From Rutstroemia sp. NJR-2017a BVV2 (lineage: Eukaryota; Ascomycota; Leotiomycetes; Helotiales; Rutstroemiaceae), in assembly GCA_002946415.1 (NCBI GenBank), contig NJPS01000010.1, forward strand, positions 310,001 through 374,000: 64,000 nt of DNA. The letters are read 5' to 3'. Shown here in pieces: positions 1 through 64,000 of this stretch. The stretch's first letter is position 1. Each line of letters opens with the position of its first letter. The notes under the pieces are model-generated. The model searched no databases and had not been told where the DNA came from. It saw only the letters and a list, made by a program, of their open reading frames with translations. A program made the translations under genes and the position numbers.

Positions 1-63
1 GTAATGCTCGTATTTTATTCCGAGGTTATCGTAGAAATCCGCTGCTGGGTTGATGAGCGCCAT
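1..63 (-). CDS. 5' end of a methyltransferase-like gene, cut by the window edge
   Basis: The minus strand reads 21 codons from an ATG at 63 out of the window without a stop. The N-terminus (MALINPAADFYDNLG, then IKYEHY) has the Y-D-x-L-x-x-x-Y pattern that often opens fungal class I SAM-dependent methyltransferases, but no SAM-binding motif is inside the window. The family call is therefore an inference from a short stretch and could be wrong; the existence of a coding start is better supported than the product. Confidence 0.35.
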   Translation of the reverse strand, partial: MALINPAADFYDNLGIKYEHY

Positions 64-500
64 GGTGAATAGCCTTAGATACGTGCAAGTTGGGGTTGAA
101 AAGGAGTTTTGAAAGGGCTGAGGAGTTGGATTATGGAGAGCTGGAGTAGGACAAGCTAGGTAGTTGGAAAGTTGAGAAGAGAAGTGAGAGTTTGGAAAGG
201 GCAGATATGATTCCTAGTCCGGATTCCGGTCTTGTCACACATCATTCGATTCCCTCTTCAACCAAACCAACAGTTAGTCCGAGATAGCAGAGTTGTACTG
301 CATACTGCACCGCATGACTGCAGGAGCCTACGGGCAAGTGAATTAACAAATTCCGAACCACGGGCCGATTGTATTTGGAGCAAATTCCTGAAAGATCGTA
401 GAGTAAGTGCTGGTATATGGGGCGTACAGGCCGAATCGTTACAGCCCGCTTTTAAAAGGAATAACAATATCTATATCTATATATATATCGAATATGCCCT
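64..500. other. Intergenic
   Basis: Upstream region of the partial gene at 1-63 and 3' flank of the threonine aldolase gene. It holds a short TA-rich run near 468-490 but no supportable gene; the open frames here lack codon character. Confidence 0.6.
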
Positions 501-1793
501 CTAAGTCCCATAAGCCTTCTCACCCACTTTCCCCCCATCAGTACGCGCACCCTCCTCTTTCCTCTCCAGCAAAATATTCATCACCTCTTCCAGCCTCCCC
601 ACCGCCTCCTCCCCAATCTGATAATGCACCACTAACCTTCCTCCCAAAAGCCTCAACCCCCTTTCCTTCCCCAGCTGCACCAATTCCGCCCCACTACACC
701 CCGCATCCTCCAGATCCAACCACACCATATTCGTCTCCGTCGGCTGCTCCAGCTTCCCCCCCATCCCCGTCCACATCCCCGCAATTCGCCGCGCCATCTC
801 ATGACTCCCACGTAGCTTGCCCCCTTCCCCATTCGGTCCCCGTCCAAAAGTCTCATCGACCGCCACCCTTGCCGCCGCCGTCACCACCCCCGACTGCCGC
901 AGCCCTCCACCAATACTCTTCCTCACCCAGCGCGCATGCTTAATGAACTCCTTCCCACCAACCAAAATACTCCCCACAGGCGCCCCAAGCCCTTTACTAA
1001 AACACAAACTCACACTATCGAACTCACGCGTGTAATCCGGCAGCGACCCCGCGCCCGCCACCACCGCCTCCCAGATCCGCGCTCCGTCCAAATGCATCTT
1101 GATGCCGTGTTCGCGGGCAAATGCGCTGATGCGCCGCACTTCAGACAGCGGCATGATGGTTCCGGCGAGTGTGTTCTCGAGGGAGATGACGCGGGTGGGA
1201 CAGGCGTGGATGTCGTCGCTTATGGTGACGGATTTTTGCACGTCTTCGAGGGTTAGGTAGATGCCGTTTTTGGGGACCACGCCTTTGACTAGGGCGCCGC
1301 AGAGAGAGGCCACGCCGCCGGCTTCCCATTCGAGGATGTGGGCGCGGTGGTCGCAGAGGACGGAGTATGGGGGCTGCGTGAGGTGCGAGCGGAGCGCGAG
1401 TTGGTTGCCCATGGTGCCGGAGAGGACGAAGAGCGCGGCGGGGTGGCAGGTAAGGGTTGCGAGGTGCGCTTCGAGAGAGATGGTGGTGGGGTCTTCGGCG
1501 AATACGTCGTCGAGGAGGGTGGTGGTTTGGATGGCGTTGAGCATGGAGGGGGTTGGGGTGGTTACTACATCGCCTGGAGGGAAGTGTTAGTATATTTGGG
1601 GGTGATATATATTGGGGAGGGGAATGAAGAAGGGGGAATTCAGAGAAGAAAACGTACTGCGGAAATCAAAAGCAGCAGGGCCAGGACCAGACCATGCGTT
1701 GATTTTGTGATGAGGTTCAGACGTCGCTGAGAGATCTTCTGTCCCACCAAGACCCTGAAGGTCATTGGTGTTTATTTCCTTGCGATCCGCCAT
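501..1793 (-). CDS. GLY1: L-threonine (allo-threonine) aldolase
   Basis: Two exons, complement(501..1573, 1658..1793), 402 aa. PLP-dependent enzyme that splits L-threonine or allo-threonine into glycine and acetaldehyde in the cytosol, a main glycine source in fungi. The FRSDVVTTPT motif (residues 44-53) opens the fold-type I domain and is rebuilt exactly across the 84-nt intron (GTACGT donor). LDGARIWEA (about 207-215) and the PLP lysine in CFSKGLGAPVG (K239) are present. Start at 1793 (MADRKE) is the first in-frame ATG; the frame stays open further upstream, but only with a GTG. Length fits the fungal family. Three GATAAG sites lie 340-365 bp upstream. The C-terminus (about residues 380-402) is a charged tail beyond the conserved domain. 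Confidence 0.95.
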
Positions 1794-4700
1794 CTGGGAA
1801 TATGTACGTGTGGACGAACTGTGGGTGAACGGTGTCTGAGTTCGAAGTAAAGGTTGATGTTGACAACAGCGAGGGGTAATTCCTGATAGTGGGGTGGCTT
1901 TGTCTGTCAATGTCAATCTCACTTGTCACTTCGGCAATTCGGAGCAGGCATGTCCGATGGACTCAACTAGGCTTACTTACAATGATGAGGGCGTGCTAAT
2001 CGGCTTGTAGTTGTCCTTAGTAGCCGAGCGGGTAAAGTCATGCTTTTGGAGAAGCTGTGCCTCAAGTCATGATGTGGATGAAAGAGGAAGCTGTTTGTTT
2101 TGAGTGGTGGTGGGATAGAAATTGTGGGCGACGATAAGATTAGATTAGATAAGATAAGATGCGACTGAGTGTGCTGAAGAAAAAGAACAAAGGGGCCAGG
2201 CCGACGACAACACTCAAAAGACAGCTGAAAATGAAGATATCATAATATCTCAGATTCCCCAGGATATCTGTCTATGACTAGCAATCAGCTATAGCTCATT
2301 GCCTCAAAATGACCTGTTTTTCTACGCTGAAGAGCGCGGGCAGCAACGCCAAGGAGGAAGAGGCGCGATGTTAACAATGAACCTTCTTCTCAACTACCTA
2401 TCCGAAACTGAGAATTCGCCACAAATTATTGCATTGAGACTAGTCAAGCTGGCACAGGTTTCTGTGAGTCGAATATAGATGGATGGAGGTATCCAGGGAG
2501 CTGAGAAGTGTACGTGTGTGTGCTTGTTCCTCCGCTTCAAGTGATGTGAGTGGTGCAGTTGAAGCCATGGTATGATATTTGATGGGAAGATGGGCGGTGT
2601 AGTCAATCCGTGATGCGATGCGACTTGATTAGTCCCATTATATTCAAGGTGCTTGATTATTGTTTTTGATGACGAGGGGAATGATCTCGACCAGCGTAGA
2701 TATGGAAATGTTCGCCTCACTGACAGGAGAACATTTCTGGGAAGAGAATCATCGAAACGGGTTCTGTTCTACAGTGGTTCATTGGGTTTATGGAGTGCTA
2801 TTTATCTATTCAAAAAGTCACCACACAAGACCACATCCGAACCTGTGTTTGGAAGATAGGAAGACCTGTGATGAATACTTCTGCTTCCAGACAGAGACTG
2901 ACTCACTCCTAGACCTGATTTCCATCAATGTATTGTAGGAGGAAGCCCTCCAGCTGGGAGCTCCATGCTCAGTATGAATGTACAGCTTCAGTATAGGCGG
3001 AGTCATTTCGTGCGCTTGCCCTGGGACACTAGCCGTCGCCTTTCTCGGGTTTCCAGTAAGGGTCTGAAGAGTTGGACCCTTAGAAGATAATCACTGCTCG
3101 TTGAAGGTTGTGTGGGCGTTGTTTGCAAATGTGATATGTGGATGATGTCGGTAAGATCCAAGTGGTTGAACTCCAGAGGCAGGAACAGTAGAGTGCGCGA
3201 AAGTGCGCCGAGCAATGAACTCTCTCCCAAGTTACTTAACTCACGGCACTCTCTGCTGCCATAACCCAGTACCGCCAAGAACTATCACCATGTCATCCAT
3301 CTGCGTATCGACCACCCGTTCAACGTAGCAATTTCTCATAGCAATCTCTTAAATCCATACCTTAACTCCAAGTCCACATCCATTTCGATCTCGACATTTC
3401 GTTCGTTCACCTATCTAATTGGCGGTCCACTTTCCCTTACTGATCCCGACCCACACCACCAAGAAAATCAAGGCGGGAAAAATAGTGGTTCTGGATAGCG
3501 GAGACGATACGCAAGCAAGCAGCAAACCCCAATGATCGACACCAATATTGGTACCATACAGTAACACGAAGCAAGACCGACCCTTCTTTTTGGTAAGTAG
3601 GAAGTTCAGGTTTTGGGTTCCCTCTCCGATCGATCTGCACGCTCCAATCCTAAATAGAAACTCGGATACAGGACTGGAGATGAAGGGTTTTTTGTGCAGG
3701 AAAAGAAATGCTCGTACACAGACTTCGCTTGCGTATGTTTACTTACTTTGGTAGTATTTATGTGCAGACAAATACTTGCATCATGGTTCGTTCAGCAGAA
3801 GCTTAAGTTGAGAATCCGCTTGCTTAGTAAGGTTAAGGTTACCGGTCTTTCAAACGATCCGATCGGGCCTTTGCGCAACTGGCGCTGGCGTTGGTGTTGG
3901 TCCAAGTCAGTCAAACGGAACGGGAGTTCGGGAGCGAAAAAGGGCAAATGCATAAAACAGGCACGGAAGGGCACACAGTATTGGATCTTGCTTATCGCCA
4001 CTACAAGCCACTACAAGTATTTGTTACTCGGTTCCTGAAATGTCATTTGCTTTTTCAGGGGAGCTGGTACCCCTTTGCGACCCTTGGGGACCTGGTTTGG
4101 AATCTTGATAAGCAATGCAAGCCGGGTCGTGGTTGGCTCGGAAGAACACAAAGAGGGTGCACTGCGGGCAAACTACTTTAAAGTATGACCTGGGAACTGA
4201 TTAAGGTGAAACATGAAAAGCCCCCTTCACCGACTCAATCACAACGTCTGCCCAAGGCTTAGTTACCGTGCTGATGACGTCGTTTCATGGGAATTGCTGT
4301 TCTGTGCCAGAGTAAACACATGTGAAAACAGCCAAAGTAGGACAGACAACGCAGGGGAAACCATCTACGATCCCATCAACCAATCATCCATGGCTGGCGA
4401 GATATAATTGGCATTTCTCGAGATTCCAGACATCCCGCCGCCCAACAAACGATAAGCCAAGAGACCAGATCCATGAACCTAAGGAGCCGGACGGCAGCTT
4501 GGACGCTCAATCAATCAATCAAATCAATCAAATCAATGGCAATCAATGATGGATGGGATTGTAAGGTTTTAGCTTCCTGTAAAATGAAAATTTCGATTTT
4601 CTATGAATAGCTAACTTTAACTTATCTATCTTATACATCCTCGACATGTATACAACACCACGCCAGTTAGTCGTAGAAACTATTTGCATCTCCTCCACTT

Positions 4701-5264
4701 CTTTTCTCCTCTCTTTCTCGACTCTCCACTCTCCACTCTCCATCCTCCACCCTCTCGCTCTCGCTCTCGTTTTACTCCAGACCCACCATCATATTCGAGT
4801 GTCATCGTTCCCATCATAGACATTGATTTCTTGTCATTCGCTTTTCCTGATTTCTTTTCTCCGAAGCGTCCCTCATTCTTTTCTAAATATTCCCTTGTCA
4901 TCCATCTTTCTTCCACTTTTTTATTTCCGTCTCCAGATTTCTTGTCCCACTCGAGACCTTTCACGATCGCCAACTAAATCGATCAACTGCGAGATACCCT
5001 TTGCGTGCTCCTCGGTTTCAATTGATTGGGAAAATCATAAACCAACTAAGGAAACTGTCTTTCCTCGACTGTCACATCATACCAAGTCACCATCTTCCAC
5101 GAAGCTGAAGCCGACTGGTGCTCCATCAACTTTGTCTCAATTCGTAACGTGGGGGTTGATCATTGGACCCAGTTTTGCACAAACAGATCTCTACCCCATA
5201 TCCTACTGCGGGAATTGAGACATCACCTTCGGATTGCACGAGCATCCCCGAGTTTACATAAACC
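1794..5264. other. Long intergenic region between divergent genes
   Basis: About 3.5 kb separates the threonine aldolase (minus) and MscS (plus) starts. Open frames are short and unsupported. Visible structure: the GATA-site cluster at 2132-2158, an AATCAATC-type tandem tract at about 4508-4548, and a strongly pyrimidine-rich tract at 4681-4766, typical of fungal promoters and leaders, which probably belongs to the MscS gene. No gene seen. Confidence 0.5.
2132..2158. promoter_or_regulatory. Cluster of three GATA-factor (HGATAR) sites
   Basis: CGATAAG and two overlapping-end AGATAAG motifs occur within 27 bp, 340-365 bp upstream of the threonine aldolase start. HGATAR is the recognised target of fungal GATA regulators such as AreA/NIT2; paired close sites are the functional arrangement in nitrogen-controlled promoters. 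Amino-acid catabolism downstream makes nitrogen control plausible, but binding is inferred. Confidence 0.45.
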
Positions 5265-8200
5265 ATGTCGACTCCCATTCAGGAGAAAGAGCAATTCTCT
5301 TTCCCGGCTTTTGCGCCAGATCCTGCGATGCACCACCAGGAATCGGAAAAGGAACGCCGTTCGTCGGACGAGGATGGCACGCTGCAAGGGGAGCACATTG
5401 ACGAACGTCATTTCGACAACAACCACTTACATCCGGCTACGAGCTTCACCAATGACCCGGAACATCTGAGCAAGAGAGATCACTCGCCTATGTCGGCAGC
5501 GGCACAGAGGGAACAGTCGCAGCGACTTGACGATGACCTCGAAATGCTTCGAGCGGAACGGGTGGTGTCGAATGCGGACAGAGCTGGCGATGTGCATAGC
5601 ATGGGAAGGTCAAAGTCGATAATGAGATCGAGGTCCAGGGGAGGTGGAGGGGAACCGGTTGACGACTTCGATATCAATACTACGCCTATACATGAGAAGA
5701 ATAAGATATACAAACCTCCAGCTCACCCGGCGACAAAGCTAGCGAAGATCTTTAAGAGAATTCATCAATCGAGTTTTCTGGTTCGATATTTCTTTTATAT
5801 CACCCCCTTAACGCTACTACTACTTATTCCACTTATGCTGGGGCTTTTCGTCTTCAAAAATACCACGGTTGGAGGAGTCAAGCTATTCTGGTTCGGCATC
5901 TGGCTGGAAATTGTCTGGTTGACATTATGGCTTGGACGTGTAAGTTGCTGCAATTTTCAGTTGACAAAGTCTTTCAGCTAATCTATGGTCTTTAAGATCA
6001 TTGCCAAAATGATTCCGTATCCCATGGGTCTTATTTCTAGTTTGTTCACCAACAACAGCAAGAAATGGAGAGATTTAGGCAAGGCTCTGGAAGTTCCGGC
6101 AACCCTTTTCTTCTGGGGTTTAGCTATCGAGATCTCGTTTCTTCCAACGATGAAGAACCATCATTTGGACGGCAACAAAGCCTCCCATAACTGGGAAATC
6201 ATTGTAAACAAGATTATTGTATCTCTGTTTGTTGGAGCAACCCTGAACTTCATCGAAAAAATTATCATCCAGCTCATCGCCATCAGCTTCCATCTACGGA
6301 CATATGCCGACAGAATTGAGATTAACAAATTCCAAATTCAGAGCTTGGTTAAGCTGTACAAGTACTCGAAAGAGAAGATTGAAGCGCAGGACTCGGATTT
6401 TGAATTGCCTAGCCAAGGGGCGAATGGTGGTACTTCTGGTGCTCGCACGCCGATGGTCTATGTCAATCGAGCTCAAAAGAATGCACGAAACGTTCTCAAC
6501 AAGGTGGGAGACGTAGCAGGTAAAGTGGCTGGTGACTTCACGGGTAAAACTGTAACTTCGAGTACCCATCCACATCAAGTGTAAGTCCTAGATGAAGGTG
6601 TGATGGCAAGAAAGCCAAAGGCTAACTCCGATATCTAGTATTCTACAACTCCTCAGCACAAACAATGGCTCTCAAGTACTTGCTAGACGTCTTTATAGGA
6701 CATTTGTTCATGACGACATGGAGACGATTTTAGCTGAGGACCTTACTCAAGCATTCGAGAACGAGGAAGAAGCCGAAGCCGCTTTTGCTATGTTCGACAA
6801 GGATCTGAACGGTGATATTTCTATGGAGGAACTCGAAACTGTTTGTGTTGAGATTGGTCGTGAACGTAAAGCCATTACCGCCTCGCTCAAGGATTTGGAT
6901 TCAGTTGTCTCGAAATTAGATGATGTCTTCATATTCATCGTCACGGTCATTACGATCTTGGTTTTTATCTCTTTGATCTCCACTTCTGCTTCAGGTGTAT
7001 TGACATCTGCTGGATCCACTGTGTTAGCTCTTTCTTGGCTCTTCTCCGCCACTGCTCAGGAGTTCTTGCAGTCAGTTATATTCGTCTTTGTCAAGCATCC
7101 CTTCGATGTTGGTGACAGAGTAACGATATACGGAAACACTGGATCTAAATTGACGGGAGATGATTATTTCGTCAAGGAAATTTCTCTCCTCTTCACCGAG
7201 TTCAAGAAGATGGAAGGACATGTGGTACAAGCGCCAAACAGTTATCTGAACACCTTGTTCATTCTTAATCAACGCAGATCTGGTGGTCTTGCAGAAGCCG
7301 TTCCAATTACTGTCAAATTTGGTACTACCATTCATCAATTGGAGGCACTTCGAGAACAACTTGTCAAGTTTGTTCAAGCCGAAAAGCGCGAATACCAAGG
7401 CAAAATTCTTACCGAAGTCACCACTATCTACGAGAATCATTCAATCACCTTCAACGTTGTATTCTTCTACAAGTCGAGTTGGCAAAACGAACTTCTTCGT
7501 CTACAGCGTCGAAACAAATTCATCATTGCTATGATTTGTGCCATGGAAGATCTAGGCATCGAAGGTCCGCGCCAGCGTCTTGCTGGTTTCGCCCAAGAAA
7601 ATCCCGTGTATCTCAACGGCGCCTACCCACCCCCATATCAACCTACCGCCGGCGAAGCATCACAATCCGGCCCAGGCCCACAATCCGGTTCCCTTGCGCG
7701 CGAACATGGCCCAGCAGGTGAGTACGAGCCCCAAACCGGCCCACAACCACCCCTTCAACACAACCCCTCGATCTTACGTCATCGCGGCTCTACCTCCACC
7801 AGCCGTCGCCGCGGCGAGTCTCTTTCCGCCATGAACAAGCGCGTAGACTTCTCCCTCGGCATGAAAGGCATGACCTCGGGCGTCGAATTCGGCGACGTCT
7901 TCGAAGACCGCGCCAAACCCAAAGTCCCTGACATGACCATCACATCTCCCTCTCCTCATCCCCGCACAAGCCACGATCTCCGCAGCGACGATGGAGAGAG
8001 TCTCGGACGCATCACATCCGGCAACAGCGGCCGCACGCATCGCAACCGCTTCTTCCGCGGTAGGTCTAAGCTGTCCGGTGAGGAACAGGCGGGTGCAAAT
8101 ATGGAGGATCTGGAGTCTGGGCATAGGGGGCTGCATTCGAGTGATATGCCGGATATTCCGGAGACGTCGGGGCAGAGTACGACGAATTGGGCGGAGGGGC

Positions 8201-8394
8201 AGGGGCATACGAGGACGAGAAGCGGGACGGTGGATGGGGTGGGGATGAGGGGTTTGCATAGTAGTAGCAACCAGAGAATGGATCCTCGCACGGGGATTGT
8301 AAGTCCGCAGGCGGTGCAGAGGGATACGGCGCAGGAGAGGGGGGAGCTACCGTTGGTGGGGAAACCGCCTAGGAGGGCTTTTACGGGGATGTAG
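5265..8394 (+). CDS. EF-hand MscS-type mechanosensitive ion channel
   Basis: Three exons, join(5265..5939, 5997..6580, 6639..8394), 1004 aa. Member of the fungal Msy1/Msy2 family: organellar (ER) mechanosensitive channels that limit calcium and swelling during hypo-osmotic shock. Order of parts: acidic cytosolic N-terminus; hydrophobic segments at about 170-215 and 230-310; an EF-hand loop [12 protein letters not shown] (about 473-484) with all calcium positions; further membrane helices; the MscS pore/beta domain with [12 protein letters not shown] (about 568-580); a long proline-, serine- and glycine-rich C-terminal tail (about 730-1004). Length matches S. pombe Msy1. Both introns (57 and 58 nt) have canonical GTAAGT donors and restore continuous family sequence. 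Confidence 0.93.
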
Positions 8395-9220
8395 GGGAAG
8401 GTGCAGAAGCAGGAGAAGAAGGTGGTTCGATTGGATTTTAGCGGGAGTTTTTATATATAATTTTTACTGATGGGTTTTACGTTGGTTTGCTGGGTGGTTA
8501 GGTAGTTGGGTGATCGGTTGGGCTAGCTGGCTGGTCAGATAGACCACTAGATGGGCTGGGATGGGGTGGGGTGGGATAGGATAGGATTGGATGGGGATAT
8601 TGCATTTAATGCTTTTTCATTCTATTTCTACTTTATACCTCTGAGGTATGGATGAGGAGGTAAAGTGTAAATAGGTGCAGCACCGATGGAGTGAGGTGTA
8701 GATATTGATATGAATATAAGATATAAAATATAGAATCTAAGATATAGAGATACAGTATAGAAAGATATAGAACAGAAGATAGAATAGAGAATATAGAAGG
8801 GGAGGAACGTCAATAGAAATAGATAGCTTTGTTGCTATAACTATTATTGTACTTTTACTATCAATTCTCCCCGATCGAGCGAAGCAAAGTAAAGTAAAGT
8901 AAATACTTAAAACTAAAAACTAAAAACTACAATTTTTGGAAGTGAAGACAGCAAATAGAAACTACCACAACTAGAACCAACAGCAACTACAACAACAACA
9001 ACAACAACAACAATAATAATAACAACACAAAACCCCAAGACAATACCCGACGCTGCCTCCCCCTCATTTCTCTCTGTGTATATCTGTCTGCCTGTCTGGT
9101 TTGTGTAATCAATCAATCATAACCTCATCTCTCATAACATGATATATCCCCCTCACTGCATCCTTGTTCCCATAACACATCTCACCCCTTCCCCTCCCCT
9201 CCACTGTTTTCAACCCCCCT
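8395..9220. other. Convergent intergenic (shared 3' region)
   Basis: Lies between two genes that end facing each other. Contains T-rich 3'-UTR-like sequence after 8394, AT-rich ATATAGA-type repeats at about 8690-8800 and the CAA microsatellite. No gene seen. Confidence 0.55.
8989..9026. repeat. (CAA)n/(AAT)n microsatellite
   Basis: A perfect CAA run passes into AAT repeats in the 3' flank shared by the convergent MscS and NTF2-fold genes. Simple slippage repeat with no coding role. Confidence 0.85.
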
Positions 9221-11471
9221 CTAAAAATCCCAAAAATCCCCCCCCGTAGCCTGCTGCCCCCTCTTCCCGAACCTCCCCTTCCCATACGCGCCCTGGCCCC
9301 CCACCTCATTTAATCCCCCCTTCTCCTCCCCATCCGACTCATCCCCAAACCCCCAATTCCTGCCCGCCTTCTTCCCCCCCATACCATCCCCCATCGTCGC
9401 AATACCCTGTTTCTTATTCTCATTCACACTCTCATTCGGCTGCAAGTCATCGTTTAGCGCGTTGTTTCGCTTGCCGTATTTGCCCTTTCTGACTTCATTC
9501 AAGCCGCCTTGTTCCTCGCCGTCCGATTCATTGCCGAAGCCCCAGTTTCGCCCCGCTGCGCCTTTCTTGCCGCCCATGCCGTCGCCTGTTGTTGCGATGC
9601 CTTTTTTGTTCTCGTTCGTTTCATCAGTAACAATGTTGCTCTTCCCCCCAGCCTTCCCCTTCCTGTAAAAACCCTGCTGCTCCTCTCCATCCGACTCGTC
9701 ACCAAAACCCCAGCTCCTGCCTGCGGCACCCTTCTTCCCACCCATACCATCACCCGTCGTCGCAATGCCCTTCTTATTCTCACTCAACTCATCATTAACA
9801 ACGTTCTTCTTCCCACCCATGCCGTCGCCCATTGTCATAATACCTCTTTGAACCGGCCCTTCATTGCGATTCGTCATTTCAGACAATGGCCCATGCTCCT
9901 GCTGCGGTTTTGACACAGGTGAGGAATCATACGCTTCCCAACTCGCATCCATCATCTTAACCGCCTTTGCTCTATCCCCGCCCATCTTCGCTCCATTTCC
10001 ATTCTCCCCCGCACCCACCTTTGGCGAATCATCCGTCATCTCAAAATGCTTATCAAAGTCCTTCCTTCTGTCCTTTACATTCGACAGTCCAGGCACTACT
10101 CTGGCGTTAACATGTTCCTCCTCATCCGAATCCAGCAACGGATCTCTATACAATCCCAACCCATTGTTCTGGCCTTGACCCTTTGGTCGTCCCACGATAG
10201 CCCGCTCCGCTTTCGGCGTGCCATCGTCTTGGAACTCGAAATGGGGCTGGGCATCTTTGCGCGGCTTGTCCATCTTCTTCATCTTGATCGGGCTATCCAT
10301 CACTTCATCGTCGCTAGTACCCCAGTGGCGCACTTCTGCAGCGCGGAGAACTTTGGTAGGGACGTTCTTCTGCGGGGTGACAAAATCATCAAAGCCCCAT
10401 TGACTTTGATGCTGGCCTTTGGTTCCCTTGCCGCCTTTGCTGAGCGGTCGGATGGGCTGTTCATCTTCGGGCGCGTCGGTGAAATCGAAGTGGTTGTAGC
10501 GGGCAGCGTTAGGCCGGTAGACAGGGTCTTTGGGTTTGCCATCTGTGGACTCAGCGTCGTTTTGGAATTCGTCTTCCTCTGATTGAGCGTCGAAGAGTCG
10601 CGAGGGTGCGAATTTCTTCGTGGCGCCGGCTTTGGCCATACCAGGCTTGTGAGGGGATGTAGAGCGCCTTGCGCGGTCGGGAGAATCTTGTTGTGCAGTG
10701 GTGGGTGAACCGTCCGAGTCGTTGCCGACAAAGAGGTCGTGGTAGTTGCGTGGAGCGGGTTTTGCGGATGAGCGGGTTGCGACGACTGCGGGGAGGGATT
10801 CCTGCACGACTTCTTCGCGGGGTGCGAAGAGGGAGAGACTGGCGTGCGGATCGCGGGTGGCGTTGGAGTTGCCGCGGGAGCGGTCGGATGAACCGTTGGA
10901 TTTTGATGGCTTGTCTGATACTACTGAGTGCTTAACGCTCGAGGCAATAAGTTGGATTTGGTCTTTTCCGTCGCGGATGGGCCAGTTGCGACCAGATTTG
11001 CCAATTACGTCGATGAGTTTGAGGAGAGAGCCTTGGTCCCAGTTTTGACGGATTTGTTGGATTTTGTTGTCGGCGTCGAAGGTAACAATGTGGATCTGGA
11101 ATTGGTCGTTAGTTTTTGCAAAGTACAATTGAATATTCATATTGCCGAATTGAAATACTTACAATTGGGAATGTAACTGTACGATCAGCTAGGAAATTGT
11201 CATCAAGACCAGGAAGATACGATCCACCCGAAGTTTGGAACTCAATCGTCGTGTGAATCTCTGCAGCGATAGAATTACCACCGTCAACCACGTTTAAGAA
11301 TTTCTCCTCTTTCTTCTTGAGCTTGTGTTCTTGGCCGTTGATGTGCTTGATTATTTCGGCAGGGCCATTGACACTGGTGAGAGTGGTTATGTAGTGGAGA
11401 GAGGCATCCGGTGCCAGTAGAGAGGGGTTTGGAGCGGTGAGGAACTGCTGGTAAACAGCTTGGAGTCCCAT
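9221..11471 (-). CDS. NTF2-fold protein with glycine/acidic C-terminal repeats
   Basis: Two exons, complement(9221..11095, 11163..11471), 727 aa. Residues 1-160 look like an NTF2-like fold (conserved IRQNWDQGSLLKL at the end; intron at phase 0 after FPI). The rest is low complexity and polar. It carries scattered HF[DE][FM]xDD-like and WGxxDD motifs, then at the C-terminus four copies of GDGMGGKK, three of them followed by WGFG[DN]ESDGEE. No catalytic residues are seen. NTF2-fold proteins with disordered tails (G3BP, Mex67/Mtr2 partners) act in RNA binding or transport, so an RNA-related scaffold is possible, but this is inference. Repeat units are unequal in spacing, suggesting expansion within the gene. 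Confidence 0.85.
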
Positions 11472-12915
11472 TTTGTGGATGGTGTTCTGCGATGGCTAGC
11501 TTGTGTGTGTTGTCGAGATGCACGGTAGATGCAGTGCAGACGCAGAGGAGTGCAGACGCAGAGGAGTGCAGACGGGTGCAGCTTTTTATGTGGAGATGAA
11601 GTTGTGTTCCAATTACGATGGAGAGACAGGCGGTAGTGCGTAAAAGTTGTTTCTGCTGTGTGTTGTTGTTCTTGTTTGTCTCAGATTGCGCGATGGATTA
11701 TAATGGAGGAGGGGTCCAGCTTAGAAAAGAAAGAAGAGAGAGTGTGTGAGAAAGTAAGTTCAGTCGTTCACAAGATGGCGACTTCTTTCTCGAGAAAAAG
11801 GCGCGTATCCAGACCAATCTCGCGTAAGGTGGGATAGAAATTGGATGTTTATGCTTCAACAATTTTCCAGCTCAACGTTCGCTGTTGACTGATATGTTCA
11901 TCTGAAGTTGCTATGCTATGGATGTGCGTGCATGTGCGTGTGGGGTCTATTTTTTAATGAGAGTTTAAGGGGTGCAGGTCGAATTGCGGCAGGACTTTGT
12001 TTGTTTACGTCGTAACCATGAAGATTATTACCATGTTAGGTTTAGTCCGCTTGTTTTTGGCTGACATTGGCAACAATGCTCCCAGGCTACTGCACGTCAA
12101 AACTCCATTTGCTCCATCTGCAGCGTTTCAACGAAGCCGATGGGGAAATCCAAGGATGGTGCATGGACGGCTGGGAACTATACCCTGCTATTTATATGTG
12201 CACGAATATCTCCAGAGCGTTCACAAGAGTATTCACACGAGCATTCACAAGATTCACAAGATTCACAAGATCAATCATAAGATCATTCAGAAGAGGATTT
12301 ACAAGAGGCACAAATGCCTCTTTTGTTACACAAGCGTCGCACAAAGCTATAGCTGCATGTGGAAGTTACCTGTCAGCCAAAATTATGCGTAAAACTGGCA
12401 GCACAAGGTTACTGGTCTCCAATGCCCTGCAACTCCTGTACCCCGCATTACGATAAGTTTCAGAATGCAGAGCTACCATCCAGAAAGGTCTGAAGAGTAC
12501 AGCCAGCAGGTGAGTAATAGCGACGATATCACTTTATACGATGTTGATACATATTCATTCAAGGCTTTTCACGAGGCAATGTAAGGAGGAAGGAATAGGT
12601 TAAGGTTAGTTCAATTTACAGTAGTTCTTATTTCGTGCATAGGTTTGAGCCGTTTGCTCTCCTTATCATGTTTCGTGTTTACTCCTTGAGATTTACTAAT
12701 GGTAGAGACTGAACTGACAACAAACAGAAATCATATATCTGCGGTGGATAGGTAAGGGTGTGGATGGGTAGAAGTTTAACATATTGAAATAGAGGACCAA
12801 AAGATGGAAAATTTTCATTTTTACGCCGCGATAGGAGAACCCAAAAACAGGAAGAGTCGAGAACTTCGGAATCTGTGAGACCTAGCTGCCAGGCAGATGG
12901 GAAACGCTCCCAGTC
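11472..12915. other. Intergenic, with short tandem repeats
   Basis: Promoter side of the NTF2-fold gene and 3' side of the next. Besides the 16-bp repeat there are three tandem copies of ATTCACAAG at 12243-12269. Open frames at 12000-12450 are low in complexity and have no family resemblance. No gene called. Confidence 0.5.
11534..11576. repeat. 16-bp direct repeat, about 2.7 copies
   Basis: The unit GTGCAGACGCAGAGGA occurs twice head to tail (11534-11549, 11550-11565) and starts a third time. It sits 60-105 bp upstream of the NTF2-fold gene start, so it lies in that gene's leader or promoter. Confidence 0.8.
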
Positions 12916-14361
12916 TCATTCATTCGAACCGACAGTAGCCATATTCCCCGGCTGCCCCTCAGCCCATCCAAGCTCAGGCGCATTGCTCCCATTCGCAAAC
13001 CCATTCATCCTCTTCTCTCTAACCACCTTTCCCTTCCAGAACAACTCCCAGAAATCCGACTGCGCCAACGGATTCGCCGGCGGCAGCGCCACCCTCCTCA
13101 ACAAAACGGCATAAAACGTCTCCTCCGGATCACAGACACCGTTTTCAACACGCTGCTCATCCCATTCCCTCATCAGATCAATTTCCGCTTCATCGAGCGT
13201 CTTAACGCGTAACCTGATCAACTGCACATACGCCGTGAATCTGGCAATCGTATCTTTCTTCCTTTGCGCGAAAGCAGACTCTTCGATCACGGTAAAGGGA
13301 TTACTGTGTAGATTTTTGAACTGATCGCAGATCTGATCCTGGACAATAAGCGCGATATCCTCTTGGGGAATCATCGGATAATACGCAATAATCCTCTTCG
13401 TCACATCCATCTGCATTATTTCCTCAATCCGCGGACCCACGCGCAGAGTTTTCTGATGAAACATCTTCATCGACTCATTCTCGAGGTACAGGCGATTAAA
13501 CAGGACTGCCTCTGGATCAGAATGCACTCTTTGCAGCGCCCGGGCGATGATCTCGTCGTTCTTTGTGCGCAGAAGATGGTTTCGGATCTCGGAGACTTGG
13601 ATGTAGTCGTGTTCGGGGAGAGTGAGGATGTGCGCCATGATTTCGTCTTGGGTGATGACGGCGTAGTTGCCGCATCGGGCTTCGGTCTTCAGGATGTATT
13701 GGAAGAAGTCGCCGCCGGTTTCGCGGAGGACGGCACAGAGGGGTGTGTTGGTGTAGATGAGATAGGGGCGGATCACATGATTCCAGAGAGGGTCGGGTCC
13801 GGTTGGCGCAGGGGCTTCGATGGGGGGACCGCCTCCTAGTAGCTCAGTTAGTGCTTCTTCTGGTGCATTGGGAACATCTACTACCGGTACTTTATGAGTA
13901 GCGACAGTTTCCTGTGCATTTGGAACATCTACTACGGGTGGGTTATGAGTAGCGACTCTTTCTTGTCCATTCGGAACTAGTGCATTCGGAACTACTAGCG
14001 GTGGATTATGTATAGCGACACTTTCTCGTACATTCAAAGCAGCTTCGCCTACTTTACCAGAGTTAGCCTTTCCTCCACGCCCTCTGCCTCCTCGTTTCCG
14101 AGGACGTCTTTCAGCTACAGTTGGAGTGACGTTAGCTCGTTTATTAAGAGAAGCATGACCTGGTACGACTACAGGACCCCCGTTTGTTGCGGGCAGGACG
14201 TTGCTAGTGTTTTCACCGTCCGCTGCTGTAATGGGTGAGAATTCTCCTGCAGTCATGGTGTCTCTAACGTTAGTACTATGCAGCAGGTGAGTATCAATGA
14301 GATGGATAACTTCCTGAAAAGTTCGAATGATTTCGACGTCCGTCATTTGCTTAACTAGCAT
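12916..14361 (-). CDS. Orphan protein with PVVDVPNA repeats
   Basis: Single exon, 481 aa, ATG at 14361. I do not recognise the family. N-terminal 1-75 is mixed; 84-100 is a basic Arg/Gly patch (PRKRGGRGRGGK) that could bind nucleic acid or act as a nuclear signal. Residues about 110-175 hold three degenerate copies of a VATHxxPVVDVPNAxE unit; the C-terminal 190-440 is a well-mixed, probably folded alpha-helical region (DPLWNHVIRPYLIYTNTPL onward). Codon use and length make it a real gene. Likely lineage-restricted; function unknown. Confidence 0.75.
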   Translation of the reverse strand: MLVKQMTDVEIIRTFQEVIHLIDTHLLHSTNVRDTMTAGEFSPITAADGENTSNVLPATNGGPVVVPGHASLNKRANVTPTVAERRPRKRGGRGRGGKANSGKVGEAALNVRESVAIHNPPLVVPNALVPNGQERVATHNPPVVDVPNAQETVATHKVPVVDVPNAPEEALTELLGGGPPIEAPAPTGPDPLWNHVIRPYLIYTNTPLCAVLRETGGDFFQYILKTEARCGNYAVITQDEIMAHILTLPEHDYIQVSEIRNHLLRTKNDEIIARALQRVHSDPEAVLFNRLYLENESMKMFHQKTLRVGPRIEEIMQMDVTKRIIAYYPMIPQEDIALIVQDQICDQFKNLHSNPFTVIEESAFAQRKKDTIARFTAYVQLIRLRVKTLDEAEIDLMREWDEQRVENGVCDPEETFYAVLLRRVALPPANPLAQSDFWELFWKGKVVREKRMNGFANGSNAPELGWAEGQPGNMATVGSNE

Positions 14362-15159
14362 GGGGAAATCGAATGGGTATCCCTGAGTTTATAAGTGGCG
14401 ACGGAGTATTGTTCTGGTCTTGTTAGGGTGAAAAATGTAACAATGCATCTTACCGGCGCTGACAATATCAATGTTGATGGTGGTGCACCGTGCATGTCGG
14501 TGCACTTACTGTGCAAATGGGGTTGTGAGGCAAGGCTTCAGATCTTGTCTTTATGTCGTGGAGAAGTTCGAGTTTATTCACGAGGAATCTTTTAGTTCTG
14601 CTTGGAGATTGACACTTGGATTTTAGAAATGATGGTAGGTATGGTGATGGTGGTAGGGTTAAAGTGATCTATTGATTTGTGTATATTAAAATAGGAGTCG
14701 TTGAGTTGTTCCTCGTTGTACAGTGCAATCTAGGAGGCGTGAAACAAAGAATCGTTGGGATGTGGTGCACAGCATAAAGAAAGACTGTGGTGGAAATAAT
14801 CATCATTGTTTTCAATTTAATGGACCTTTGTTTCTAATTTCCTATATCCTTTCGTAAAGATTGCTCCTGAAGAAAGCCACGCCGTTTGAATATTCCTTGA
14901 ATTAATCTGGGTCTCAGAATAGGTCGATATTAGTATTAGGCTACGAACTTACCTACCGGGTGGGGAGGGCACCCGCCGGGTTAGGCACCTATAGGTAGGT
15001 AACTTAAGGAAGTTGAAAACCCATCTATGGGTACCCGTGGGTGGGTGGAAGGGATGCTATTACCCACCTGTAAGTGCCTACTTCGCAGCCTAAGTAGTAT
15101 TAAACACATTGATCAACCCAAGGCCCTGTGAAGACATGCAACCGATCGTGTGCCTTGAA
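14362..15159. other. Intergenic containing the MITE-like element
   Basis: Apart from the dyad element at 14936-15093, the sequence is ordinary AT-biased promoter DNA of the 481-aa orphan. No gene seen. Confidence 0.5.
14936..15093. mobile_element. MITE-like dyad element
   Basis: 158 bp bounded by imperfect terminal inverted repeats (TTAGGCTACGAA at the left, TTCGCAGCCTAA at the right, one mismatch in 12). It is flanked by GTA on both sides, consistent with a TA or 3-bp target duplication. Inside is a second perfect inverted pair, TTACCTACC (14949-14957) and GGTAGGTAA (14993-15001), plus several GGGT/ACCC palindromes. No coding capacity. Size, TIRs and hairpin content fit a miniature inverted-repeat element; the superfamily is not clear. 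Confidence 0.5.
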
Positions 15160-16041
15160 CTACGCTGACGCCGGCGCTGGCGCCGCTCTAGGGAACGCTA
15201 GAAGCGCTTCGTAGTACTCATTTTCCAAAGCCTTTGCCGCCAGATTCGCAATCATAAAACACAATTCCTGTCCGTTAGTATTAGTAGCCTTCGCCTTATC
15301 CACAATGTCTTGCATCCTCATATCCGGATCATACAAAAACCACAACTTCTTCTCCCGATTCTCCGGCGCCGGGGGGTGTCTCATCGCGAGGTCCAAATCG
15401 CTGAAATTGACCCCGGGGAAAGCTTTCCAGATGTTGATGAAGCGCGGGTCCTGCCGAAGACGTGGAAGTTTCGGATACGTTAGGGCCTCTGCTTTCGGTC
15501 CCCACTCCTGAAGGGTCTTGCCCTTGACGAATTCCATGAGTCGAAGACTCTGTTCTTTGGCGTTTAATCGATTAAATGCTATTGTCCATGCTCGCACGTT
15601 TCGGGCTTTGGTTTCGGCGTGCCATGCTCGTTTTGCGAAAAGGTTGAACAGGAAGTCGAAGGCGAATCGAGGGTCGATGCCTTGGCCGACCATGTCGTGC
15701 CACTCGACGTAGTTCGCTTGGCCCTTGCATAGATTCATGTAGGATTTTTTACTGAGGAGATCCCATGTCTGCTTCATAGTTAGGCCATTTAGGTCACCGG
15801 CTTCGGAGGCATGGCGACTGATGAATTGGAATCGGTCGTCGTGTGAGTACTCGGGCAGGTCCATGAATACCACGTCATTGAGATCGTTTACCCCGCCCGA
15901 TGGTTTGGTGGGCGCCATGTCCGCTGGTAGTGTGTAGTGAACCAGTGCTGATCTGGCTCTGGTGACTATGCTTGGTGCGCTGGAGTATTTGTTGAGAATT
16001 TGTGAGAGCTGCACCTCGGAAAGAAGGCGGTTATCACTCAT
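15160..16041 (-). CDS. Orphan 293-aa protein
   Basis: Single exon from ATG at 16041 (MSDNRLLSEV). The frame opens two codons earlier with a GTG, which I do not use. No family recognised. It is soluble, helical, with many aromatic residues (DDRFQFISRHASEAGDLNG, FDFLFNLFAKRAWHAE), no signal peptide or membrane segment, and an Ala/Pro tail. It neighbours another orphan (12916-14361) in the same orientation; I see no clear homology between the two. Even composition and lack of low complexity suggest a genuine folded protein. Confidence 0.72.
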   Translation of the reverse strand: MSDNRLLSEVQLSQILNKYSSAPSIVTRARSALVHYTLPADMAPTKPSGGVNDLNDVVFMDLPEYSHDDRFQFISRHASEAGDLNGLTMKQTWDLLSKKSYMNLCKGQANYVEWHDMVGQGIDPRFAFDFLFNLFAKRAWHAETKARNVRAWTIAFNRLNAKEQSLRLMEFVKGKTLQEWGPKAEALTYPKLPRLRQDPRFINIWKAFPGVNFSDLDLAMRHPPAPENREKKLWFLYDPDMRMQDIVDKAKATNTNGQELCFMIANLAAKALENEYYEALLAFPRAAPAPASA

Positions 16042-16659
16042 TGTCACAGTTGTGCTGGGTTGAGACTGGGGGTATCTATCCTTTTACACTTTGCTACCTC
16101 TCTTTTATTCCTTAGGTCTAGCTGATGTTACTTGAATTTCTCTTGCAGGGTCGCGCTGTATAAGTGAACTTTTCCTGTAGTCGTACTGTAGTGAACAAGA
16201 TTTTGACGTATAGCCTCCATGCTGAACTTATAGCTCGGTGGTGGTGAATGTTTGATTGTTGTTCTGCCGCAATGGAAACAATCCTGGGGGCCAGTGAATG
16301 AACAACGAAAGGTAACACTGGGATTGAAGGTTTTCCTGTCGTTGCGACTACTACTTCTTGACAAACAAAGTTTCGTAATTTCTAATGCCCAAAATCCTCA
16401 AATCCAGGTCCAGTGCAGTGGCTCGTTTCCAAAATAGATTTCCTTGATGAAGGCAGCACAACGAACTCAAATAGCTCACTCAGGTAAACTCAGACGAATC
16501 ACACTCACCACAAATTCAATTTTTCAGATTCTTGAGTAAGAGCATTTTCAGTATATTTATCACATTTTATTTTCCGTTTAACATGCTTCAGACAGTGACA
16601 GACACATACACGAACTTTGTGATTTAAATCGATTGATACACGGTTCTGTTCTACGGCGG
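16042..16659. other. Intergenic
   Basis: Holds the promoter of the 293-aa orphan and, toward 16500-16660, AT-rich sequence that is probably the eroded 3' part of the P450 relic. No intact gene seen. Confidence 0.5.
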
Positions 16660-17345
16660 GGGTTTTATGAATCATGGCACATCCATATTGATTACAGGAG
16701 CAGTCTCAGCATGAATAGTCTTGCACATAGTCTGTGAGTGTATGATGTAAGCAAGAGCCCGAAATACCACTTGGTATACATTGGTGTTACACTGTTAACA
16801 CTCATTAGCTTTGAATCCAGAGCTTTCATTTCTTTGATTTGTACTTACACCCATATAAACATTAGAATAACGATATCTCCCTCTTCCATACCAAGCTGTC
16901 GCTGCGCTTCTTCCATTGTTGAGATAGCCAAGCTGCGCCAAGACGGTCGCCCTTACGGAGCGTCAAGTATCTCTCTATAGTTTTCTTAACCTTTCCCATG
17001 GGATCTCTTGCCTGGGAAGCTTTTGACCAATTGAACCACATCATCCAGTTGTTGTTATCGAAATCAATAAAGTTGGAAAGAAGATCCGGATCAGTTCTCA
17101 GAATTTGCTTTCCAAAAAAGGCTTGGAGCCCAGCTTTCACAAAGACCTGCTGGCACAACTTGTATAAGGAAACAATGCTCTTTTCTCCAAACCTGGAATA
17201 CTGATGTCTTCTAGGAGTTTTTCTGCTCGCATAGCATCGTTGATCAAGGAAAGGAACTTTGACTGAACAATTGTAAGTTGTTCAAAGTGTTGAAGCTGGA
17301 TATAATATAAGTCGCTTTTGAAATCAAAGAGACTTTTATATTAAG
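16660..17345 (-). pseudogene. Decayed cytochrome P450 fragment
   Basis: Reading the minus strand gives successive P450-like blocks in different frames: FDFKSDLYYIQLQHFEQL with KFLSLINDAMRAEKLLEDI (about 17320-17190), then YKLCQQVFVKAGLQAFFGK with LRTDPDLLSNFIDFDNN (about 17165-17060), GAAWL near 16930, then EEAQRQLGMEEGDIVILMF (about 16910-16850). A GTAAGT donor and a tag-less intron follow, then ALAYIIHSQTM and INMDVP ending at a stop near 16675. At least two single-base frameshifts separate these blocks, and neither the ExxR helix nor the haem-binding cysteine loop is found. The blocks resemble fungal P450s of the CYP7/8-like steroid-hydroxylase type; that subfamily call is tentative. Confidence 0.7.
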
Positions 17346-17726
17346 AGTTGAGTTATTGAATTTCATCTTTAAATATTGGCTTTAAGATAAAAGAAAGATT
17401 TTGTAAAAGATATTAAAATTATGATCTCGGATTTTCTAATAATAATTTTAAGTTTCGGTTTGTTTGAACGAGAGGATTATCTCTTATAGGTTGCACCGAT
17501 GGTTTCCGCGCCAAATATAACACTAGCCCAAAACGGTAACAAACGCGCGATGCTGGACATTTGATCGCAGGCGCCGAAAAGGGTAACTTTCATGCGACTG
17601 GTATACAGCTTTGAAGTTTTCTTGTCAAAGATTCTAGGCCGAATAATAAAGTAGGCGTGCCGTATTCGCCGGAATAGGTGTACCAATGGTCTTAAAGTCA
17701 AGCTGCAAGCATGGTCTTATATCATC
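17346..17726. other. Intergenic left of the retrotransposon
   Basis: AT-rich 17346-17470, then a minus-strand open stretch (17477-17701) that starts only from TTG and has no recognisable family. Possibly more eroded sequence of the locus that the element entered. Confidence 0.4.
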
Positions 17727-17731
17727 GTACG
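17727..17731. other. Left target-site duplication GTACG
   Basis: GTACG directly precedes the 5' LTR and is repeated exactly after the 3' LTR (22861-22865). A 5-bp duplication is the normal product of copia integrase. Confidence 0.93.
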
Positions 17732-17941
17732 TGTGAGATCTAGATCTCTAGAACTGAGGGGATTCGCAGTACAGTACGATTCAGACAGATACATTAGGTC
17801 CATTGGATGCTCCGATATCGGTTTGCATCGATTCAGGTCTCTTTTCCCCACAATATTGAGGATATAAACCCTCTTTTTTCTCTGTATTTTAGTTCTCTAG
17901 ATAGATCAACATCAATGCATTTTTCAGCTCAGAATCTCACA
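17732..17941 (+). repeat. 5' LTR, 210 bp
   Basis: Begins TGTGAGAT and ends ATCTCACA, a perfect 8-bp terminal inverted repeat. GATATAAACCC at about 17861 could be the TATA element for the genomic RNA. Differs from the 3' LTR at position 2 (G here, A there) and at one base near position 173 (A here, G there). Confidence 0.95.
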
Positions 17942-17952
17942 GTTATGAGCCC
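17942..17952 (+). other. Primer-binding site for half-tRNA iMet
   Basis: GTTATGAGCCC starts immediately after the LTR and is complementary to the anticodon arm of eukaryotic initiator tRNA-Met (GGGCUCAUAAC). Drosophila copia and yeast Ty5 are known to prime from a cleaved 5' half of this tRNA rather than its 3' end; this site fits that mode. Confidence 0.8.
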
Positions 17953-18053
17953 TCATTAACTACATTCCGCAACATCAATTCTATCTCCGTTCGCAACGAC
18001 CATCACTTTTAACCCACAATACACCATCACTGTCGCCAAACTACGCTACAAAA

Positions 18054-21000
18054 ATGGCCCGGGAGAGCTCCAATATCTCGAAGACGTACCTAGACGTCCC
18101 AGGAGACTGGAAACCATGGATCACGAACGTAAAATCGCTTGCTCAACGCGACTATGACATATGGCCGTTGATCAATCCTGCTTTAAAAGAAGAACCAGTA
18201 TCCCTTGAGATCCCATCACCACCAGCCTATGTATCCTATAAGGATGGAGCTACGAAGCTGAGCGACTTGGACGAAAAGCAGGAAAAATCATGGAGAGCTG
18301 ATCAAGAGCTCTATAAAATCTACTACCTTATCGTCTACAACGCTAAAGCCATAATGGTGCGATCCATTTATGACTACATCGAAAACACTGTGTCACAACG
18401 CAATAAGATGTATATCAAGGATAAACACACTCTATGGCAGAAGCTCTCAGCGCTGAAAGCACGGCTAGCACCAACAGATCGAGTACGAAAGCTGGAACTA
18501 GTACATCAGTATGCACGATTAAAGCTGTACAACTCAGATCAGAACATTGAAGCTTGGATCCAGCAATGGGAAGATACTTACGCTGAATACACCGAATTGA
18601 AAATAGCGGAGGTCAGCGAGGATGCTTCTCAATACGACTTTCTTATTGCTGTAGCAGAAAGATCTCCAGCGTGGGCAAGTGCATACGAGCTACAACTCAA
18701 TAAAGCAACCAAGGATGCGACTAAGCTGCCCAAATTAGCTGAGATCATCGAGGATTACAGGCAACATTTACGGCTTCAAGAAGCAACTCAAACATCGCAA
18801 TATCATTCCGCAAATGCTGTATTCAAAGGTCATCACGAAGATGGTTCAAGGGTATCGAACAGTAGAGATCGATCGTTATCGAAATGCCCCTGCAACAATA
18901 AAATAAGCTATTCTATTGAACATTGCTGGCAGCTAAATCCAAACAAAAGACCTGAAAACTGGAAATCAAGGCCATGGGCATACAAGAACATAGTCAAAAA
19001 AGCTGAAAAGGATTCAGATTTCAAGCAGCGTCTAGAGAAAGACTATGCAAAAGAATGGAAACGGATTCAACAAGAAGCTAAATCAGACAATGGCGACGAC
19101 AAGGTCCCATCGACAGCATCATCAAAAAGTGACGAGAAGAAGACATTAGGCTCGTTCGCAACAAGCACAGCTCGATCTCCAAACGATTATAAGCTAAAAG
19201 ACTGCTGGATCGTAGATAGCGGCAGCGATGTGTATATCTGCAACAATAAAGCGAATTTCACCTGGACGCATCCAGCGCACGGCAGCGAAATTACTGCCGG
19301 CAAGACAATTTACGCTGTAGAAGCGTATAGAAGATGCCTGGTTGATGTAGACACTAAGGAAGGGGTTGCGCAAATTGAGCTGCGCAACGTAGCACTAATT
19401 CAAGGTTTTATGACCAACATAGTGTCGCTATCGCTGCTAAACAACGGCGGCATCCACTGGAACACTCGTCGCCCATAGCAGCTCGAAGGCACTAACGATA
19501 AACCCTTTTGCAACCTACATCAGGTAGGCCAATATTGGGTTATAAGCCTTTCGAAAAGTTTGGCTGCATTTGCAACTAGCAAATCAGAACCCAAAATAAA
19601 TGAAGTATCTATGACCGAAATACACCAGATTTTGGGGCACCCTGGTCCTGAAGCAACCCAAAGAGTCTTTGAATCAACTGACGGAATCAAATTAACACCA
19701 ACAAAAGAAAAGGCACCTGACTCAACCGAGTGCGAATATTGCGCAATAGCAAAAACGCATCAACAGATCTCGAGATCTAGCCTTAAAGATCATCTTCGCA
19801 ACGGCAAGCCTTTCGACGAGATCGCATGGGATATGATCTATATCAGAGAAGGCTACAATGGCCATCAATATCTGTCGCATATTCGATGTATCAACACCGG
19901 CTACGATCTTGTAGAAACGCACGCAACTGCAAGAGAAGCCTTCCCTTTGTTCGTTAAAATAACGGAATTTATCGAGAAGTATCATGGCTTCAAGATCCGC
20001 TTTGTGATGCTCGACAATGAGAAGAATCTACAGAACGAATTTATTAGCTATTGCATGCAAAAAGGGATTGAAATACAGCGAACTGCACTGCATACTCAAG
20101 CACAGAATGGCGCTGCTGAGGTCGCTGGCAAGCAGCTAGTAATCCGTATGCGCGCTATGAAGTTGGATGCAAATCTGCCACAAACTCTATGGCCAGAAAT
20201 CGCGAAAGCAGCAGCTTATTTAGGTAATCGGACGCCAGCTAAATGCCTTGGATGGCGAACCCTGTTCGAACTAGTCATGGGCATTAAGCCGTTATTAGCA
20301 CATCTCCAGCCATATGGATGTAGAGCATATACTCTAAATAAGAACATACCCAGGCTGGATAAACTTACCGCGAGAGCACATATTGGCTACCTAATTGGGT
20401 ACGATTCGACGAACATCTTCAGGATCTGGATTCCAAGCTTAGAAAAAGTCATCAGAACAAGAGATATCATGTTCAATAAGAAGAAGAAATACGATATTGA
20501 CGACATAGACTTAGCTATGATGGTTAAAGACGGTTTGAATATAGTAATCCACCAGATCGAGATGTCGTTGTTGCCTGACGTTTTACAACTAGTCGATGAT
20601 GAGGTATGGGATACAATTGTGGTTGAAGTGCCAGCTGCGGCAGATTCTCCAAGAGAAGAAGAATCCGATTCTACGTTAAGTGAAGTAAGCGAGGATTCAG
20701 CCAATGAAAGCACAGAAAACGACCAAGATCCGGAAGATCCAGCCAATCAGAATACAGAACAGTCATATGACCCACAAGCTAAGCCTACCGAGCTGGAGCA
20801 TCAACAGCTTCCAACATCTGAGAATTCACAGTTTTTAACTGATTCTGATACCGAAATCACGACTATTGAATCAGCACCTTTAAATGATGAACTTAGCACT
20901 GGCAATACTGCTATAAGAGCATCTGAGATTAGCAGTACAATCGATGCTTCTAACATTTTAGCAGAAGGATATCGAACCCGTAGTGCGCACTCTGTTTTGC

Positions 21001-22622
21001 ACTATGTATTCAGCTCGTTTTTGGCTTCAAGAGACAAAAGGATCTATTGCGATCAGCTCCTATCTGAGCCTACGAACTGGAAGGAGGCAATGAGGCATAA
21101 GTATGTATCAAAATGGCTCAAAGCAGTAGAAAAAGAGCTTAATACGTTGATGTGAAAAGAGATGTTTGAGTATGTTCTGTAACCATCTGATGGTATAATC
21201 CTACTTCTATTGAAATGGGTTCCAAAATACAAATTCGACGCCGACGGCTTCCTAGACTCTTTTAAAATACGTCTCTGCGCGAGAGGTGATTTACAACATA
21301 CCAACGATGATATCTATACGGCAATATTAGCTGTGCAAATCTTTCGAGCTGTTATAGCTATTGCTGCAGCTTTCGACTTAGATATACGGCAATACGATGC
21401 TATTAATGTATTTGTCAATGTGATCTTACATCCACCTATTTGCTGTAAAGCACCGCTAGGATTCGATAAATCAGGGCTTGTTCTTATAGTGCATCGAGTA
21501 CTTTATGGACTCAAGATATCGCCGAATTTGTGGTATTTGCTACTGGTTTCGGTGCTTGAAGAGCTAGGTGTATCGCAAGTTCTAGGTATCAACTGCTTAT
21601 TTACAAATGACTAGCTAACACTTCTTTTTTATATCGACGATATCATTGCGGTTTATCATCCAAAGTATAAAGCGAAAATGGACGAATTCGAGTATAAGTT
21701 GATGTAATGCTTTGAGATCAGAGCTATGGGTGAGATCAACTATTTCCTTGGAATCCGTATTATTCGAAAAAGGGATGAACGAAAGCTCTATTTAATCCAA
21801 AACTCCTACATCGATAAAATCCAAGAACGTTTCAAGATCGAACCTTCGAACTACATTAAAACACCACTGCCGATATAAGAGCTAGTTAAAAACGAAGTAA
21901 TAGTAACAGAATTGTAGATCAAGGTATACCAAAACCGCGTCGGCTGCCTAACATATACAGCTATAATCAGCCGTCCTAATATTACGAAAGCCATTTCGAA
22001 GCTCGTAGAGTTCCAGCAGAATCTATCGCAATCGTATATTGATGCTGCAAATCACTATCTCAAATATCTTATTTCAACAAAGAACCTGGCGATTATATAC
22101 AACGGCAATATCAGCTCAAAGCAGATCTTTATAGCTGCTAGCGATGTAGTATTCAGCGATGATGTAACAACACGATTCAGCTTAAATGGCTTCTGCTTCC
22201 AGCTTTATAGAGGTGTAATCCATTATAAAGCAACTAAATAGCGAACAGTCACTACCTCTAGCACCGAAGCAGAGCTCCTAGCTCTGTCCACAACTGCTAA
22301 GGAATTTATATGGTGGAAGAGACTGTTTGAGAATCTCAATTTCGATCTAGAGTCAGAAATATCCATTTATTGTGATAATCAACAAACGATCAGACTGATG
22401 AACATGGATATATCTAGACTAACTACGAAGCTGAAGCACGTGGATGTACATTCGTACTGGCTGCATCAGGAAGTACAGTCCAAGAAGCTCAAAGTCGATT
22501 GGATCCCAACCGCCGATATGGTTGCGGATGGATTTACGAAGCTTTTAAGCCCTCAAAAGCATACACGCTTCGTAGAGCAACTACGACTAATTGACATTTC
22601 AACTGAACTAGCTACAACTTAG
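18054..22622 (+). pseudogene. copia gag-pol polyprotein with eight in-frame stops
   Basis: One continuous frame of 1523 codons with no frameshift. Gag 1-280; zinc-knuckle remnant CPCNNK...HCWQLNP (about 282-302); protease DSGSD (about 389); integrase zinc motif (H-x-H...C-x2-C, about 524-565) and catalytic core with FVMLDNEKN and NGAAEVAGK (about 645-700); reverse transcriptase with YIDD near 21630; RNase H with TEAELLALS and YCDNQQ. Stops at 19476 (TAG), 21153 (TGA), 21180 (TAA), 21612 (TAG), 21705 (TAA), 21876 (TAA), 21915 (TAG) and 22239 (TAG); natural stop at 22620. Each fits a single C-to-T change in CAA, CAG or CGA, the signature of repeat-induced point mutation or deamination. The longest open pieces are 18054-19478 and 19479-21155. 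Confidence 0.95.
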
Positions 22623-22640
22623 ATACAAAGAATCTAAGCT

Positions 22641-22648
22641 GAAAAGGG
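22641..22648 (+). other. Polypurine tract
   Basis: GAAAAGGG lies two bases before the 3' LTR and is the expected plus-strand primer for reverse transcription. Confidence 0.75.
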
Positions 22649-22650
22649 TG

Positions 22651-22860
22651 TATGAGATCTAGATCTCTAGAACTGAGGGGATTCGCAGTACAGTACGATT
22701 CAGACAGATACATTAGGTCCATTGGATGCTCCGATATCGGTTTGCATCGATTCAGGTCTCTTTTCCCCACAATATTGAGGATATAAACCCTCTTTTTTCT
22801 CTGTATTTTAGTTCTCTAGATAGGTCAACATCAATGCATTTTTCAGCTCAGAATCTCACA
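22651..22860 (+). repeat. 3' LTR, 210 bp
   Basis: Same length as the 5' LTR with two substitutions. Its first bases are TA instead of TG; TG-to-TA is the reverse-strand form of a CpA-to-TpA change and breaks the terminal dinucleotide that integrase uses. Confidence 0.95.
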
Positions 22861-22865
22861 GTACG
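22861..22865. other. Right target-site duplication GTACG
   Basis: Exact match to 17727-17731. Confidence 0.93.
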
Positions 22866-23470
22866 GCTCCTAATTTCTCCCTTTTTTCTCGGAGCCGTAT
22901 AAATCGCTATACTGAGGGATTTTTCGACCATTTCCGGGGTATATCCATCAACCTGCGTAATAGTAGTTGCATGCAGCACTAGTACCCCCGGCATGAACGG
23001 AAACATGATGGTGGCCGTAAAGCCGGGAAGCATGTAGCCTGTTCTTACTTACAGTAGCAATTTTGTACATACGAAGTGTAGTACCCACATCGTTAATTGC
23101 CCGTTCAACAAGCTTCTCCTCTTGTCGCCTGAGTCACCTTATTGCCTAACTGCACTCAAAACGGTGCATAGGGCAATATGTAGGTGATCAAGGCTGATTC
23201 ATATTAATCATGGCATAAGGCCCTTCTATATAGTCCTTTATGTACAAGATCATCCGATGTTTTAGATTGCTGTGCCTCCATTCGGACCGACACCTCTCAT
23301 GCCTACGCCAACAGAGTATAAAGACAGGTATACTGCCTATCCATTCCTCCCAGGAAGTCATCAACAGTCACATTCTCTGCATCGTCAGCAAATTCGCACT
23401 CGTTGTCAATCTCAACTCACTCTCACTCTCTACTCGGTCTCAACGTTCGCAACATCAGCGCCGACAAAAC
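22866..23470. other. Intergenic between the retrotransposon and the lipase
   Basis: Includes a TATAAA at 23317-23322, about 150 bp before the lipase start, a good core-promoter candidate. A minus-strand open stretch (22870-23033) runs toward the insertion site but has no recognised family. Confidence 0.5.
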
Positions 23471-24910
23471 ATGTTTATCTCAGCACAACTCTTCCTTATG
23501 TTCCTTATATCAAGGACTCAGGCTCAGCCTCAGAATCAGCCTCAGACGGGCATAGGTCAAGCATCCAACTTCAATATCAGCGCCGATGAGGCGTTGAAAT
23601 ACGGGTGCGGCGAGAAATGCCAAGAAGTCCTGACTTACACCAACGCTGCTGACCTCCAAACTATGGGAACTGCGTTCGACTTTGAGTTCTATGCCACAGC
23701 AAAGAATTTCTCTTCTTCATCCGCCCCTGGCGACTTGCTGAAGCTTGTGCCTATCAACAGCACTCAGCTCACTGTCCCCGATGGCATGACTACATTTCGA
23801 TTTCAGTACGTTTCTAAAAACGTCGATGGGAGATCCGTACCAGCTACTGGATTTATCGCATTCCCATATTTAAAACCCGATAGTGGAAAATATCCTCTTA
23901 TCGCGTATGCTCACGGAACTATCGGCGTCTTTCCTGGTTGTGCCCCCTCCTCTTCTCCAACTCTGTTCAACTATAATAGCTGGGGTCCGCTGATGTACCG
24001 CGGTTATGCTATTGTGGCAACTGACTATGCCGGCCTTGGGAACAATCACACTACACTCAGATACCTCAGTTATGTTGACCACGCAAACGACGTTTACTAT
24101 TCGGTCCAGGCAGCTCAAAAAGCTTTTCCTGGAGTTTTCACGAAAGAATGGATGAGTATTGGTCACTCTCAAGGAGCCAGTACGGTATGGAAGCTATCTG
24201 AGCACCCACTAGTACAGTCTTCTACCTCTGGATATCTTGGGACTGTTGCAGTAGCTCCTGCACCTAGGCTCTATGATACGGCGGTAGCTGTCTATGAGCA
24301 AATTATTCCTCGACCGGACTACCATCAATATGTTTTCACTGCTGAGATGGGCCATGTCATTTACGGAGTTATGCAAGCATTTCCTAACTATACGGCTCCA
24401 TGGTGTGGTGAAGGGCTCAGGAAGAGGATAGGGCTCGCCTCTCTCGGTCAGATGTGTACTCTAGCATTTGGGGGCCTATCACTCGACTTGCCACGAGACC
24501 AGCTCTACCTCCCCAATGTTAGCGTCAAAGACGATAAGACGTTCAAGGAATTCCAGAAAATCCATGCTCCAGCCCAAGGTGATCGGGCTTCACGCCCAAT
24601 GCTTGTCATACACGGTATGAATGATACTTCATGTCTCATCGAGATAACTGAGGAGACGGTTCGGGACGCTGTCTCAGCAGGAAACGAAATCGAATTCCTC
24701 CGCTATCCTGGACTCGATCATTCGGCGACATTGACTGCTTCCTCACCAGTCTGGTTGAAGTATATCGACGAGACATTTGCTCGGACGCGTAGATATTCAA
24801 ACTCAACAACCAAGACGGTAGAGCCATTCAATCTCGCCGTGGCCAAAAAATCATTGGAGGCTCCAATGCTGTTTGAACAGCCATTCCTTGGGCTTCTCGC
24901 AACATCCTAG
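23471..24910 (+). CDS. Secreted lipase-type alpha/beta hydrolase
   Basis: Single exon, 479 aa from ATG 23471. The frame is open back to 23240, but the later start gives a clean signal peptide (MFISAQLFLMFLISRTQAQ) and sits downstream of a TATA box. Belongs to the fungal secretory lipase group: oxyanion region AYAHGT (about 145-150), nucleophile elbow GHSQG (S233), acid in HGMNDTS (D385) and histidine in GLDHSAT (H417). Several N-glycosylation sequons (for example NNHT, NVSV, NDTS). Extracellular ester or triglyceride hydrolysis is the likely role. It is complete and undamaged although a retrotransposon ends 0.6 kb upstream; a promoter effect is possible. Confidence 0.9.
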   Translation: MFISAQLFLMFLISRTQAQPQNQPQTGIGQASNFNISADEALKYGCGEKCQEVLTYTNAADLQTMGTAFDFEFYATAKNFSSSSAPGDLLKLVPINSTQLTVPDGMTTFRFQYVSKNVDGRSVPATGFIAFPYLKPDSGKYPLIAYAHGTIGVFPGCAPSSSPTLFNYNSWGPLMYRGYAIVATDYAGLGNNHTTLRYLSYVDHANDVYYSVQAAQKAFPGVFTKEWMSIGHSQGASTVWKLSEHPLVQSSTSGYLGTVAVAPAPRLYDTAVAVYEQIIPRPDYHQYVFTAEMGHVIYGVMQAFPNYTAPWCGEGLRKRIGLASLGQMCTLAFGGLSLDLPRDQLYLPNVSVKDDKTFKEFQKIHAPAQGDRASRPMLVIHGMNDTSCLIEITEETVRDAVSAGNEIEFLRYPGLDHSATLTASSPVWLKYIDETFARTRRYSNSTTKTVEPFNLAVAKKSLEAPMLFEQPFLGLLATS

Positions 24911-25834
24911 ATATCTGAAAGGATTCTACTTCAAATAGTGTGAGATCATTCGATTTGATTAGGAGCTCCGAGCTCTAATCAGAATGAAATCAACTCAAGC
25001 TTGATTGTTCTGATTCGAATCGATTTTTATGCTTTCTTTTACTCGCACTGATTTGAAAGGGTGGCCTATTATGTGGTGGGATGACTGGAGAATTTGAAAA
25101 AGTGGTTTTGGCACCATTGTACATCTCTATATCTTCACTTCAGTACTTAACAGTGTTTATATTTTACAATGCGATTTACTCTCAACAAGTTCTTGTCCGG
25201 AAGTGCTATATATTTATTATAAGAATGCGGAGCAACGTTTTCTAACATGAAACATAAGACCAGGCGAGTTGTTAACAAGGATTAAAAGAGCTCTCTCAGC
25301 CTACTTTAGAAATGTTCTTACAGCGATTCGCCTCTAAGCCTCGCTAAGCCTTAAATACTGTCCCACTGTGTAGGGAATTCTAAGAGCGAGTAAAAGGGTA
25401 TTGACAACTGTTTCAGTCACTGTTCGGTTTGCCTATCAATGAATGGATTGGATGATATAATAATGGACGAGATCACTCAATTTCAAATCACTGAGTTGTA
25501 TTTCATCTCTTCGTCATAACATCCAGGAGCTTTCCAGCATACAGTACTGTATCACGAACCCACCATCCAATCAAAGACCCTCGCTTCATCACCCCTGCAA
25601 GGGGCAGCTTTACAGCACAACATCCGAAGTACTTACGGCACTCACTGTATCTCAGCTCTTGCTCAATTTCACTCGCTCGATCACATTCAGTATAATTGTA
25701 TATTGTCATTTAGTATATTGATAAATAGGAAAATTTCTTTCCAAAAATAAAAACGAGACTTCATTCTCTAGGGGAATTTCCCCTACCCCCCTCCCCCGTA
25801 CATCCACAGTAATCCACCACTCCCCACCACCAAC
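24911..25834. other. AT-rich intergenic
   Basis: About 0.9 kb of AT-rich sequence. A 68-codon minus frame (25503-25709) with an ATG is present but shows no signature of the neighbouring array and is not called. Nothing else seen. Confidence 0.5.
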
Positions 25835-26200
25835 CTACGTTATCGTCCTACAAATCCGCAGCGTACTCGACGCACTAAAGGATCGCGTTCCATTTTTCGG
25901 ATCTCCTAGTATACGTAACTCTTCACTAGTAGGCCAAGCAATCTTCAAAACGTAAGGTGTGTCGCTTCGGCGATATATATAAGTTGTGATGCCTTCCGGG
26001 GGAGGTCTGTCATCAGGAACCATTTTTGGGGCTCGTGCTAGGAGAGGAGGATGCAGTGGAGTATCTCTGGTGAGGGAAGCAAATTTCGGGCGAGGAGAAC
26101 AAGGTGGGTAGTTTTCGACGATGGAAGACCATGTTTGAGCGTCAAGGCCGGGGGAAGGGGCTTGAGCAGGTCGCGTGGAGGAACTGCTGGTTGAGGACAT
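25835..26200 (-). CDS. Array gene 1: small LRxx(W/R)T-tail protein
   Basis: Single exon, 121 aa. N-terminal 1-15 is a Ser/Thr run; 45-70 is proline-rich. Residues 72-121 match the tail of array gene 2 in layout: SEELRILGDPK here against KGEVRILDNPR there, both followed by the L-R-x-x-[W/R]-T signature (TLRICRTIT at 113-121) ending at the stop. No signal peptide or membrane segment; probably intracellular. Same strand as all other array members. Function unknown. Confidence 0.65.
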   Translation of the reverse strand: MSSTSSSSTRPAQAPSPGLDAQTWSSIVENYPPCSPRPKFASLTRDTPLHPPLLARAPKMVPDDRPPPEGITTYIYRRSDTPYVLKIAWPTSEELRILGDPKNGTRSFSASSTLRICRTIT

Positions 26201-26744
26201 GGTGCTTGCTTAATGTTTTTGGAAGATGTCTGAGGAGACTTTGCTGTAAGTGGTGGGGAATTGATTCTGCTTTGAGCATGGATGAGACGTCGCATTCATA
26301 AAGAAAAAAGGTTCGTTGTTCACGTTTGATCATTATTTAACAACATATGGTCGGTCGCCGGATGGTATCTGTTGGGACAAACGGCAAAGCATATTCACTC
26401 GTGTGGGGCGCAATCTCCACCACCTGGGAGTGAATGATATTTGTAATTAGTCTACGGCATGGCACCATTTGAGGTGCACTTAATAAGGGCTACGATACCC
26501 ACCTAGAATAAGAAATCATCATGCATCAACACAATCATTTTGGCTATATCTAAGAATATGGGCAAGGTGATATAAGACCTGATACATACCAACAGTGTCC
26601 GTCGGTCTCCTGTACTTGCCCAGCAGCCATGACTTAGTGACAGGAACTACAGCTACAGCTACGGAAAAGGATGTATAATTTACGACACGATGTAGGAAAT
26701 ATACTGCAATAGAAGTAGACTTTGGAATATAAAACATTCTCAGG
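26201..26744. other. Intergenic within the array
   Basis: Leader of array gene 1 (to about 26340) and AT-rich spacer. A 72-codon minus frame at 26519-26737 has no array signature and is not called. Confidence 0.45.
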
Positions 26745-26927
26745 TTACGTTACTATATAGCTCCAGGCGTGAGTAACTCGGCTTCTCACGACATTCTGTT
26801 TCAAAACAGTACTTGGATAACTTTCAACCTTTCTTGAAACCGGTATAGATCCATACCCCATATTCACATTTCCAAAATCCACCAATTCAACTACCTCCAA
26901 AAATATATTGTATCCAACTTCTTCCAT
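26745..26927 (-). CDS. Possible array fragment (60 aa)
   Basis: Starts with ATG at 26927, only 24 bp downstream of the stop of array gene 2. Its end, RSRVTHAWSYIVT, resembles the SKLRHAWTYM end of that gene. It could be a partial tandem duplicate of the tail domain or a chance frame; there is almost no room for a promoter of its own. Confidence 0.3.
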   Translation of the reverse strand: MEEVGYNIFLEVVELVDFGNVNMGYGSIPVSRKVESYPSTVLKQNVVRSRVTHAWSYIVT

Positions 26928-26951
26928 TCTTCCCTCCTTGCATTATACACT

Positions 26952-28199
26952 CTACATATAAGTCCAAGCATGCCTCAACTTACTAGGAGGACACCTCCAC
27001 CTCAGTAACCTTGGATTATCCAAAATCCTCACTTCACCCTTCGTGGGATTATAATCCGTAACCTTAACACCCCACCTGGCAAGTGATCCAACACGTTTCT
27101 CAGGCGTGCACTCGTAGGGATCGAAGATGCGTTTCCAGGATTTAGAGCGCTCGCTCGCATATTCGTCCTGGTAGAAAAAGATAGAGATCCAGTTTACTTC
27201 AGGTCGGGGTGGGGGCGAGGGCTGACGTTGCGGTGGGATGACGAGGATGGCGGGGCGGGGACTAGGTGGTGGGGCGGAGTTGCTTGCGTCCTCGAGGTCT
27301 ATTGTTTGCCAGTCTAAGACGGCGTTAAGGTATTCTTCTTCGCCAGATACGCTAACCCCCCCTTTCTCATCGCTTCCCTCGTAATCACCGAACCCAATCT
27401 GCTCCTTATATGTGTGCCCCTCGGTGTGCTTGCCGCGCGAGCCCTGATCCTTCGAGAACTGATACATATAACCAACATCCTGTGCGGCTTGAGCGATGAT
27501 TTGCAGATTCTTCTTTGCATCTTCTTCAACGTGATGTTCGTTCTCTTTCTCCTCATCCTCTTTAAACTGAAAGATGGCTAATTCCTCCGATGAGACACTG
27601 TACAAATCCAAAATTGACCCTTCACCAATCTTGCTGGTATTCTCTTTCAGATCATCGCTCTCGTCGTCGGTATCAGAAGAGTGACAATCAGAGTAACTGC
27701 TGATATCCGAGTCGAAATCTTCCAAACGTCTGATCGTCTCATCTTCAAGAGACTTTGAATCATCAGAATCTGTTGACGAGAAGCTATATGGTCCAGAGAA
27801 TTTTTCAAGATCTGAATCTGAATCCGAATGCTCGACGTATTGGATATCCATGAAAGAGTCCGAGAACGAGCCCGTGAACTCAGAGGTTAAACTAGATAAT
27901 GTCTCGTTGGTATCCAAATTAACCAAGGCACTCGTGGCCGAGCTCGTTTCTCGGTCATTGTCATTATCCATCTTTCTCTCGTGACGCGCCATGAGAGACT
28001 CGGTTTTAATCATATTGGAGGGACAAAAATTTATGGAAATAGGAGTCGACATTGAAAAATTCCGTGCTGGAGATCTTGAAGGCAATGCAGGTTGAGGTTC
28101 TTTAGTTATTTGCTCCGACGCCAATAATTCTTCAGCTTGACTAGCTGCTTCGATAACGTCGTCTGCCCAGTCGAATTTTGCTTCGTTCGTAAGACTCAT
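26952..28199 (-). CDS. Array gene 2: 415-aa acidic, serine-rich protein with LRHAWTY tail
   Basis: Single exon from ATG 28199. N-terminus carries FDWADDVIEAA (residues 9-19), echoed by SWAEEVINAF in array gene 8. Residues about 100-290 are extremely Ser/Asp/Glu-rich (SDSDLEKF, SSTDSDDS, SDTDDESDD), a disordered region full of casein-kinase-2-type sites. From about 300 it is Pro-rich, then folded (VNWISIFFYQDEYA). The tail domain GVKVTDY...GEVRILDN...KLRHAWTYM covers 377-415 and ends at the stop. No known domain recognised. Likely intracellular. Confidence 0.78.
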   Translation of the reverse strand: MSLTNEAKFDWADDVIEAASQAEELLASEQITKEPQPALPSRSPARNFSMSTPISINFCPSNMIKTESLMARHERKMDNDNDRETSSATSALVNLDTNETLSSLTSEFTGSFSDSFMDIQYVEHSDSDSDLEKFSGPYSFSSTDSDDSKSLEDETIRRLEDFDSDISSYSDCHSSDTDDESDDLKENTSKIGEGSILDLYSVSSEELAIFQFKEDEEKENEHHVEEDAKKNLQIIAQAAQDVGYMYQFSKDQGSRGKHTEGHTYKEQIGFGDYEGSDEKGGVSVSGEEEYLNAVLDWQTIDLEDASNSAPPPSPRPAILVIPPQRQPSPPPRPEVNWISIFFYQDEYASERSKSWKRIFDPYECTPEKRVGSLARWGVKVTDYNPTKGEVRILDNPRLLRWRCPPSKLRHAWTYM

Positions 28200-29066
28200 G
28201 TTCTAGTGTGGGTGATTGATTAAATTGATGCTTAAAAAGGTGCGGTATATATATGATTTGACAGTGATTGGTGTTTCGTTGTTTCCATACACAAAGAAAA
28301 ATAAGTAGAGCCTCGCTCCGAGTTCGAAGACGGTGCGAATTGAACATATACATTGAGGGTCATAATTGTTTCGTGGTTGTTCTTCTTCATATATCGAAAG
28401 CGTGCCATTCTGCAGTTTTGCAGACGGGAAAGCCCTAGCAGGTGACCAATGAATGCGAGACTAGAGTACTATACCAAAAGTTAGGTTGCACAATTACAGC
28501 AGAAATATCTGTCTGATTCACACAGTCAAACTAATAAGAACTACAGCAGATTTTCATTCGTACGGCACGAGAATTACTTGCACAGCATGGCCTTACAGAC
28601 ATACCATACCTATTTAGCAATTCAGTATCTACGAGAGAGATGAGCTACATACAGAACCTGTTAATCTCCCTATATAGTAAGTAGGTTGTGAGCCCCTTGA
28701 AGGACCTCGTACCCATTAGAAAATGCAAGTGAGAAGTGCCACGGTTTGGAAGTCAGTCCGCAATTTCACCAGATCAATCCTGACTTGGTCTAATATTCAA
28801 AGGCTAGGCATGTGCTATTCGGTAACAAATCTGCTATGGCTTTCAAGGATATGGTGTTATCACTGATTAGCTACTTTTGCGCTGTCCAAACAACTGAGTC
28901 CTACACTCTCGTAAGGAATTAATGCTCTCCTCCATGCACACTAACCATCCCGCAACACGCTTCACTCCCAAAAGAGATAACCATCCACCTATTCGAAGAG
29001 AAAGCTGATCCTTTCATGTATCTTGCCTGTCAGTCGCTCTTAAACCCTGTCCGTATCCGGGCAATC
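28200..29066. other. Intergenic within the array
   Basis: Promoter of array gene 2 (to about 28500) and AT-rich spacer. Nothing gene-like seen on either strand. Confidence 0.5.
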
Positions 29067-29888
29067 CTATTCCTTGTATGTCCAGCAATACCTCAAGTTC
29101 GTGCTCCCGGGTCGTGGTATCTTCTCCCTCCCAACTTTAAAATAACTAGGTCTTGAAAACCACAGCTCCATCTCAGCTTCCATCATTTCCGCATATGTGA
29201 TGTCGATTCCCATCTTGTGAAACTTCAACCATATCGAATAAGGTATCCTGGTCCACAGGTTTCCTGTCCTGCGATTGCTCTGGGAGATGTATTCTCTCTT
29301 GTATGGGGAACCTCTGGACCAGCGGTCTCTCTGTATGCTGACTAAAGTGCGGCGGGGTCTGAAATGAGAGGTTTTCGGCCTCTTACAAGAGATGTCTGAG
29401 GAGGATGAGCTTTCGTGTTGTTCATAGTTGTCATCTTTTTCCGTTTCGTGATGGTACTCGGTCTCTTCTTCGGAGTCACGGATGATGGCTTCGCGGTCTT
29501 CGTCAACCTCTCCGGTGCCATTGCAGCAGGTACGAGAGATGAACATACCGCCGACAGCAGATACAAGGTGACTGATAGTTCTGCTAGTAGTGTTTTTAGA
29601 CAGTCTACTCGGAGGCTGTCTGTTTCTGGTGCTTGGTGCCGATGATTCTTCGTCCGCGCTCATTTTGGCTTCCGCAGGTCTTTTCTTAGTGAACTTCTTC
29701 GAGTCAGAACTTATTAAAGCGGCCGAAGTTATGGGTTGAGTGGCTAGAGGATAGCGCGGGTCCGAATTATATCGAAGTGCGTCTCGAGAATCTAGCAGGT
29801 TATTAGAGAAGTGTCTGCGATGTCGGTTCGTGTGCATGCCGTTACCTTTGCCGTGTCGTCGCCCATGGGCGGATGAGAAGCGAGCCAT
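29067..29888 (-). CDS. Array gene 3: 273-aa basic/acidic protein with LRYCWTY tail
   Basis: Single exon from ATG 29888. N-terminal third is Arg/His-rich (RRHGKGNGMHTNRHRRH) and could be a nuclear signal; 145-185 is acidic (EEETEYHHETEKDD) followed by a serine run. The folded tail starts about 210 (NLWTRIPYSIWLKFHKM). It contains GIDITYAEMMEAEMEL (227-242), closely like GIHVTTAERTLTELIL in array gene 9, and ends NLRYCWTYKE (264-273). This is the clearest copy of the shared signature. No known family. Confidence 0.78.
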   Translation of the reverse strand: MARFSSAHGRRHGKGNGMHTNRHRRHFSNNLLDSRDALRYNSDPRYPLATQPITSAALISSDSKKFTKKRPAEAKMSADEESSAPSTRNRQPPSRLSKNTTSRTISHLVSAVGGMFISRTCCNGTGEVDEDREAIIRDSEEETEYHHETEKDDNYEQHESSSSSDISCKRPKTSHFRPRRTLVSIQRDRWSRGSPYKREYISQSNRRTGNLWTRIPYSIWLKFHKMGIDITYAEMMEAEMELWFSRPSYFKVGREKIPRPGSTNLRYCWTYKE

Positions 29889-30415
29889 TACGAATGATAG
29901 TGTGCTGGTACGTAAACGAATGTTGTTAAATCTACTTCAGTTGTTTGATGGAGCAAAAAGATGGTAGTAATGTATAATTGATGTGCAAATAAGGTGGCTC
30001 AAATTTTCCTTGTGAGAAATGTAGCGTAGGCTGCGTAGCATTTGGAGAAGGAACGACACAGACAACTTGACTACTGCCCAGTTCGAATGCAACGCTTATT
30101 ATTCCGCAACTCATGATTGCAGAGCAGACCATGGAGATTATTCTATTTTCCAAATCGTTCGTAACAGAGGGTCGGAATTCTTGAGTGCGAAGATTGCTTG
30201 AATACCAGTCTTTGCATCCTGAGCACCAAACACATCATAATTTGCGGTATCACTTCCAAAATCTTCACGGATGGAAATGGAAATTAGAACTTCCTCGTAT
30301 CGAGGAGTAAATTCTTTTATCTGCAGATCAATCCACTAGCCCAGCGACCCTGACATAAAAATATCAATTTCCACTTTCCTCAGCCGATGCAACCGTTGCC
30401 ACAGTTCTCAACACA
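29889..30415. other. Intergenic within the array
   Basis: Promoter of array gene 3. The open frame at 29932-30153 minus lacks array features. Nothing else seen. Confidence 0.45.
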
Positions 30416-31483
30416 CTAGGTTTGCACCTCCACCGAGTCATCTTCCAGCTCCCAGCCAGTCGTATTTCTCCCTCCGAGTCCAACATCCTCCAAAGTGATA
30501 CCCACCTCATAAAAGTCTCTTCTCAGCCTCAATGAGCTCGGCTGATAGACCCGTCCTCCGAAAATATCACAGAATAACAGATGCTCCATCAGCGGACCCA
30601 GGTTAAACTCCACTGGTCTTCGAATATTTATAAGACGGCGTGACTGGTGGTCCACACCCGGGATGCGCACTTTATCTTTCAACAGGCAAATCAACTCCGC
30701 ATCGCTGTCCAAGTAGCAATTGTAGACGTAGAGGTGAAGTCGGATCAGTCGGATCAGTCGGATCTGCTTTGCTTTGTGTGAAGGAAGAGCGAGCTCGCGT
30801 TGTATGTGCTCATCACTGCATCAGTGAAGTAGATCTTGTCCAATCGGTCATGCGGGATGAGCGAGCCGAGTTGTTTCGTTTCCTCTGGCGTGCCGTTGTG
30901 GATGTATTGTTTCCAGCCTCGGTTATTGAGGGTGGAGGTGCTTGATGTTACTATTCCGGAAGAAGTGAAGATAATGCTGTCAAGAGGGGGAATGGCGGAG
31001 ACGACCCTGGGCCTATATTGTCATTGGGCGGCTTTGATTCGAAGTCAAAGCTGGCGGACACCAAGTTTCGGGTTTTGGATCTGAGATAGCGAACAAGAAG
31101 AAGATATAAGCGAGAAATCCAAGTATCAAGTATTTTTGGTGCTTGATCTGCCGCTTTGCATCCTGGGAAATACCGGCAGGAATAGGTAGAATAGCGATGA
31201 AGATCCAGATACAAGATAAGCCAAACCACTTGAGAGCCTGGAGCACGGATTGTAATTGAGGGTTTCCACAGTGAAAATGGGAGAATCGGATAGCAGGGAG
31301 GAAGCCAAGTCCTAAAAGAAAAAGAAGTAGGCCAAGAAAACAAAAGAAATAGAAAAGTAGGCTATCCCACGAAGACCTTGAAGATGAAGGTTCTGTAGTT
31401 GGGAGCGCTGGAGAGGTATCTACCGTATCTGATGGTAAAGGTTCTGTAGTTGGGAGTACTGGGGAAGTATCTAAATTTGACAT
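30416..31483 (-). CDS. Array-embedded three-helix membrane protein (model uncertain)
   Basis: Proposed exons complement(30416..30763, 30818-side exon 30817..31012, 31062..31483), 321 aa. Exon 1 (ATG 31483) begins with two copies of DTSPxLPTTEP, then three membrane helices (about 38-60, 78-100, 115-135; LLLFLLGLGFLP, CIWIFIAILPIP, LGFLAYIFFLFAI). Without splicing it would stop at 31013 as a 156-aa protein. A 49-nt intron (31013-31061) and a 48-nt intron with a weak GTGATG donor (30764-30816 region) join it in frame to a soluble domain (NRGWKQYIHNGTPEE, PHDRLDKIYF, then AELICLLKDKVRIPG). The soluble part spans a triple 9-bp repeat (ATCCGACTG) at about 30737-30763. Alternative: a short membrane gene beside a separate or frameshifted soluble gene. 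No family recognised. Confidence 0.4.
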
Positions 31484-31996
31484 AATGATAGTTGTTAGTA
31501 ATATGTTTCCATTCATGAAGATAGAAGTATGAAAATTGAAGTATACATACAGTAGGGTGGAGGTGGTTCTTGCTTCATGATGGATGGTAATTTGTAAAGG
31601 TGAGGAAGGGAAAGAAGTATTGTGTGCACGGAAGTAACTTATATATTCGGTTTTTTTTAAGTTATTACTAGTTTGTGGCATAATCTCACTCTGCATGTGA
31701 TTTCCAATTATATACACACAAAAAGCTTTCGATGTGAACTGAAAGTATTTCAATCTGAACTGAGGATATTGTAATCCAAAATAATGCTTGATATTTAACG
31801 CCAGGGAAGCCACTAATCTACTGTCCGCTCCATACTAGTGTCGAGATAGGGGAATATAGCTCGCTGCGAGCAACTGGACTTCTTGAATAGGTAAAGGGCC
31901 CGCCCCTATATTAGTGAACCACATTAATACTCCCAGACGAACCACTCTATCCAAACGACAGCCTCTTCTAGCCACCCTAATTGTGCGCCTAGTATC
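31484..31996. other. Intergenic within the array
   Basis: Promoter of the membrane-protein gene. The frame stays open upstream to 31813 but only from a GTG, so the upstream extension is not used. Nothing else seen. Confidence 0.45.
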
Positions 31997-32971
31997 TTAG
32001 AAAATGGATTCATTTTCGTCGACAGTTGCTTGGTCCGAAACTATAGACACGAGCTCGTCACTAGATGATGTCTCGGCCCCATACTCAGATATTTCGACCA
32101 ACGTATTCTCTTTCCGAGCGTCGAGTTCGTCGGACGGAACCCAGCATTTGCGCAAAGGAGAGGTACGTTTTACGCGGAAGCGGTGCAATGATCGATGGTT
32201 TTCTAGAGCTTCGTCGCCGCTTGTGCACTCGGCCTCGTGCACGTTGACTTTTCTTCCATTGATGAGAAGAATGCAATGAACGGGATCACCAGCTATATAA
32301 TTGGAGAGTCAGTAAGGATTTGATTCAGAATAAAGAATATTGTTTTGATACTCACAGTCCGACGCGACAGGTGGCAATCCATCGCTAAAGCTCCGCGGAT
32401 CAAACAGTGTTTGTCTGAGCATAGGAGCAAATAGAGGAGGTATTAGGTGTGCAAAATCTTGGTAGGATGACTCAGACTTGGGAAGTGAAGACGATGGAGG
32501 GGATATTGGACCAAAGAGAGCTGCATCCGTGACTACCAAGGGTTCACCACCTAGGGCTTTGCCCTGTGCTTCCATCATAAATTCAATGTCCTCCGCATCT
32601 CCAAAATCTTCGAGGTCTTCGAGGTCTTCGTGATCATCAACATTCGTTATCTCTTCTTCTGCTGCTTGTCGCAATCTCTTGTCCTCATGCGATGCATCTA
32701 ATTCTTCTGCTAAACTCCTTCCCTTTTTACGGCCGATCGTCACATGGATTCCTAGACCATCGACCTCTAAGTCGGCCTCTTCAGACTCTGCGGCCTCAAT
32801 TTTGGTCATTTTCTGTAGACGGTGTTTGACATCATCTGGCTCTTCGTCTGGAGCGTACTCGCTGGTTAACTTTCCGGAATTCAAAGCAGTAACCCATGCA
32901 CTCGTTATATCGCCTGAATCGAACATCTCAGAAAAGGATGACTCCTTCTTCTTCTTGATATTCGGTATCAT
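31997..32971 (-). CDS. Array gene 5: 303-aa acidic protein with LRKCWV signature
   Basis: Two exons, complement(31997..32292, 32356..32971), joined by a GTGAGT-donor intron of 63 nt. Residues 1-10 are Lys-rich (IPNIKKKK); 40-140 are strongly acidic, including DDHEDLEDLEDFGDAED. After the intron comes PVHCILLINGRKVNV (209-223), then FRVKRTSPLRKCWV (244-257), which matches the array signature. Unlike genes 1-3 it continues for 46 residues (Ser/Glu-rich) beyond the signature. No signal peptide. Function unknown. Confidence 0.7.
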
Positions 32972-33642
32972 GATTGAGTTCGAGTTGTCGCAGTGTCGCT
33001 ACTGGAGTGAAGGTAATAAATTTGGTTGGACGACGAAGTTGCTGTCTAGACTCACTCGTCAGTATATACCAGTTCACCCTCGTTCTGAGAATAGCTTCCT
33101 ACCTGCAAAGTAGAATTCAGTCCTTTCATGAAAAATCTACTGACACGATAGTGAGTAGGAGTTGGTGTATCCGCAAGTAGGTTTGTGCAAGCGGAGAAGG
33201 GAAATAGTTTAGGTTGGGGACTTTTCCCTGTAGAAGATACAGCGGTGCCAGGTAGTGAATCTGTAATTTTCCAAATTTCTTGGTGCACCTGTCACTTATT
33301 TGGTAAGCTTCCTGTATGAAATGAGTTAATAAAGTATCCAGCCCCCTTCACGAAGCACTATATAGCTAATAAGCCTCCCTCTGGAGCAGAAAAAAAAGAT
33401 CGACAGTGAAATCGGGAGAAAAGTTGAGGATATTTATTCGTTCATTAGTGACGGCCAAGGTCTCAATCACACAGTGAACCATCTCGTGCGAACAATCACG
33501 CATTTTTGTTCTGAGCATTGATCTAATCTTCAATCCCGTCACCAACTCTCCGGCATCCCAAGATCGCCATGCTTCTTCTTACACGTCTAGCATACCCAAC
33601 GCCGTCGTCTCCTCACTTCTCCCGTTGCGTCAAAACCAAAGA
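32972..33642. other. Intergenic within the array
   Basis: Promoter of array gene 5. A 78-codon minus frame (33052-33288) has no array signature. No gene called. Confidence 0.45.
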
Positions 33643-34326
33643 CTACCTCCGTGCACCACATTCTTCCAGGTACGTTTGCGACCATCTCAAATTACTCGTC
33701 TCGATACATCGATACTTACTCAGCTCGCGGTCGAACTCGAGCGCATCTTCCGCTTCTGTCACCCAATGATAGTCGATATTGATCCTCAACTGCTTGAACC
33801 TCGCCTTTCGAATCGAATCTGCGGCAAATAGAACACCGTTCTTCATCTCCCCGAAGGCTGCTGGTGATTTCTTAAAGATGTTAAGGGGTCGAGCGTTTGT
33901 CGTGAATGATAATGGGGAAGGCATAGAGCTCGAGCAGGTGGAAGTGGAGGTATTTGCAGATGCGGGAGAGTGGAAGATACTTTCAATGGGTCTTTCATGA
34001 TGATCTGCTGTGTATTTGCTGTTCATCTGAAGTTCACTGTCTGTGCCGAAGACGAACTCATTGGAGGCACGTTCTGAGTCGTCGCCATTACTGAGAAAAG
34101 TCTGCACGGATTGTAATCAGTCTCCAGAGTCTCTGTGGTCGCTTGTCATCTTTACACTTACTCTAGGCGTACTGAAATCTTTTATATCAGCTAAGCCACC
34201 TCTCCAAGCGTCCGGGTAGTAGGTGTCCTGGAGTCGGAAATTGGACGACCATTCAGCGATCTCTTCCTCGACCATTGCCGTGAGTGGGGCAATATCGGCA
34301 TGCAATGTCCCCAGAACCATTGCCAT
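33643..34326 (-). CDS. Array gene 6: 207-aa protein with LRWSQTY signature
   Basis: Two exons, complement(33643..34101, 34162..34326), phase-0 intron of 60 nt with GTAAGT donor and cag acceptor. N-terminal exon (MAMVLGTLHADIAPL, then EEEIAEWSSNF) is short and helical. The middle is Ser/Thr-rich (ANTSTSTCSSSMPS). The tail holds LRINIDYHWVTEAEDALEF (about 160-178) and SNLRWSQTYLEE (191-202), aligning with the gene 3 and gene 9 tails, with five residues after. Cytosolic by appearance; function unknown. Confidence 0.7.
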
Positions 34327-35671
34327 TGGATTTTATTGCATTGGGGTGCAAGAATCGCTGGTACCTCAACTCGAGATGGTATGGTGAGGATACAACTTTC
34401 TGCTCGCTCAACAGCCGAAAGTCTAGATACCGAGATTCACCTCAGCTGACATTTCCCATTCCAGACTCGAAAATCCGATTTTCCGTATCCTCGTGAATCA
34501 CAATGCCTTTGATGCGAATCATGAATGATGGTATAACAAAACCTCGCGGCTGCCGGAGCGAGGTTGATTTAAGGTGTGTGCCGATCATAAGCGGCAGCTG
34601 CGAGATGACATGGCTGTGGGTCCGCATGAAGGCCTATCATGGAGAACATGGAAGGAATGAGAGCCTCTACAAAGCTCAACTATGTAGAGTTGCTGTTCGA
34701 CCAGCTCTGCAGCAGTATTACTTGCATTCGTCATGGTATGTTAAACAGTTCCAAGGACCCAACGAGAATTGGTGTACAGCTGCCAAGATTGTCTATACCC
34801 GTCAAGAACACTTGGGTATTTCAACACTCAAACTTCAACTATTCTAAGAGTTTAAAGAAGATGCACCATTTTGGTAGTCTAAAATTTTGTAATACAGGTG
34901 TTTGAACATACTCCTAAACTGCAATATGGAGATTACGTGAAGTTGTTCGCAACTTGTGGAGCTTGAACCGACAGTGACTCTGGTACGAAAGCCGACGCAG
35001 ACATTGCGACTAAAGCTTCAAATGCAATGAAGTTGCTCTCCAGCGACCTGAGGACAATTCTAGACACAATTAGTCGTATTAGTCTACAGAATCTAATCAC
35101 TGGATCGAAGGTAGTTACACACTGGACACATATCACACAAGCTCAGCCCTGCGAGCACACCGAATTATAAACCAAAATAGCACTTTTATATTGTTCTACG
35201 AAACTATGAGTGATATTTCCTATTAACTTTTGATTGCAGCTTGTTATCCCGTTATATTTGGCTCCCTCACGAGACACTCATGTGTCACACAGAGCCATGA
35301 TTCGAGTCGAGCTGGAATTCCCAACTGCCCAAGTCCTGCCGGACAACAAACGGATGGTCAGTATATTTCGGTCACAATCCCCTGTTTTCCCCTTAGCATA
35401 AAATCGCCACTCCCTCAACCCAAGCAAAGATTCTTGCCGTGTTTTCATCTGGTCTGGTGAAAGTCTACTCGATTAGACCAGACCATATAACGAGTAGCTG
35501 CCCGTTTCGCAGGGCAGTCGGGTAGTGCACCCCTCGTTTTCATTCCGTGCCCAGTTTCCACGGGCCCTCATACGGTTTCTGGATAGAGCAACAATTGAGG
35601 TGGCCATCACCGGCTCGACAACATATCATCTTCTCCTTGATCCTCCTGCCTCGCACCAGGCGCGCAGACCT
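34327..35671. other. Longest gap inside the array
   Basis: About 1.3 kb with no convincing gene. Several plus-strand frames (34503-34847, 35230-35460) start with ATG but have no array signature, no low-complexity acidic region and no intron logic. Could hold a fully eroded member. Confidence 0.4.
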
Positions 35672-36599
35672 TCAAGCACGCAGGTCCCACGCAAGCCCAT
35701 GCGACCGCATAAACTTTACCACAGGCTCACACCTCGCTATTCTCAACCACAACTTCTCCTGACCGGCGGAACACATCTTTAGATACCCAGCCCATGAGTA
35801 TCCGTTGCCGACACTCTCAAACTCAAGCTCCTTTTGCATCTCAGCAATATCGACGTAGAATGTATCGTCCAGTCGACACAAACACTCGTGGTCAGAGAGA
35901 GCAAGCGCATCAATAGCCACTCTTCGAGCTCCGTCGTCGATGGAAACTTTGAGGATGACATCGCCGTCATTTTCGTCGCCGTCTTGGAGCTCTTCGATTT
36001 TGATTTCGACTTGAGGAATTTGTGGTACTGAATCGTGGTTGTTGAAATCCACTGCATATTTCTCTCTCTCTTCATCGTCGCACGTTATATAGTTGTCGAT
36101 TATCGTTTGCGTTTCTTCGCCTACTTCGATTTCCTCATCCTCTCTATCCAAGTCACTGTCGTAGTCTCCATTATTCCGCATCATATGACTGCTCCAGTCA
36201 TTCACCCCCACGCTTTTTAAATATGATTTCATCCTTCTGTCCCACTGGAGTTGCTTAAATCTATTTGCATCCGGATGCAGAAACTAGAATATTGATCAGA
36301 GTCATTAGTATGCGCGTCTAAACCAATCCTATCCCTCAGGAGCTCCATCCGTCTGCGCCGAATATAAATCGTGAATCAATCAACGAACAAGAGGGAAAAG
36401 CTCAACTCACAGGGTCATCCACTGGTCTTTTAAACTCGGGAGTATAATAAATATTATTTTCTTCGTCCTCATCTCCTAGTCTGACGAACTCATGTTCCAT
36501 GCCTATGCAAACGGCCCCGTCGAATTCCCATGGATTATTCTCGTCCGAATATGGCTGAAAGGCGCGCAGATACCTAGAGCCTTTGAGAATGGACGACAT
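35672..36599 (-). CDS. Array gene 7: 266-aa acidic protein, no LRxxW tail
   Basis: Two exons, complement(35672..36283, 36411..36599); 127-nt intron with GTGAGT donor and a TACTAATGAC branch. Start MSSILKGSRYL at 36599. Residues 100-150 are acidic; VEIKIEELQDGDENDGDVIL (about 160-180) parallels IDVEVSIYDEDDGDAISVML of array gene 8, the best evidence that it belongs here. The C-terminal 60 residues (FYVDIAEMQKELEF, EPVVKFMRSHGLAW) have the spacing of the other tails but lack the L-R-x-x-W core. Function unknown. Confidence 0.65.
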
Positions 36600-37165
36600 G
36601 ATGATAAAATGCTGGGAGTTTCTTGTGCTTGTTTTTTGTCCTTGCATGTTATTTCGCGGGTTTTTATCTTGGGGAAGGAGCGTCGAATTTTTAGGTGGTG
36701 TATGAACAACTTGTGTAGAACTGCCGTTTGCTGTACTTACAGGCAAGAAATTTTCGAAGTCCAGATTTGCTGAATTGATTTGAGATGGTCTTTTTCTCAT
36801 TGGTTCCTGCCTTCTGTATCTTCAAAAACACTCATAGTGAATTGAAGGACACATCTAACTTTCACATGCCTCGAGACTTTGCTTACAGACTTCCGGCTTT
36901 TTATACTACAATTACGATTCACGAGCATACTCATTTCCCAAAATTGAGCCGAAATATGCATCTATTCTCATTTCAGTCCGAGTCCTAGTTGGTCATTTAT
37001 GCCCGCGCCTTGTTTGTTTCCCTCAGAAATCTCGCAGCTCTAATCATGAGCCTCCATCCATTCCATATGCGTTCCGAAAATGCAATCATAGTTTCTCCTT
37101 CCGTTTTGTGAATGCGCCAAATCCAACCGTAGAATTGTCCAAAACGCCTTAGCACCCACATCAGT
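36600..37165. other. Intergenic within the array
   Basis: Promoter of array gene 7; the frame is open upstream to 36800 and an upstream ATG exists, so a longer N-terminus is possible. Otherwise nothing seen. Confidence 0.45.
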
Positions 37166-38107
37166 TCATTGTCCTTCTTCCTCCATCTCCATACGAACAA
37201 CAGTCCGGCAGTACCTTAGGGGAGATGGTGTTGCAGCCCACCAATTGCGACCCACTCGCTTCACCTTGTAGATGGATGTGTCCTTGATCTCTATTTCTGT
37301 ATGTTCGATACGCAGTACATCGCCTGTGAGTGGATCTTGAGTTTTGCGGTCTTGAGTTGCAGTCCGTGAATTCAACAAGTCACAGGCGCCAAAGTGAGAG
37401 AGAGATGGTTCAGCATTCAATAATGGTAGAAGGGTTGCACTGCGGGCCTTCAGAACTGTCTCCGGTCGATTATAAGACTGGTCGTCATCCGAGTCTCTAG
37501 CAATTTCGACTTCATAACTTTCCATGCCCCAAAATCTCTTCAACTGGTCTTCCTTGGCCGAAGGATCGCACTCAGAGGTACCCCATGCTGTCACGGCTTT
37601 CTCGTCTTTCCTTTCTTCGTAATGATCTTCCTCGGCTTCCAACATCACGGATATAGCATCGCCGTCATCTTCGTCGTAAATTGAAACTTCAACATCGATC
37701 TTGCCAGTGAAACACGGCATGCTCTGCTTGCTCAAGAATTTGCGGGGATTCTCGGCACGACGCATCATTTCCACTGCAGCGTTCTTTGTCAAGTCGGTCA
37801 AGTCGCAGCTGAATTCATAATATTCGAACGGTGGGTTGAATTGAAGGGGAGAGATTTTCTGGTCGCAAAATAAGTGGCTATATTTTTAGAAGCATTAGAA
37901 TTGACTCACGTAGCACTTTGTTTCATGAGAAACCCTCTTAGTAAGTTTGAGGGGTACACTTTCGGGTGGAAGGGATATCGACGTTCGATTCGTAGATTGA
38001 TAGTCTTGCAGGTCCTGCTCTTTGGATACTGCATTCTCAAAGGCGTTGATGACCTCCTCGGCCCATGACCCCACCATGGATGGTAACAGTTCAACCAGAG
38101 TTGCCAT
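37166..38107 (-). CDS. Array gene 8: 296-aa acidic protein with LRYCRTV signature
   Basis: Two exons, complement(37166..37858, 37910..38107); 51-nt intron, GTGAGT donor, gaccag acceptor. The nearer tatag acceptor would break the frame. N-terminus has SWAEEVINAFENA (13-25), like FDWADDVIEAA in array gene 2. The middle holds IDVEVSIYDEDDGDAISVML (about 105-124), shared with gene 7. Near the end is YKVKRVGRNWW, then SPLRYCRTVV (278-287) plus a nine-residue acidic tail. It therefore links three different array members through three separate segments. No known domain; probably intracellular. Confidence 0.72.
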
Positions 38108-39039
38108 ATTCGATTCACTCGAGATTGAGGTTATTGCGAATGCTGTAAGACTGTAAAACTGAACTGGATGTGGATGCAATGACTTATAAACCGCCTCTCA
38201 ACCTTCGAGAGCTCAGCATAAATATAATTTTTGAAATAAGATCGTACGAGATATATTAAACTTTGAATTGTGGTCATAAGAACTATATGAAGAGATTAAG
38301 AAGAATATTATGAGCCACTGGATCATAGGGAACAACAAGATGTCTAAATAGATCAATTTAACTTTTAAAATCAGCTGCTCAATAGGTAAATAAGATCACC
38401 AGTGGTCAGTGAGAGTATATGGTGATAGAGCACGGAGAAAGTGCTCACAGAACAATAGTCTGAATAGAAGAGAATAGATTTAAGACAATAGGGTGAATCA
38501 TTTGCAGCGACTGACACATTAAGTTTGGTTCACGAAAAAGTGAAGTTTTTGAAGTGACTAGACAGGAGAGCAAGCAGGTGACTTCGGCGGAGAGAGAAAC
38601 GCAGTGAATAACATTAAAAGTTATGCATAGTTGAAAGATTTTTCAGATGATGCAGGTGAAAACAGCGGTGGGTTACTTAATTATCGATTGGGAATTCTAT
38701 GTGTGTTTTATATTATCAATGTTGGTGAAAAGGGGTAAGTGAAACAGCTTCTCCTTTCGCGCCCTTGTATTGGATTCGGATGCACATCACTAGTGATGTC
38801 GCTGGTAACGGACTTCCAGATGCTCCTTGCTCATCTATCGCTATATGTCAGGAGGGAAAAGGGGAGGTCATGTGAATAATTACCACACTGAGAAGAGTGT
38901 TATGTCTGCGGCCCGAATGGAAAGTCAAAGAAATAAACTCGTACTACAATTTCCTTTCTTGCAACTCTTTTTGTTCCACTTTTGTTTTAAGAGGATCTAT
39001 ACCCTCTATCATTATGTTCATAGTGTCTGAGTAAGGCTC
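38108..39039. other. AT-rich spacer in the array
   Basis: Promoter of array gene 8 followed by about 0.7 kb of AT-rich sequence. No gene seen on either strand. Confidence 0.5.
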
Positions 39040-39531
39040 TTACCGGCTTCTTCTCCTTTCTCTCACGCTCCTCCCTTTTTCTTCTCTCAGAATCTCAAGT
39101 GCCGCGGCCTCCCTCTTCCTCCATTTTTCTTCTCTCAGAGTCTTAAGTGCCGCGGCCTTCCTTTCTTCATCCGTCATATTACTCATATACGTCCAGAAAG
39201 TTCTTAGATTGCTCGATCTTCGACACATATATTTTCCAAGCTTTTTGTCATCCTTGACAAGAAGTATAAGCTCGGTTAGTGTACGTTCAGCTGTTGTTAC
39301 ATGAATGCCATGCTCATCTTGTAACACTCTTTTTTGCTCGGCGATTAAGGGTGCCATTTCTTCTGGGGTCTTTGGTATTTGGCGTCGCATTGGCTTGTCT
39401 GGAAGCGGTGTTCGCGATCTCGACCTGCCTCTTTTCCGAGTGTTTCTTTGCGGACTGGCTAGGTCTAGAAGATGTGTTCGCATTTTAGACGTCACTTCGA
39501 TTGCGGTTGGGGTTGAGTTTGTGGTTGCCAT
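39040..39531 (-). CDS. Array gene 9: 163-aa basic protein with LRTFWTY signature
   Basis: Single exon from ATG 39531. Residues 31-50 are Arg-rich (TRKRGRSRSRTPLPDK), a likely nuclear signal. HGIHVTTAERTLTELIL (74-90) and SNLRTFWTYMSN (107-118) align with the tail of array gene 3. After the signature is a 45-residue charged coil with an internal repeat (EERKAAALKTLREEK, then KREAAALEILREEK), absent from the other members. The last codon overlaps a GTAAGA sequence, so a further 3' exon cannot be excluded. Function unknown. Confidence 0.68.
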   Translation of the reverse strand: MATTNSTPTAIEVTSKMRTHLLDLASPQRNTRKRGRSRSRTPLPDKPMRRQIPKTPEEMAPLIAEQKRVLQDEHGIHVTTAERTLTELILLVKDDKKLGKYMCRRSSNLRTFWTYMSNMTDEERKAAALKTLREEKWRKREAAALEILREEKGRSVRERRRSR

Positions 39532-39874
39532 TGCGATCTTAGATGAGGATTAAGATGATGCCTTTTCTGTTTGGAGTTTCGGAGAAGAGTCCTCGCCAAG
39601 TGTGGTATGTATCTAAACGACCTGTATGGTATCTGTGAAGTAGTTTGAGCCGACGTTTTACAAGATAATTCTTACCTCTTATTCTACAACCCTATGGACG
39701 TGACTTCATCTCGGGTTTGTAGAGCAGCTCTTATGTTTCGCATCTGGCGTTATTCTTTGGTACAGAGTAACAGAGGTCAAACAGAACAATCCCATTGATT
39801 GAGTTTTCCAGAAAGCCATGAATGAAAGACATTACAAAGCGATGTGAACTGTAAAACAAAAGAATTCCGACACC
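39532..39874. other. Intergenic, right edge of the array
   Basis: Promoter of array gene 9 and 3' flank of the SDR gene. Nothing else seen. Confidence 0.5.
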
Positions 39875-40841
39875 CTAGTTCATAACAATCCCACCATCAA
39901 TAATCAAAGTTTGTCCTGTCATGTAATCGCTGTCTGGGCTAGCCAAATAACTGACGCACTTCGCAACATCTTCAGGAACGCTCGTTCTTCCCAGAGCAAT
40001 CAAGTCTTCTGAGTACTTCTTAATAGTTTCTCCCTTCTGCACACCCCTAGTCTTTCCCAGCTCCTCGTCAATCAAATCCCACATGGCTGTACCAACGATT
40101 CCTGGTGCGTAGCCGTTGACTGTGATTTTGTGCTCCGCCATTTCCATCGCGAAAGCTTGTGTGAATCCCCGAACAGCGAACTTGGACGCACTGTAGTGCG
40201 AAAGCATGGCGAATGGCTTGAATGCAACGATACTGGAGACTCGCTCAGTACCGAATCTAGAAACAAAAGTACAAGGACACCTACCTTGCAGCACCAACAA
40301 TCTTTCCACCTCCACCTTGCTTGATCATTTGCTTCGCAGCAGCACTGTAGCAGTTGAAGACACCAAACACGTTCACCTCAAACATTCTCCTGACATCATC
40401 CTCCGACAATGATAGGAGCGATTTGACTTGCGCAATGCCTGCATTGGCGATCATGACATTGAGATTCCCGAGGTTTTTAACGGATGCTTCAATGAGTCCT
40501 TCTACCTCGCTAAGCTTTGAAACATCTGCGACATGCCCATATGATGCTCGTCCCAGATCCTGGATCTCTTTGACGGTCTAGATGAATCAGCGATGAATTT
40601 TCAGAAGACTCTCAGCAACAGACCTCATCGATGCCAACTTTATTAGCCGAAATGTCATTGATACAGACATCGAAGCCATCCTGGGCCAGTCGAATGGCAA
40701 TTGATTTTCCTCTGTCATCACCTGGTTAACTCCACAATCTACCGAGGAAAGGGTCCAGCAAACGCACATTCCTCTCGCAGAGCCCGTGACAATTGCCGTC
40801 CTCTTCCCATAATCCTTCGTAACCGCAGTGCTACTGGCCAT
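39875..40841 (-). CDS. Short-chain dehydrogenase, acetoin/diacetyl reductase-like
   Basis: Four exons, complement(39875..40232, 40285..40577, 40624..40711, 40768..40841), 270 aa. Classical SDR: TGSARGIGK cofactor loop (19-27, rebuilt across intron 1), NAG motif in MIANAGIAQ, catalytic S152, Y165 and K169 (YSASK), and the C-terminal YMTGQTLIIDGG. Closest in feel to meso-2,3-butanediol dehydrogenase/diacetyl reductases, which reduce acetoin or diacetyl with NAD(P)H; exact substrate not provable here. Intron 2 has an unusual GTCTGT donor and intron 1 GTGCGT, both needed for the frame. Palindromic sites and a CCAAT box lie 210-285 bp upstream. Confidence 0.9.
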
Positions 40842-42833
40842 TCTGAAATGTTGTCTTGTTGTTACACAGCGTCTTGTGAGTACAAAGAGCAGGAGCGTTT
40901 CGCTGGAATGGTCTAAGGATGGACCTCATATTTATATAAGCAGAACTTGTGCCGGATAATTCGAGGGGAAGTGCCAGAAGGTGCCATCATAATTGGCTTC
41001 GAGTCTGTGTTTGAACGCCATAGTATGAAGAGGGGTAGGATGAGATAGTATCCGGGGTTACGGAATTTGGCCGCAGGAGCTTAACCCCACGATTACCCCA
41101 CCTTCTTGGGGTGGGTTCCGATTGGTCCAGTCATTATGGTTCTCCTCCTCGTAGCTCTCAGATCTCGGTCAACCTTCTTGAAGAATAAAAACCATGCTAA
41201 GCGTCGTTTGAGGGGCAGAATCCAGCACACTTACGACTCGAAAGCCTCGGAATGAAGACGCGAAGAAGCACAGCAGGGAATAATGGAGCATTATGGTTGC
41301 TCGCTCTGTTTCCTGTGTGTTAGAACATTGACAGTTTCACGTTACTACTAAATGCTGATTTGATAGAGATAGATCGAGAGTCATTGATTCTGGGACCATT
41401 CAGCCTCTCGTGAGTTCACAGGAGTCAGATAAGTCGCCTATGTCGGCTACCTCCTTCTCCACGCAATCTGGTAGGCTCTCCTACAACTGTCATCGTACCT
41501 ATGAGTCCAGATATACCTACGCCTCATGACACCCACCTTGGCCATTTGTACAGACGAGTCTCTACCAATATTTGGGAGCTGCGAAGGATACATTAAGAGT
41601 GAGCATGGCAATTCTGCAATGCAGCTTGTCAAGATACAGGCCTGGTCTCAGTCAATAAAAATCGACAGAAACCAGTGGATGTGAATCCCAATCGCTCGTT
41701 AGTACGGCAAAAACCCTGTCAGGAATTCACGTATGGAAATTCAAATTGCAGTCGTATATACTCTTCTAACTTTGGAAAAGGCTTTCTTTGGGAGAGACAT
41801 TGCAATGTCGTCGAACACAATCGAATAGACGCCCCGTAGCATCATCGACGGTATGTGGATGAAGTTGCATCGCCTGCCAGAAATGCAGAGGCTACGACGG
41901 CAGGTATATACGAAAGATTTTCCAGCTCGGCATTCATGACTCGGGGACGTTCATTTACACACGGAGATCTTCCCCTGATCGATCCGTATACACGTCAATA
42001 TTGCGTGGTTCGACAAGTTATGCGTTGAACTCCGATGATACGCATGCTAGAGTGTCCTGCACGGGATCTTTATTGGTAATGGATTGCAGGCATCGATGAG
42101 TCCTGTCGTAGTGTTGCTTAAATAGAGGCCACACTGCGATTTGCGGGGATAATGCAATCCTTCGGATAGCAACACCCACGACACCCACAGGACCCTGCAC
42201 CGCCTGCATCTGTTTATTACCCTCCAAATCCAGGATGTCAATTACGGAGTGGCTTCTCAAAATACCACTCCAGCCCTACACCGGCGAGAGATACCCCGAG
42301 CACTACTCGGAAGATGTTTCATTATGAATTTCTATTCCCTAACCATCGACAACAATTGGAGGAACCAACTCACCTCACACCTCACCCCGAGCCTGAAACA
42401 AATGCTTTCATCCCACTAAAGTAGGATTGTGCACTTGCGGCCCAGGCACGAGACATGAAACAAGCTCGGAGCCAACCCAACCGTTCCTGCGGGATCAAAC
42501 GAACCATCAAACTATCGATTGCGCGAAAAAAACTATTGTCACCATTTCCGTTCTGGGAACCGGCCGCATACATCTATTGCTGACCCCGCGAAACCATGTC
42601 CCTACTCTCTACATTTCGTTGCATGTCTGAATTTTAGCTTCGTCTGGTTGTGTACTAGTCTACTGGATTTCATCTGCTGGATGTGTTTAGCTGAGCAAAT
42701 ACCTGACGAGTGCGAAAGCGAGAAGCGGCAGTAGTGGGCGCGCTTCGCCACATTGCATGGTTGGATCAACAGTTGGTTGGTCGGGTGAAGATAGTAGGTA
42801 TTATTTGTGTGTCTCTGGTAATACAATGGTACT
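40842..42833. other. Long intergenic region
   Basis: About 2 kb. First 300 bp is the SDR promoter with the dyads. The rest has only short frames (for example 42018-42260 minus starts from TTG) and no recognisable gene. Confidence 0.5.
41054..41125. promoter_or_regulatory. Nested GC-rich dyads and a CCAAT box
   Basis: GGGGTTA (41054-41060) pairs with TAACCCC (41082-41088), and CCCACC (41097-41102) with GGTGGG (41110-41115); ATTGG (41121-41125) is CCAAT on the minus strand. They stand out in AT-biased DNA 210-285 bp upstream of the SDR start. Probably transcription-factor sites; which factor is unknown. Confidence 0.4.
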
Positions 42834-44005
42834 CTATAGCTTGGAATCTGAATTATCAACGTCGAAAAGATTCGTGAAGGCTGTGTATACTTCTGCAGTG
42901 AGATCACTGGCTTGTAAACTTCTGCCCTTCTTGGCGAAGGATAGCCTTGAGCATTCCTGTTGAGTGTTAGGACTGTGCGATGGACACAAGGTAAGAGGAT
43001 GGAAGACTCACCCTTGTGATACTACTGCCTCCGAAAGCTGCGAGAGCCAAGGATTCTACCTCATCGATGTCTCCGTCGTGATCCCAAAGTTTGTCCAAGT
43101 ATGCCCGTCGCCATGCCAAGAATGTTGCCAGACTACCGGTCAACGTATCACCCTGCCCACCACTCCTCTTCAATCCACCTTGGAGATCACTAATGAATGT
43201 CTTATCCCCATTAGAGATGTAGTCATTTCCTCCCTTCTGAATGACCGTCACCCCACCGAAGGCCTTGGCCAACTTCTCCGCACCCTCTTCCGCCTTCAAC
43301 CCATCAACATCAATATTCTTACTCTTACAAAGTCTCCCAAACTCCACCACATTAGGCGTCAGTATACACTCTCTGTATCCCTGAATAATCTCAGGTTTGG
43401 TTTGCGCAATCAATAATCCATCCGCATCTAGCACAAAAGGCACCTTTTGATTTCTAGCCTCCTGGAGAATCTTTTCGCAAGTCTCATGCATAAGCTTGTC
43501 TCGACCCAAACCAGGCCCCACCACTATCACATGTAATCGAGGCAGCATATCTATCACGGTTTGCGCGATGGAGCTTGCGGACTCGTTTTCTTGTATATGG
43601 GTCGTTTGACGCATCAAGGGATGAACCATCAAGTTGGGGGAGTAGGATTTGATGACTTGCGCGGCTTGAGGTTCGCAGATGACATGGCTCTGTAAAAATA
43701 CTCATCAGTTCCATACAATCGCATAGAGAGCGACTGAATGAATGGGGAAAAGAATCGTACCAAATCTGCGCCCAGTCTCGCACTAGCCATAGCAGAGAAA
43801 TATGGTGCACCAGTATAGTCCTCACACCCTCCAATAACTGCCACTCGACCATGCTGACCTTTATCCTCATCAGCACATCGTCATTGTTTATTCATCGCAG
43901 AGACATACCCTTGTGGAAGCTCCCCAGCATGGGAGGAATCATCTTCCCGACTCTCGACAGTAAATTTCTCGTCGTTTGCGACATGGCTGGAGAATTGTCG
44001 GACAT
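42834..44005 (-). CDS. ATP-dependent NAD(P)H-hydrate dehydratase
   Basis: Four exons, complement(42834..42956, 43012..43689, 43761..43858, 43909..44005), 331 aa. Repairs hydrated NADH/NADPH (NAD(P)HX) back to the active cofactor using ATP; ribokinase-like YjeF C-terminal fold. Visible: [20 protein letters not shown] (around the exon 1/2 joint), [30 protein letters not shown] and GGQGDTLTG with the catalytic aspartate. The last exon ends [12 protein letters not shown], typical for the family. First in-frame ATG is 44005; a second at 43984 would remove seven residues. Complete, no damage seen. Confidence 0.93.
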
Positions 44006-44528
44006 TTGCAAGGAATCCAATTGTGTATGTAAGAGACAAAGGATCACAGTGGATGATTTCGTGGATTTAAGGCGTAGATGAAGAAGCGTGCTGAAAGAGT
44101 GACATCGACTTGAAGTACTCGACTGGCCATGTACGGATCCGCATAGTGAAGGTCGATGACGTATGATTTTTGTGCAGCAAAGACTTATCTTCTAGCACTG
44201 CTCTGCATGTCATATTACTGGAGCCCGGCCGGACAGCGCTTAATATGAAAAATGGATTTTGGGATGCGCTTTTGCTGGGCGATAGCGATTCTAGTGCAAT
44301 TGTTTGAAATGACCGTCATTGACCGTTTCTAGTTTTTGGCACTGTCAACAATTTTAAAGTGTAGTACAAGCGATTTTTGCCCCTCTATCCGCCGAAAGTG
44401 GATCACAAATTCTCACGATAGCAGGACAGTATGATCAGGGCTTATTTATCCAATTCAGTTCATTAAATAGTACAGTAAATGGGTATACAGTTCCAGTCAA
44501 TTAATTATGACCACGTCGGATATTACAT
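44006..44528. other. Intergenic
   Basis: Promoter of the NAD(P)HX dehydratase gene and 3' flank of SIL1. Nothing else seen. Confidence 0.55.
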
Positions 44529-45716
44529 TCACAATTCATCCCGCTCAACACTTCCGCCAACTTCACCAATCTTGTCCAAAAACTCCTTCATCCATTCCTT
44601 GTTGCCTCCATTGGTGGCAGAGAATTCTTTGCCATACCATGCCCAACACGAGTCATTTCTCACACCTTCCGAACACTGCTTATCTCCATGTTGGATCGTG
44701 TCTTTGCTGGGCCATACACCCATCTTTGCGCCCATGCTTTCGTCAAGAAAGTTATCCATAAGAAGCTGGACAATGCGCTTACGGACAACATCATACTCTG
44801 ATCCTGACATCATGAAGATTGCCTGCAAGTACGAAGGGCCATTTTGTTCGAGGAAAGATGATTGAACAGCCGGTGACTTGATAAGGCCGTTGAGCGCGGA
44901 TACTTGAGACTTGAGTGTCGAAGGCGAGGCAGAAGATAGTTTCAAGTGCAGAAGGGGAATGAGCTCGTCTATGGAACTGACCCCCTTACATTTCGGATTC
45001 ATAACGCGATCTTTCGAATCGGCTAAGGAGGAAATAGCTTTGGGGTTGTTCTGAAGTGAGTTGGAAAGGATAGCGGATGCCGCGTGATCGTCACCTTCTC
45101 CGGCCTGTACTGAATCCAAAGCCATAAGACAAATTAGATTTGACAGAGCCTCTCGATCGGCGATTATTTCAGATCCATAGTAAATGTCGTGGGAAAGCTC
45201 CGAAAGCTCAGATAGTGCCGATTGAAGGGATGTATCCAATTTCTTCAAAGAGATCAAAGAGTTCTTGAAGGTTTCAAAATCAGTCGACGATGGAGGAGGA
45301 GGTTGCACCTTTCCGTGAGCTTCATAAGCTGGTGCATCGGGTGGTGGCTGTGGCTCATCTACAGGCTTTTCTTCAGCGTCTTGGATGACCACCATGCCTT
45401 GCTCTGTAGATATCTCAACAGCTTGAACGTCTTCCTCGTCCTCCATGGGAACGTTGAGCCGAGCTTCTTTCTGTCCGGATGAAATGTTTAACCGTACATG
45501 TAAGCCGGGCGGAATATCTTGTCCTGGCTTGATAGTTTGAAAGTCCTTGGTTGGTTGAAACAGTCGCGGATAACACTCTGCTGAGTCCTCGGTGGGGCAT
45601 ATGAGTTCCGTGTCAGCGGATGGTGAAGGACTCGGGTCTGTTCCAAATGCTCGCGCAAATATCGGGAGACTGAGCCAAGCCAGGCTCAGTATAGTGCGGA
45701 GATGCATATGCACCAT
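44529..45716 (-). CDS. SIL1: SIL1 nucleotide exchange factor of ER Hsp70 (Kar2/BiP)
   Basis: Single exon, 395 aa from ATG 45716. Signal peptide MHLRTILSLAWLSLPIFARA; luminal protein that releases ADP from BiP during protein import and folding. Conserved N-terminal block with LICPTEDSAECYPRLFQPTKDF (Cys pair, about 38-60), PGQDIPPGLHVRLN, then the armadillo-like helical repeats with SALSELSELSHDIYYGSEI. The C-terminus is RDEL, an HDEL-class ER retention signal. Length fits Sls1/Sil1. Its start is only 37 bp from the stop of the chromodomain gene upstream on the same strand. Confidence 0.92.
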   Translation of the reverse strand: MVHMHLRTILSLAWLSLPIFARAFGTDPSPSPSADTELICPTEDSAECYPRLFQPTKDFQTIKPGQDIPPGLHVRLNISSGQKEARLNVPMEDEEDVQAVEISTEQGMVVIQDAEEKPVDEPQPPPDAPAYEAHGKVQPPPPSSTDFETFKNSLISLKKLDTSLQSALSELSELSHDIYYGSEIIADREALSNLICLMALDSVQAGEGDDHAASAILSNSLQNNPKAISSLADSKDRVMNPKCKGVSSIDELIPLLHLKLSSASPSTLKSQVSALNGLIKSPAVQSSFLEQNGPSYLQAIFMMSGSEYDVVRKRIVQLLMDNFLDESMGAKMGVWPSKDTIQHGDKQCSEGVRNDSCWAWYGKEFSATNGGNKEWMKEFLDKIGEVGGSVERDEL

Positions 45717-45753
45717 TTTTTTGAGGTATCAGTAAACGCCTGAGCGGCCTATC

Positions 45754-46191
45754 TCAATCGGAGACGATTGATAGAATTTGGTTTGCTTTTCTCCTGAATC
45801 GCCGGAGAACCCTTCGTTGCCGTTCTGCTGCTTCCTGATCACTGCAGGCCTTCTTAAACGCGTCCAAGTCAAAAGGCTTAGATTTGCCCTCTTTCTGTCT
45901 CTCTTTTTCAATCGCCCACTCCTCTAGAATACCAGGGTGCTGTTCAAAGCAATCTTTTCCTTCCCAGCTTGAGCGTAATAAAGGACAATCTTTCCACTTC
46001 ACAAGATACCAGATGTGTTGGTTTCTTGCCACTATCTCAAAGAGGATCTTCTCAGGAGGGTGTACTTCAGAATCACTTTCTAGACTTGCGAGAGACTCGT
46101 CTGAATCAGAATCTTCTTCTTCACTGCCAGAGTCCGATGCAGGAAAATGGTCAACATCTGGGGGAGGATCTAAAACAATATTTGTATTCAT
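45754..46191 (-). CDS. Small chromodomain protein
   Basis: Single exon, 145 aa from ATG 46191 (MNTNIVLDPPPDVDHF); an in-frame ATG at 46209 is an alternative start. An acidic Ser/Asp/Glu segment (about 18-45) precedes a chromodomain, EKILFEIVARNQHIWYLVKW then SSWEGKDCF (about 48-95), with the aromatic cage positions largely present. A basic helix (RQRRVLRRFRRK) ends it. Far shorter than HP1, with no chromoshadow domain. Chromodomains bind methylated histone tails, but in fungi stand-alone copies are also common relics of chromovirus integrases; the extra acidic and basic tails argue for a host gene. Confidence 0.82.
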   Translation of the reverse strand: MNTNIVLDPPPDVDHFPASDSGSEEEDSDSDESLASLESDSEVHPPEKILFEIVARNQHIWYLVKWKDCPLLRSSWEGKDCFEQHPGILEEWAIEKERQKEGKSKPFDLDAFKKACSDQEAAERQRRVLRRFRRKANQILSIVSD

Positions 46192-46438
46192 CGTAAGGAC
46201 AAGTGGCATTCGCACGCTGCTTGTAAAGATGGCGAATTGTTATGTCATGTGCGGCCATACTACGGGCACTTCTAGGGTGGATCTAGTAAACTTATCCAGA
46301 TATTATCTACCCACGGCCAGACGTCTTATCATGCCTCAGGCATTCGAAGCTATCGACGACTATCAAGTAGAGGCACATCCGAACCTCACGAACTAATTGA
46401 TGTATTTGGCTTAAATAAACCAATTGAGTCACTACAAA

Positions 46439-47084
46439 ATGTTCGCAATTAGGAGAAATGCAGTTCGATCTGCCGGCCGGATAGGAGCAGTTTCAGCACG
46501 AGCTGCACGACCATACTCCACTGGCACCCACGGAAAGACTGGTGACGAGGTCGAACATTTCGCTGGAACAAGTACGGAGCATGGGGAACACCACGCGGGA
46601 CCAAAGGACGAGTCGCTAGGAGTCAGTGTATTCACAGGCGTTTCTGAGGGCATTTGCTGACCCCTGCTAGATGGGATTTTTCATTTCACTTGCAGCTATT
46701 CCAGTTTCCATAGCAGTCTACACACTCGCCCAACCATCTGCCGACGGCTCTCCCTCCAGTATTACCAAAATGATTGATAGCTTCTCATACTACAAGGAAA
46801 GGAATGCGGAGAGGAACGTCTTGCACGTTAATGCCATCGAGAAAGCCGCAGGCGACCGTCATCTTTTCAACAACAGCGCTGGTGCCCGGACTGTTAGCTT
46901 GAAATTCCCAGAGTTTGTGCCCCTCCTCTGCATTTATATTTGAAGCAAGGCTAATCTTATACCTAGGGCTTTTAACACTGGATCGCCGTTTAATGTACCA
47001 GCAGGTCATGGAGCAAGAGATATGGAGACTTTGGTAGCACACTATACGAAACTCAACCAGGAAGCCGACGAGAAGAAGCGTTGA
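46439..47084 (+). CDS. Mitochondrial complex I accessory subunit (17.8 kDa type)
   Basis: Three exons, join(46439..46621, 46671..46912, 46967..47084), 180 aa. N-terminus RRNAVRSAGRIGAVSARAARPYS is a classic mitochondrial presequence. A membrane helix MGFFISLAAIPVSIAVYTL follows the first intron, then ITKMIDSFSYYKERNAERN and a C-terminal NVPAGHGARDMETL. The layout matches the fungal NADH:ubiquinone oxidoreductase 17.8-kDa subunit. Introns are 49 and 54 nt; intron 1 has a GTCAGT donor. Shares a 247-bp bidirectional promoter region with the chromodomain gene. Confidence 0.88.
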
Positions 47085-47480
47085 GATCAAGACGAATTCA
47101 AATACCCGTACATATCAATTATCCAAATCTTTCCTTGCGTCCCGTGAATGACTTCTTGCATGTCAGCCAAGATGGCGACCAAAAACTTGTACAGATTGCC
47201 GCGCAAGCTTCGAGGCGATTCATTCGGCAGTATTTGGGCTTCATGTGATCCACTTAGTTCTTCTATACCCCAAAATCTAAAGGCTCAAGAAGTGTCAGTT
47301 ACGTCATTCTTCGCAGAATGCTCCTCAAACTCAGAGATGCCTCTGTTATCTTTCTCTAAACCAGATTATCCTTAAAAACTCCATGCCATGAAGAACTCAT
47401 GACTCCAAATCTCCCATTTGGGGTGTTAAAATACAACATATCTTTCCAATGCCCACCGTCCATAGTCTCCCCGCCCTTCT

Positions 47481-48272
47481 TTAACCATCCCACCACAAGC
47501 AAGGTCCCAAACCAACTTCTTCCATCGAAGCTATAATCCTATAAGGTGCCTCTTTCTTGACGGGATTGTCTGGCTTCACCGGCCCTATTGGCGCTTGATC
47601 AACCCATTCCTCGGAGTCCACTCTGAATCGCACAGATTCTTGGTTGTCGAAGAAGAACTCTTGACCATCATTGATCCACACGAATATTTGTTCATTATGA
47701 TTGCTGGAGACGCTCAGCACGTGCTAAAGACAAGGGATATCAAGTTGACTTACAAGTGTGATCCCTCTGGCAACATATTTGCCGGCACGAATATCTCGTC
47801 GAAGAAGTGAGTACGAACTGAGATTCATTAGTAGATGAAATTTTGCGCGGATTCGAATGCTACTAACGTCGAATGCCTCCTTCAACAGCGCTGCTGATTC
47901 TACCCGTCAAGATCTCATGTTTGAAAGGTCTGAATACGATCAGGCGAAACTCCACTACAAGCTAATTAGCAACCGTCTCTGACCATGATATTGCGTGGTG
48001 ATGGCCTACCATTAACGTTGACAAGACCATCCCCGTGGCCGATGAGACCCTCTGAGGCAGAGAGAAGATCATAGAAACATATACAAAGACCAATCTTCTG
48101 GATAACCTTGTTGGCATACTTCAGATTGATGTTGTCCTCAATGGCCTGACTAGCATCTTTGCCGAGATCAGAGGGGGCAATTTGCACCAGATCCGCGATT
48201 TTTGTCTTTGCCCAGTTAGAACCTCAGCTGGAAGATAGAAACCAGAGCATGTTAACTTACAAGAATAAACAT
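47481..48272 (-). CDS. RPC25: RNA polymerase III subunit Rpc25 (RPC8)
   Basis: Five exons, complement(47481..47703, 47754..47817, 47868..47954, 48010..48205, 48261..48272), 193 aa. Partner of Rpc17 in the Pol III stalk, needed for initiation at tRNA and 5S genes. The first exon is only four codons (MFIL); then TKIADLVQIAPSDLGK and EDNINLKYANKVIQ form the tip domain. Exon 3 gives GRISSAVEGGI; exon 4 IFVPANMLPEGSHF; exon 5 the OB-fold end with QIFVWINDGQEFFF and the invariant GLGPCLWWDG. Exon 5 has two in-frame acceptors nine bases apart (ctgag and ctccag); I use the second. Confidence 0.93.
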
Positions 48273-49077
48273 TCCGGCATATAGCTAGCACTTGTCACTG
48301 TTCGACTCAAGCCCGCCTTCGAAGTCCTCTATATTCTTCCTCTACTAGCTAGTAGGTACACAAGAAGTTGCCTTTCTGTCGTTCCCGCTTCCTTCTGGAG
48401 TTCCTCTTGCAATAAAGTGTTTTTCTCGTCTAGGTGATGTACCGTGATGGAGGTATCCTATGAAAAATAAAGTGATAGAAACTTCGAACTTGTTTGCTCC
48501 CAATTTCATTCACTTTCGGACCTTGCTCAGCCGCACCGGTACGAATCGCCACTTCCCGATTATATTTGAGAAAGCAAACAAATATACCTGGCAACCAGTT
48601 TCGTTCTCTACACACAATCACTGCTTCTTCATTCTTTCACCGTCGTCACATCAGAGTCACATCAAAAATCTCACGAATATCCATTTCAGAAGTCCACTTA
48701 TTTTTTCCAAGCCAAAGTTCCTTCGCCTACCGGAACCTTTTCAAGGATCTTTCCACCTTGCAGGTCTTTGAGTCTGATTGGCTAAAATCCTGCGGCTTCT
48801 GGACACTAACAATAATTGAGAGAGAGTTTCCTGACTAAATAACAACAAGATGGCACAAGGCAAGCTCCTCGCTCATTCTATCACTCTTTCCCATTTCTAT
48901 CAATAACTTCATCATTTCTATCGTTATCCCATCAATTGAAATTGACGCGTTCCATTTCTACTCACAGCATTCAATCATTTAAATCCTTCTCAGCAGCAGC
49001 GAGCCGGTCAATACGATCAATTTGGCGTCTTCCGACATTCACAAACTCCGTCGCGACCTCAACTCAATCAGAACATA
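48273..49077. other. Divergent promoter region
   Basis: Between RPC25 (minus) and the NUFIP1-like gene (plus). An upstream ATGGCACAAG at about 48850 is followed by GCAAGC, so a GC-AG leader intron or a short upstream frame is possible. No separate gene seen. Confidence 0.45.
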
Positions 49078-50962
49078 ATGGCTGGCGCACAACAGTACAA
49101 CTTCCCTCCGCCTCCTCCGCCACCTGGACCGCCACCTGCGGGTTATCCTCAGCAAAATCCTCAGTTCGGATATCAGCGACAACCTCCTCAAAGTAACGAA
49201 TACAGTCCCCATAATCCTGCTCCTTACATCGGTCCTCAAGCTGGTCCTCGTCCTACCGGTCCGCCTAACAACTATCCTCCACAGCAGCAATGGCAGCAAC
49301 ATGGTCAGCATGCTCAACACAATCAGCATGCTCAACATGGTCCGCCGCAACATAATCAACATGGTCCACACACTCAACATGGTCCACCTCAGCACAATCA
49401 TGGTCCTCCCCAACAAGTTCATCAGCAACCGGCTCCTATTCCATTGCCTGCTCAGAACTACCACCCAAATTATGCTCCACAGAATTACAATCAACAGCCC
49501 CAGTATGGGCCACAGCAGCCACCACCATTCCAGCAGCATCCGTATGGACCTCCTGCCCAACAACCACATCAAGGTCCACCTCAACAATGGCAAGGTCCAC
49601 CACAATTTAATAACGCAAGAGGTCGGGGTCGTGGTGGTTTCAATAACGGTCGTGGTGGTCATGAAGCACCTTTGATGGGTCCTCCAATCCGCATGGGCTT
49701 TGATAATGAACGTGGAGAACACATGGCTCAAGCGGGCAATGGCTTTCCTCCCCAGTTTCCCAATCATTCGAGCCCCCCAGCACCGTTTTCTCAACCCTCA
49801 TATCAAGGCTATCCGCCTCAAAACTTCCCTCATGGAGGACAGCGTCCGCCACTAGATTCTCATCAGTTCAACTCGAACCCTAATAGGGGTAGAGGCAATG
49901 CGAACTTTAGAGGCAGAGGTCGCGATAATTTCCAGTTTCGTGGTCGTGACAACAATCGTTCTCAGTTCAGTAACAATTCACATTCTCCTCATCAAATGCA
50001 TGCGAGACCTGCAGGTGCAGGAGACCATGCAAAGAAGAATAAGAAGAAGCGCAGAACAAATACCCTTGGCTTGACACCAAATGGTGTAGACCATGAGGAT
50101 AGCGACGACGAAATTGATGATGTTGATGAAGAAGCTCGTTTGGTTACTCTGCTTGGTCCCGATACTCCACAGTATGTTTTTATAAAGGTTTAGAAGATTA
50201 GTTCTTCTTGTTTGTTTGCTAATAACTTTTAGGCTGCCAACAGATCTTGATGCATGGCTTGCGGAACGTAAAGCTCGTTTCCCTACGAAAGCTCGTAGAG
50301 AGGCAGCTGCCGAAGAGGCTCGTCTGCGTCGTGAACAAGGTCAGAATAACAAACCCAAAAAGGATGCTGATGGGAAGACCGGAAAGAAGGAAGAAGGAGA
50401 ATCCAAACTCGAGAGACAGCAGCGCAAGGCTGAAAAGCTCAGACTTGAACTCGAAAAGGCAGAGCGCAAGATTCAGGATGCTATGTCTGGTGGCAAGCGC
50501 AAGCGAGAGAATGGCGACGAAGGCGATGAAGACCGTGGTCAAGTGAGCGATGATGATTCGGATTCTTCCAAATCAGACTCCGAAAACTCGAAACCAGACG
50601 CAATGTCGTCCCGCAACAACGGCTCTCATCGTCTACCCCCTCCACCCAAGGCTCAACTCCAGCGTCACTGCAAGTACTTTTCGACTGGTGGCACATGCGG
50701 TAAGAAGGGCAAGTGTCGCTTCGTTCACGACCAGGAGGTTCGTAACCAAGCTTTACGCGAAAAGGAGTTGAATGGTGGCAAGATGACTATCGCACAACGT
50801 CTTATTCTCAACGACACCGCGAAGGATGATCTGACCATCTTGAAGTCTATCAAGTACCTCAAGGAGAAGGGTTTGATGCCAGATACATCCTCTGCTAGTG
50901 CACCACCAGCAGAAGATGATACTCAGTTTAAGAATGAGGAGAACGAATACGCCGATGTTTAA
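49078..50962 (+). CDS. NUFIP1-like CCCH zinc-finger protein
   Basis: Two exons, join(49078..50171, 50233..50962), 607 aa; 61-nt intron with GTATGT donor. Residues 1-190 are Pro/Gln/His-rich with many QHGPPQHN-type repeats; about 180-310 has several RGRG/RGG boxes. The NUFIP1 core follows the intron: LPTDLDAWLAERKARFPTKA (about 365-384), then a charged coiled coil. A single CCCH finger CKYFSTGGTCGKKGKCRFVH (about 530-549) follows. NUFIP1/Rsa1 assembles box C/D snoRNPs with Snu13; nucleolar location is expected. Prion-like N-terminus is stronger than in yeast Rsa1. Confidence 0.88.
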
Positions 50963-52091
50963 GCAATGGATGTCACTTACATTGACCGCTTAGCAAAGCT
51001 GGGGATATCATTCCTCAGACACTTTCACCAAAACTCTCGACTTGTGTTGGTAGTTCATGTGGGGGAGATGAGAAGATCAAGGACAAGATGTTATTTGATG
51101 AATCTGCGGTTCTCATTGTCCACTTACCATCGACAACATTTGGGCATATACCATTCATAATACTTACCAGTTGCTGCTCTGTTCGCTGCACATCTGCTTT
51201 CCCATTCTCCAAAGTACAAGGGGGCAAGAGGGTCTGGGGGTTCCCTTCATCCTGTACACTTTACAGTATTTTTGATCGACACGCGATGGATTTATCTCTT
51301 TTCTTTGCTCCTCTCGTCCTCACACGGGGTTGCCTGTGGTTCTTTCAGCTTGTATTAATTCTCACCGGAACAACGGAAAAGGAAAATCTTATTTCTGACT
51401 TGTCTTTCCTTTCTAACCTGGCTTCTGCTAACACCACATTTCACGCTTCTTACGCTCGTTTGACTGATATTAGTAAGCTGTTTTCAGGAGAAGCTACACG
51501 AGGGGCGAGGTAATTGGCTGTAATGGTTTGGCTGGCAATGGGAGAATATGAGGAAATTGTAAGATATTTTTGATCTGCTCTTTTGTGTGCGTGGGTGTGC
51601 ATGGTACTGGGAAAAGCAAAAATGTCTCATTAGTAAATGGTGTTTAGGAATATAGAAATATAAATATTTGAAACGAAATGCTGGGCTTGCTTGCAGTCGA
51701 TTGATATCTACGGCATAGAACAGTCACTTGAACCAATGAATGCAAGTATTACGTGTTGGTGGGTTGCGGGTAGGTCAATTAGCGACATTGTATGTGAGTT
51801 GTCATTGCTGCTGAACTACTTCGACAGAGTAGGTGAGCCGCCTAGGTGGCTAGGAAAGAACTATCACGAGCTTTCAATGTTCTTCGGTAATTCACATTCA
51901 CGATTCATCTAACTTTACGCAATCAATAGGACGTGAATGTGTTCATATTGCTTGTTCCTCGCTATCTATCGTAGCACATCTTCTGACCGTAGCCACTAGA
52001 AAAGGTTCATATCCCTTTTGACCCAATGCAAATAAACAATCCATCCATCCATCGAAACCCAATTGATACAAAGTTGAAGTATCCCAATGAT
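50963..52091. other. Convergent intergenic
   Basis: 3' flanks of the NUFIP1-like gene and uS19. Frames such as 51088-51513 plus are not gene-like. Nothing seen. Confidence 0.5.
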
Positions 52092-52793
<702 letters not shown>

Positions 52794-53466
52794 CTTTTCG
52801 GTGGTATTGCTTTCGAGGTTGGTCGAATGCGAAAAGGCGATGTTGTCGGGATGGAATTGTCGTTGGGTCGTCGAGAAGAGGGATCCTAACAACGGTAAAG
52901 TTGAGATTTCGAGGCTCGCTTAATTATTTTAGCGCAAAGTAGGGCAAAATACTGAAAAGCCCACTAGAAGAAATGAGCCTCACAGACCTTACAGGGATTT
53001 AGAGGGGTCACGGTTCTATGCAGAGGGAAACATCGAATAGTATTTTGCGACAAGACGGGATTTCAAGGATTTGTAGGAGCGCAAACATTCAGAAAATCTC
53101 ACAGCAGCTGAAAAGGTGTTACATGATTGTTTGACAATATATTCTCAATTCAGGTATTGCTTTCTACGACCAACCAAGCTTGGTTTTCTAAAGATTGCTT
53201 GTTATCACAGTTGCGCGTTCATAGTCGTCTCACATACGCTCACTTTACTGAGAGAGAGTTGGAAAGCTCATGGAAGAAATACGTCTTTATTGCTATATTT
53301 TGCATGAGTATATGCTCTCCACGGAGAAGTCCACAGAATCCAATCCATTTGACCCCCTGACATGCAAATAACAGGCGAAGCCCGCGCAATTCCCTCCAGA
53401 AGCCTCGATACGTGATTCCAGTAGGTCGAGAGCAGAGAAGCCGTGAAAGCGACGTCAATTGGCTGC
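52794..53466. other. Intergenic between two ribosomal protein genes
   Basis: Promoter of uS19 and 3' flank of P2, both on the minus strand. Nothing else seen. Confidence 0.55.
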
Positions 53467-53907
53467 TTAGTCGAAAAGACCGAAACCCATGTCCTCGTCG
53501 GATTCTTCCTTCTCTATTGAAATTGTTAATGATAGTTGAGGACAGGTTGAGACAAAACGTACCCTCTTCCTTCTCCTCGACCTTCTCCTCAGCGGGAGCA
53601 GCACCACTAGCAGCGGCGCCACCAGCTGGGGCAGCACCACCAGCTCCACCAGATGGGACAGAGGCCAACTTGGAGGAACCTTCAGCGACCAACTATTCCA
53701 TGTATTAGCTTCCATCGTAACCCATCTTCATGCGCCAAATATGCTAACCTGTTGGATGTCCTTGCCCTCAAGCTCCTTGATGAGGGTCTCGAGGCGCTCC
53801 TTGTCGGCCTCAATTCCGACGGACTCAAGAACGGCAGTGACGTCCTCAGCGGAAGGAGAGGTCTTACCACCGATGGTGAGAAGAAGGTAGGCAGCGAGAT
53901 GCTTCAT
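53467..53907 (-). CDS. RPP2: 60S acidic ribosomal protein P2
   Basis: Three exons, complement(53467..53513, 53563..53692, 53749..53907), 111 aa. [20 protein letters not shown] opens the dimerisation domain; an Ala/Gly/Pro hinge follows. The end [12 protein letters not shown] is the conserved tail that contacts elongation factors (and ricin-type toxins in general). Forms the stalk with P0 and P1. A likely leader intron (donor near 53990, gtgcag acceptor about 53917) lies just upstream of the ATG. Confidence 0.97.
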
Positions 53908-54502
53908 TTTGAAAGCTGCACGCAAATATTGTCAGTTTGTGCATTCTGTAGGTCGACGCAAACAGCGATATTGGTGCAAATGCTACTCACATTTTTGTAT
54001 TTTGTGAAGAAAGAACAATTATCTCAATCGATTTAACCGCAAGATGAGGCGGAGACTGAAATTTCAAGTTCTGAAGTTTGAGGTTGTTAGATTTAGTCGT
54101 TCGTGGGTTGTGGATCTTAAATTGGATTCAAAATTTCGAAAGTTCTTGTGTGCGGGCAAAGAATACCAAGCTAATCCATATCGGGTTGCAATCACGTGCC
54201 TTAGTTTTCGCAATATTACCTAAGGCAAGAAACCATGTTAATTGTTCCTGTCACTGCCCTCATCTTTTCAAGACATTGGCCCAACAACAACCCTTCCTAA
54301 TAACAACCTATTCCTGGTGGCGCGGTTTCCTTATCTGGCATCTTCAAGTTCGCAGTATTCTATCGACATCCATATAAGTCTTTTTAATCGTTCTGATGCA
54401 CTACAAATAGTCAGACCACGCGATCAGCGTTTGATTTGTGCACTACCTTTACTGCCCGTTAAATCCCTTCTTGTCGACGACGATCGCTAGACGCTGTTCA
54501 AA
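53908..54502. other. Divergent promoter region
   Basis: Separates RPP2 (minus) and the SPT2-like gene (plus); includes the probable RPP2 leader intron. No gene seen. Confidence 0.55.
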
Positions 54503-55556
54503 ATGCCGGTATGTGTTTCTACACTTCCGGTACCTCTCCAAACTTCCCATTTACTGACTTGATTAGATCGGTGACCTTCTCGCCCAGATTTCTGGATCTG
54601 CAGGTCCCAGTCCCACGATGCCGACCGCCACTCTCCCGCCTAAACGCAAGGCGAACGACGAGCTGAGAAAACCTGTCGACAAACTCCAGAGGACAACTGT
54701 GCCATCCACCTCAAGACCGATCACCCAAGCACAACGGCCAACAGCGGTCGACACAAGCATGAGCAAGATGAAGATTGACACAAACACACAACGACCAACT
54801 CCGAACTCGGCCAACACGACATTCAAAAATGGGCAACCAACGCCACCTCCATCCACCGACTCAGCGAAACCTCCTCCAAAGAAGGGTTCGTTCGCTGAAA
54901 TTATTGCTAGGGCAAAGGCTGCGCAGGCTACTTTGGGAGGACAAGTTGGAAAGATTCAGCACAAACGCATCGAGAAGGCTCCTACAAAGCGTGAACTTGA
55001 GAAGAACAAGACACAAAGAAGTAAGAATATCAAGAATGGGATGAGTTCGGATTCAAAGTTTCAAAAGTCTGGTCAGCCCCCTGTTCGAAATGGGCAAACT
55101 GGTACCAAGTCTGCTGGTGCAAAGCCAGCGGTACCAGTTCCGGAAAAGAAGATGAAGAAAGCCGCCGTCGCGACAACAGGATACGCTGGAACTGCGCGCC
55201 CAAAACCCGGCGGAAGCCAGTCTACTGCAAAAGCGCCAGCATCATCATACTCAGCTCGTAATGGAGGCAACAATAGATACAGGGGCAAGAAGGATCTGGA
55301 TCGTTATTATGCTACCGACGAGGATGAGGATGACGAAGATGATGATGATGAGGGAGACCTTGAAGAAGATGGATATGCTTCTGACGGATCTTCTGACATG
55401 GAGGCTGGAGCTTGGGATGTAGAGTATGAAGAAGCGAAGGCTGAACGTATCGCCAAACAAGAAGATGCCGAAGCCCTCGCAGAAGAGAATAGACTAAAGC
55501 GCGAGAAGGCGGAGAAGAAGGCAAGACTAGCCGCCATGGCCAGGTCTCGGCGATAG
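54503..55556 (+). CDS. SPT2: SPT2-like chromatin protein (histone chaperone)
   Basis: Two exons, join(54503..54508, 54567..55556), 331 aa. The first exon codes only MP before a 58-nt intron. IGDLLAQISGSAG starts the family N-terminus; 90-160 is basic (KGSFAEIIARAKAAQ, KRELEKNKTQRSKNI). The C-terminal SPT2 domain includes a long acidic stretch (DEDEDDEDDDDEGDLEED) and AGAWDVEYEEAKAERIAKQE ending in a basic helix (KAEKKARLAAMARSRR). Spt2 binds H3-H4 and helps re-form chromatin behind polymerase. The domain order fits; similarity outside the C-terminus is weak, as usual for the family. Confidence 0.82.
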
Positions 55557-56317
55557 GGTTCTTTTATGGCGCCTGGGATTCAGAGGACTTAGATGAGATC
55601 AACATGGTTTGGCTACCTACTCTTTTCGGTGTGCTGCGATACATGCATTTTACTGTAATTAGCGACATGGAGTTTTGGGGAGGCGGAGAGGTCATACACA
55701 GCATTGCAGGCGTATCGATACTTCTTTGTTGCAGCTGTCTTTTGTTATATGGTTTGATTGATTCAAGTGTTCTTTATGGACTTAGATCAAGACGTTTACA
55801 GCGAATCGAATGTATATGAGTTTTCTTTACTTCGAGTTTCGGGGTACATTAGGATGGCATCGTTAGGATTGCATCGAGAACATAATATACATTAGAATAC
55901 TTCTTTACTTTTACTCTCTCTTCTTCACATTATTGCCTATCAGGGCGAGGTCGTGGTTTATGGTGGGTTGATCCCATTGACTTCTTTCTCATGATGTGAG
56001 CGCATAGTTGCTTCTCACAGCCGGGTTTCGAGTATAGCCGCTGCATGATAAACAATTGAATTCACTCGTTCTTTGCATTTCGCTCTTTTCTCTCGTCCAT
56101 GCCCTGCTCCCCGTTTACATACACATTCACACAGCCAACCACGAGAAGGTAACCTAGCTCAGTTGATCACATTCATTATGAAGAACCTCCATCCCAAGTC
56201 GCAAATACTGTGAATTCGTAATGGTATCAAATACCCCCCATCCCCTCCTTTTAAACTTCTCTTCTCGTCTCTTCTCTCCTCTCCTATTCTCTCCCTTCAC
56301 CGCCATCTCCTCGTTGT
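55557..56317. other. Convergent intergenic
   Basis: 3' flanks of SPT2 and the glycine-rich gene. Nothing gene-like; CT-rich sequence at 56240-56300. Confidence 0.5.
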
Positions 56318-56861
56318 CTACCACCCACCAGGTCCCCCCGGTCCACCAGCCCCTCCGCCACCATGATGTCCTCCTGGTCCTTCATGTCCTCCTGGTCCTC
56401 CATGTCCACCCGGTCCACCGAATCCCCCTCCCATTCCCCCTCCTCCATGCTGCATTCCCCCTCCAAACCCGCCCGGTCCTCCTCCTCCATGTTGCATCCC
56501 CCCTTCCCCAAAATGCTGTCCCCCCTGCGGCCCTCCAAACCCACCACCACCACCTATGTTCCCCCCTCCCATATGCCCCCCCTGCTGATGATGTCCACCC
56601 CCACCATGCTGCATTCCCCCTCCAAACCCTGCGCCGCCGCCGCCGCCCATATGCGGTTGTTGCTGTTGCTGTTGCTGGTAATGCTGAGGCGGAGGACCTT
56701 GATTCTATTTGCACGGTGTCAGTAAATTCCATCCCTTCCAAATCAAGAGAAGGAGGGGGAAAAATTGGAAAATAACATACAAATCCCCCCTGCTCCTGAC
56801 CATGATTCTTATGCTGAATCTTCTCCTCCACTTTATGAACAATCTTGTTGATGAGCGTCAT
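56318..56861 (-). CDS. Small Gly/His/Gln-rich protein
   Basis: Two exons, complement(56318..56704, 56781..56861), 155 aa. A 27-residue helical N-terminus (MTLINKIVHKVEEKIQHKN) is followed, after a 76-nt intron, by a poly-Gln run and then almost pure Gly with His, Met and Gln. The unit GGGMQHGGGG recurs four times. The N-terminal helix pattern is seen in small fungal stress and dehydrin-like proteins, but I do not claim a family. Low complexity over 80% of the length; likely disordered. Confidence 0.7.
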
Positions 56862-57843
56862 ATTCGGTTCGATTCTATACTCTAATTCCAATCTTCTTGC
56901 AACTCGTAAATGGATTGATAACTGGATATCTGTATGAATGGAAAATACAAAATCAAAACGGGAATTCAAAAAGAGAGGAAGTTCGAGTATCTATATGAAT
57001 TTATTTAACTTTCCAAGTCCACTTCCACTTCCACACAGTCCTACGCTATATATACCTCCCGACTCCCGAGGCCCCGAAAGTACGAATCCTGTTTCTCACA
57101 GACATATAATTACTTTACCTTGTTTTTGTATTAACCCAATCTCACGCATCTAAACCTCGATGAAGGAAAGCAGAATACGTATGTATCAGTTAAGCCTCAA
57201 CTCGGGATATAAAAGTATGGCTTGGCGCCCGAGGAAGGTGGGTCGTCGTACGCGTTCCGGCATTTGTTCGGATAATGCAGACGTCATAGGATATGGTTGG
57301 GTTTGTTAAGGTATGGGTTGCTGGTGTTATTGTATGGAGATGATAGGGCGAGGTAGATCTTGGGTCTAGTGCGAAGGGTGTCATTGGATTGACTCTGCGT
57401 GGGTAGCTACTGAAGAAAGCTTGTGGTGTGGTGAGGGTGGGAGGTGGAATTGATACTCGGGTCTCGCGTGATGTTGGTAAATTGGTATATTAATATTAAA
57501 ATACCCTGACTGTCTGCTATATAAAACTCCTTCCATGCCAAACTTTGTTTGCCGAATAGTCCCTTTTGCCATAATGCGCCATGTTCCCCATATTCCTCTA
57601 ATGATTGAGCTTGATCCAAGCAAGCTAGCTTTAACTGACGGCTTATACCTCTGTACATCACACCAATATGATATGTAGCTGTCCTTTTCCTCCTCTCTTG
57701 CTCGTTTGTCTTGCCTTCCAGTATGACTTGTTATGAAGTCTTGCCCATAATAGGGCAACAAAGTCAATTATACGACCGAATCAAAAGACTACAGGCCAGA
57801 GATACTTGGAGTTCAATCTCCAATGGCTCTTTCCTTTCCCTCC
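56862..57843. other. Intergenic
   Basis: Promoter of the glycine-rich gene and 3' flank of the Zn2Cys6 gene. The minus frame at 57381-57767 has no family resemblance and is not called. Confidence 0.5.
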
Positions 57844-59444
57844 TCAGTCTACAGGTGGCACTGTATTGTTTACCAACTGTGCCAGCATATCGATATGCGA
57901 TATGAGATTACCATTGAATCCTTCTTCTGGCTTTGGACTACCATCTGAATGCCAGCAGACGCCCCAAGTTTCTTCATCAATCTCTCCTTCGTGTTGTACA
58001 ATTCGCAGTGGCCACTCCATCTTCGGCCACCATTCTTCCGGCAATAGGCTTAGGATTCCCATCACTTCTTTTCGGGCAACACCTTGAAGCCACCAGATAT
58101 CATCCACGATGCGAGTCATGGCGAAAAAACACGCAGTAATCACTAGAGTGCGTGGATCCTGTTGACTCATGAGCTCGATGAAGCGGCGCGATACCGTGGC
58201 AGCAAATCCAAGGATCCGAGCACGTTCTGGTTTCTGCTGCGCCCAATTGAGCATACCGACCGAGTGTTCATATGCTCGACGCGTCTCTGCGTCCAACGAA
58301 GAATCATCTTTTTCGTCGACGCCTTCGAGTAAGAAGGCAAAATAGTTTCGACGTTCAGGGTCGAGATCAAGTATGAGTGGCGGTTGGCCATTGATGATAG
58401 GAAAGATACGCTGGGAATTGCGAAGCCATTGCCATGATGTTATAACCACAGTCTTGACACCTTGGAAGGAATGAAACCACGCAAGGGGTAGAACGTAGCT
58501 GGTATCGGTGCTATTTTCGACGCTCTCTTCGAAACGTCGTGATGCCGATGCCTGAAATGCTACGAGAGCTGCGGTGGAGAACAAGGCTTCGGCGTTCTGT
58601 TCTGAAACGCCTTGATTCAGCAACGACGAATATTGCGCGAGAGCAGAGGCCATGTAACCATGTGATGCACGTACTAGGCTCTGATCGTTTGGATGAACGG
58701 AACGAAGGTGGAGCGCAGAAACAGCAAGTATCGCATCCATCAGGTAAGGACGATCGTAAGCGATCGCGGGTATGTCAATGGACCAAGCAACTTGTTGACT
58801 TGAGTTGTTGGAAAGCGTTTTAGCCGTAAGGGCAGTGTAATGGTGCATGAGTCTAAGCTCAAGGGAACGGTCATGCGGTTGACTGGGATGGTTTCTGATC
58901 ATTTCTGATGGCTCTTTGTAGAATGGCATAACAGTAGAAGTGGAGGTTGGCGACTCAGTATCAGTCAAGTTCATAGACTCCTCCGTACTTTGGCGATGGA
59001 GTGACGAAGGGGTATGAACGACTGGAGAGCCGGGCGACGATGAGGTGCCAGCAAAATCGCAAGGAACACCTATCCGGTATTAGTGCTTGCCTTGTCCACA
59101 ATTTTGTGTAAACAAACCATGCTTCCGACATCCTCCACATTCTGGATGGACTTCATCACCTGTATAATTATCACGTTAGTCAATTGCTGCCACGGGCTAG
59201 TAAAGGGGGTTCATGAGGCCATTCTTCCAAACATTCGGGGAAGAAGGAAAACCAAAACATTGAAATGCGGGGAGCCGGGATAGAATATCGCGCCATCGTA
59301 GAATTCAATGATGTAACTCACACTACCGTCAAATTAGCATTCCGTCCCTCTGTGTCATGACGAGACATAGCATACCTTTATCTTTCTCTGCTTACATCGT
59401 TGGCAACCAGCTTTCGACTTCTTGTGAGACCTCCTTGGCGGCAT
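57844..59444 (-). CDS. Zn2Cys6 transcription factor, probably frameshifted at the third cysteine
   Basis: Exons seen: 59376-59444, 59118-59159, 57844-59069 (minus). Exon 1 gives MPPRRSHKKSKAGCQRCKQ then RKIK; exon 2 and 3 give DEVHPECGGCRKHG and VPCDF, so the C-x2-C-x6-C...C-x2-C-x6-C cluster is clear. With the normal AAG/GTATGC donor and tacag/GTGATG acceptor, the three exons sum to 1337 nt, one short of a whole number of codons. The missing base is in the codon of the third zinc cysteine. Using an internal GTAAGC donor (exon 1 ending 59396) gives an open 438-aa protein but deletes six basic residues and one zinc cysteine. The rest (about 400 aa) is a typical fungal regulatory domain (VSALHLRSVHPNDQ, MTRIVDDIWWLQG), as in sterol-uptake-type regulators. 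Confidence 0.75.
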
Positions 59445-60522
59445 CGTGGTATGTTAAAAACACAGGCAGATCAGGGGATATGGTAGGGCTGAATGCGCTT
59501 GTAGATGTTCATGTTGATGAGTTTGCGGCACACCGCTTGGGTTTAGGCAACCAGTAAGGGGACGAAGGGGTTGAGGTCGTCTTGTTGCGACAAGATATAG
59601 AGGTGTGTGTGGTCAGCTCGAGTCACACAAGTTCACCGGCTCAGAGGGAGTTAAAGCATGTGAGAGGTCGTTGGGAGCTCACGGTGGAAGAAAGAAACGA
59701 TTAGTCAGCCGGGGGCTGTGCCGGAAGAAGGGGCAGCCGAGCTCCGGATGTCGAACGATGGGAAAGTCTGGGGTCTGGAATGAACGTAAACCGTTTGGAC
59801 AGGAGCACAACATATCGATGATGACCAATAATCCTTGCTTCGACCTGGAGCAACGTCTTACTACGAAGTACTCACATATTCTCAACCTCTGCGGGCCATT
59901 CATCGAACGGTTTTCAACTGTCGCTCGTACGTACGAAGTACATTAAGCACCTACTGAAAGGGGACTTTGGGGTTCCACAGCGAAGAAACGGTTTAGTAAT
60001 GGGAGAAGGCACACTGAGCTCCATGTTCTGGGCATTTGTCATGGCGAAAGGGAGTAACGTCGGGTGAATGCGACGAAATTCTGCAAATTCTCATTCTTCC
60101 CGCTGCTTCTGCAATGTCTCCCATGGTAAGCAAGCAAGAACATGTCACACTCAATCGTCATTGAGTCATAGCCTAAGGATTGCGTGCTTGTGCCGTCTAA
60201 ATATTTGTCTTTGTTTCGCTCGAATCGTGTTAGCACATTGACAGCTGGGTAGGCGTTAACGTTTCTGCAATACTTCGTCCGGCTGTACTCAGTGCTCACA
60301 GTGCATTACCAATTGACCACCTTACCCGTTAATACCCGTCGTGCACTTATTTCAATTAGGGCTACGAGTATAAGAAGTGTGAATCTCCGGTTTTGTTCGA
60401 CTTGTTCTCTGTTCTGTGTTCGAATTCCCTCAGAAATCAATCCGTGTCCAGGATCAGAATCCCACCGTCGCCTACTAAATCCCTTAAAAAAACCCCCCCC
60501 GCCAGTCTCAGGACCCCTCAAA
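59445..60522. other. Divergent promoter region
   Basis: Between the Zn2Cys6 gene (minus) and cystathionine gamma-lyase (plus), about 1.1 kb. Plus frame 59605-59946 is not gene-like. No gene seen. Confidence 0.5.
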
Positions 60523-61773
60523 ATGACTCTGAGCACCGATCAACCCATCGAGACTCCTCCTCGAGCACCATCCCCAGTCCACCGCTTCGGTACTCTCGCA
60601 GTCCACGCCGGATCCCCTCATGACCCCGTAACCGGCGCCGTCATCGAGTCCATATCCCTCTCCACAACCTTCGCCCAGACCGCGGTCGGCAAACCCGTTG
60701 GAGCCTACGAATACAGTCGCAGCTCCAATCCCAACCGCGACAACTTCGAAAAAGCAGTCGCTGCTCTCGAGCATGCGAAATACGCCCTAGCTTTCTCGTC
60801 TGGGTCTGCGACCACTGCGACGATTCTGCAATCGCTTGCGGCGGGTTCCCATGTCATCTCGGTGTCGGACGTGTATGGAGGAACACATCGATATTTCACT
60901 CAGGTGGCCAAGGCGCATGGGGTGAAAGTCACTTTCACCCCGGAGATCGAGGTGGATGTCGTTGATCACATCACGCCCGAGACAAAACTCATCTGGATCG
61001 AGACGCCGAGTAACCCCACCCTACGACTCGTGGATATCAGATCCGTGGCCACATCCGCGCACAAGCATGGCATAATGGTCGTGGTGGACAATACTTTCCT
61101 CAGCCCCTATGTCCAGAATCCACTGGATCACGGAGCCGATATCGTTGTTCACTCTGTGACGAAATACATCAATGGCCATTCCGATGTAGTAATGGGCGTA
61201 GCAGCTTTCAATTCCGACGCCATGAAGGAGAGACTAAGCTTTTTACAAAACGCAATTGGTGCCATCCCCTCAGCATTCGACAGCTGGCTCGCTCACCGTG
61301 GACTGAAAACGCTCCATCTCCGCGCCAGAGAAGCATCAACGAACGCAGCTCTGGTCGCCAAAGCCCTGGAAGCATCGCCCCACGTCATTGCAGTCAACTA
61401 CCCCGGCCTGGACTCGCATCCCCACCGGGAAATTGCGCTCAAGCAGCACAGAAACGGTATGGGTGGCGGTATGCTCTCCTTTAGAATCAAGGGCGGATCA
61501 GCTGCTGCGGAGAGATTTTGCCAAACTACGAATATCTTCACCTTAGCCGAGAGTCTGGGAGGAGTCGAGAGTTTAGTCGAAGTTCCGAGCAGCATGACTC
61601 ACGCTGGGATCCCCAAAGCTCACAGAGAAGCCATTGGTGTCTTTGATGACTTGGTCCGTATCAGCTGCGGTGTAGAAGATGCAGAGGATCTGAAAGCGGA
61701 TGTCCTGCAAGCATTGGAGAAAGCGGTTGTTTGGCCCAAGATCACTAACGGATTGAACAATTATGCTATTTGA
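60523..61773 (+). CDS. CYS3: Cystathionine gamma-lyase
   Basis: Single exon, 416 aa from ATG 60523. The frame is open back to 60292, but similarity starts here. PLP enzyme of reverse transsulfuration: cystathionine to cysteine, 2-oxobutyrate and ammonia, cytosolic. Visible: THAG-equivalent LAVHAGSPHDP (25-35), YEYSRSSNPNRD (62-73), SGSATTA, SDVYGGTHRY, WIETPSNPT, VVVDNTFLSPYVQNPL, the PLP lysine in HSVTKYINGHSD (K214) and the C-terminal RISCGVEDAEDL. Length and order fit fungal Cys3. Intronless and undamaged. Confidence 0.95.
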   Translation: MTLSTDQPIETPPRAPSPVHRFGTLAVHAGSPHDPVTGAVIESISLSTTFAQTAVGKPVGAYEYSRSSNPNRDNFEKAVAALEHAKYALAFSSGSATTATILQSLAAGSHVISVSDVYGGTHRYFTQVAKAHGVKVTFTPEIEVDVVDHITPETKLIWIETPSNPTLRLVDIRSVATSAHKHGIMVVVDNTFLSPYVQNPLDHGADIVVHSVTKYINGHSDVVMGVAAFNSDAMKERLSFLQNAIGAIPSAFDSWLAHRGLKTLHLRAREASTNAALVAKALEASPHVIAVNYPGLDSHPHREIALKQHRNGMGGGMLSFRIKGGSAAAERFCQTTNIFTLAESLGGVESLVEVPSSMTHAGIPKAHREAIGVFDDLVRISCGVEDAEDLKADVLQALEKAVVWPKITNGLNNYAI

Positions 61774-62086
61774 TGGGCTGGCTAAACTTGTTTGTTGAGC
61801 TTTAAAAATTCGGGGTTTTTGCTTTGATTGGATGCTGGCGCTATTTCAGATACCTCTTGGTCGATAAATATATTAGAATTGGAGGTCGACGTCATAAAGA
61901 TAGATTAGTGAGGCTTTTCATTTGGCACGTTTTAGCTTTTACTATTTCTGGGAATAGACAAAAATACATCTCATATTAACTCTACTTCCACCTGTGCACA
62001 ACGCATTGCCGTGGAGACATTTACATAATCCACCGTTCCCAAGCCATCCTGTAAGTCAACCTCCCAACAAAACTCCATGTTGTTGA
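61774..62086. other. Convergent intergenic
   Basis: 3' flank of CYS3, then the minisatellite. No gene. Confidence 0.55.
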
Positions 62087-62152
62087 AAAACCACTCTTCC
62101 AAAACCACTCTTCCAAAACCACTCTTCCAAAACCACTCTTCCAAAACCACTC
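62087..62152. repeat. 14-bp minisatellite, about 4.7 copies
   Basis: AAAACCACTCTTCC repeats head to tail with no mismatch in four full copies and part of a fifth. It begins right after, and touches the stop codon of, the esterase gene on the opposite strand, so it lies in that gene's 3' UTR. Confidence 0.9.
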
Positions 62153-63390
62153 AAGCACCAAGAACAAATCTCACGCCCTCACACACATTTGCTAGAACCT
62201 CTTCACCACCCTTGATACCCGGGAACATCCAGAAATAATGCGGCACACCCTCATAATGATCGCTCTTGGTCTCAACCCCATTGTCCTTCAACATCATCTC
62301 CATAACCTTCCCATCATCACGCAGCGGATCCTTCGCACACGTACTAATATACGTCGACGGAAACGACGCCAAGTTATTCGAAAGGGTGGGGACTTCACAT
62401 CATTAATCAGCATGCATATTTCCATCTTACAGCCACTACATGTGAAAGAAGCAAAAAACAAAAGAAGAAACACTCACAAGTTCCCGGATCCTGAAAATCC
62501 ACCCCAGCAGCTTCGAAGAACGTATCCATACTACTAGCATCAATAATCGGAACCCCGGATTTGTTTTCTTCATAAGAACTATAGTGCTGCTTATACGCAT
62601 CGGGAACGGAAGACGGATGCGCTGTTACGGGCACGATGGCCACGATACCCTGGACATGTGATGCATTTCCTTTTGCAGTCATCGCGTCTGCTACGGCGAG
62701 CGCAAGACCGCCGCCTACAGAGCTGCCGATGGTGAAGACACGTGATTGATCCGCATTGAGGGATGAGGCTTCTTGTCGTGCCTGTGTGAGTTGGTTTGGC
62801 TGTTAGAGTTGGGTTTCTCCACCATGAAAAGGAATGGGGATAGAGAGCTAGACAAACCCATTCAAACCCCTCAACACAGTCCTCCAACATAGTCGGCATC
62901 TTCAACTTTGGGGCCAAGCGGTAATCCACTGATACAATGATGCAGGGAGTATTCTTCGCGACGTATCTACACCACGAATCTTCCGAGTCGAGGGTCCCAA
63001 GCACCCAGCCCCCGCCATGGAAATAGACTCCTAAGGGAAGACGCTTAGTGGATGAGTGGGAGGGGGTGTAGATGCGAACGGGAATTCCGGAGGAGGTGCT
63101 TGCGTCGTGGGTTTGGACGCTGGAGTCGGGGGGGCCGGCTTGTGCTGCGAGGGCTGCGGTGAGGGTGTCGTATGATTCGGTTATTTCTTGGAGGGTGCCG
63201 CTGAGGATGGGGCGGGTGCCAAGGGCTTTTTCGATCTGTTGGGTGGGTGGGTGTTAGATTGGTGTGGGTCTGGCTTGAGGGGTGAAAAGTACAACTGGGA
63301 GAGCGTGGAAGGGATGTCAGGGAAGAAAGAAGGAAGTGTGAATACCTCGAGCCATTCGGGTTTGTAGCCTTCACTTGATGGAGCTGCCAT
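62151..63390 (-). CDS. HSL-family alpha/beta hydrolase (esterase)
   Basis: Four exons, complement(62151..62392, 62478..62781, 62858..63235, 63346..63390), 322 aa. Hormone-sensitive-lipase group carboxylesterase: oxyanion motif HGGGW (88-92), nucleophile elbow GSSVGG (S162; usual form GDSAGG), the acid in [13 protein letters not shown] and the histidine in [19 protein letters not shown] is also conserved. No signal peptide, so intracellular detoxification or small-ester hydrolysis is more likely than secretion. Intron lengths 76-110 nt; the last uses a gtgaag acceptor. Confidence 0.88.
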
Positions 63391-64000
63391 TATTTAAATT
63401 CGGTTAGACGTGTCGACAGAGAGATTTGAGAGCTTTGAAATAATGAGGAATGAACTGTTCAGGGAAATTTAGTATTGTTTAAAGGACGTTTGCTTGTGTT
63501 CCGGAGTGAGGGATGTGACTTGGGCATAATTAGGGAGGAAGACAGTATCATATAAGTAGCCAGACTGGGCCAAGACAGAGCTGAAAGCAAGGACAGGTTG
63601 TGGTAGTAGTAACTCATAGTCAAATAGAATAGAGAGGGGTAGCTCCAGCGATACCATTTTGGCTCTATCTCTTCTACATCTTGTAGTACATTAAGCTTTC
63701 ATGGCAAGCTAAGCTCACGTTAATGGCATAATTTTGGGCTTGGCCTCCGAGATCGAGAATCTTGTAGCTCGTGGACGCGGGAGATAAAATCGAGCTGGTA
63801 CTTGAGAGCTGAATATCATGTGAGAATATAAGCACTCTCTACAATGGAGCTCCTCACTAGGCAGGAGCTAGCCCGTCGAGTGGGGTAATGTAAGTTCATG
63901 GCTTTGATCTTCTCCGGACTAGGTGAGCCTTGAAAGGCTTTAAGCTTCAAGATTTGTTTGAAACCTGCTTGGGATTACTGTAGGCTGCGGCTCGATGATA
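63391..64000. other. Intergenic to the window end
   Basis: Promoter of the esterase gene. A 62-codon minus frame (63469-63657) has a hydrophobic start but no further support. No gene called. Confidence 0.45.

Follow-up and report, generated by a model that had tools for sequence, protein, structure and literature searches.

A tandem row of diverged minus-strand genes with a shared C-terminal tail in Rutstroemia sp. NJR-2017a BVV2

The window analyzed here is a stretch of 64,000 nucleotides from the ascomycete Rutstroemia sp. NJR-2017a BVV2. An ORF scan of the window located the signatures of all seven tail genes on the minus strand, at the positions given in the initial annotation. The features of the row are listed below; held-out ranks and E values refer to the leave-one-out profile searches.

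Gene 1, 25835..26200, minus strand: one exon, 121 aa, based on an ORF
Tail of gene 1, about 25838-25993, minus strand: held-out rank 2, E 0.041
Gene 2, 26952..28199, minus strand: one exon, 415 aa, homologs P0004 and P0005
Tail of gene 2, about 26955-27110, minus strand: KLRHAWTYM, then stop
Gene 3, 29067..29888, minus strand: one exon, 273 aa, homolog P0001
Tail of gene 3, about 29073-29228, minus strand: NLRYCWTYKE, then stop
Eighth tail, 30367..30522, minus strand: probable relic, gene-2-like, RWRCKPSVLR, based on profile and shuffle tests
Gene 5, 31997..32971, minus strand: exons 32356-32971 and 31997-32292, intron 32293-32355, 303 aa, homologs P0006, P0008 and P0009
Tail of gene 5, about 32132-32287, minus strand: PLRKCWV
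Gene 6, 33643..34275, minus strand: exons 34162-34275 and 33643-34101, 190 aa, splice model
Tail of gene 6, about 33667-33822, minus strand: NLRWSQTY, held-out rank 1, E 9.5e-9
Gene 7, 35672..36599, minus strand: exons 36411-36599 and 35672-36283, 266 aa if the start is at 36599, model with homolog P0007
Gene 8, 37166..38107, minus strand: exons 37910-38107 and 37166-37858, 296 aa, homologs P0002 and P0003
Tail of gene 8, about 37196-37351, minus strand: PLRYCRTVV
Gene 9, 39040..39531, minus strand: one exon, 163 aa, based on an ORF
Tail of gene 9, about 39184-39339, minus strand: NLRTFWTY, held-out rank 1, E 1e-6

One-exon and two-exon models are both present, which agrees with the earlier proposal that exon number varies among the members. 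Gene 7 has no LR tail, though it is placed within the row. The first exon of gene 8 is a model without a homolog. Gene 4 was rejected as an ordinary member; its region codes for a membrane protein unlike the family. The signature had been described as ending, or nearly ending, each protein. This does not always hold: downstream of the signature, gene 5 continues for 46 residues, gene 6 for 9, gene 8 for 11 and gene 9 for 49. In gene 9 the tail is followed by a Lys/Arg/Glu-rich extension with a 48-bp duplication (tandem repeat at 39069-39162). Codon-usage scores, which we did not take as proof of genes, were above most other frames for genes 2, 5, 7 and 8, with gene 6 next; genes 1, 3 and 9 did not stand above most other frames, and gene 9 scored higher in another frame. 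No Rfam family and no tRNA was detected in the window.

The tail is a module of about 45 residues, in which a G-[IV]-x-[IV]-T-like segment and a probable helix are followed by [KR][YWF]x[CV]...[ST]xLRxx[WRQ]T[YV]. Motif counts in the window were compared with those in 30 sequences generated from its third-order Markov model. The bare expression LR..[WRQ][TV] occurred 22 times (Markov mean 13.4, maximum 25) and LR..WT three times (mean 0.97, maximum 4); neither count is unusual. The counts for LR..WTY (three; mean 0.03, maximum 1) and for [NPKT]LR..[WRQ][TV] (nine, seven of them in the family; mean 2.8, maximum 7) are unusual. When HMM profiles were built with one tail left out, each of the seven held-out tails ranked first or second among 1,956 non-training frames (1,962 open frames were counted in the window), with E values from 9.5e-9 to 0.041. 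The sole frame that outranked any held-out tail was the eighth tail at 30367-30522 on the minus strand, which the initial annotation had missed. Nineteen frames contain the regular expression, and the seven family frames separate cleanly from the 12 chance frames, whose scores are far lower; in every one of the seven runs the left-out family tail took first place among 13. Together, these results confirm the shared tail as an observation and support the claim that the tails have a common ancestry.

The leave-one-out profiles were also run with the LR..W block masked. A clear signal was then kept only in gene 6, at rank 1, in gene 5, at rank 2, and in the eighth tail, which was placed first or second in six of the seven runs; it was weak in gene 9 (rank 11) and gene 1 (rank 15) and gone in gene 3 (rank 806) and in genes 2 and 8, which were unreported. 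In these masked runs no kinship with the other tails is detectable for genes 2, 3 and 8. The loss of signal in several tails indicates that much of what is shared lies in the block around LRxxW.

Genome-wide, LR..WTY searched as a DNA pattern occurs at 30 sites, compared with 34 for a reversed control, and three of the 30 are in the cluster. Thirteen of the 27 outside sites translate to the motif, one of them with an internal stop, and their open frames are just 10-93 codons long. Amplification of the motif across the genome was rejected, since the DNA pattern is no commoner than the control and those outside sites that translate to the motif lie in short frames. The same absence of a genome-wide excess, together with the unremarkable counts of the bare expression and of LR..WT in the window, would fit the view that the signatures are short chance matches in unexpressed frames. 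We consider this highly improbable for the row, in view of the clean separation from chance ORFs and of the protein homologs of genes 2, 3, 5, 7 and 8. Gene 1, with E 0.041 and without a homolog, is the one member that could still be a chance match.

The eighth tail is probably a decayed gene copy. It matches the tail of gene 2, and none of 2,000 shuffles gave an equally good match. Its E value was 1.2e-5 to 2.1e-4 in six of the seven leave-one-out runs and 0.3 with gene 2 left out. At the DNA level it has 28 bp in common with gene 2, a score reached by five of 1,000 shuffles. The relic frame is overlapped by a longer open frame in another frame.

A short Trp-centered motif is present in six of the eight intact genes, gene 7 counted. 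It is N-terminal in genes 1 (QTWSSIVEN), 2 (FDWADDVIEAA) and 8 (GSWAEEVINA) and internal in gene 7 (DWSSHM); gene 6 has AEWSSNF and gene 5 the loose form ITSAWVTALN. The models of genes 3 and 9 lack it. Both W[AS][DES].[VIMF] and W[AS][DES] occur in five models, with 0.30 and 0.98 expected, respectively, for patterns that were picked post hoc. Homologs that cover this part retain the motif (SAWV, TAWV or GSWV in the case of gene 5), and several blocks within the bodies are retained as well.

The genes had been called orphans. For genes 1, 6 and 9, no homolog was found by protein searches with part of gene 1 and the tails of genes 6 and 9 as queries. The description is wrong for gene 7 and for four tail genes out of seven (2, 3, 5 and 8), all of which have homologs in metagenomes and, in the case of gene 5, also in Clarireedia jacksonii. 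These are P0004 (49% identity) and P0005 for gene 2, P0001 (51%) for gene 3, P0006, P0008 (exon 1 part) and P0009 for gene 5, P0007 for exon 2 of gene 7 (155 of 194 aligned residues identical), and P0002 (76%) and P0003 (58%) for gene 8, both covering exon 2 only. The homologs align along the stretches they cover. Each of the five genes has one homolog with identical contig statistics (4 contigs, the longest of 43,737 bp), which makes synteny of the block probable. P0009 is the hypothetical protein ACMFMF_002632 of Clarireedia jacksonii; it is a spliced homolog of gene 5, has the LRKCW tail and runs contiguously across the modelled exon junction. The three protein searches found none of the other members in this species. 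Two scans of viral contigs, one for the family of gene 2 and one for that of gene 7, gave no confirmed relative. The counterparts of several members in related organisms suggest that the row is an old family that has been maintained, and they speak against a chance pattern.

The proposal of a constant tail on a variable body was borne out for genes 2, 3 and 8. Tail and body identities were 0.75 and 0.50, and 0.63 and 0.41, for the two homologs of gene 2; 0.69 and 0.49 for gene 3; and 0.90 and 0.72, and 0.79 and 0.50, for the two homologs of gene 8. In gene 5 the tail is barely ahead (0.56 and 0.48 to P0009), and 173 of 204 body residues are identical in P0006. Between species the bodies are 41-85% identical.

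At the DNA level, 49 direct and 39 inverted repeat families were counted in 25000-40000; the 20 longest direct and 25 longest inverted ones included no gene-scale repeat between neighbors, and recent tandem duplication was rejected on this ground. Gene 2 searched against its own genome matched itself, and the one match at another place was weak (E 0.26). The initial suggestion of local duplication of fast-diverging genes under strong diversifying pressure is not supported: such repeats are lacking among the largest families listed, five genes have separate counterparts, and the bodies keep their identity between species.

FoldIndex was negative for 55-94% of body residues in genes 2, 3, 5, 6, 8 and 9 and for 30% in gene 1; the tails were near zero (-0.14 to 0.03). 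AlphaFold2 suggested, at low confidence, a hairpin in the tail of gene 8 (exon 2 with two homologs, pLDDT 30.8) and helices in the tail of gene 2 (with 11 relatives, pLDDT 53.9, pTM 0.28). Foldseek found no match to the gene 2 tail model in the PDB, and a PDB sequence search with the gene 2 alignment found none. With both models at low confidence we claim no fold, and with FoldIndex near zero a folded tail module is putative. An ordinary lineage-specific tandem family, in which disordered bodies drift under weak constraint and the tail is kept only for stability or localisation, would explain the mostly negative FoldIndex, bodies that are not hypervariable and the lack of recent duplicates among the largest repeat families listed. 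However, the Trp motif and several body blocks are kept, which suggests that the bodies are more than filler, and we regard drift as possible but doubtful.

The view that the genes belong to no known family stood up to a Pfam scan of 10 locus ORFs, four spliced models and four homologs (gene 8 exon 1 left out), which gave no match at the cut-off; the best values below threshold were E 0.062 (P0002, SH3_14) and 0.076 (gene 9, RcsD_ABL). The strings LRYCWTY, LRHAWTY, LRKCWVP, SKLRHAW and NLRYCW were not found in those parts of the literature open to the search. In a crude hydropathy scan, the highest mean over 12 residues within the N-terminal 35 was -1.13 to 1.57, which speaks against a signal peptide; none of the family models showed a clear one, and none had a TM-like stretch.

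Fungal heterokaryon-incompatibility families are intracellular and vary among paralogs around a common module. The present row is like them in these respects, being predicted to be intracellular, but differs in that, among the frames scanned, no HET, NACHT or NB-ARC domain reached the Pfam cut-off. A self/non-self or conflict locus, where intracellular recognition paralogs diversify by duplication and the tail couples them to a common executor, would account for the single strand-biased cluster with unrelated paralog bodies, the probable decayed copy between members and the lack of homologs for genes 1, 6 and 9. We consider it unlikely, given that the scanned frames gave no HET, NACHT or any other Pfam domain at the cut-off and that genes 2, 3, 5, 7 and 8 each have counterparts.

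Secreted effectors of smut fungi form tandem, lineage-specific clusters of diverged paralogs at one locus with a shared secretion signal. Like these, the row consists of diverged paralogs at one locus with no known domain; unlike them, it shows no clear signal peptide, five genes have counterparts and a shared C-terminal module takes the place of the secretion signal. Effectors that act on a host and leave the fungal cell without a classical signal peptide would fit the gene 5 homolog in C. jacksonii, a turfgrass pathogen. This is quite improbable, as the crude hydropathy scan gave no clear signal peptide and nothing links the genes to infection here.

Tentatively, the best reading overall is an old tandem family that a leotiomycete-like fungus has retained at a single locus. 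Its members would be largely disordered intracellular proteins, acidic in genes 2, 5, 6, 7 and 8 and basic in genes 1, 3 and 9. Seven of them carry the C-terminal module, a candidate docking element, and six of the eight intact genes, gene 7 counted, have the Trp motif. The tail may dock each member onto a single conserved intracellular partner, and through divergence of the bodies every paralog could have acquired a target or a regulation of its own; the set would then serve as alternative adaptors for one hub. That the locus represents an undescribed intracellular adaptor system, with paralogs joined by the docking tail and the Trp motif, bodies replaced or diverged past recognition, and one hub fitted with many specificities, has a rather low probability. 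The tail profile and the Trp motif define a concrete protein module, present in paralogs and in counterparts elsewhere, for which the Pfam copy searched has no model. The locus is useful for asking how a tandem family keeps a short module while the rest becomes unrecognisable, and a single partner of the tail, if there is one, would account for the locus.

Some observations point away from this reading: the low-confidence structure models and the near-zero FoldIndex of the tails; the kinship of three tails lost on masking; the well-kept body of gene 5 in P0006 and its tail, barely better kept in P0009; the tail-less gene 7; genes 1, 6 and 9 without a homolog; and genes 3 and 9 without the Trp motif.

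The seven genes of the minus-strand row at 25835-39531 that carry a common C-terminal tail (genes 1, 2, 3, 5, 6, 8 and 9) form a real, partly conserved family. All seven end signatures claimed in the initial annotation were found at their positions. The window has three copies of LR..WTY where 0.03 would be expected; neither the looser LR..[WRQ][TV] nor LR..WT is rare there. In the whole genome (43.4 Mb in 79 contigs, with the window at 310001-374000 of contig C2) the DNA pattern for LR..WTY has 30 sites vs 34 for the control, so it is not commoner; 13 of the 27 sites outside the locus translate to the motif, one with an internal stop, all in frames of 10-93 codons. The concentration of the signature is local.

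A first profile, seeded with genes 2, 3 and 8 and their homologs and scored on 1,962 frames, put at the head of the non-seeds, in this order, gene 9 (E 0.001), a minus-strand frame at 30367-30522 (0.019), gene 6 (0.06) and gene 1 (0.34), with gene 5 far down (7.3). When all groups were included and each tail was held out in turn, 7 of 7 ranked first or second of 1,956: gene 6 (E 9.5e-9), gene 9 (1e-6), gene 5 (4e-6), gene 3 (0.0068), gene 2 (0.015), gene 8 (0.026) and gene 1 (0.041). Genes 3, 8 and 1 were second, each time below frame 30367-30522. Because the tails had been picked by motif, the test was also run against 12 other frames bearing the same loose pattern. The family tail came first of 13 in all seven runs; 11 chance frames scored E 15 to 600 with the full profile, and one was unreported. 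A control profile from the four chance frames that were long enough brought none of them back to a high rank: two came in at 190 and 636, and the other two were unreported. With the motif block masked, gene 6 ranked first, gene 5 second, gene 9 eleventh and gene 1 fifteenth, and frame 30367-30522 was first or second in 6 of 7 runs; gene 3 was down at rank 806 and genes 2 and 8 were unreported. Given these masked ranks, the end block proposed as shared is strongly related, while the upstream strand and helix are related only in part.

Compared with the tails of genes 2, 3, 5, 6 and 9, frame 30367-30522 matches that of gene 2 (RW-V...GEIRL...RWRCKPSVLR; a score equalled by 0 of 2000 shuffles) and none of the others clearly. 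It has 28 bp of DNA in common with gene 2, a score reached by 5 of 1000 shuffles. Since it is overlapped, in a different reading frame, by a longer ORF and no gene model was found for it, its sequence looks like that of a decayed gene-2-like copy.

A second motif, centred on Trp, has these forms:

Gene 1: QTWSSIVEN
Gene 2: FDWADDVIEAA
Gene 5: ITSAWVTALN (looser)
Gene 6: AEWSSNF
Gene 7: NDWSSHMM (internal)
Gene 8: GSWAEEVINAF

Genes 3 and 9 are without it. Five models contain W[AS][DES].[VIMF] and five W[AS][DES], where the window rate predicts 0.30 and 0.98, respectively; both patterns were chosen post hoc. The motif recurs in homologs P0004, P0005 and P0007, and its looser form in P0006, P0008 and P0009.

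These homologs came from three protein searches (290, 915 and 158 candidates).

Identity of cluster genes to their homologs
Gene 2, P0004: tail 39/52, body 166/331
Gene 2, P0005: tail 33/52, body 115/278
Gene 3, P0001: tail 36/52, body 106/215
Gene 5, P0006 (exon 1): body 173/204
Gene 5, P0008 (exon 1): body 124/199
Gene 5, P0009: tail 29/52, body 94/195
Gene 7, P0007 (exon 2 only): 155/194
Gene 8, P0002 (exon 2 only): tail 47/52, body 108/150
Gene 8, P0003 (exon 2 only): tail 41/52, body 69/137

The tail figures of P0006 (5/15) and P0008 (8/29) were excluded because both proteins run into an intron. Clarireedia jacksonii (Helotiales, Rutstroemiaceae) is the sole named relative found for the locus; the remaining homologs are metagenomic. 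The fungus that carries the cluster is presumably a leotiomycete. P0001, P0003, P0004, P0007 and P0008 each report 4 contigs, the longest of 43,737 bp, and from these identical statistics we infer that they lie on one contig. No homologs were found for the tails of genes 6 and 9 in one search or for part of gene 1 in another, which is weak evidence because the search requires common five-residue words and restricts length. Five genes have separate counterparts and no recent duplicates were seen, which disfavours the suggested local duplication, if recent.

The picture of a constant tail on a variable body held insofar as the tails of genes 2, 3 and 8 have changed more slowly than the bodies; the difference is small in gene 5, and the bodies are not hypervariable. 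As the best explanation we tentatively favour a common docking tail on bodies that have diverged. Drift of the bodies under weak constraint ranks close behind, as a slightly less likely reading. Bodies are mostly FoldIndex-negative, gene 1 excepted, and the tails near zero; genes 2, 5, 6, 7 and 8 are acidic overall and genes 1, 3 and 9 basic. A crude hydropathy scan showed no clear signal peptide in the family proteins; they have no TM-like stretch, and their predicted structures were too poor for use. Nothing reached the Pfam cut-off among the scanned frames and models of the cluster, in line with the earlier view that no known family is involved: the family is without a Pfam model in the copy searched. 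Genome searches with a tool that scores best candidates only found no further copies within its sensitivity; a lone outside match (30%, E 0.26), to gene 2 in its acidic portion, was left uncounted.

In and around the cluster lie:

18054-21155, plus strand: long frames that by eye look like a Copia-type retrotransposon polyprotein, 5 kb off the cluster
23240-24910, plus strand: alpha/beta hydrolase gene, flanking the cluster on one side
31013-31578, minus strand: small proline-rich membrane protein, two-exon model, with several hydrophobic stretches and unlike its neighbours
about 39875-40840, minus strand: short-chain dehydrogenase gene, flanking the other side (start set by eye)
45754-46215, minus strand: short chromodomain protein (Pfam PF00385, score exactly at cut-off)

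In gene 9 a 48-bp tandem duplication at 39069-39162 lengthens a Lys/Arg/Glu-rich C-terminus beyond the tail. The palindrome CTATATAG has four copies in the window (23226-23233, 26753-26760, 28670-28677 and 33358-33365) against 0.46 expected, a count reached in 0 of 100 shuffles. None falls in the 800 bp ahead of genes 3, 6, 7, 8 and 9; three of the four precede the ATGs of genes 1, 2 and 5 by 394-560 bp, and the palindrome is possibly a promoter element common to several cluster genes.
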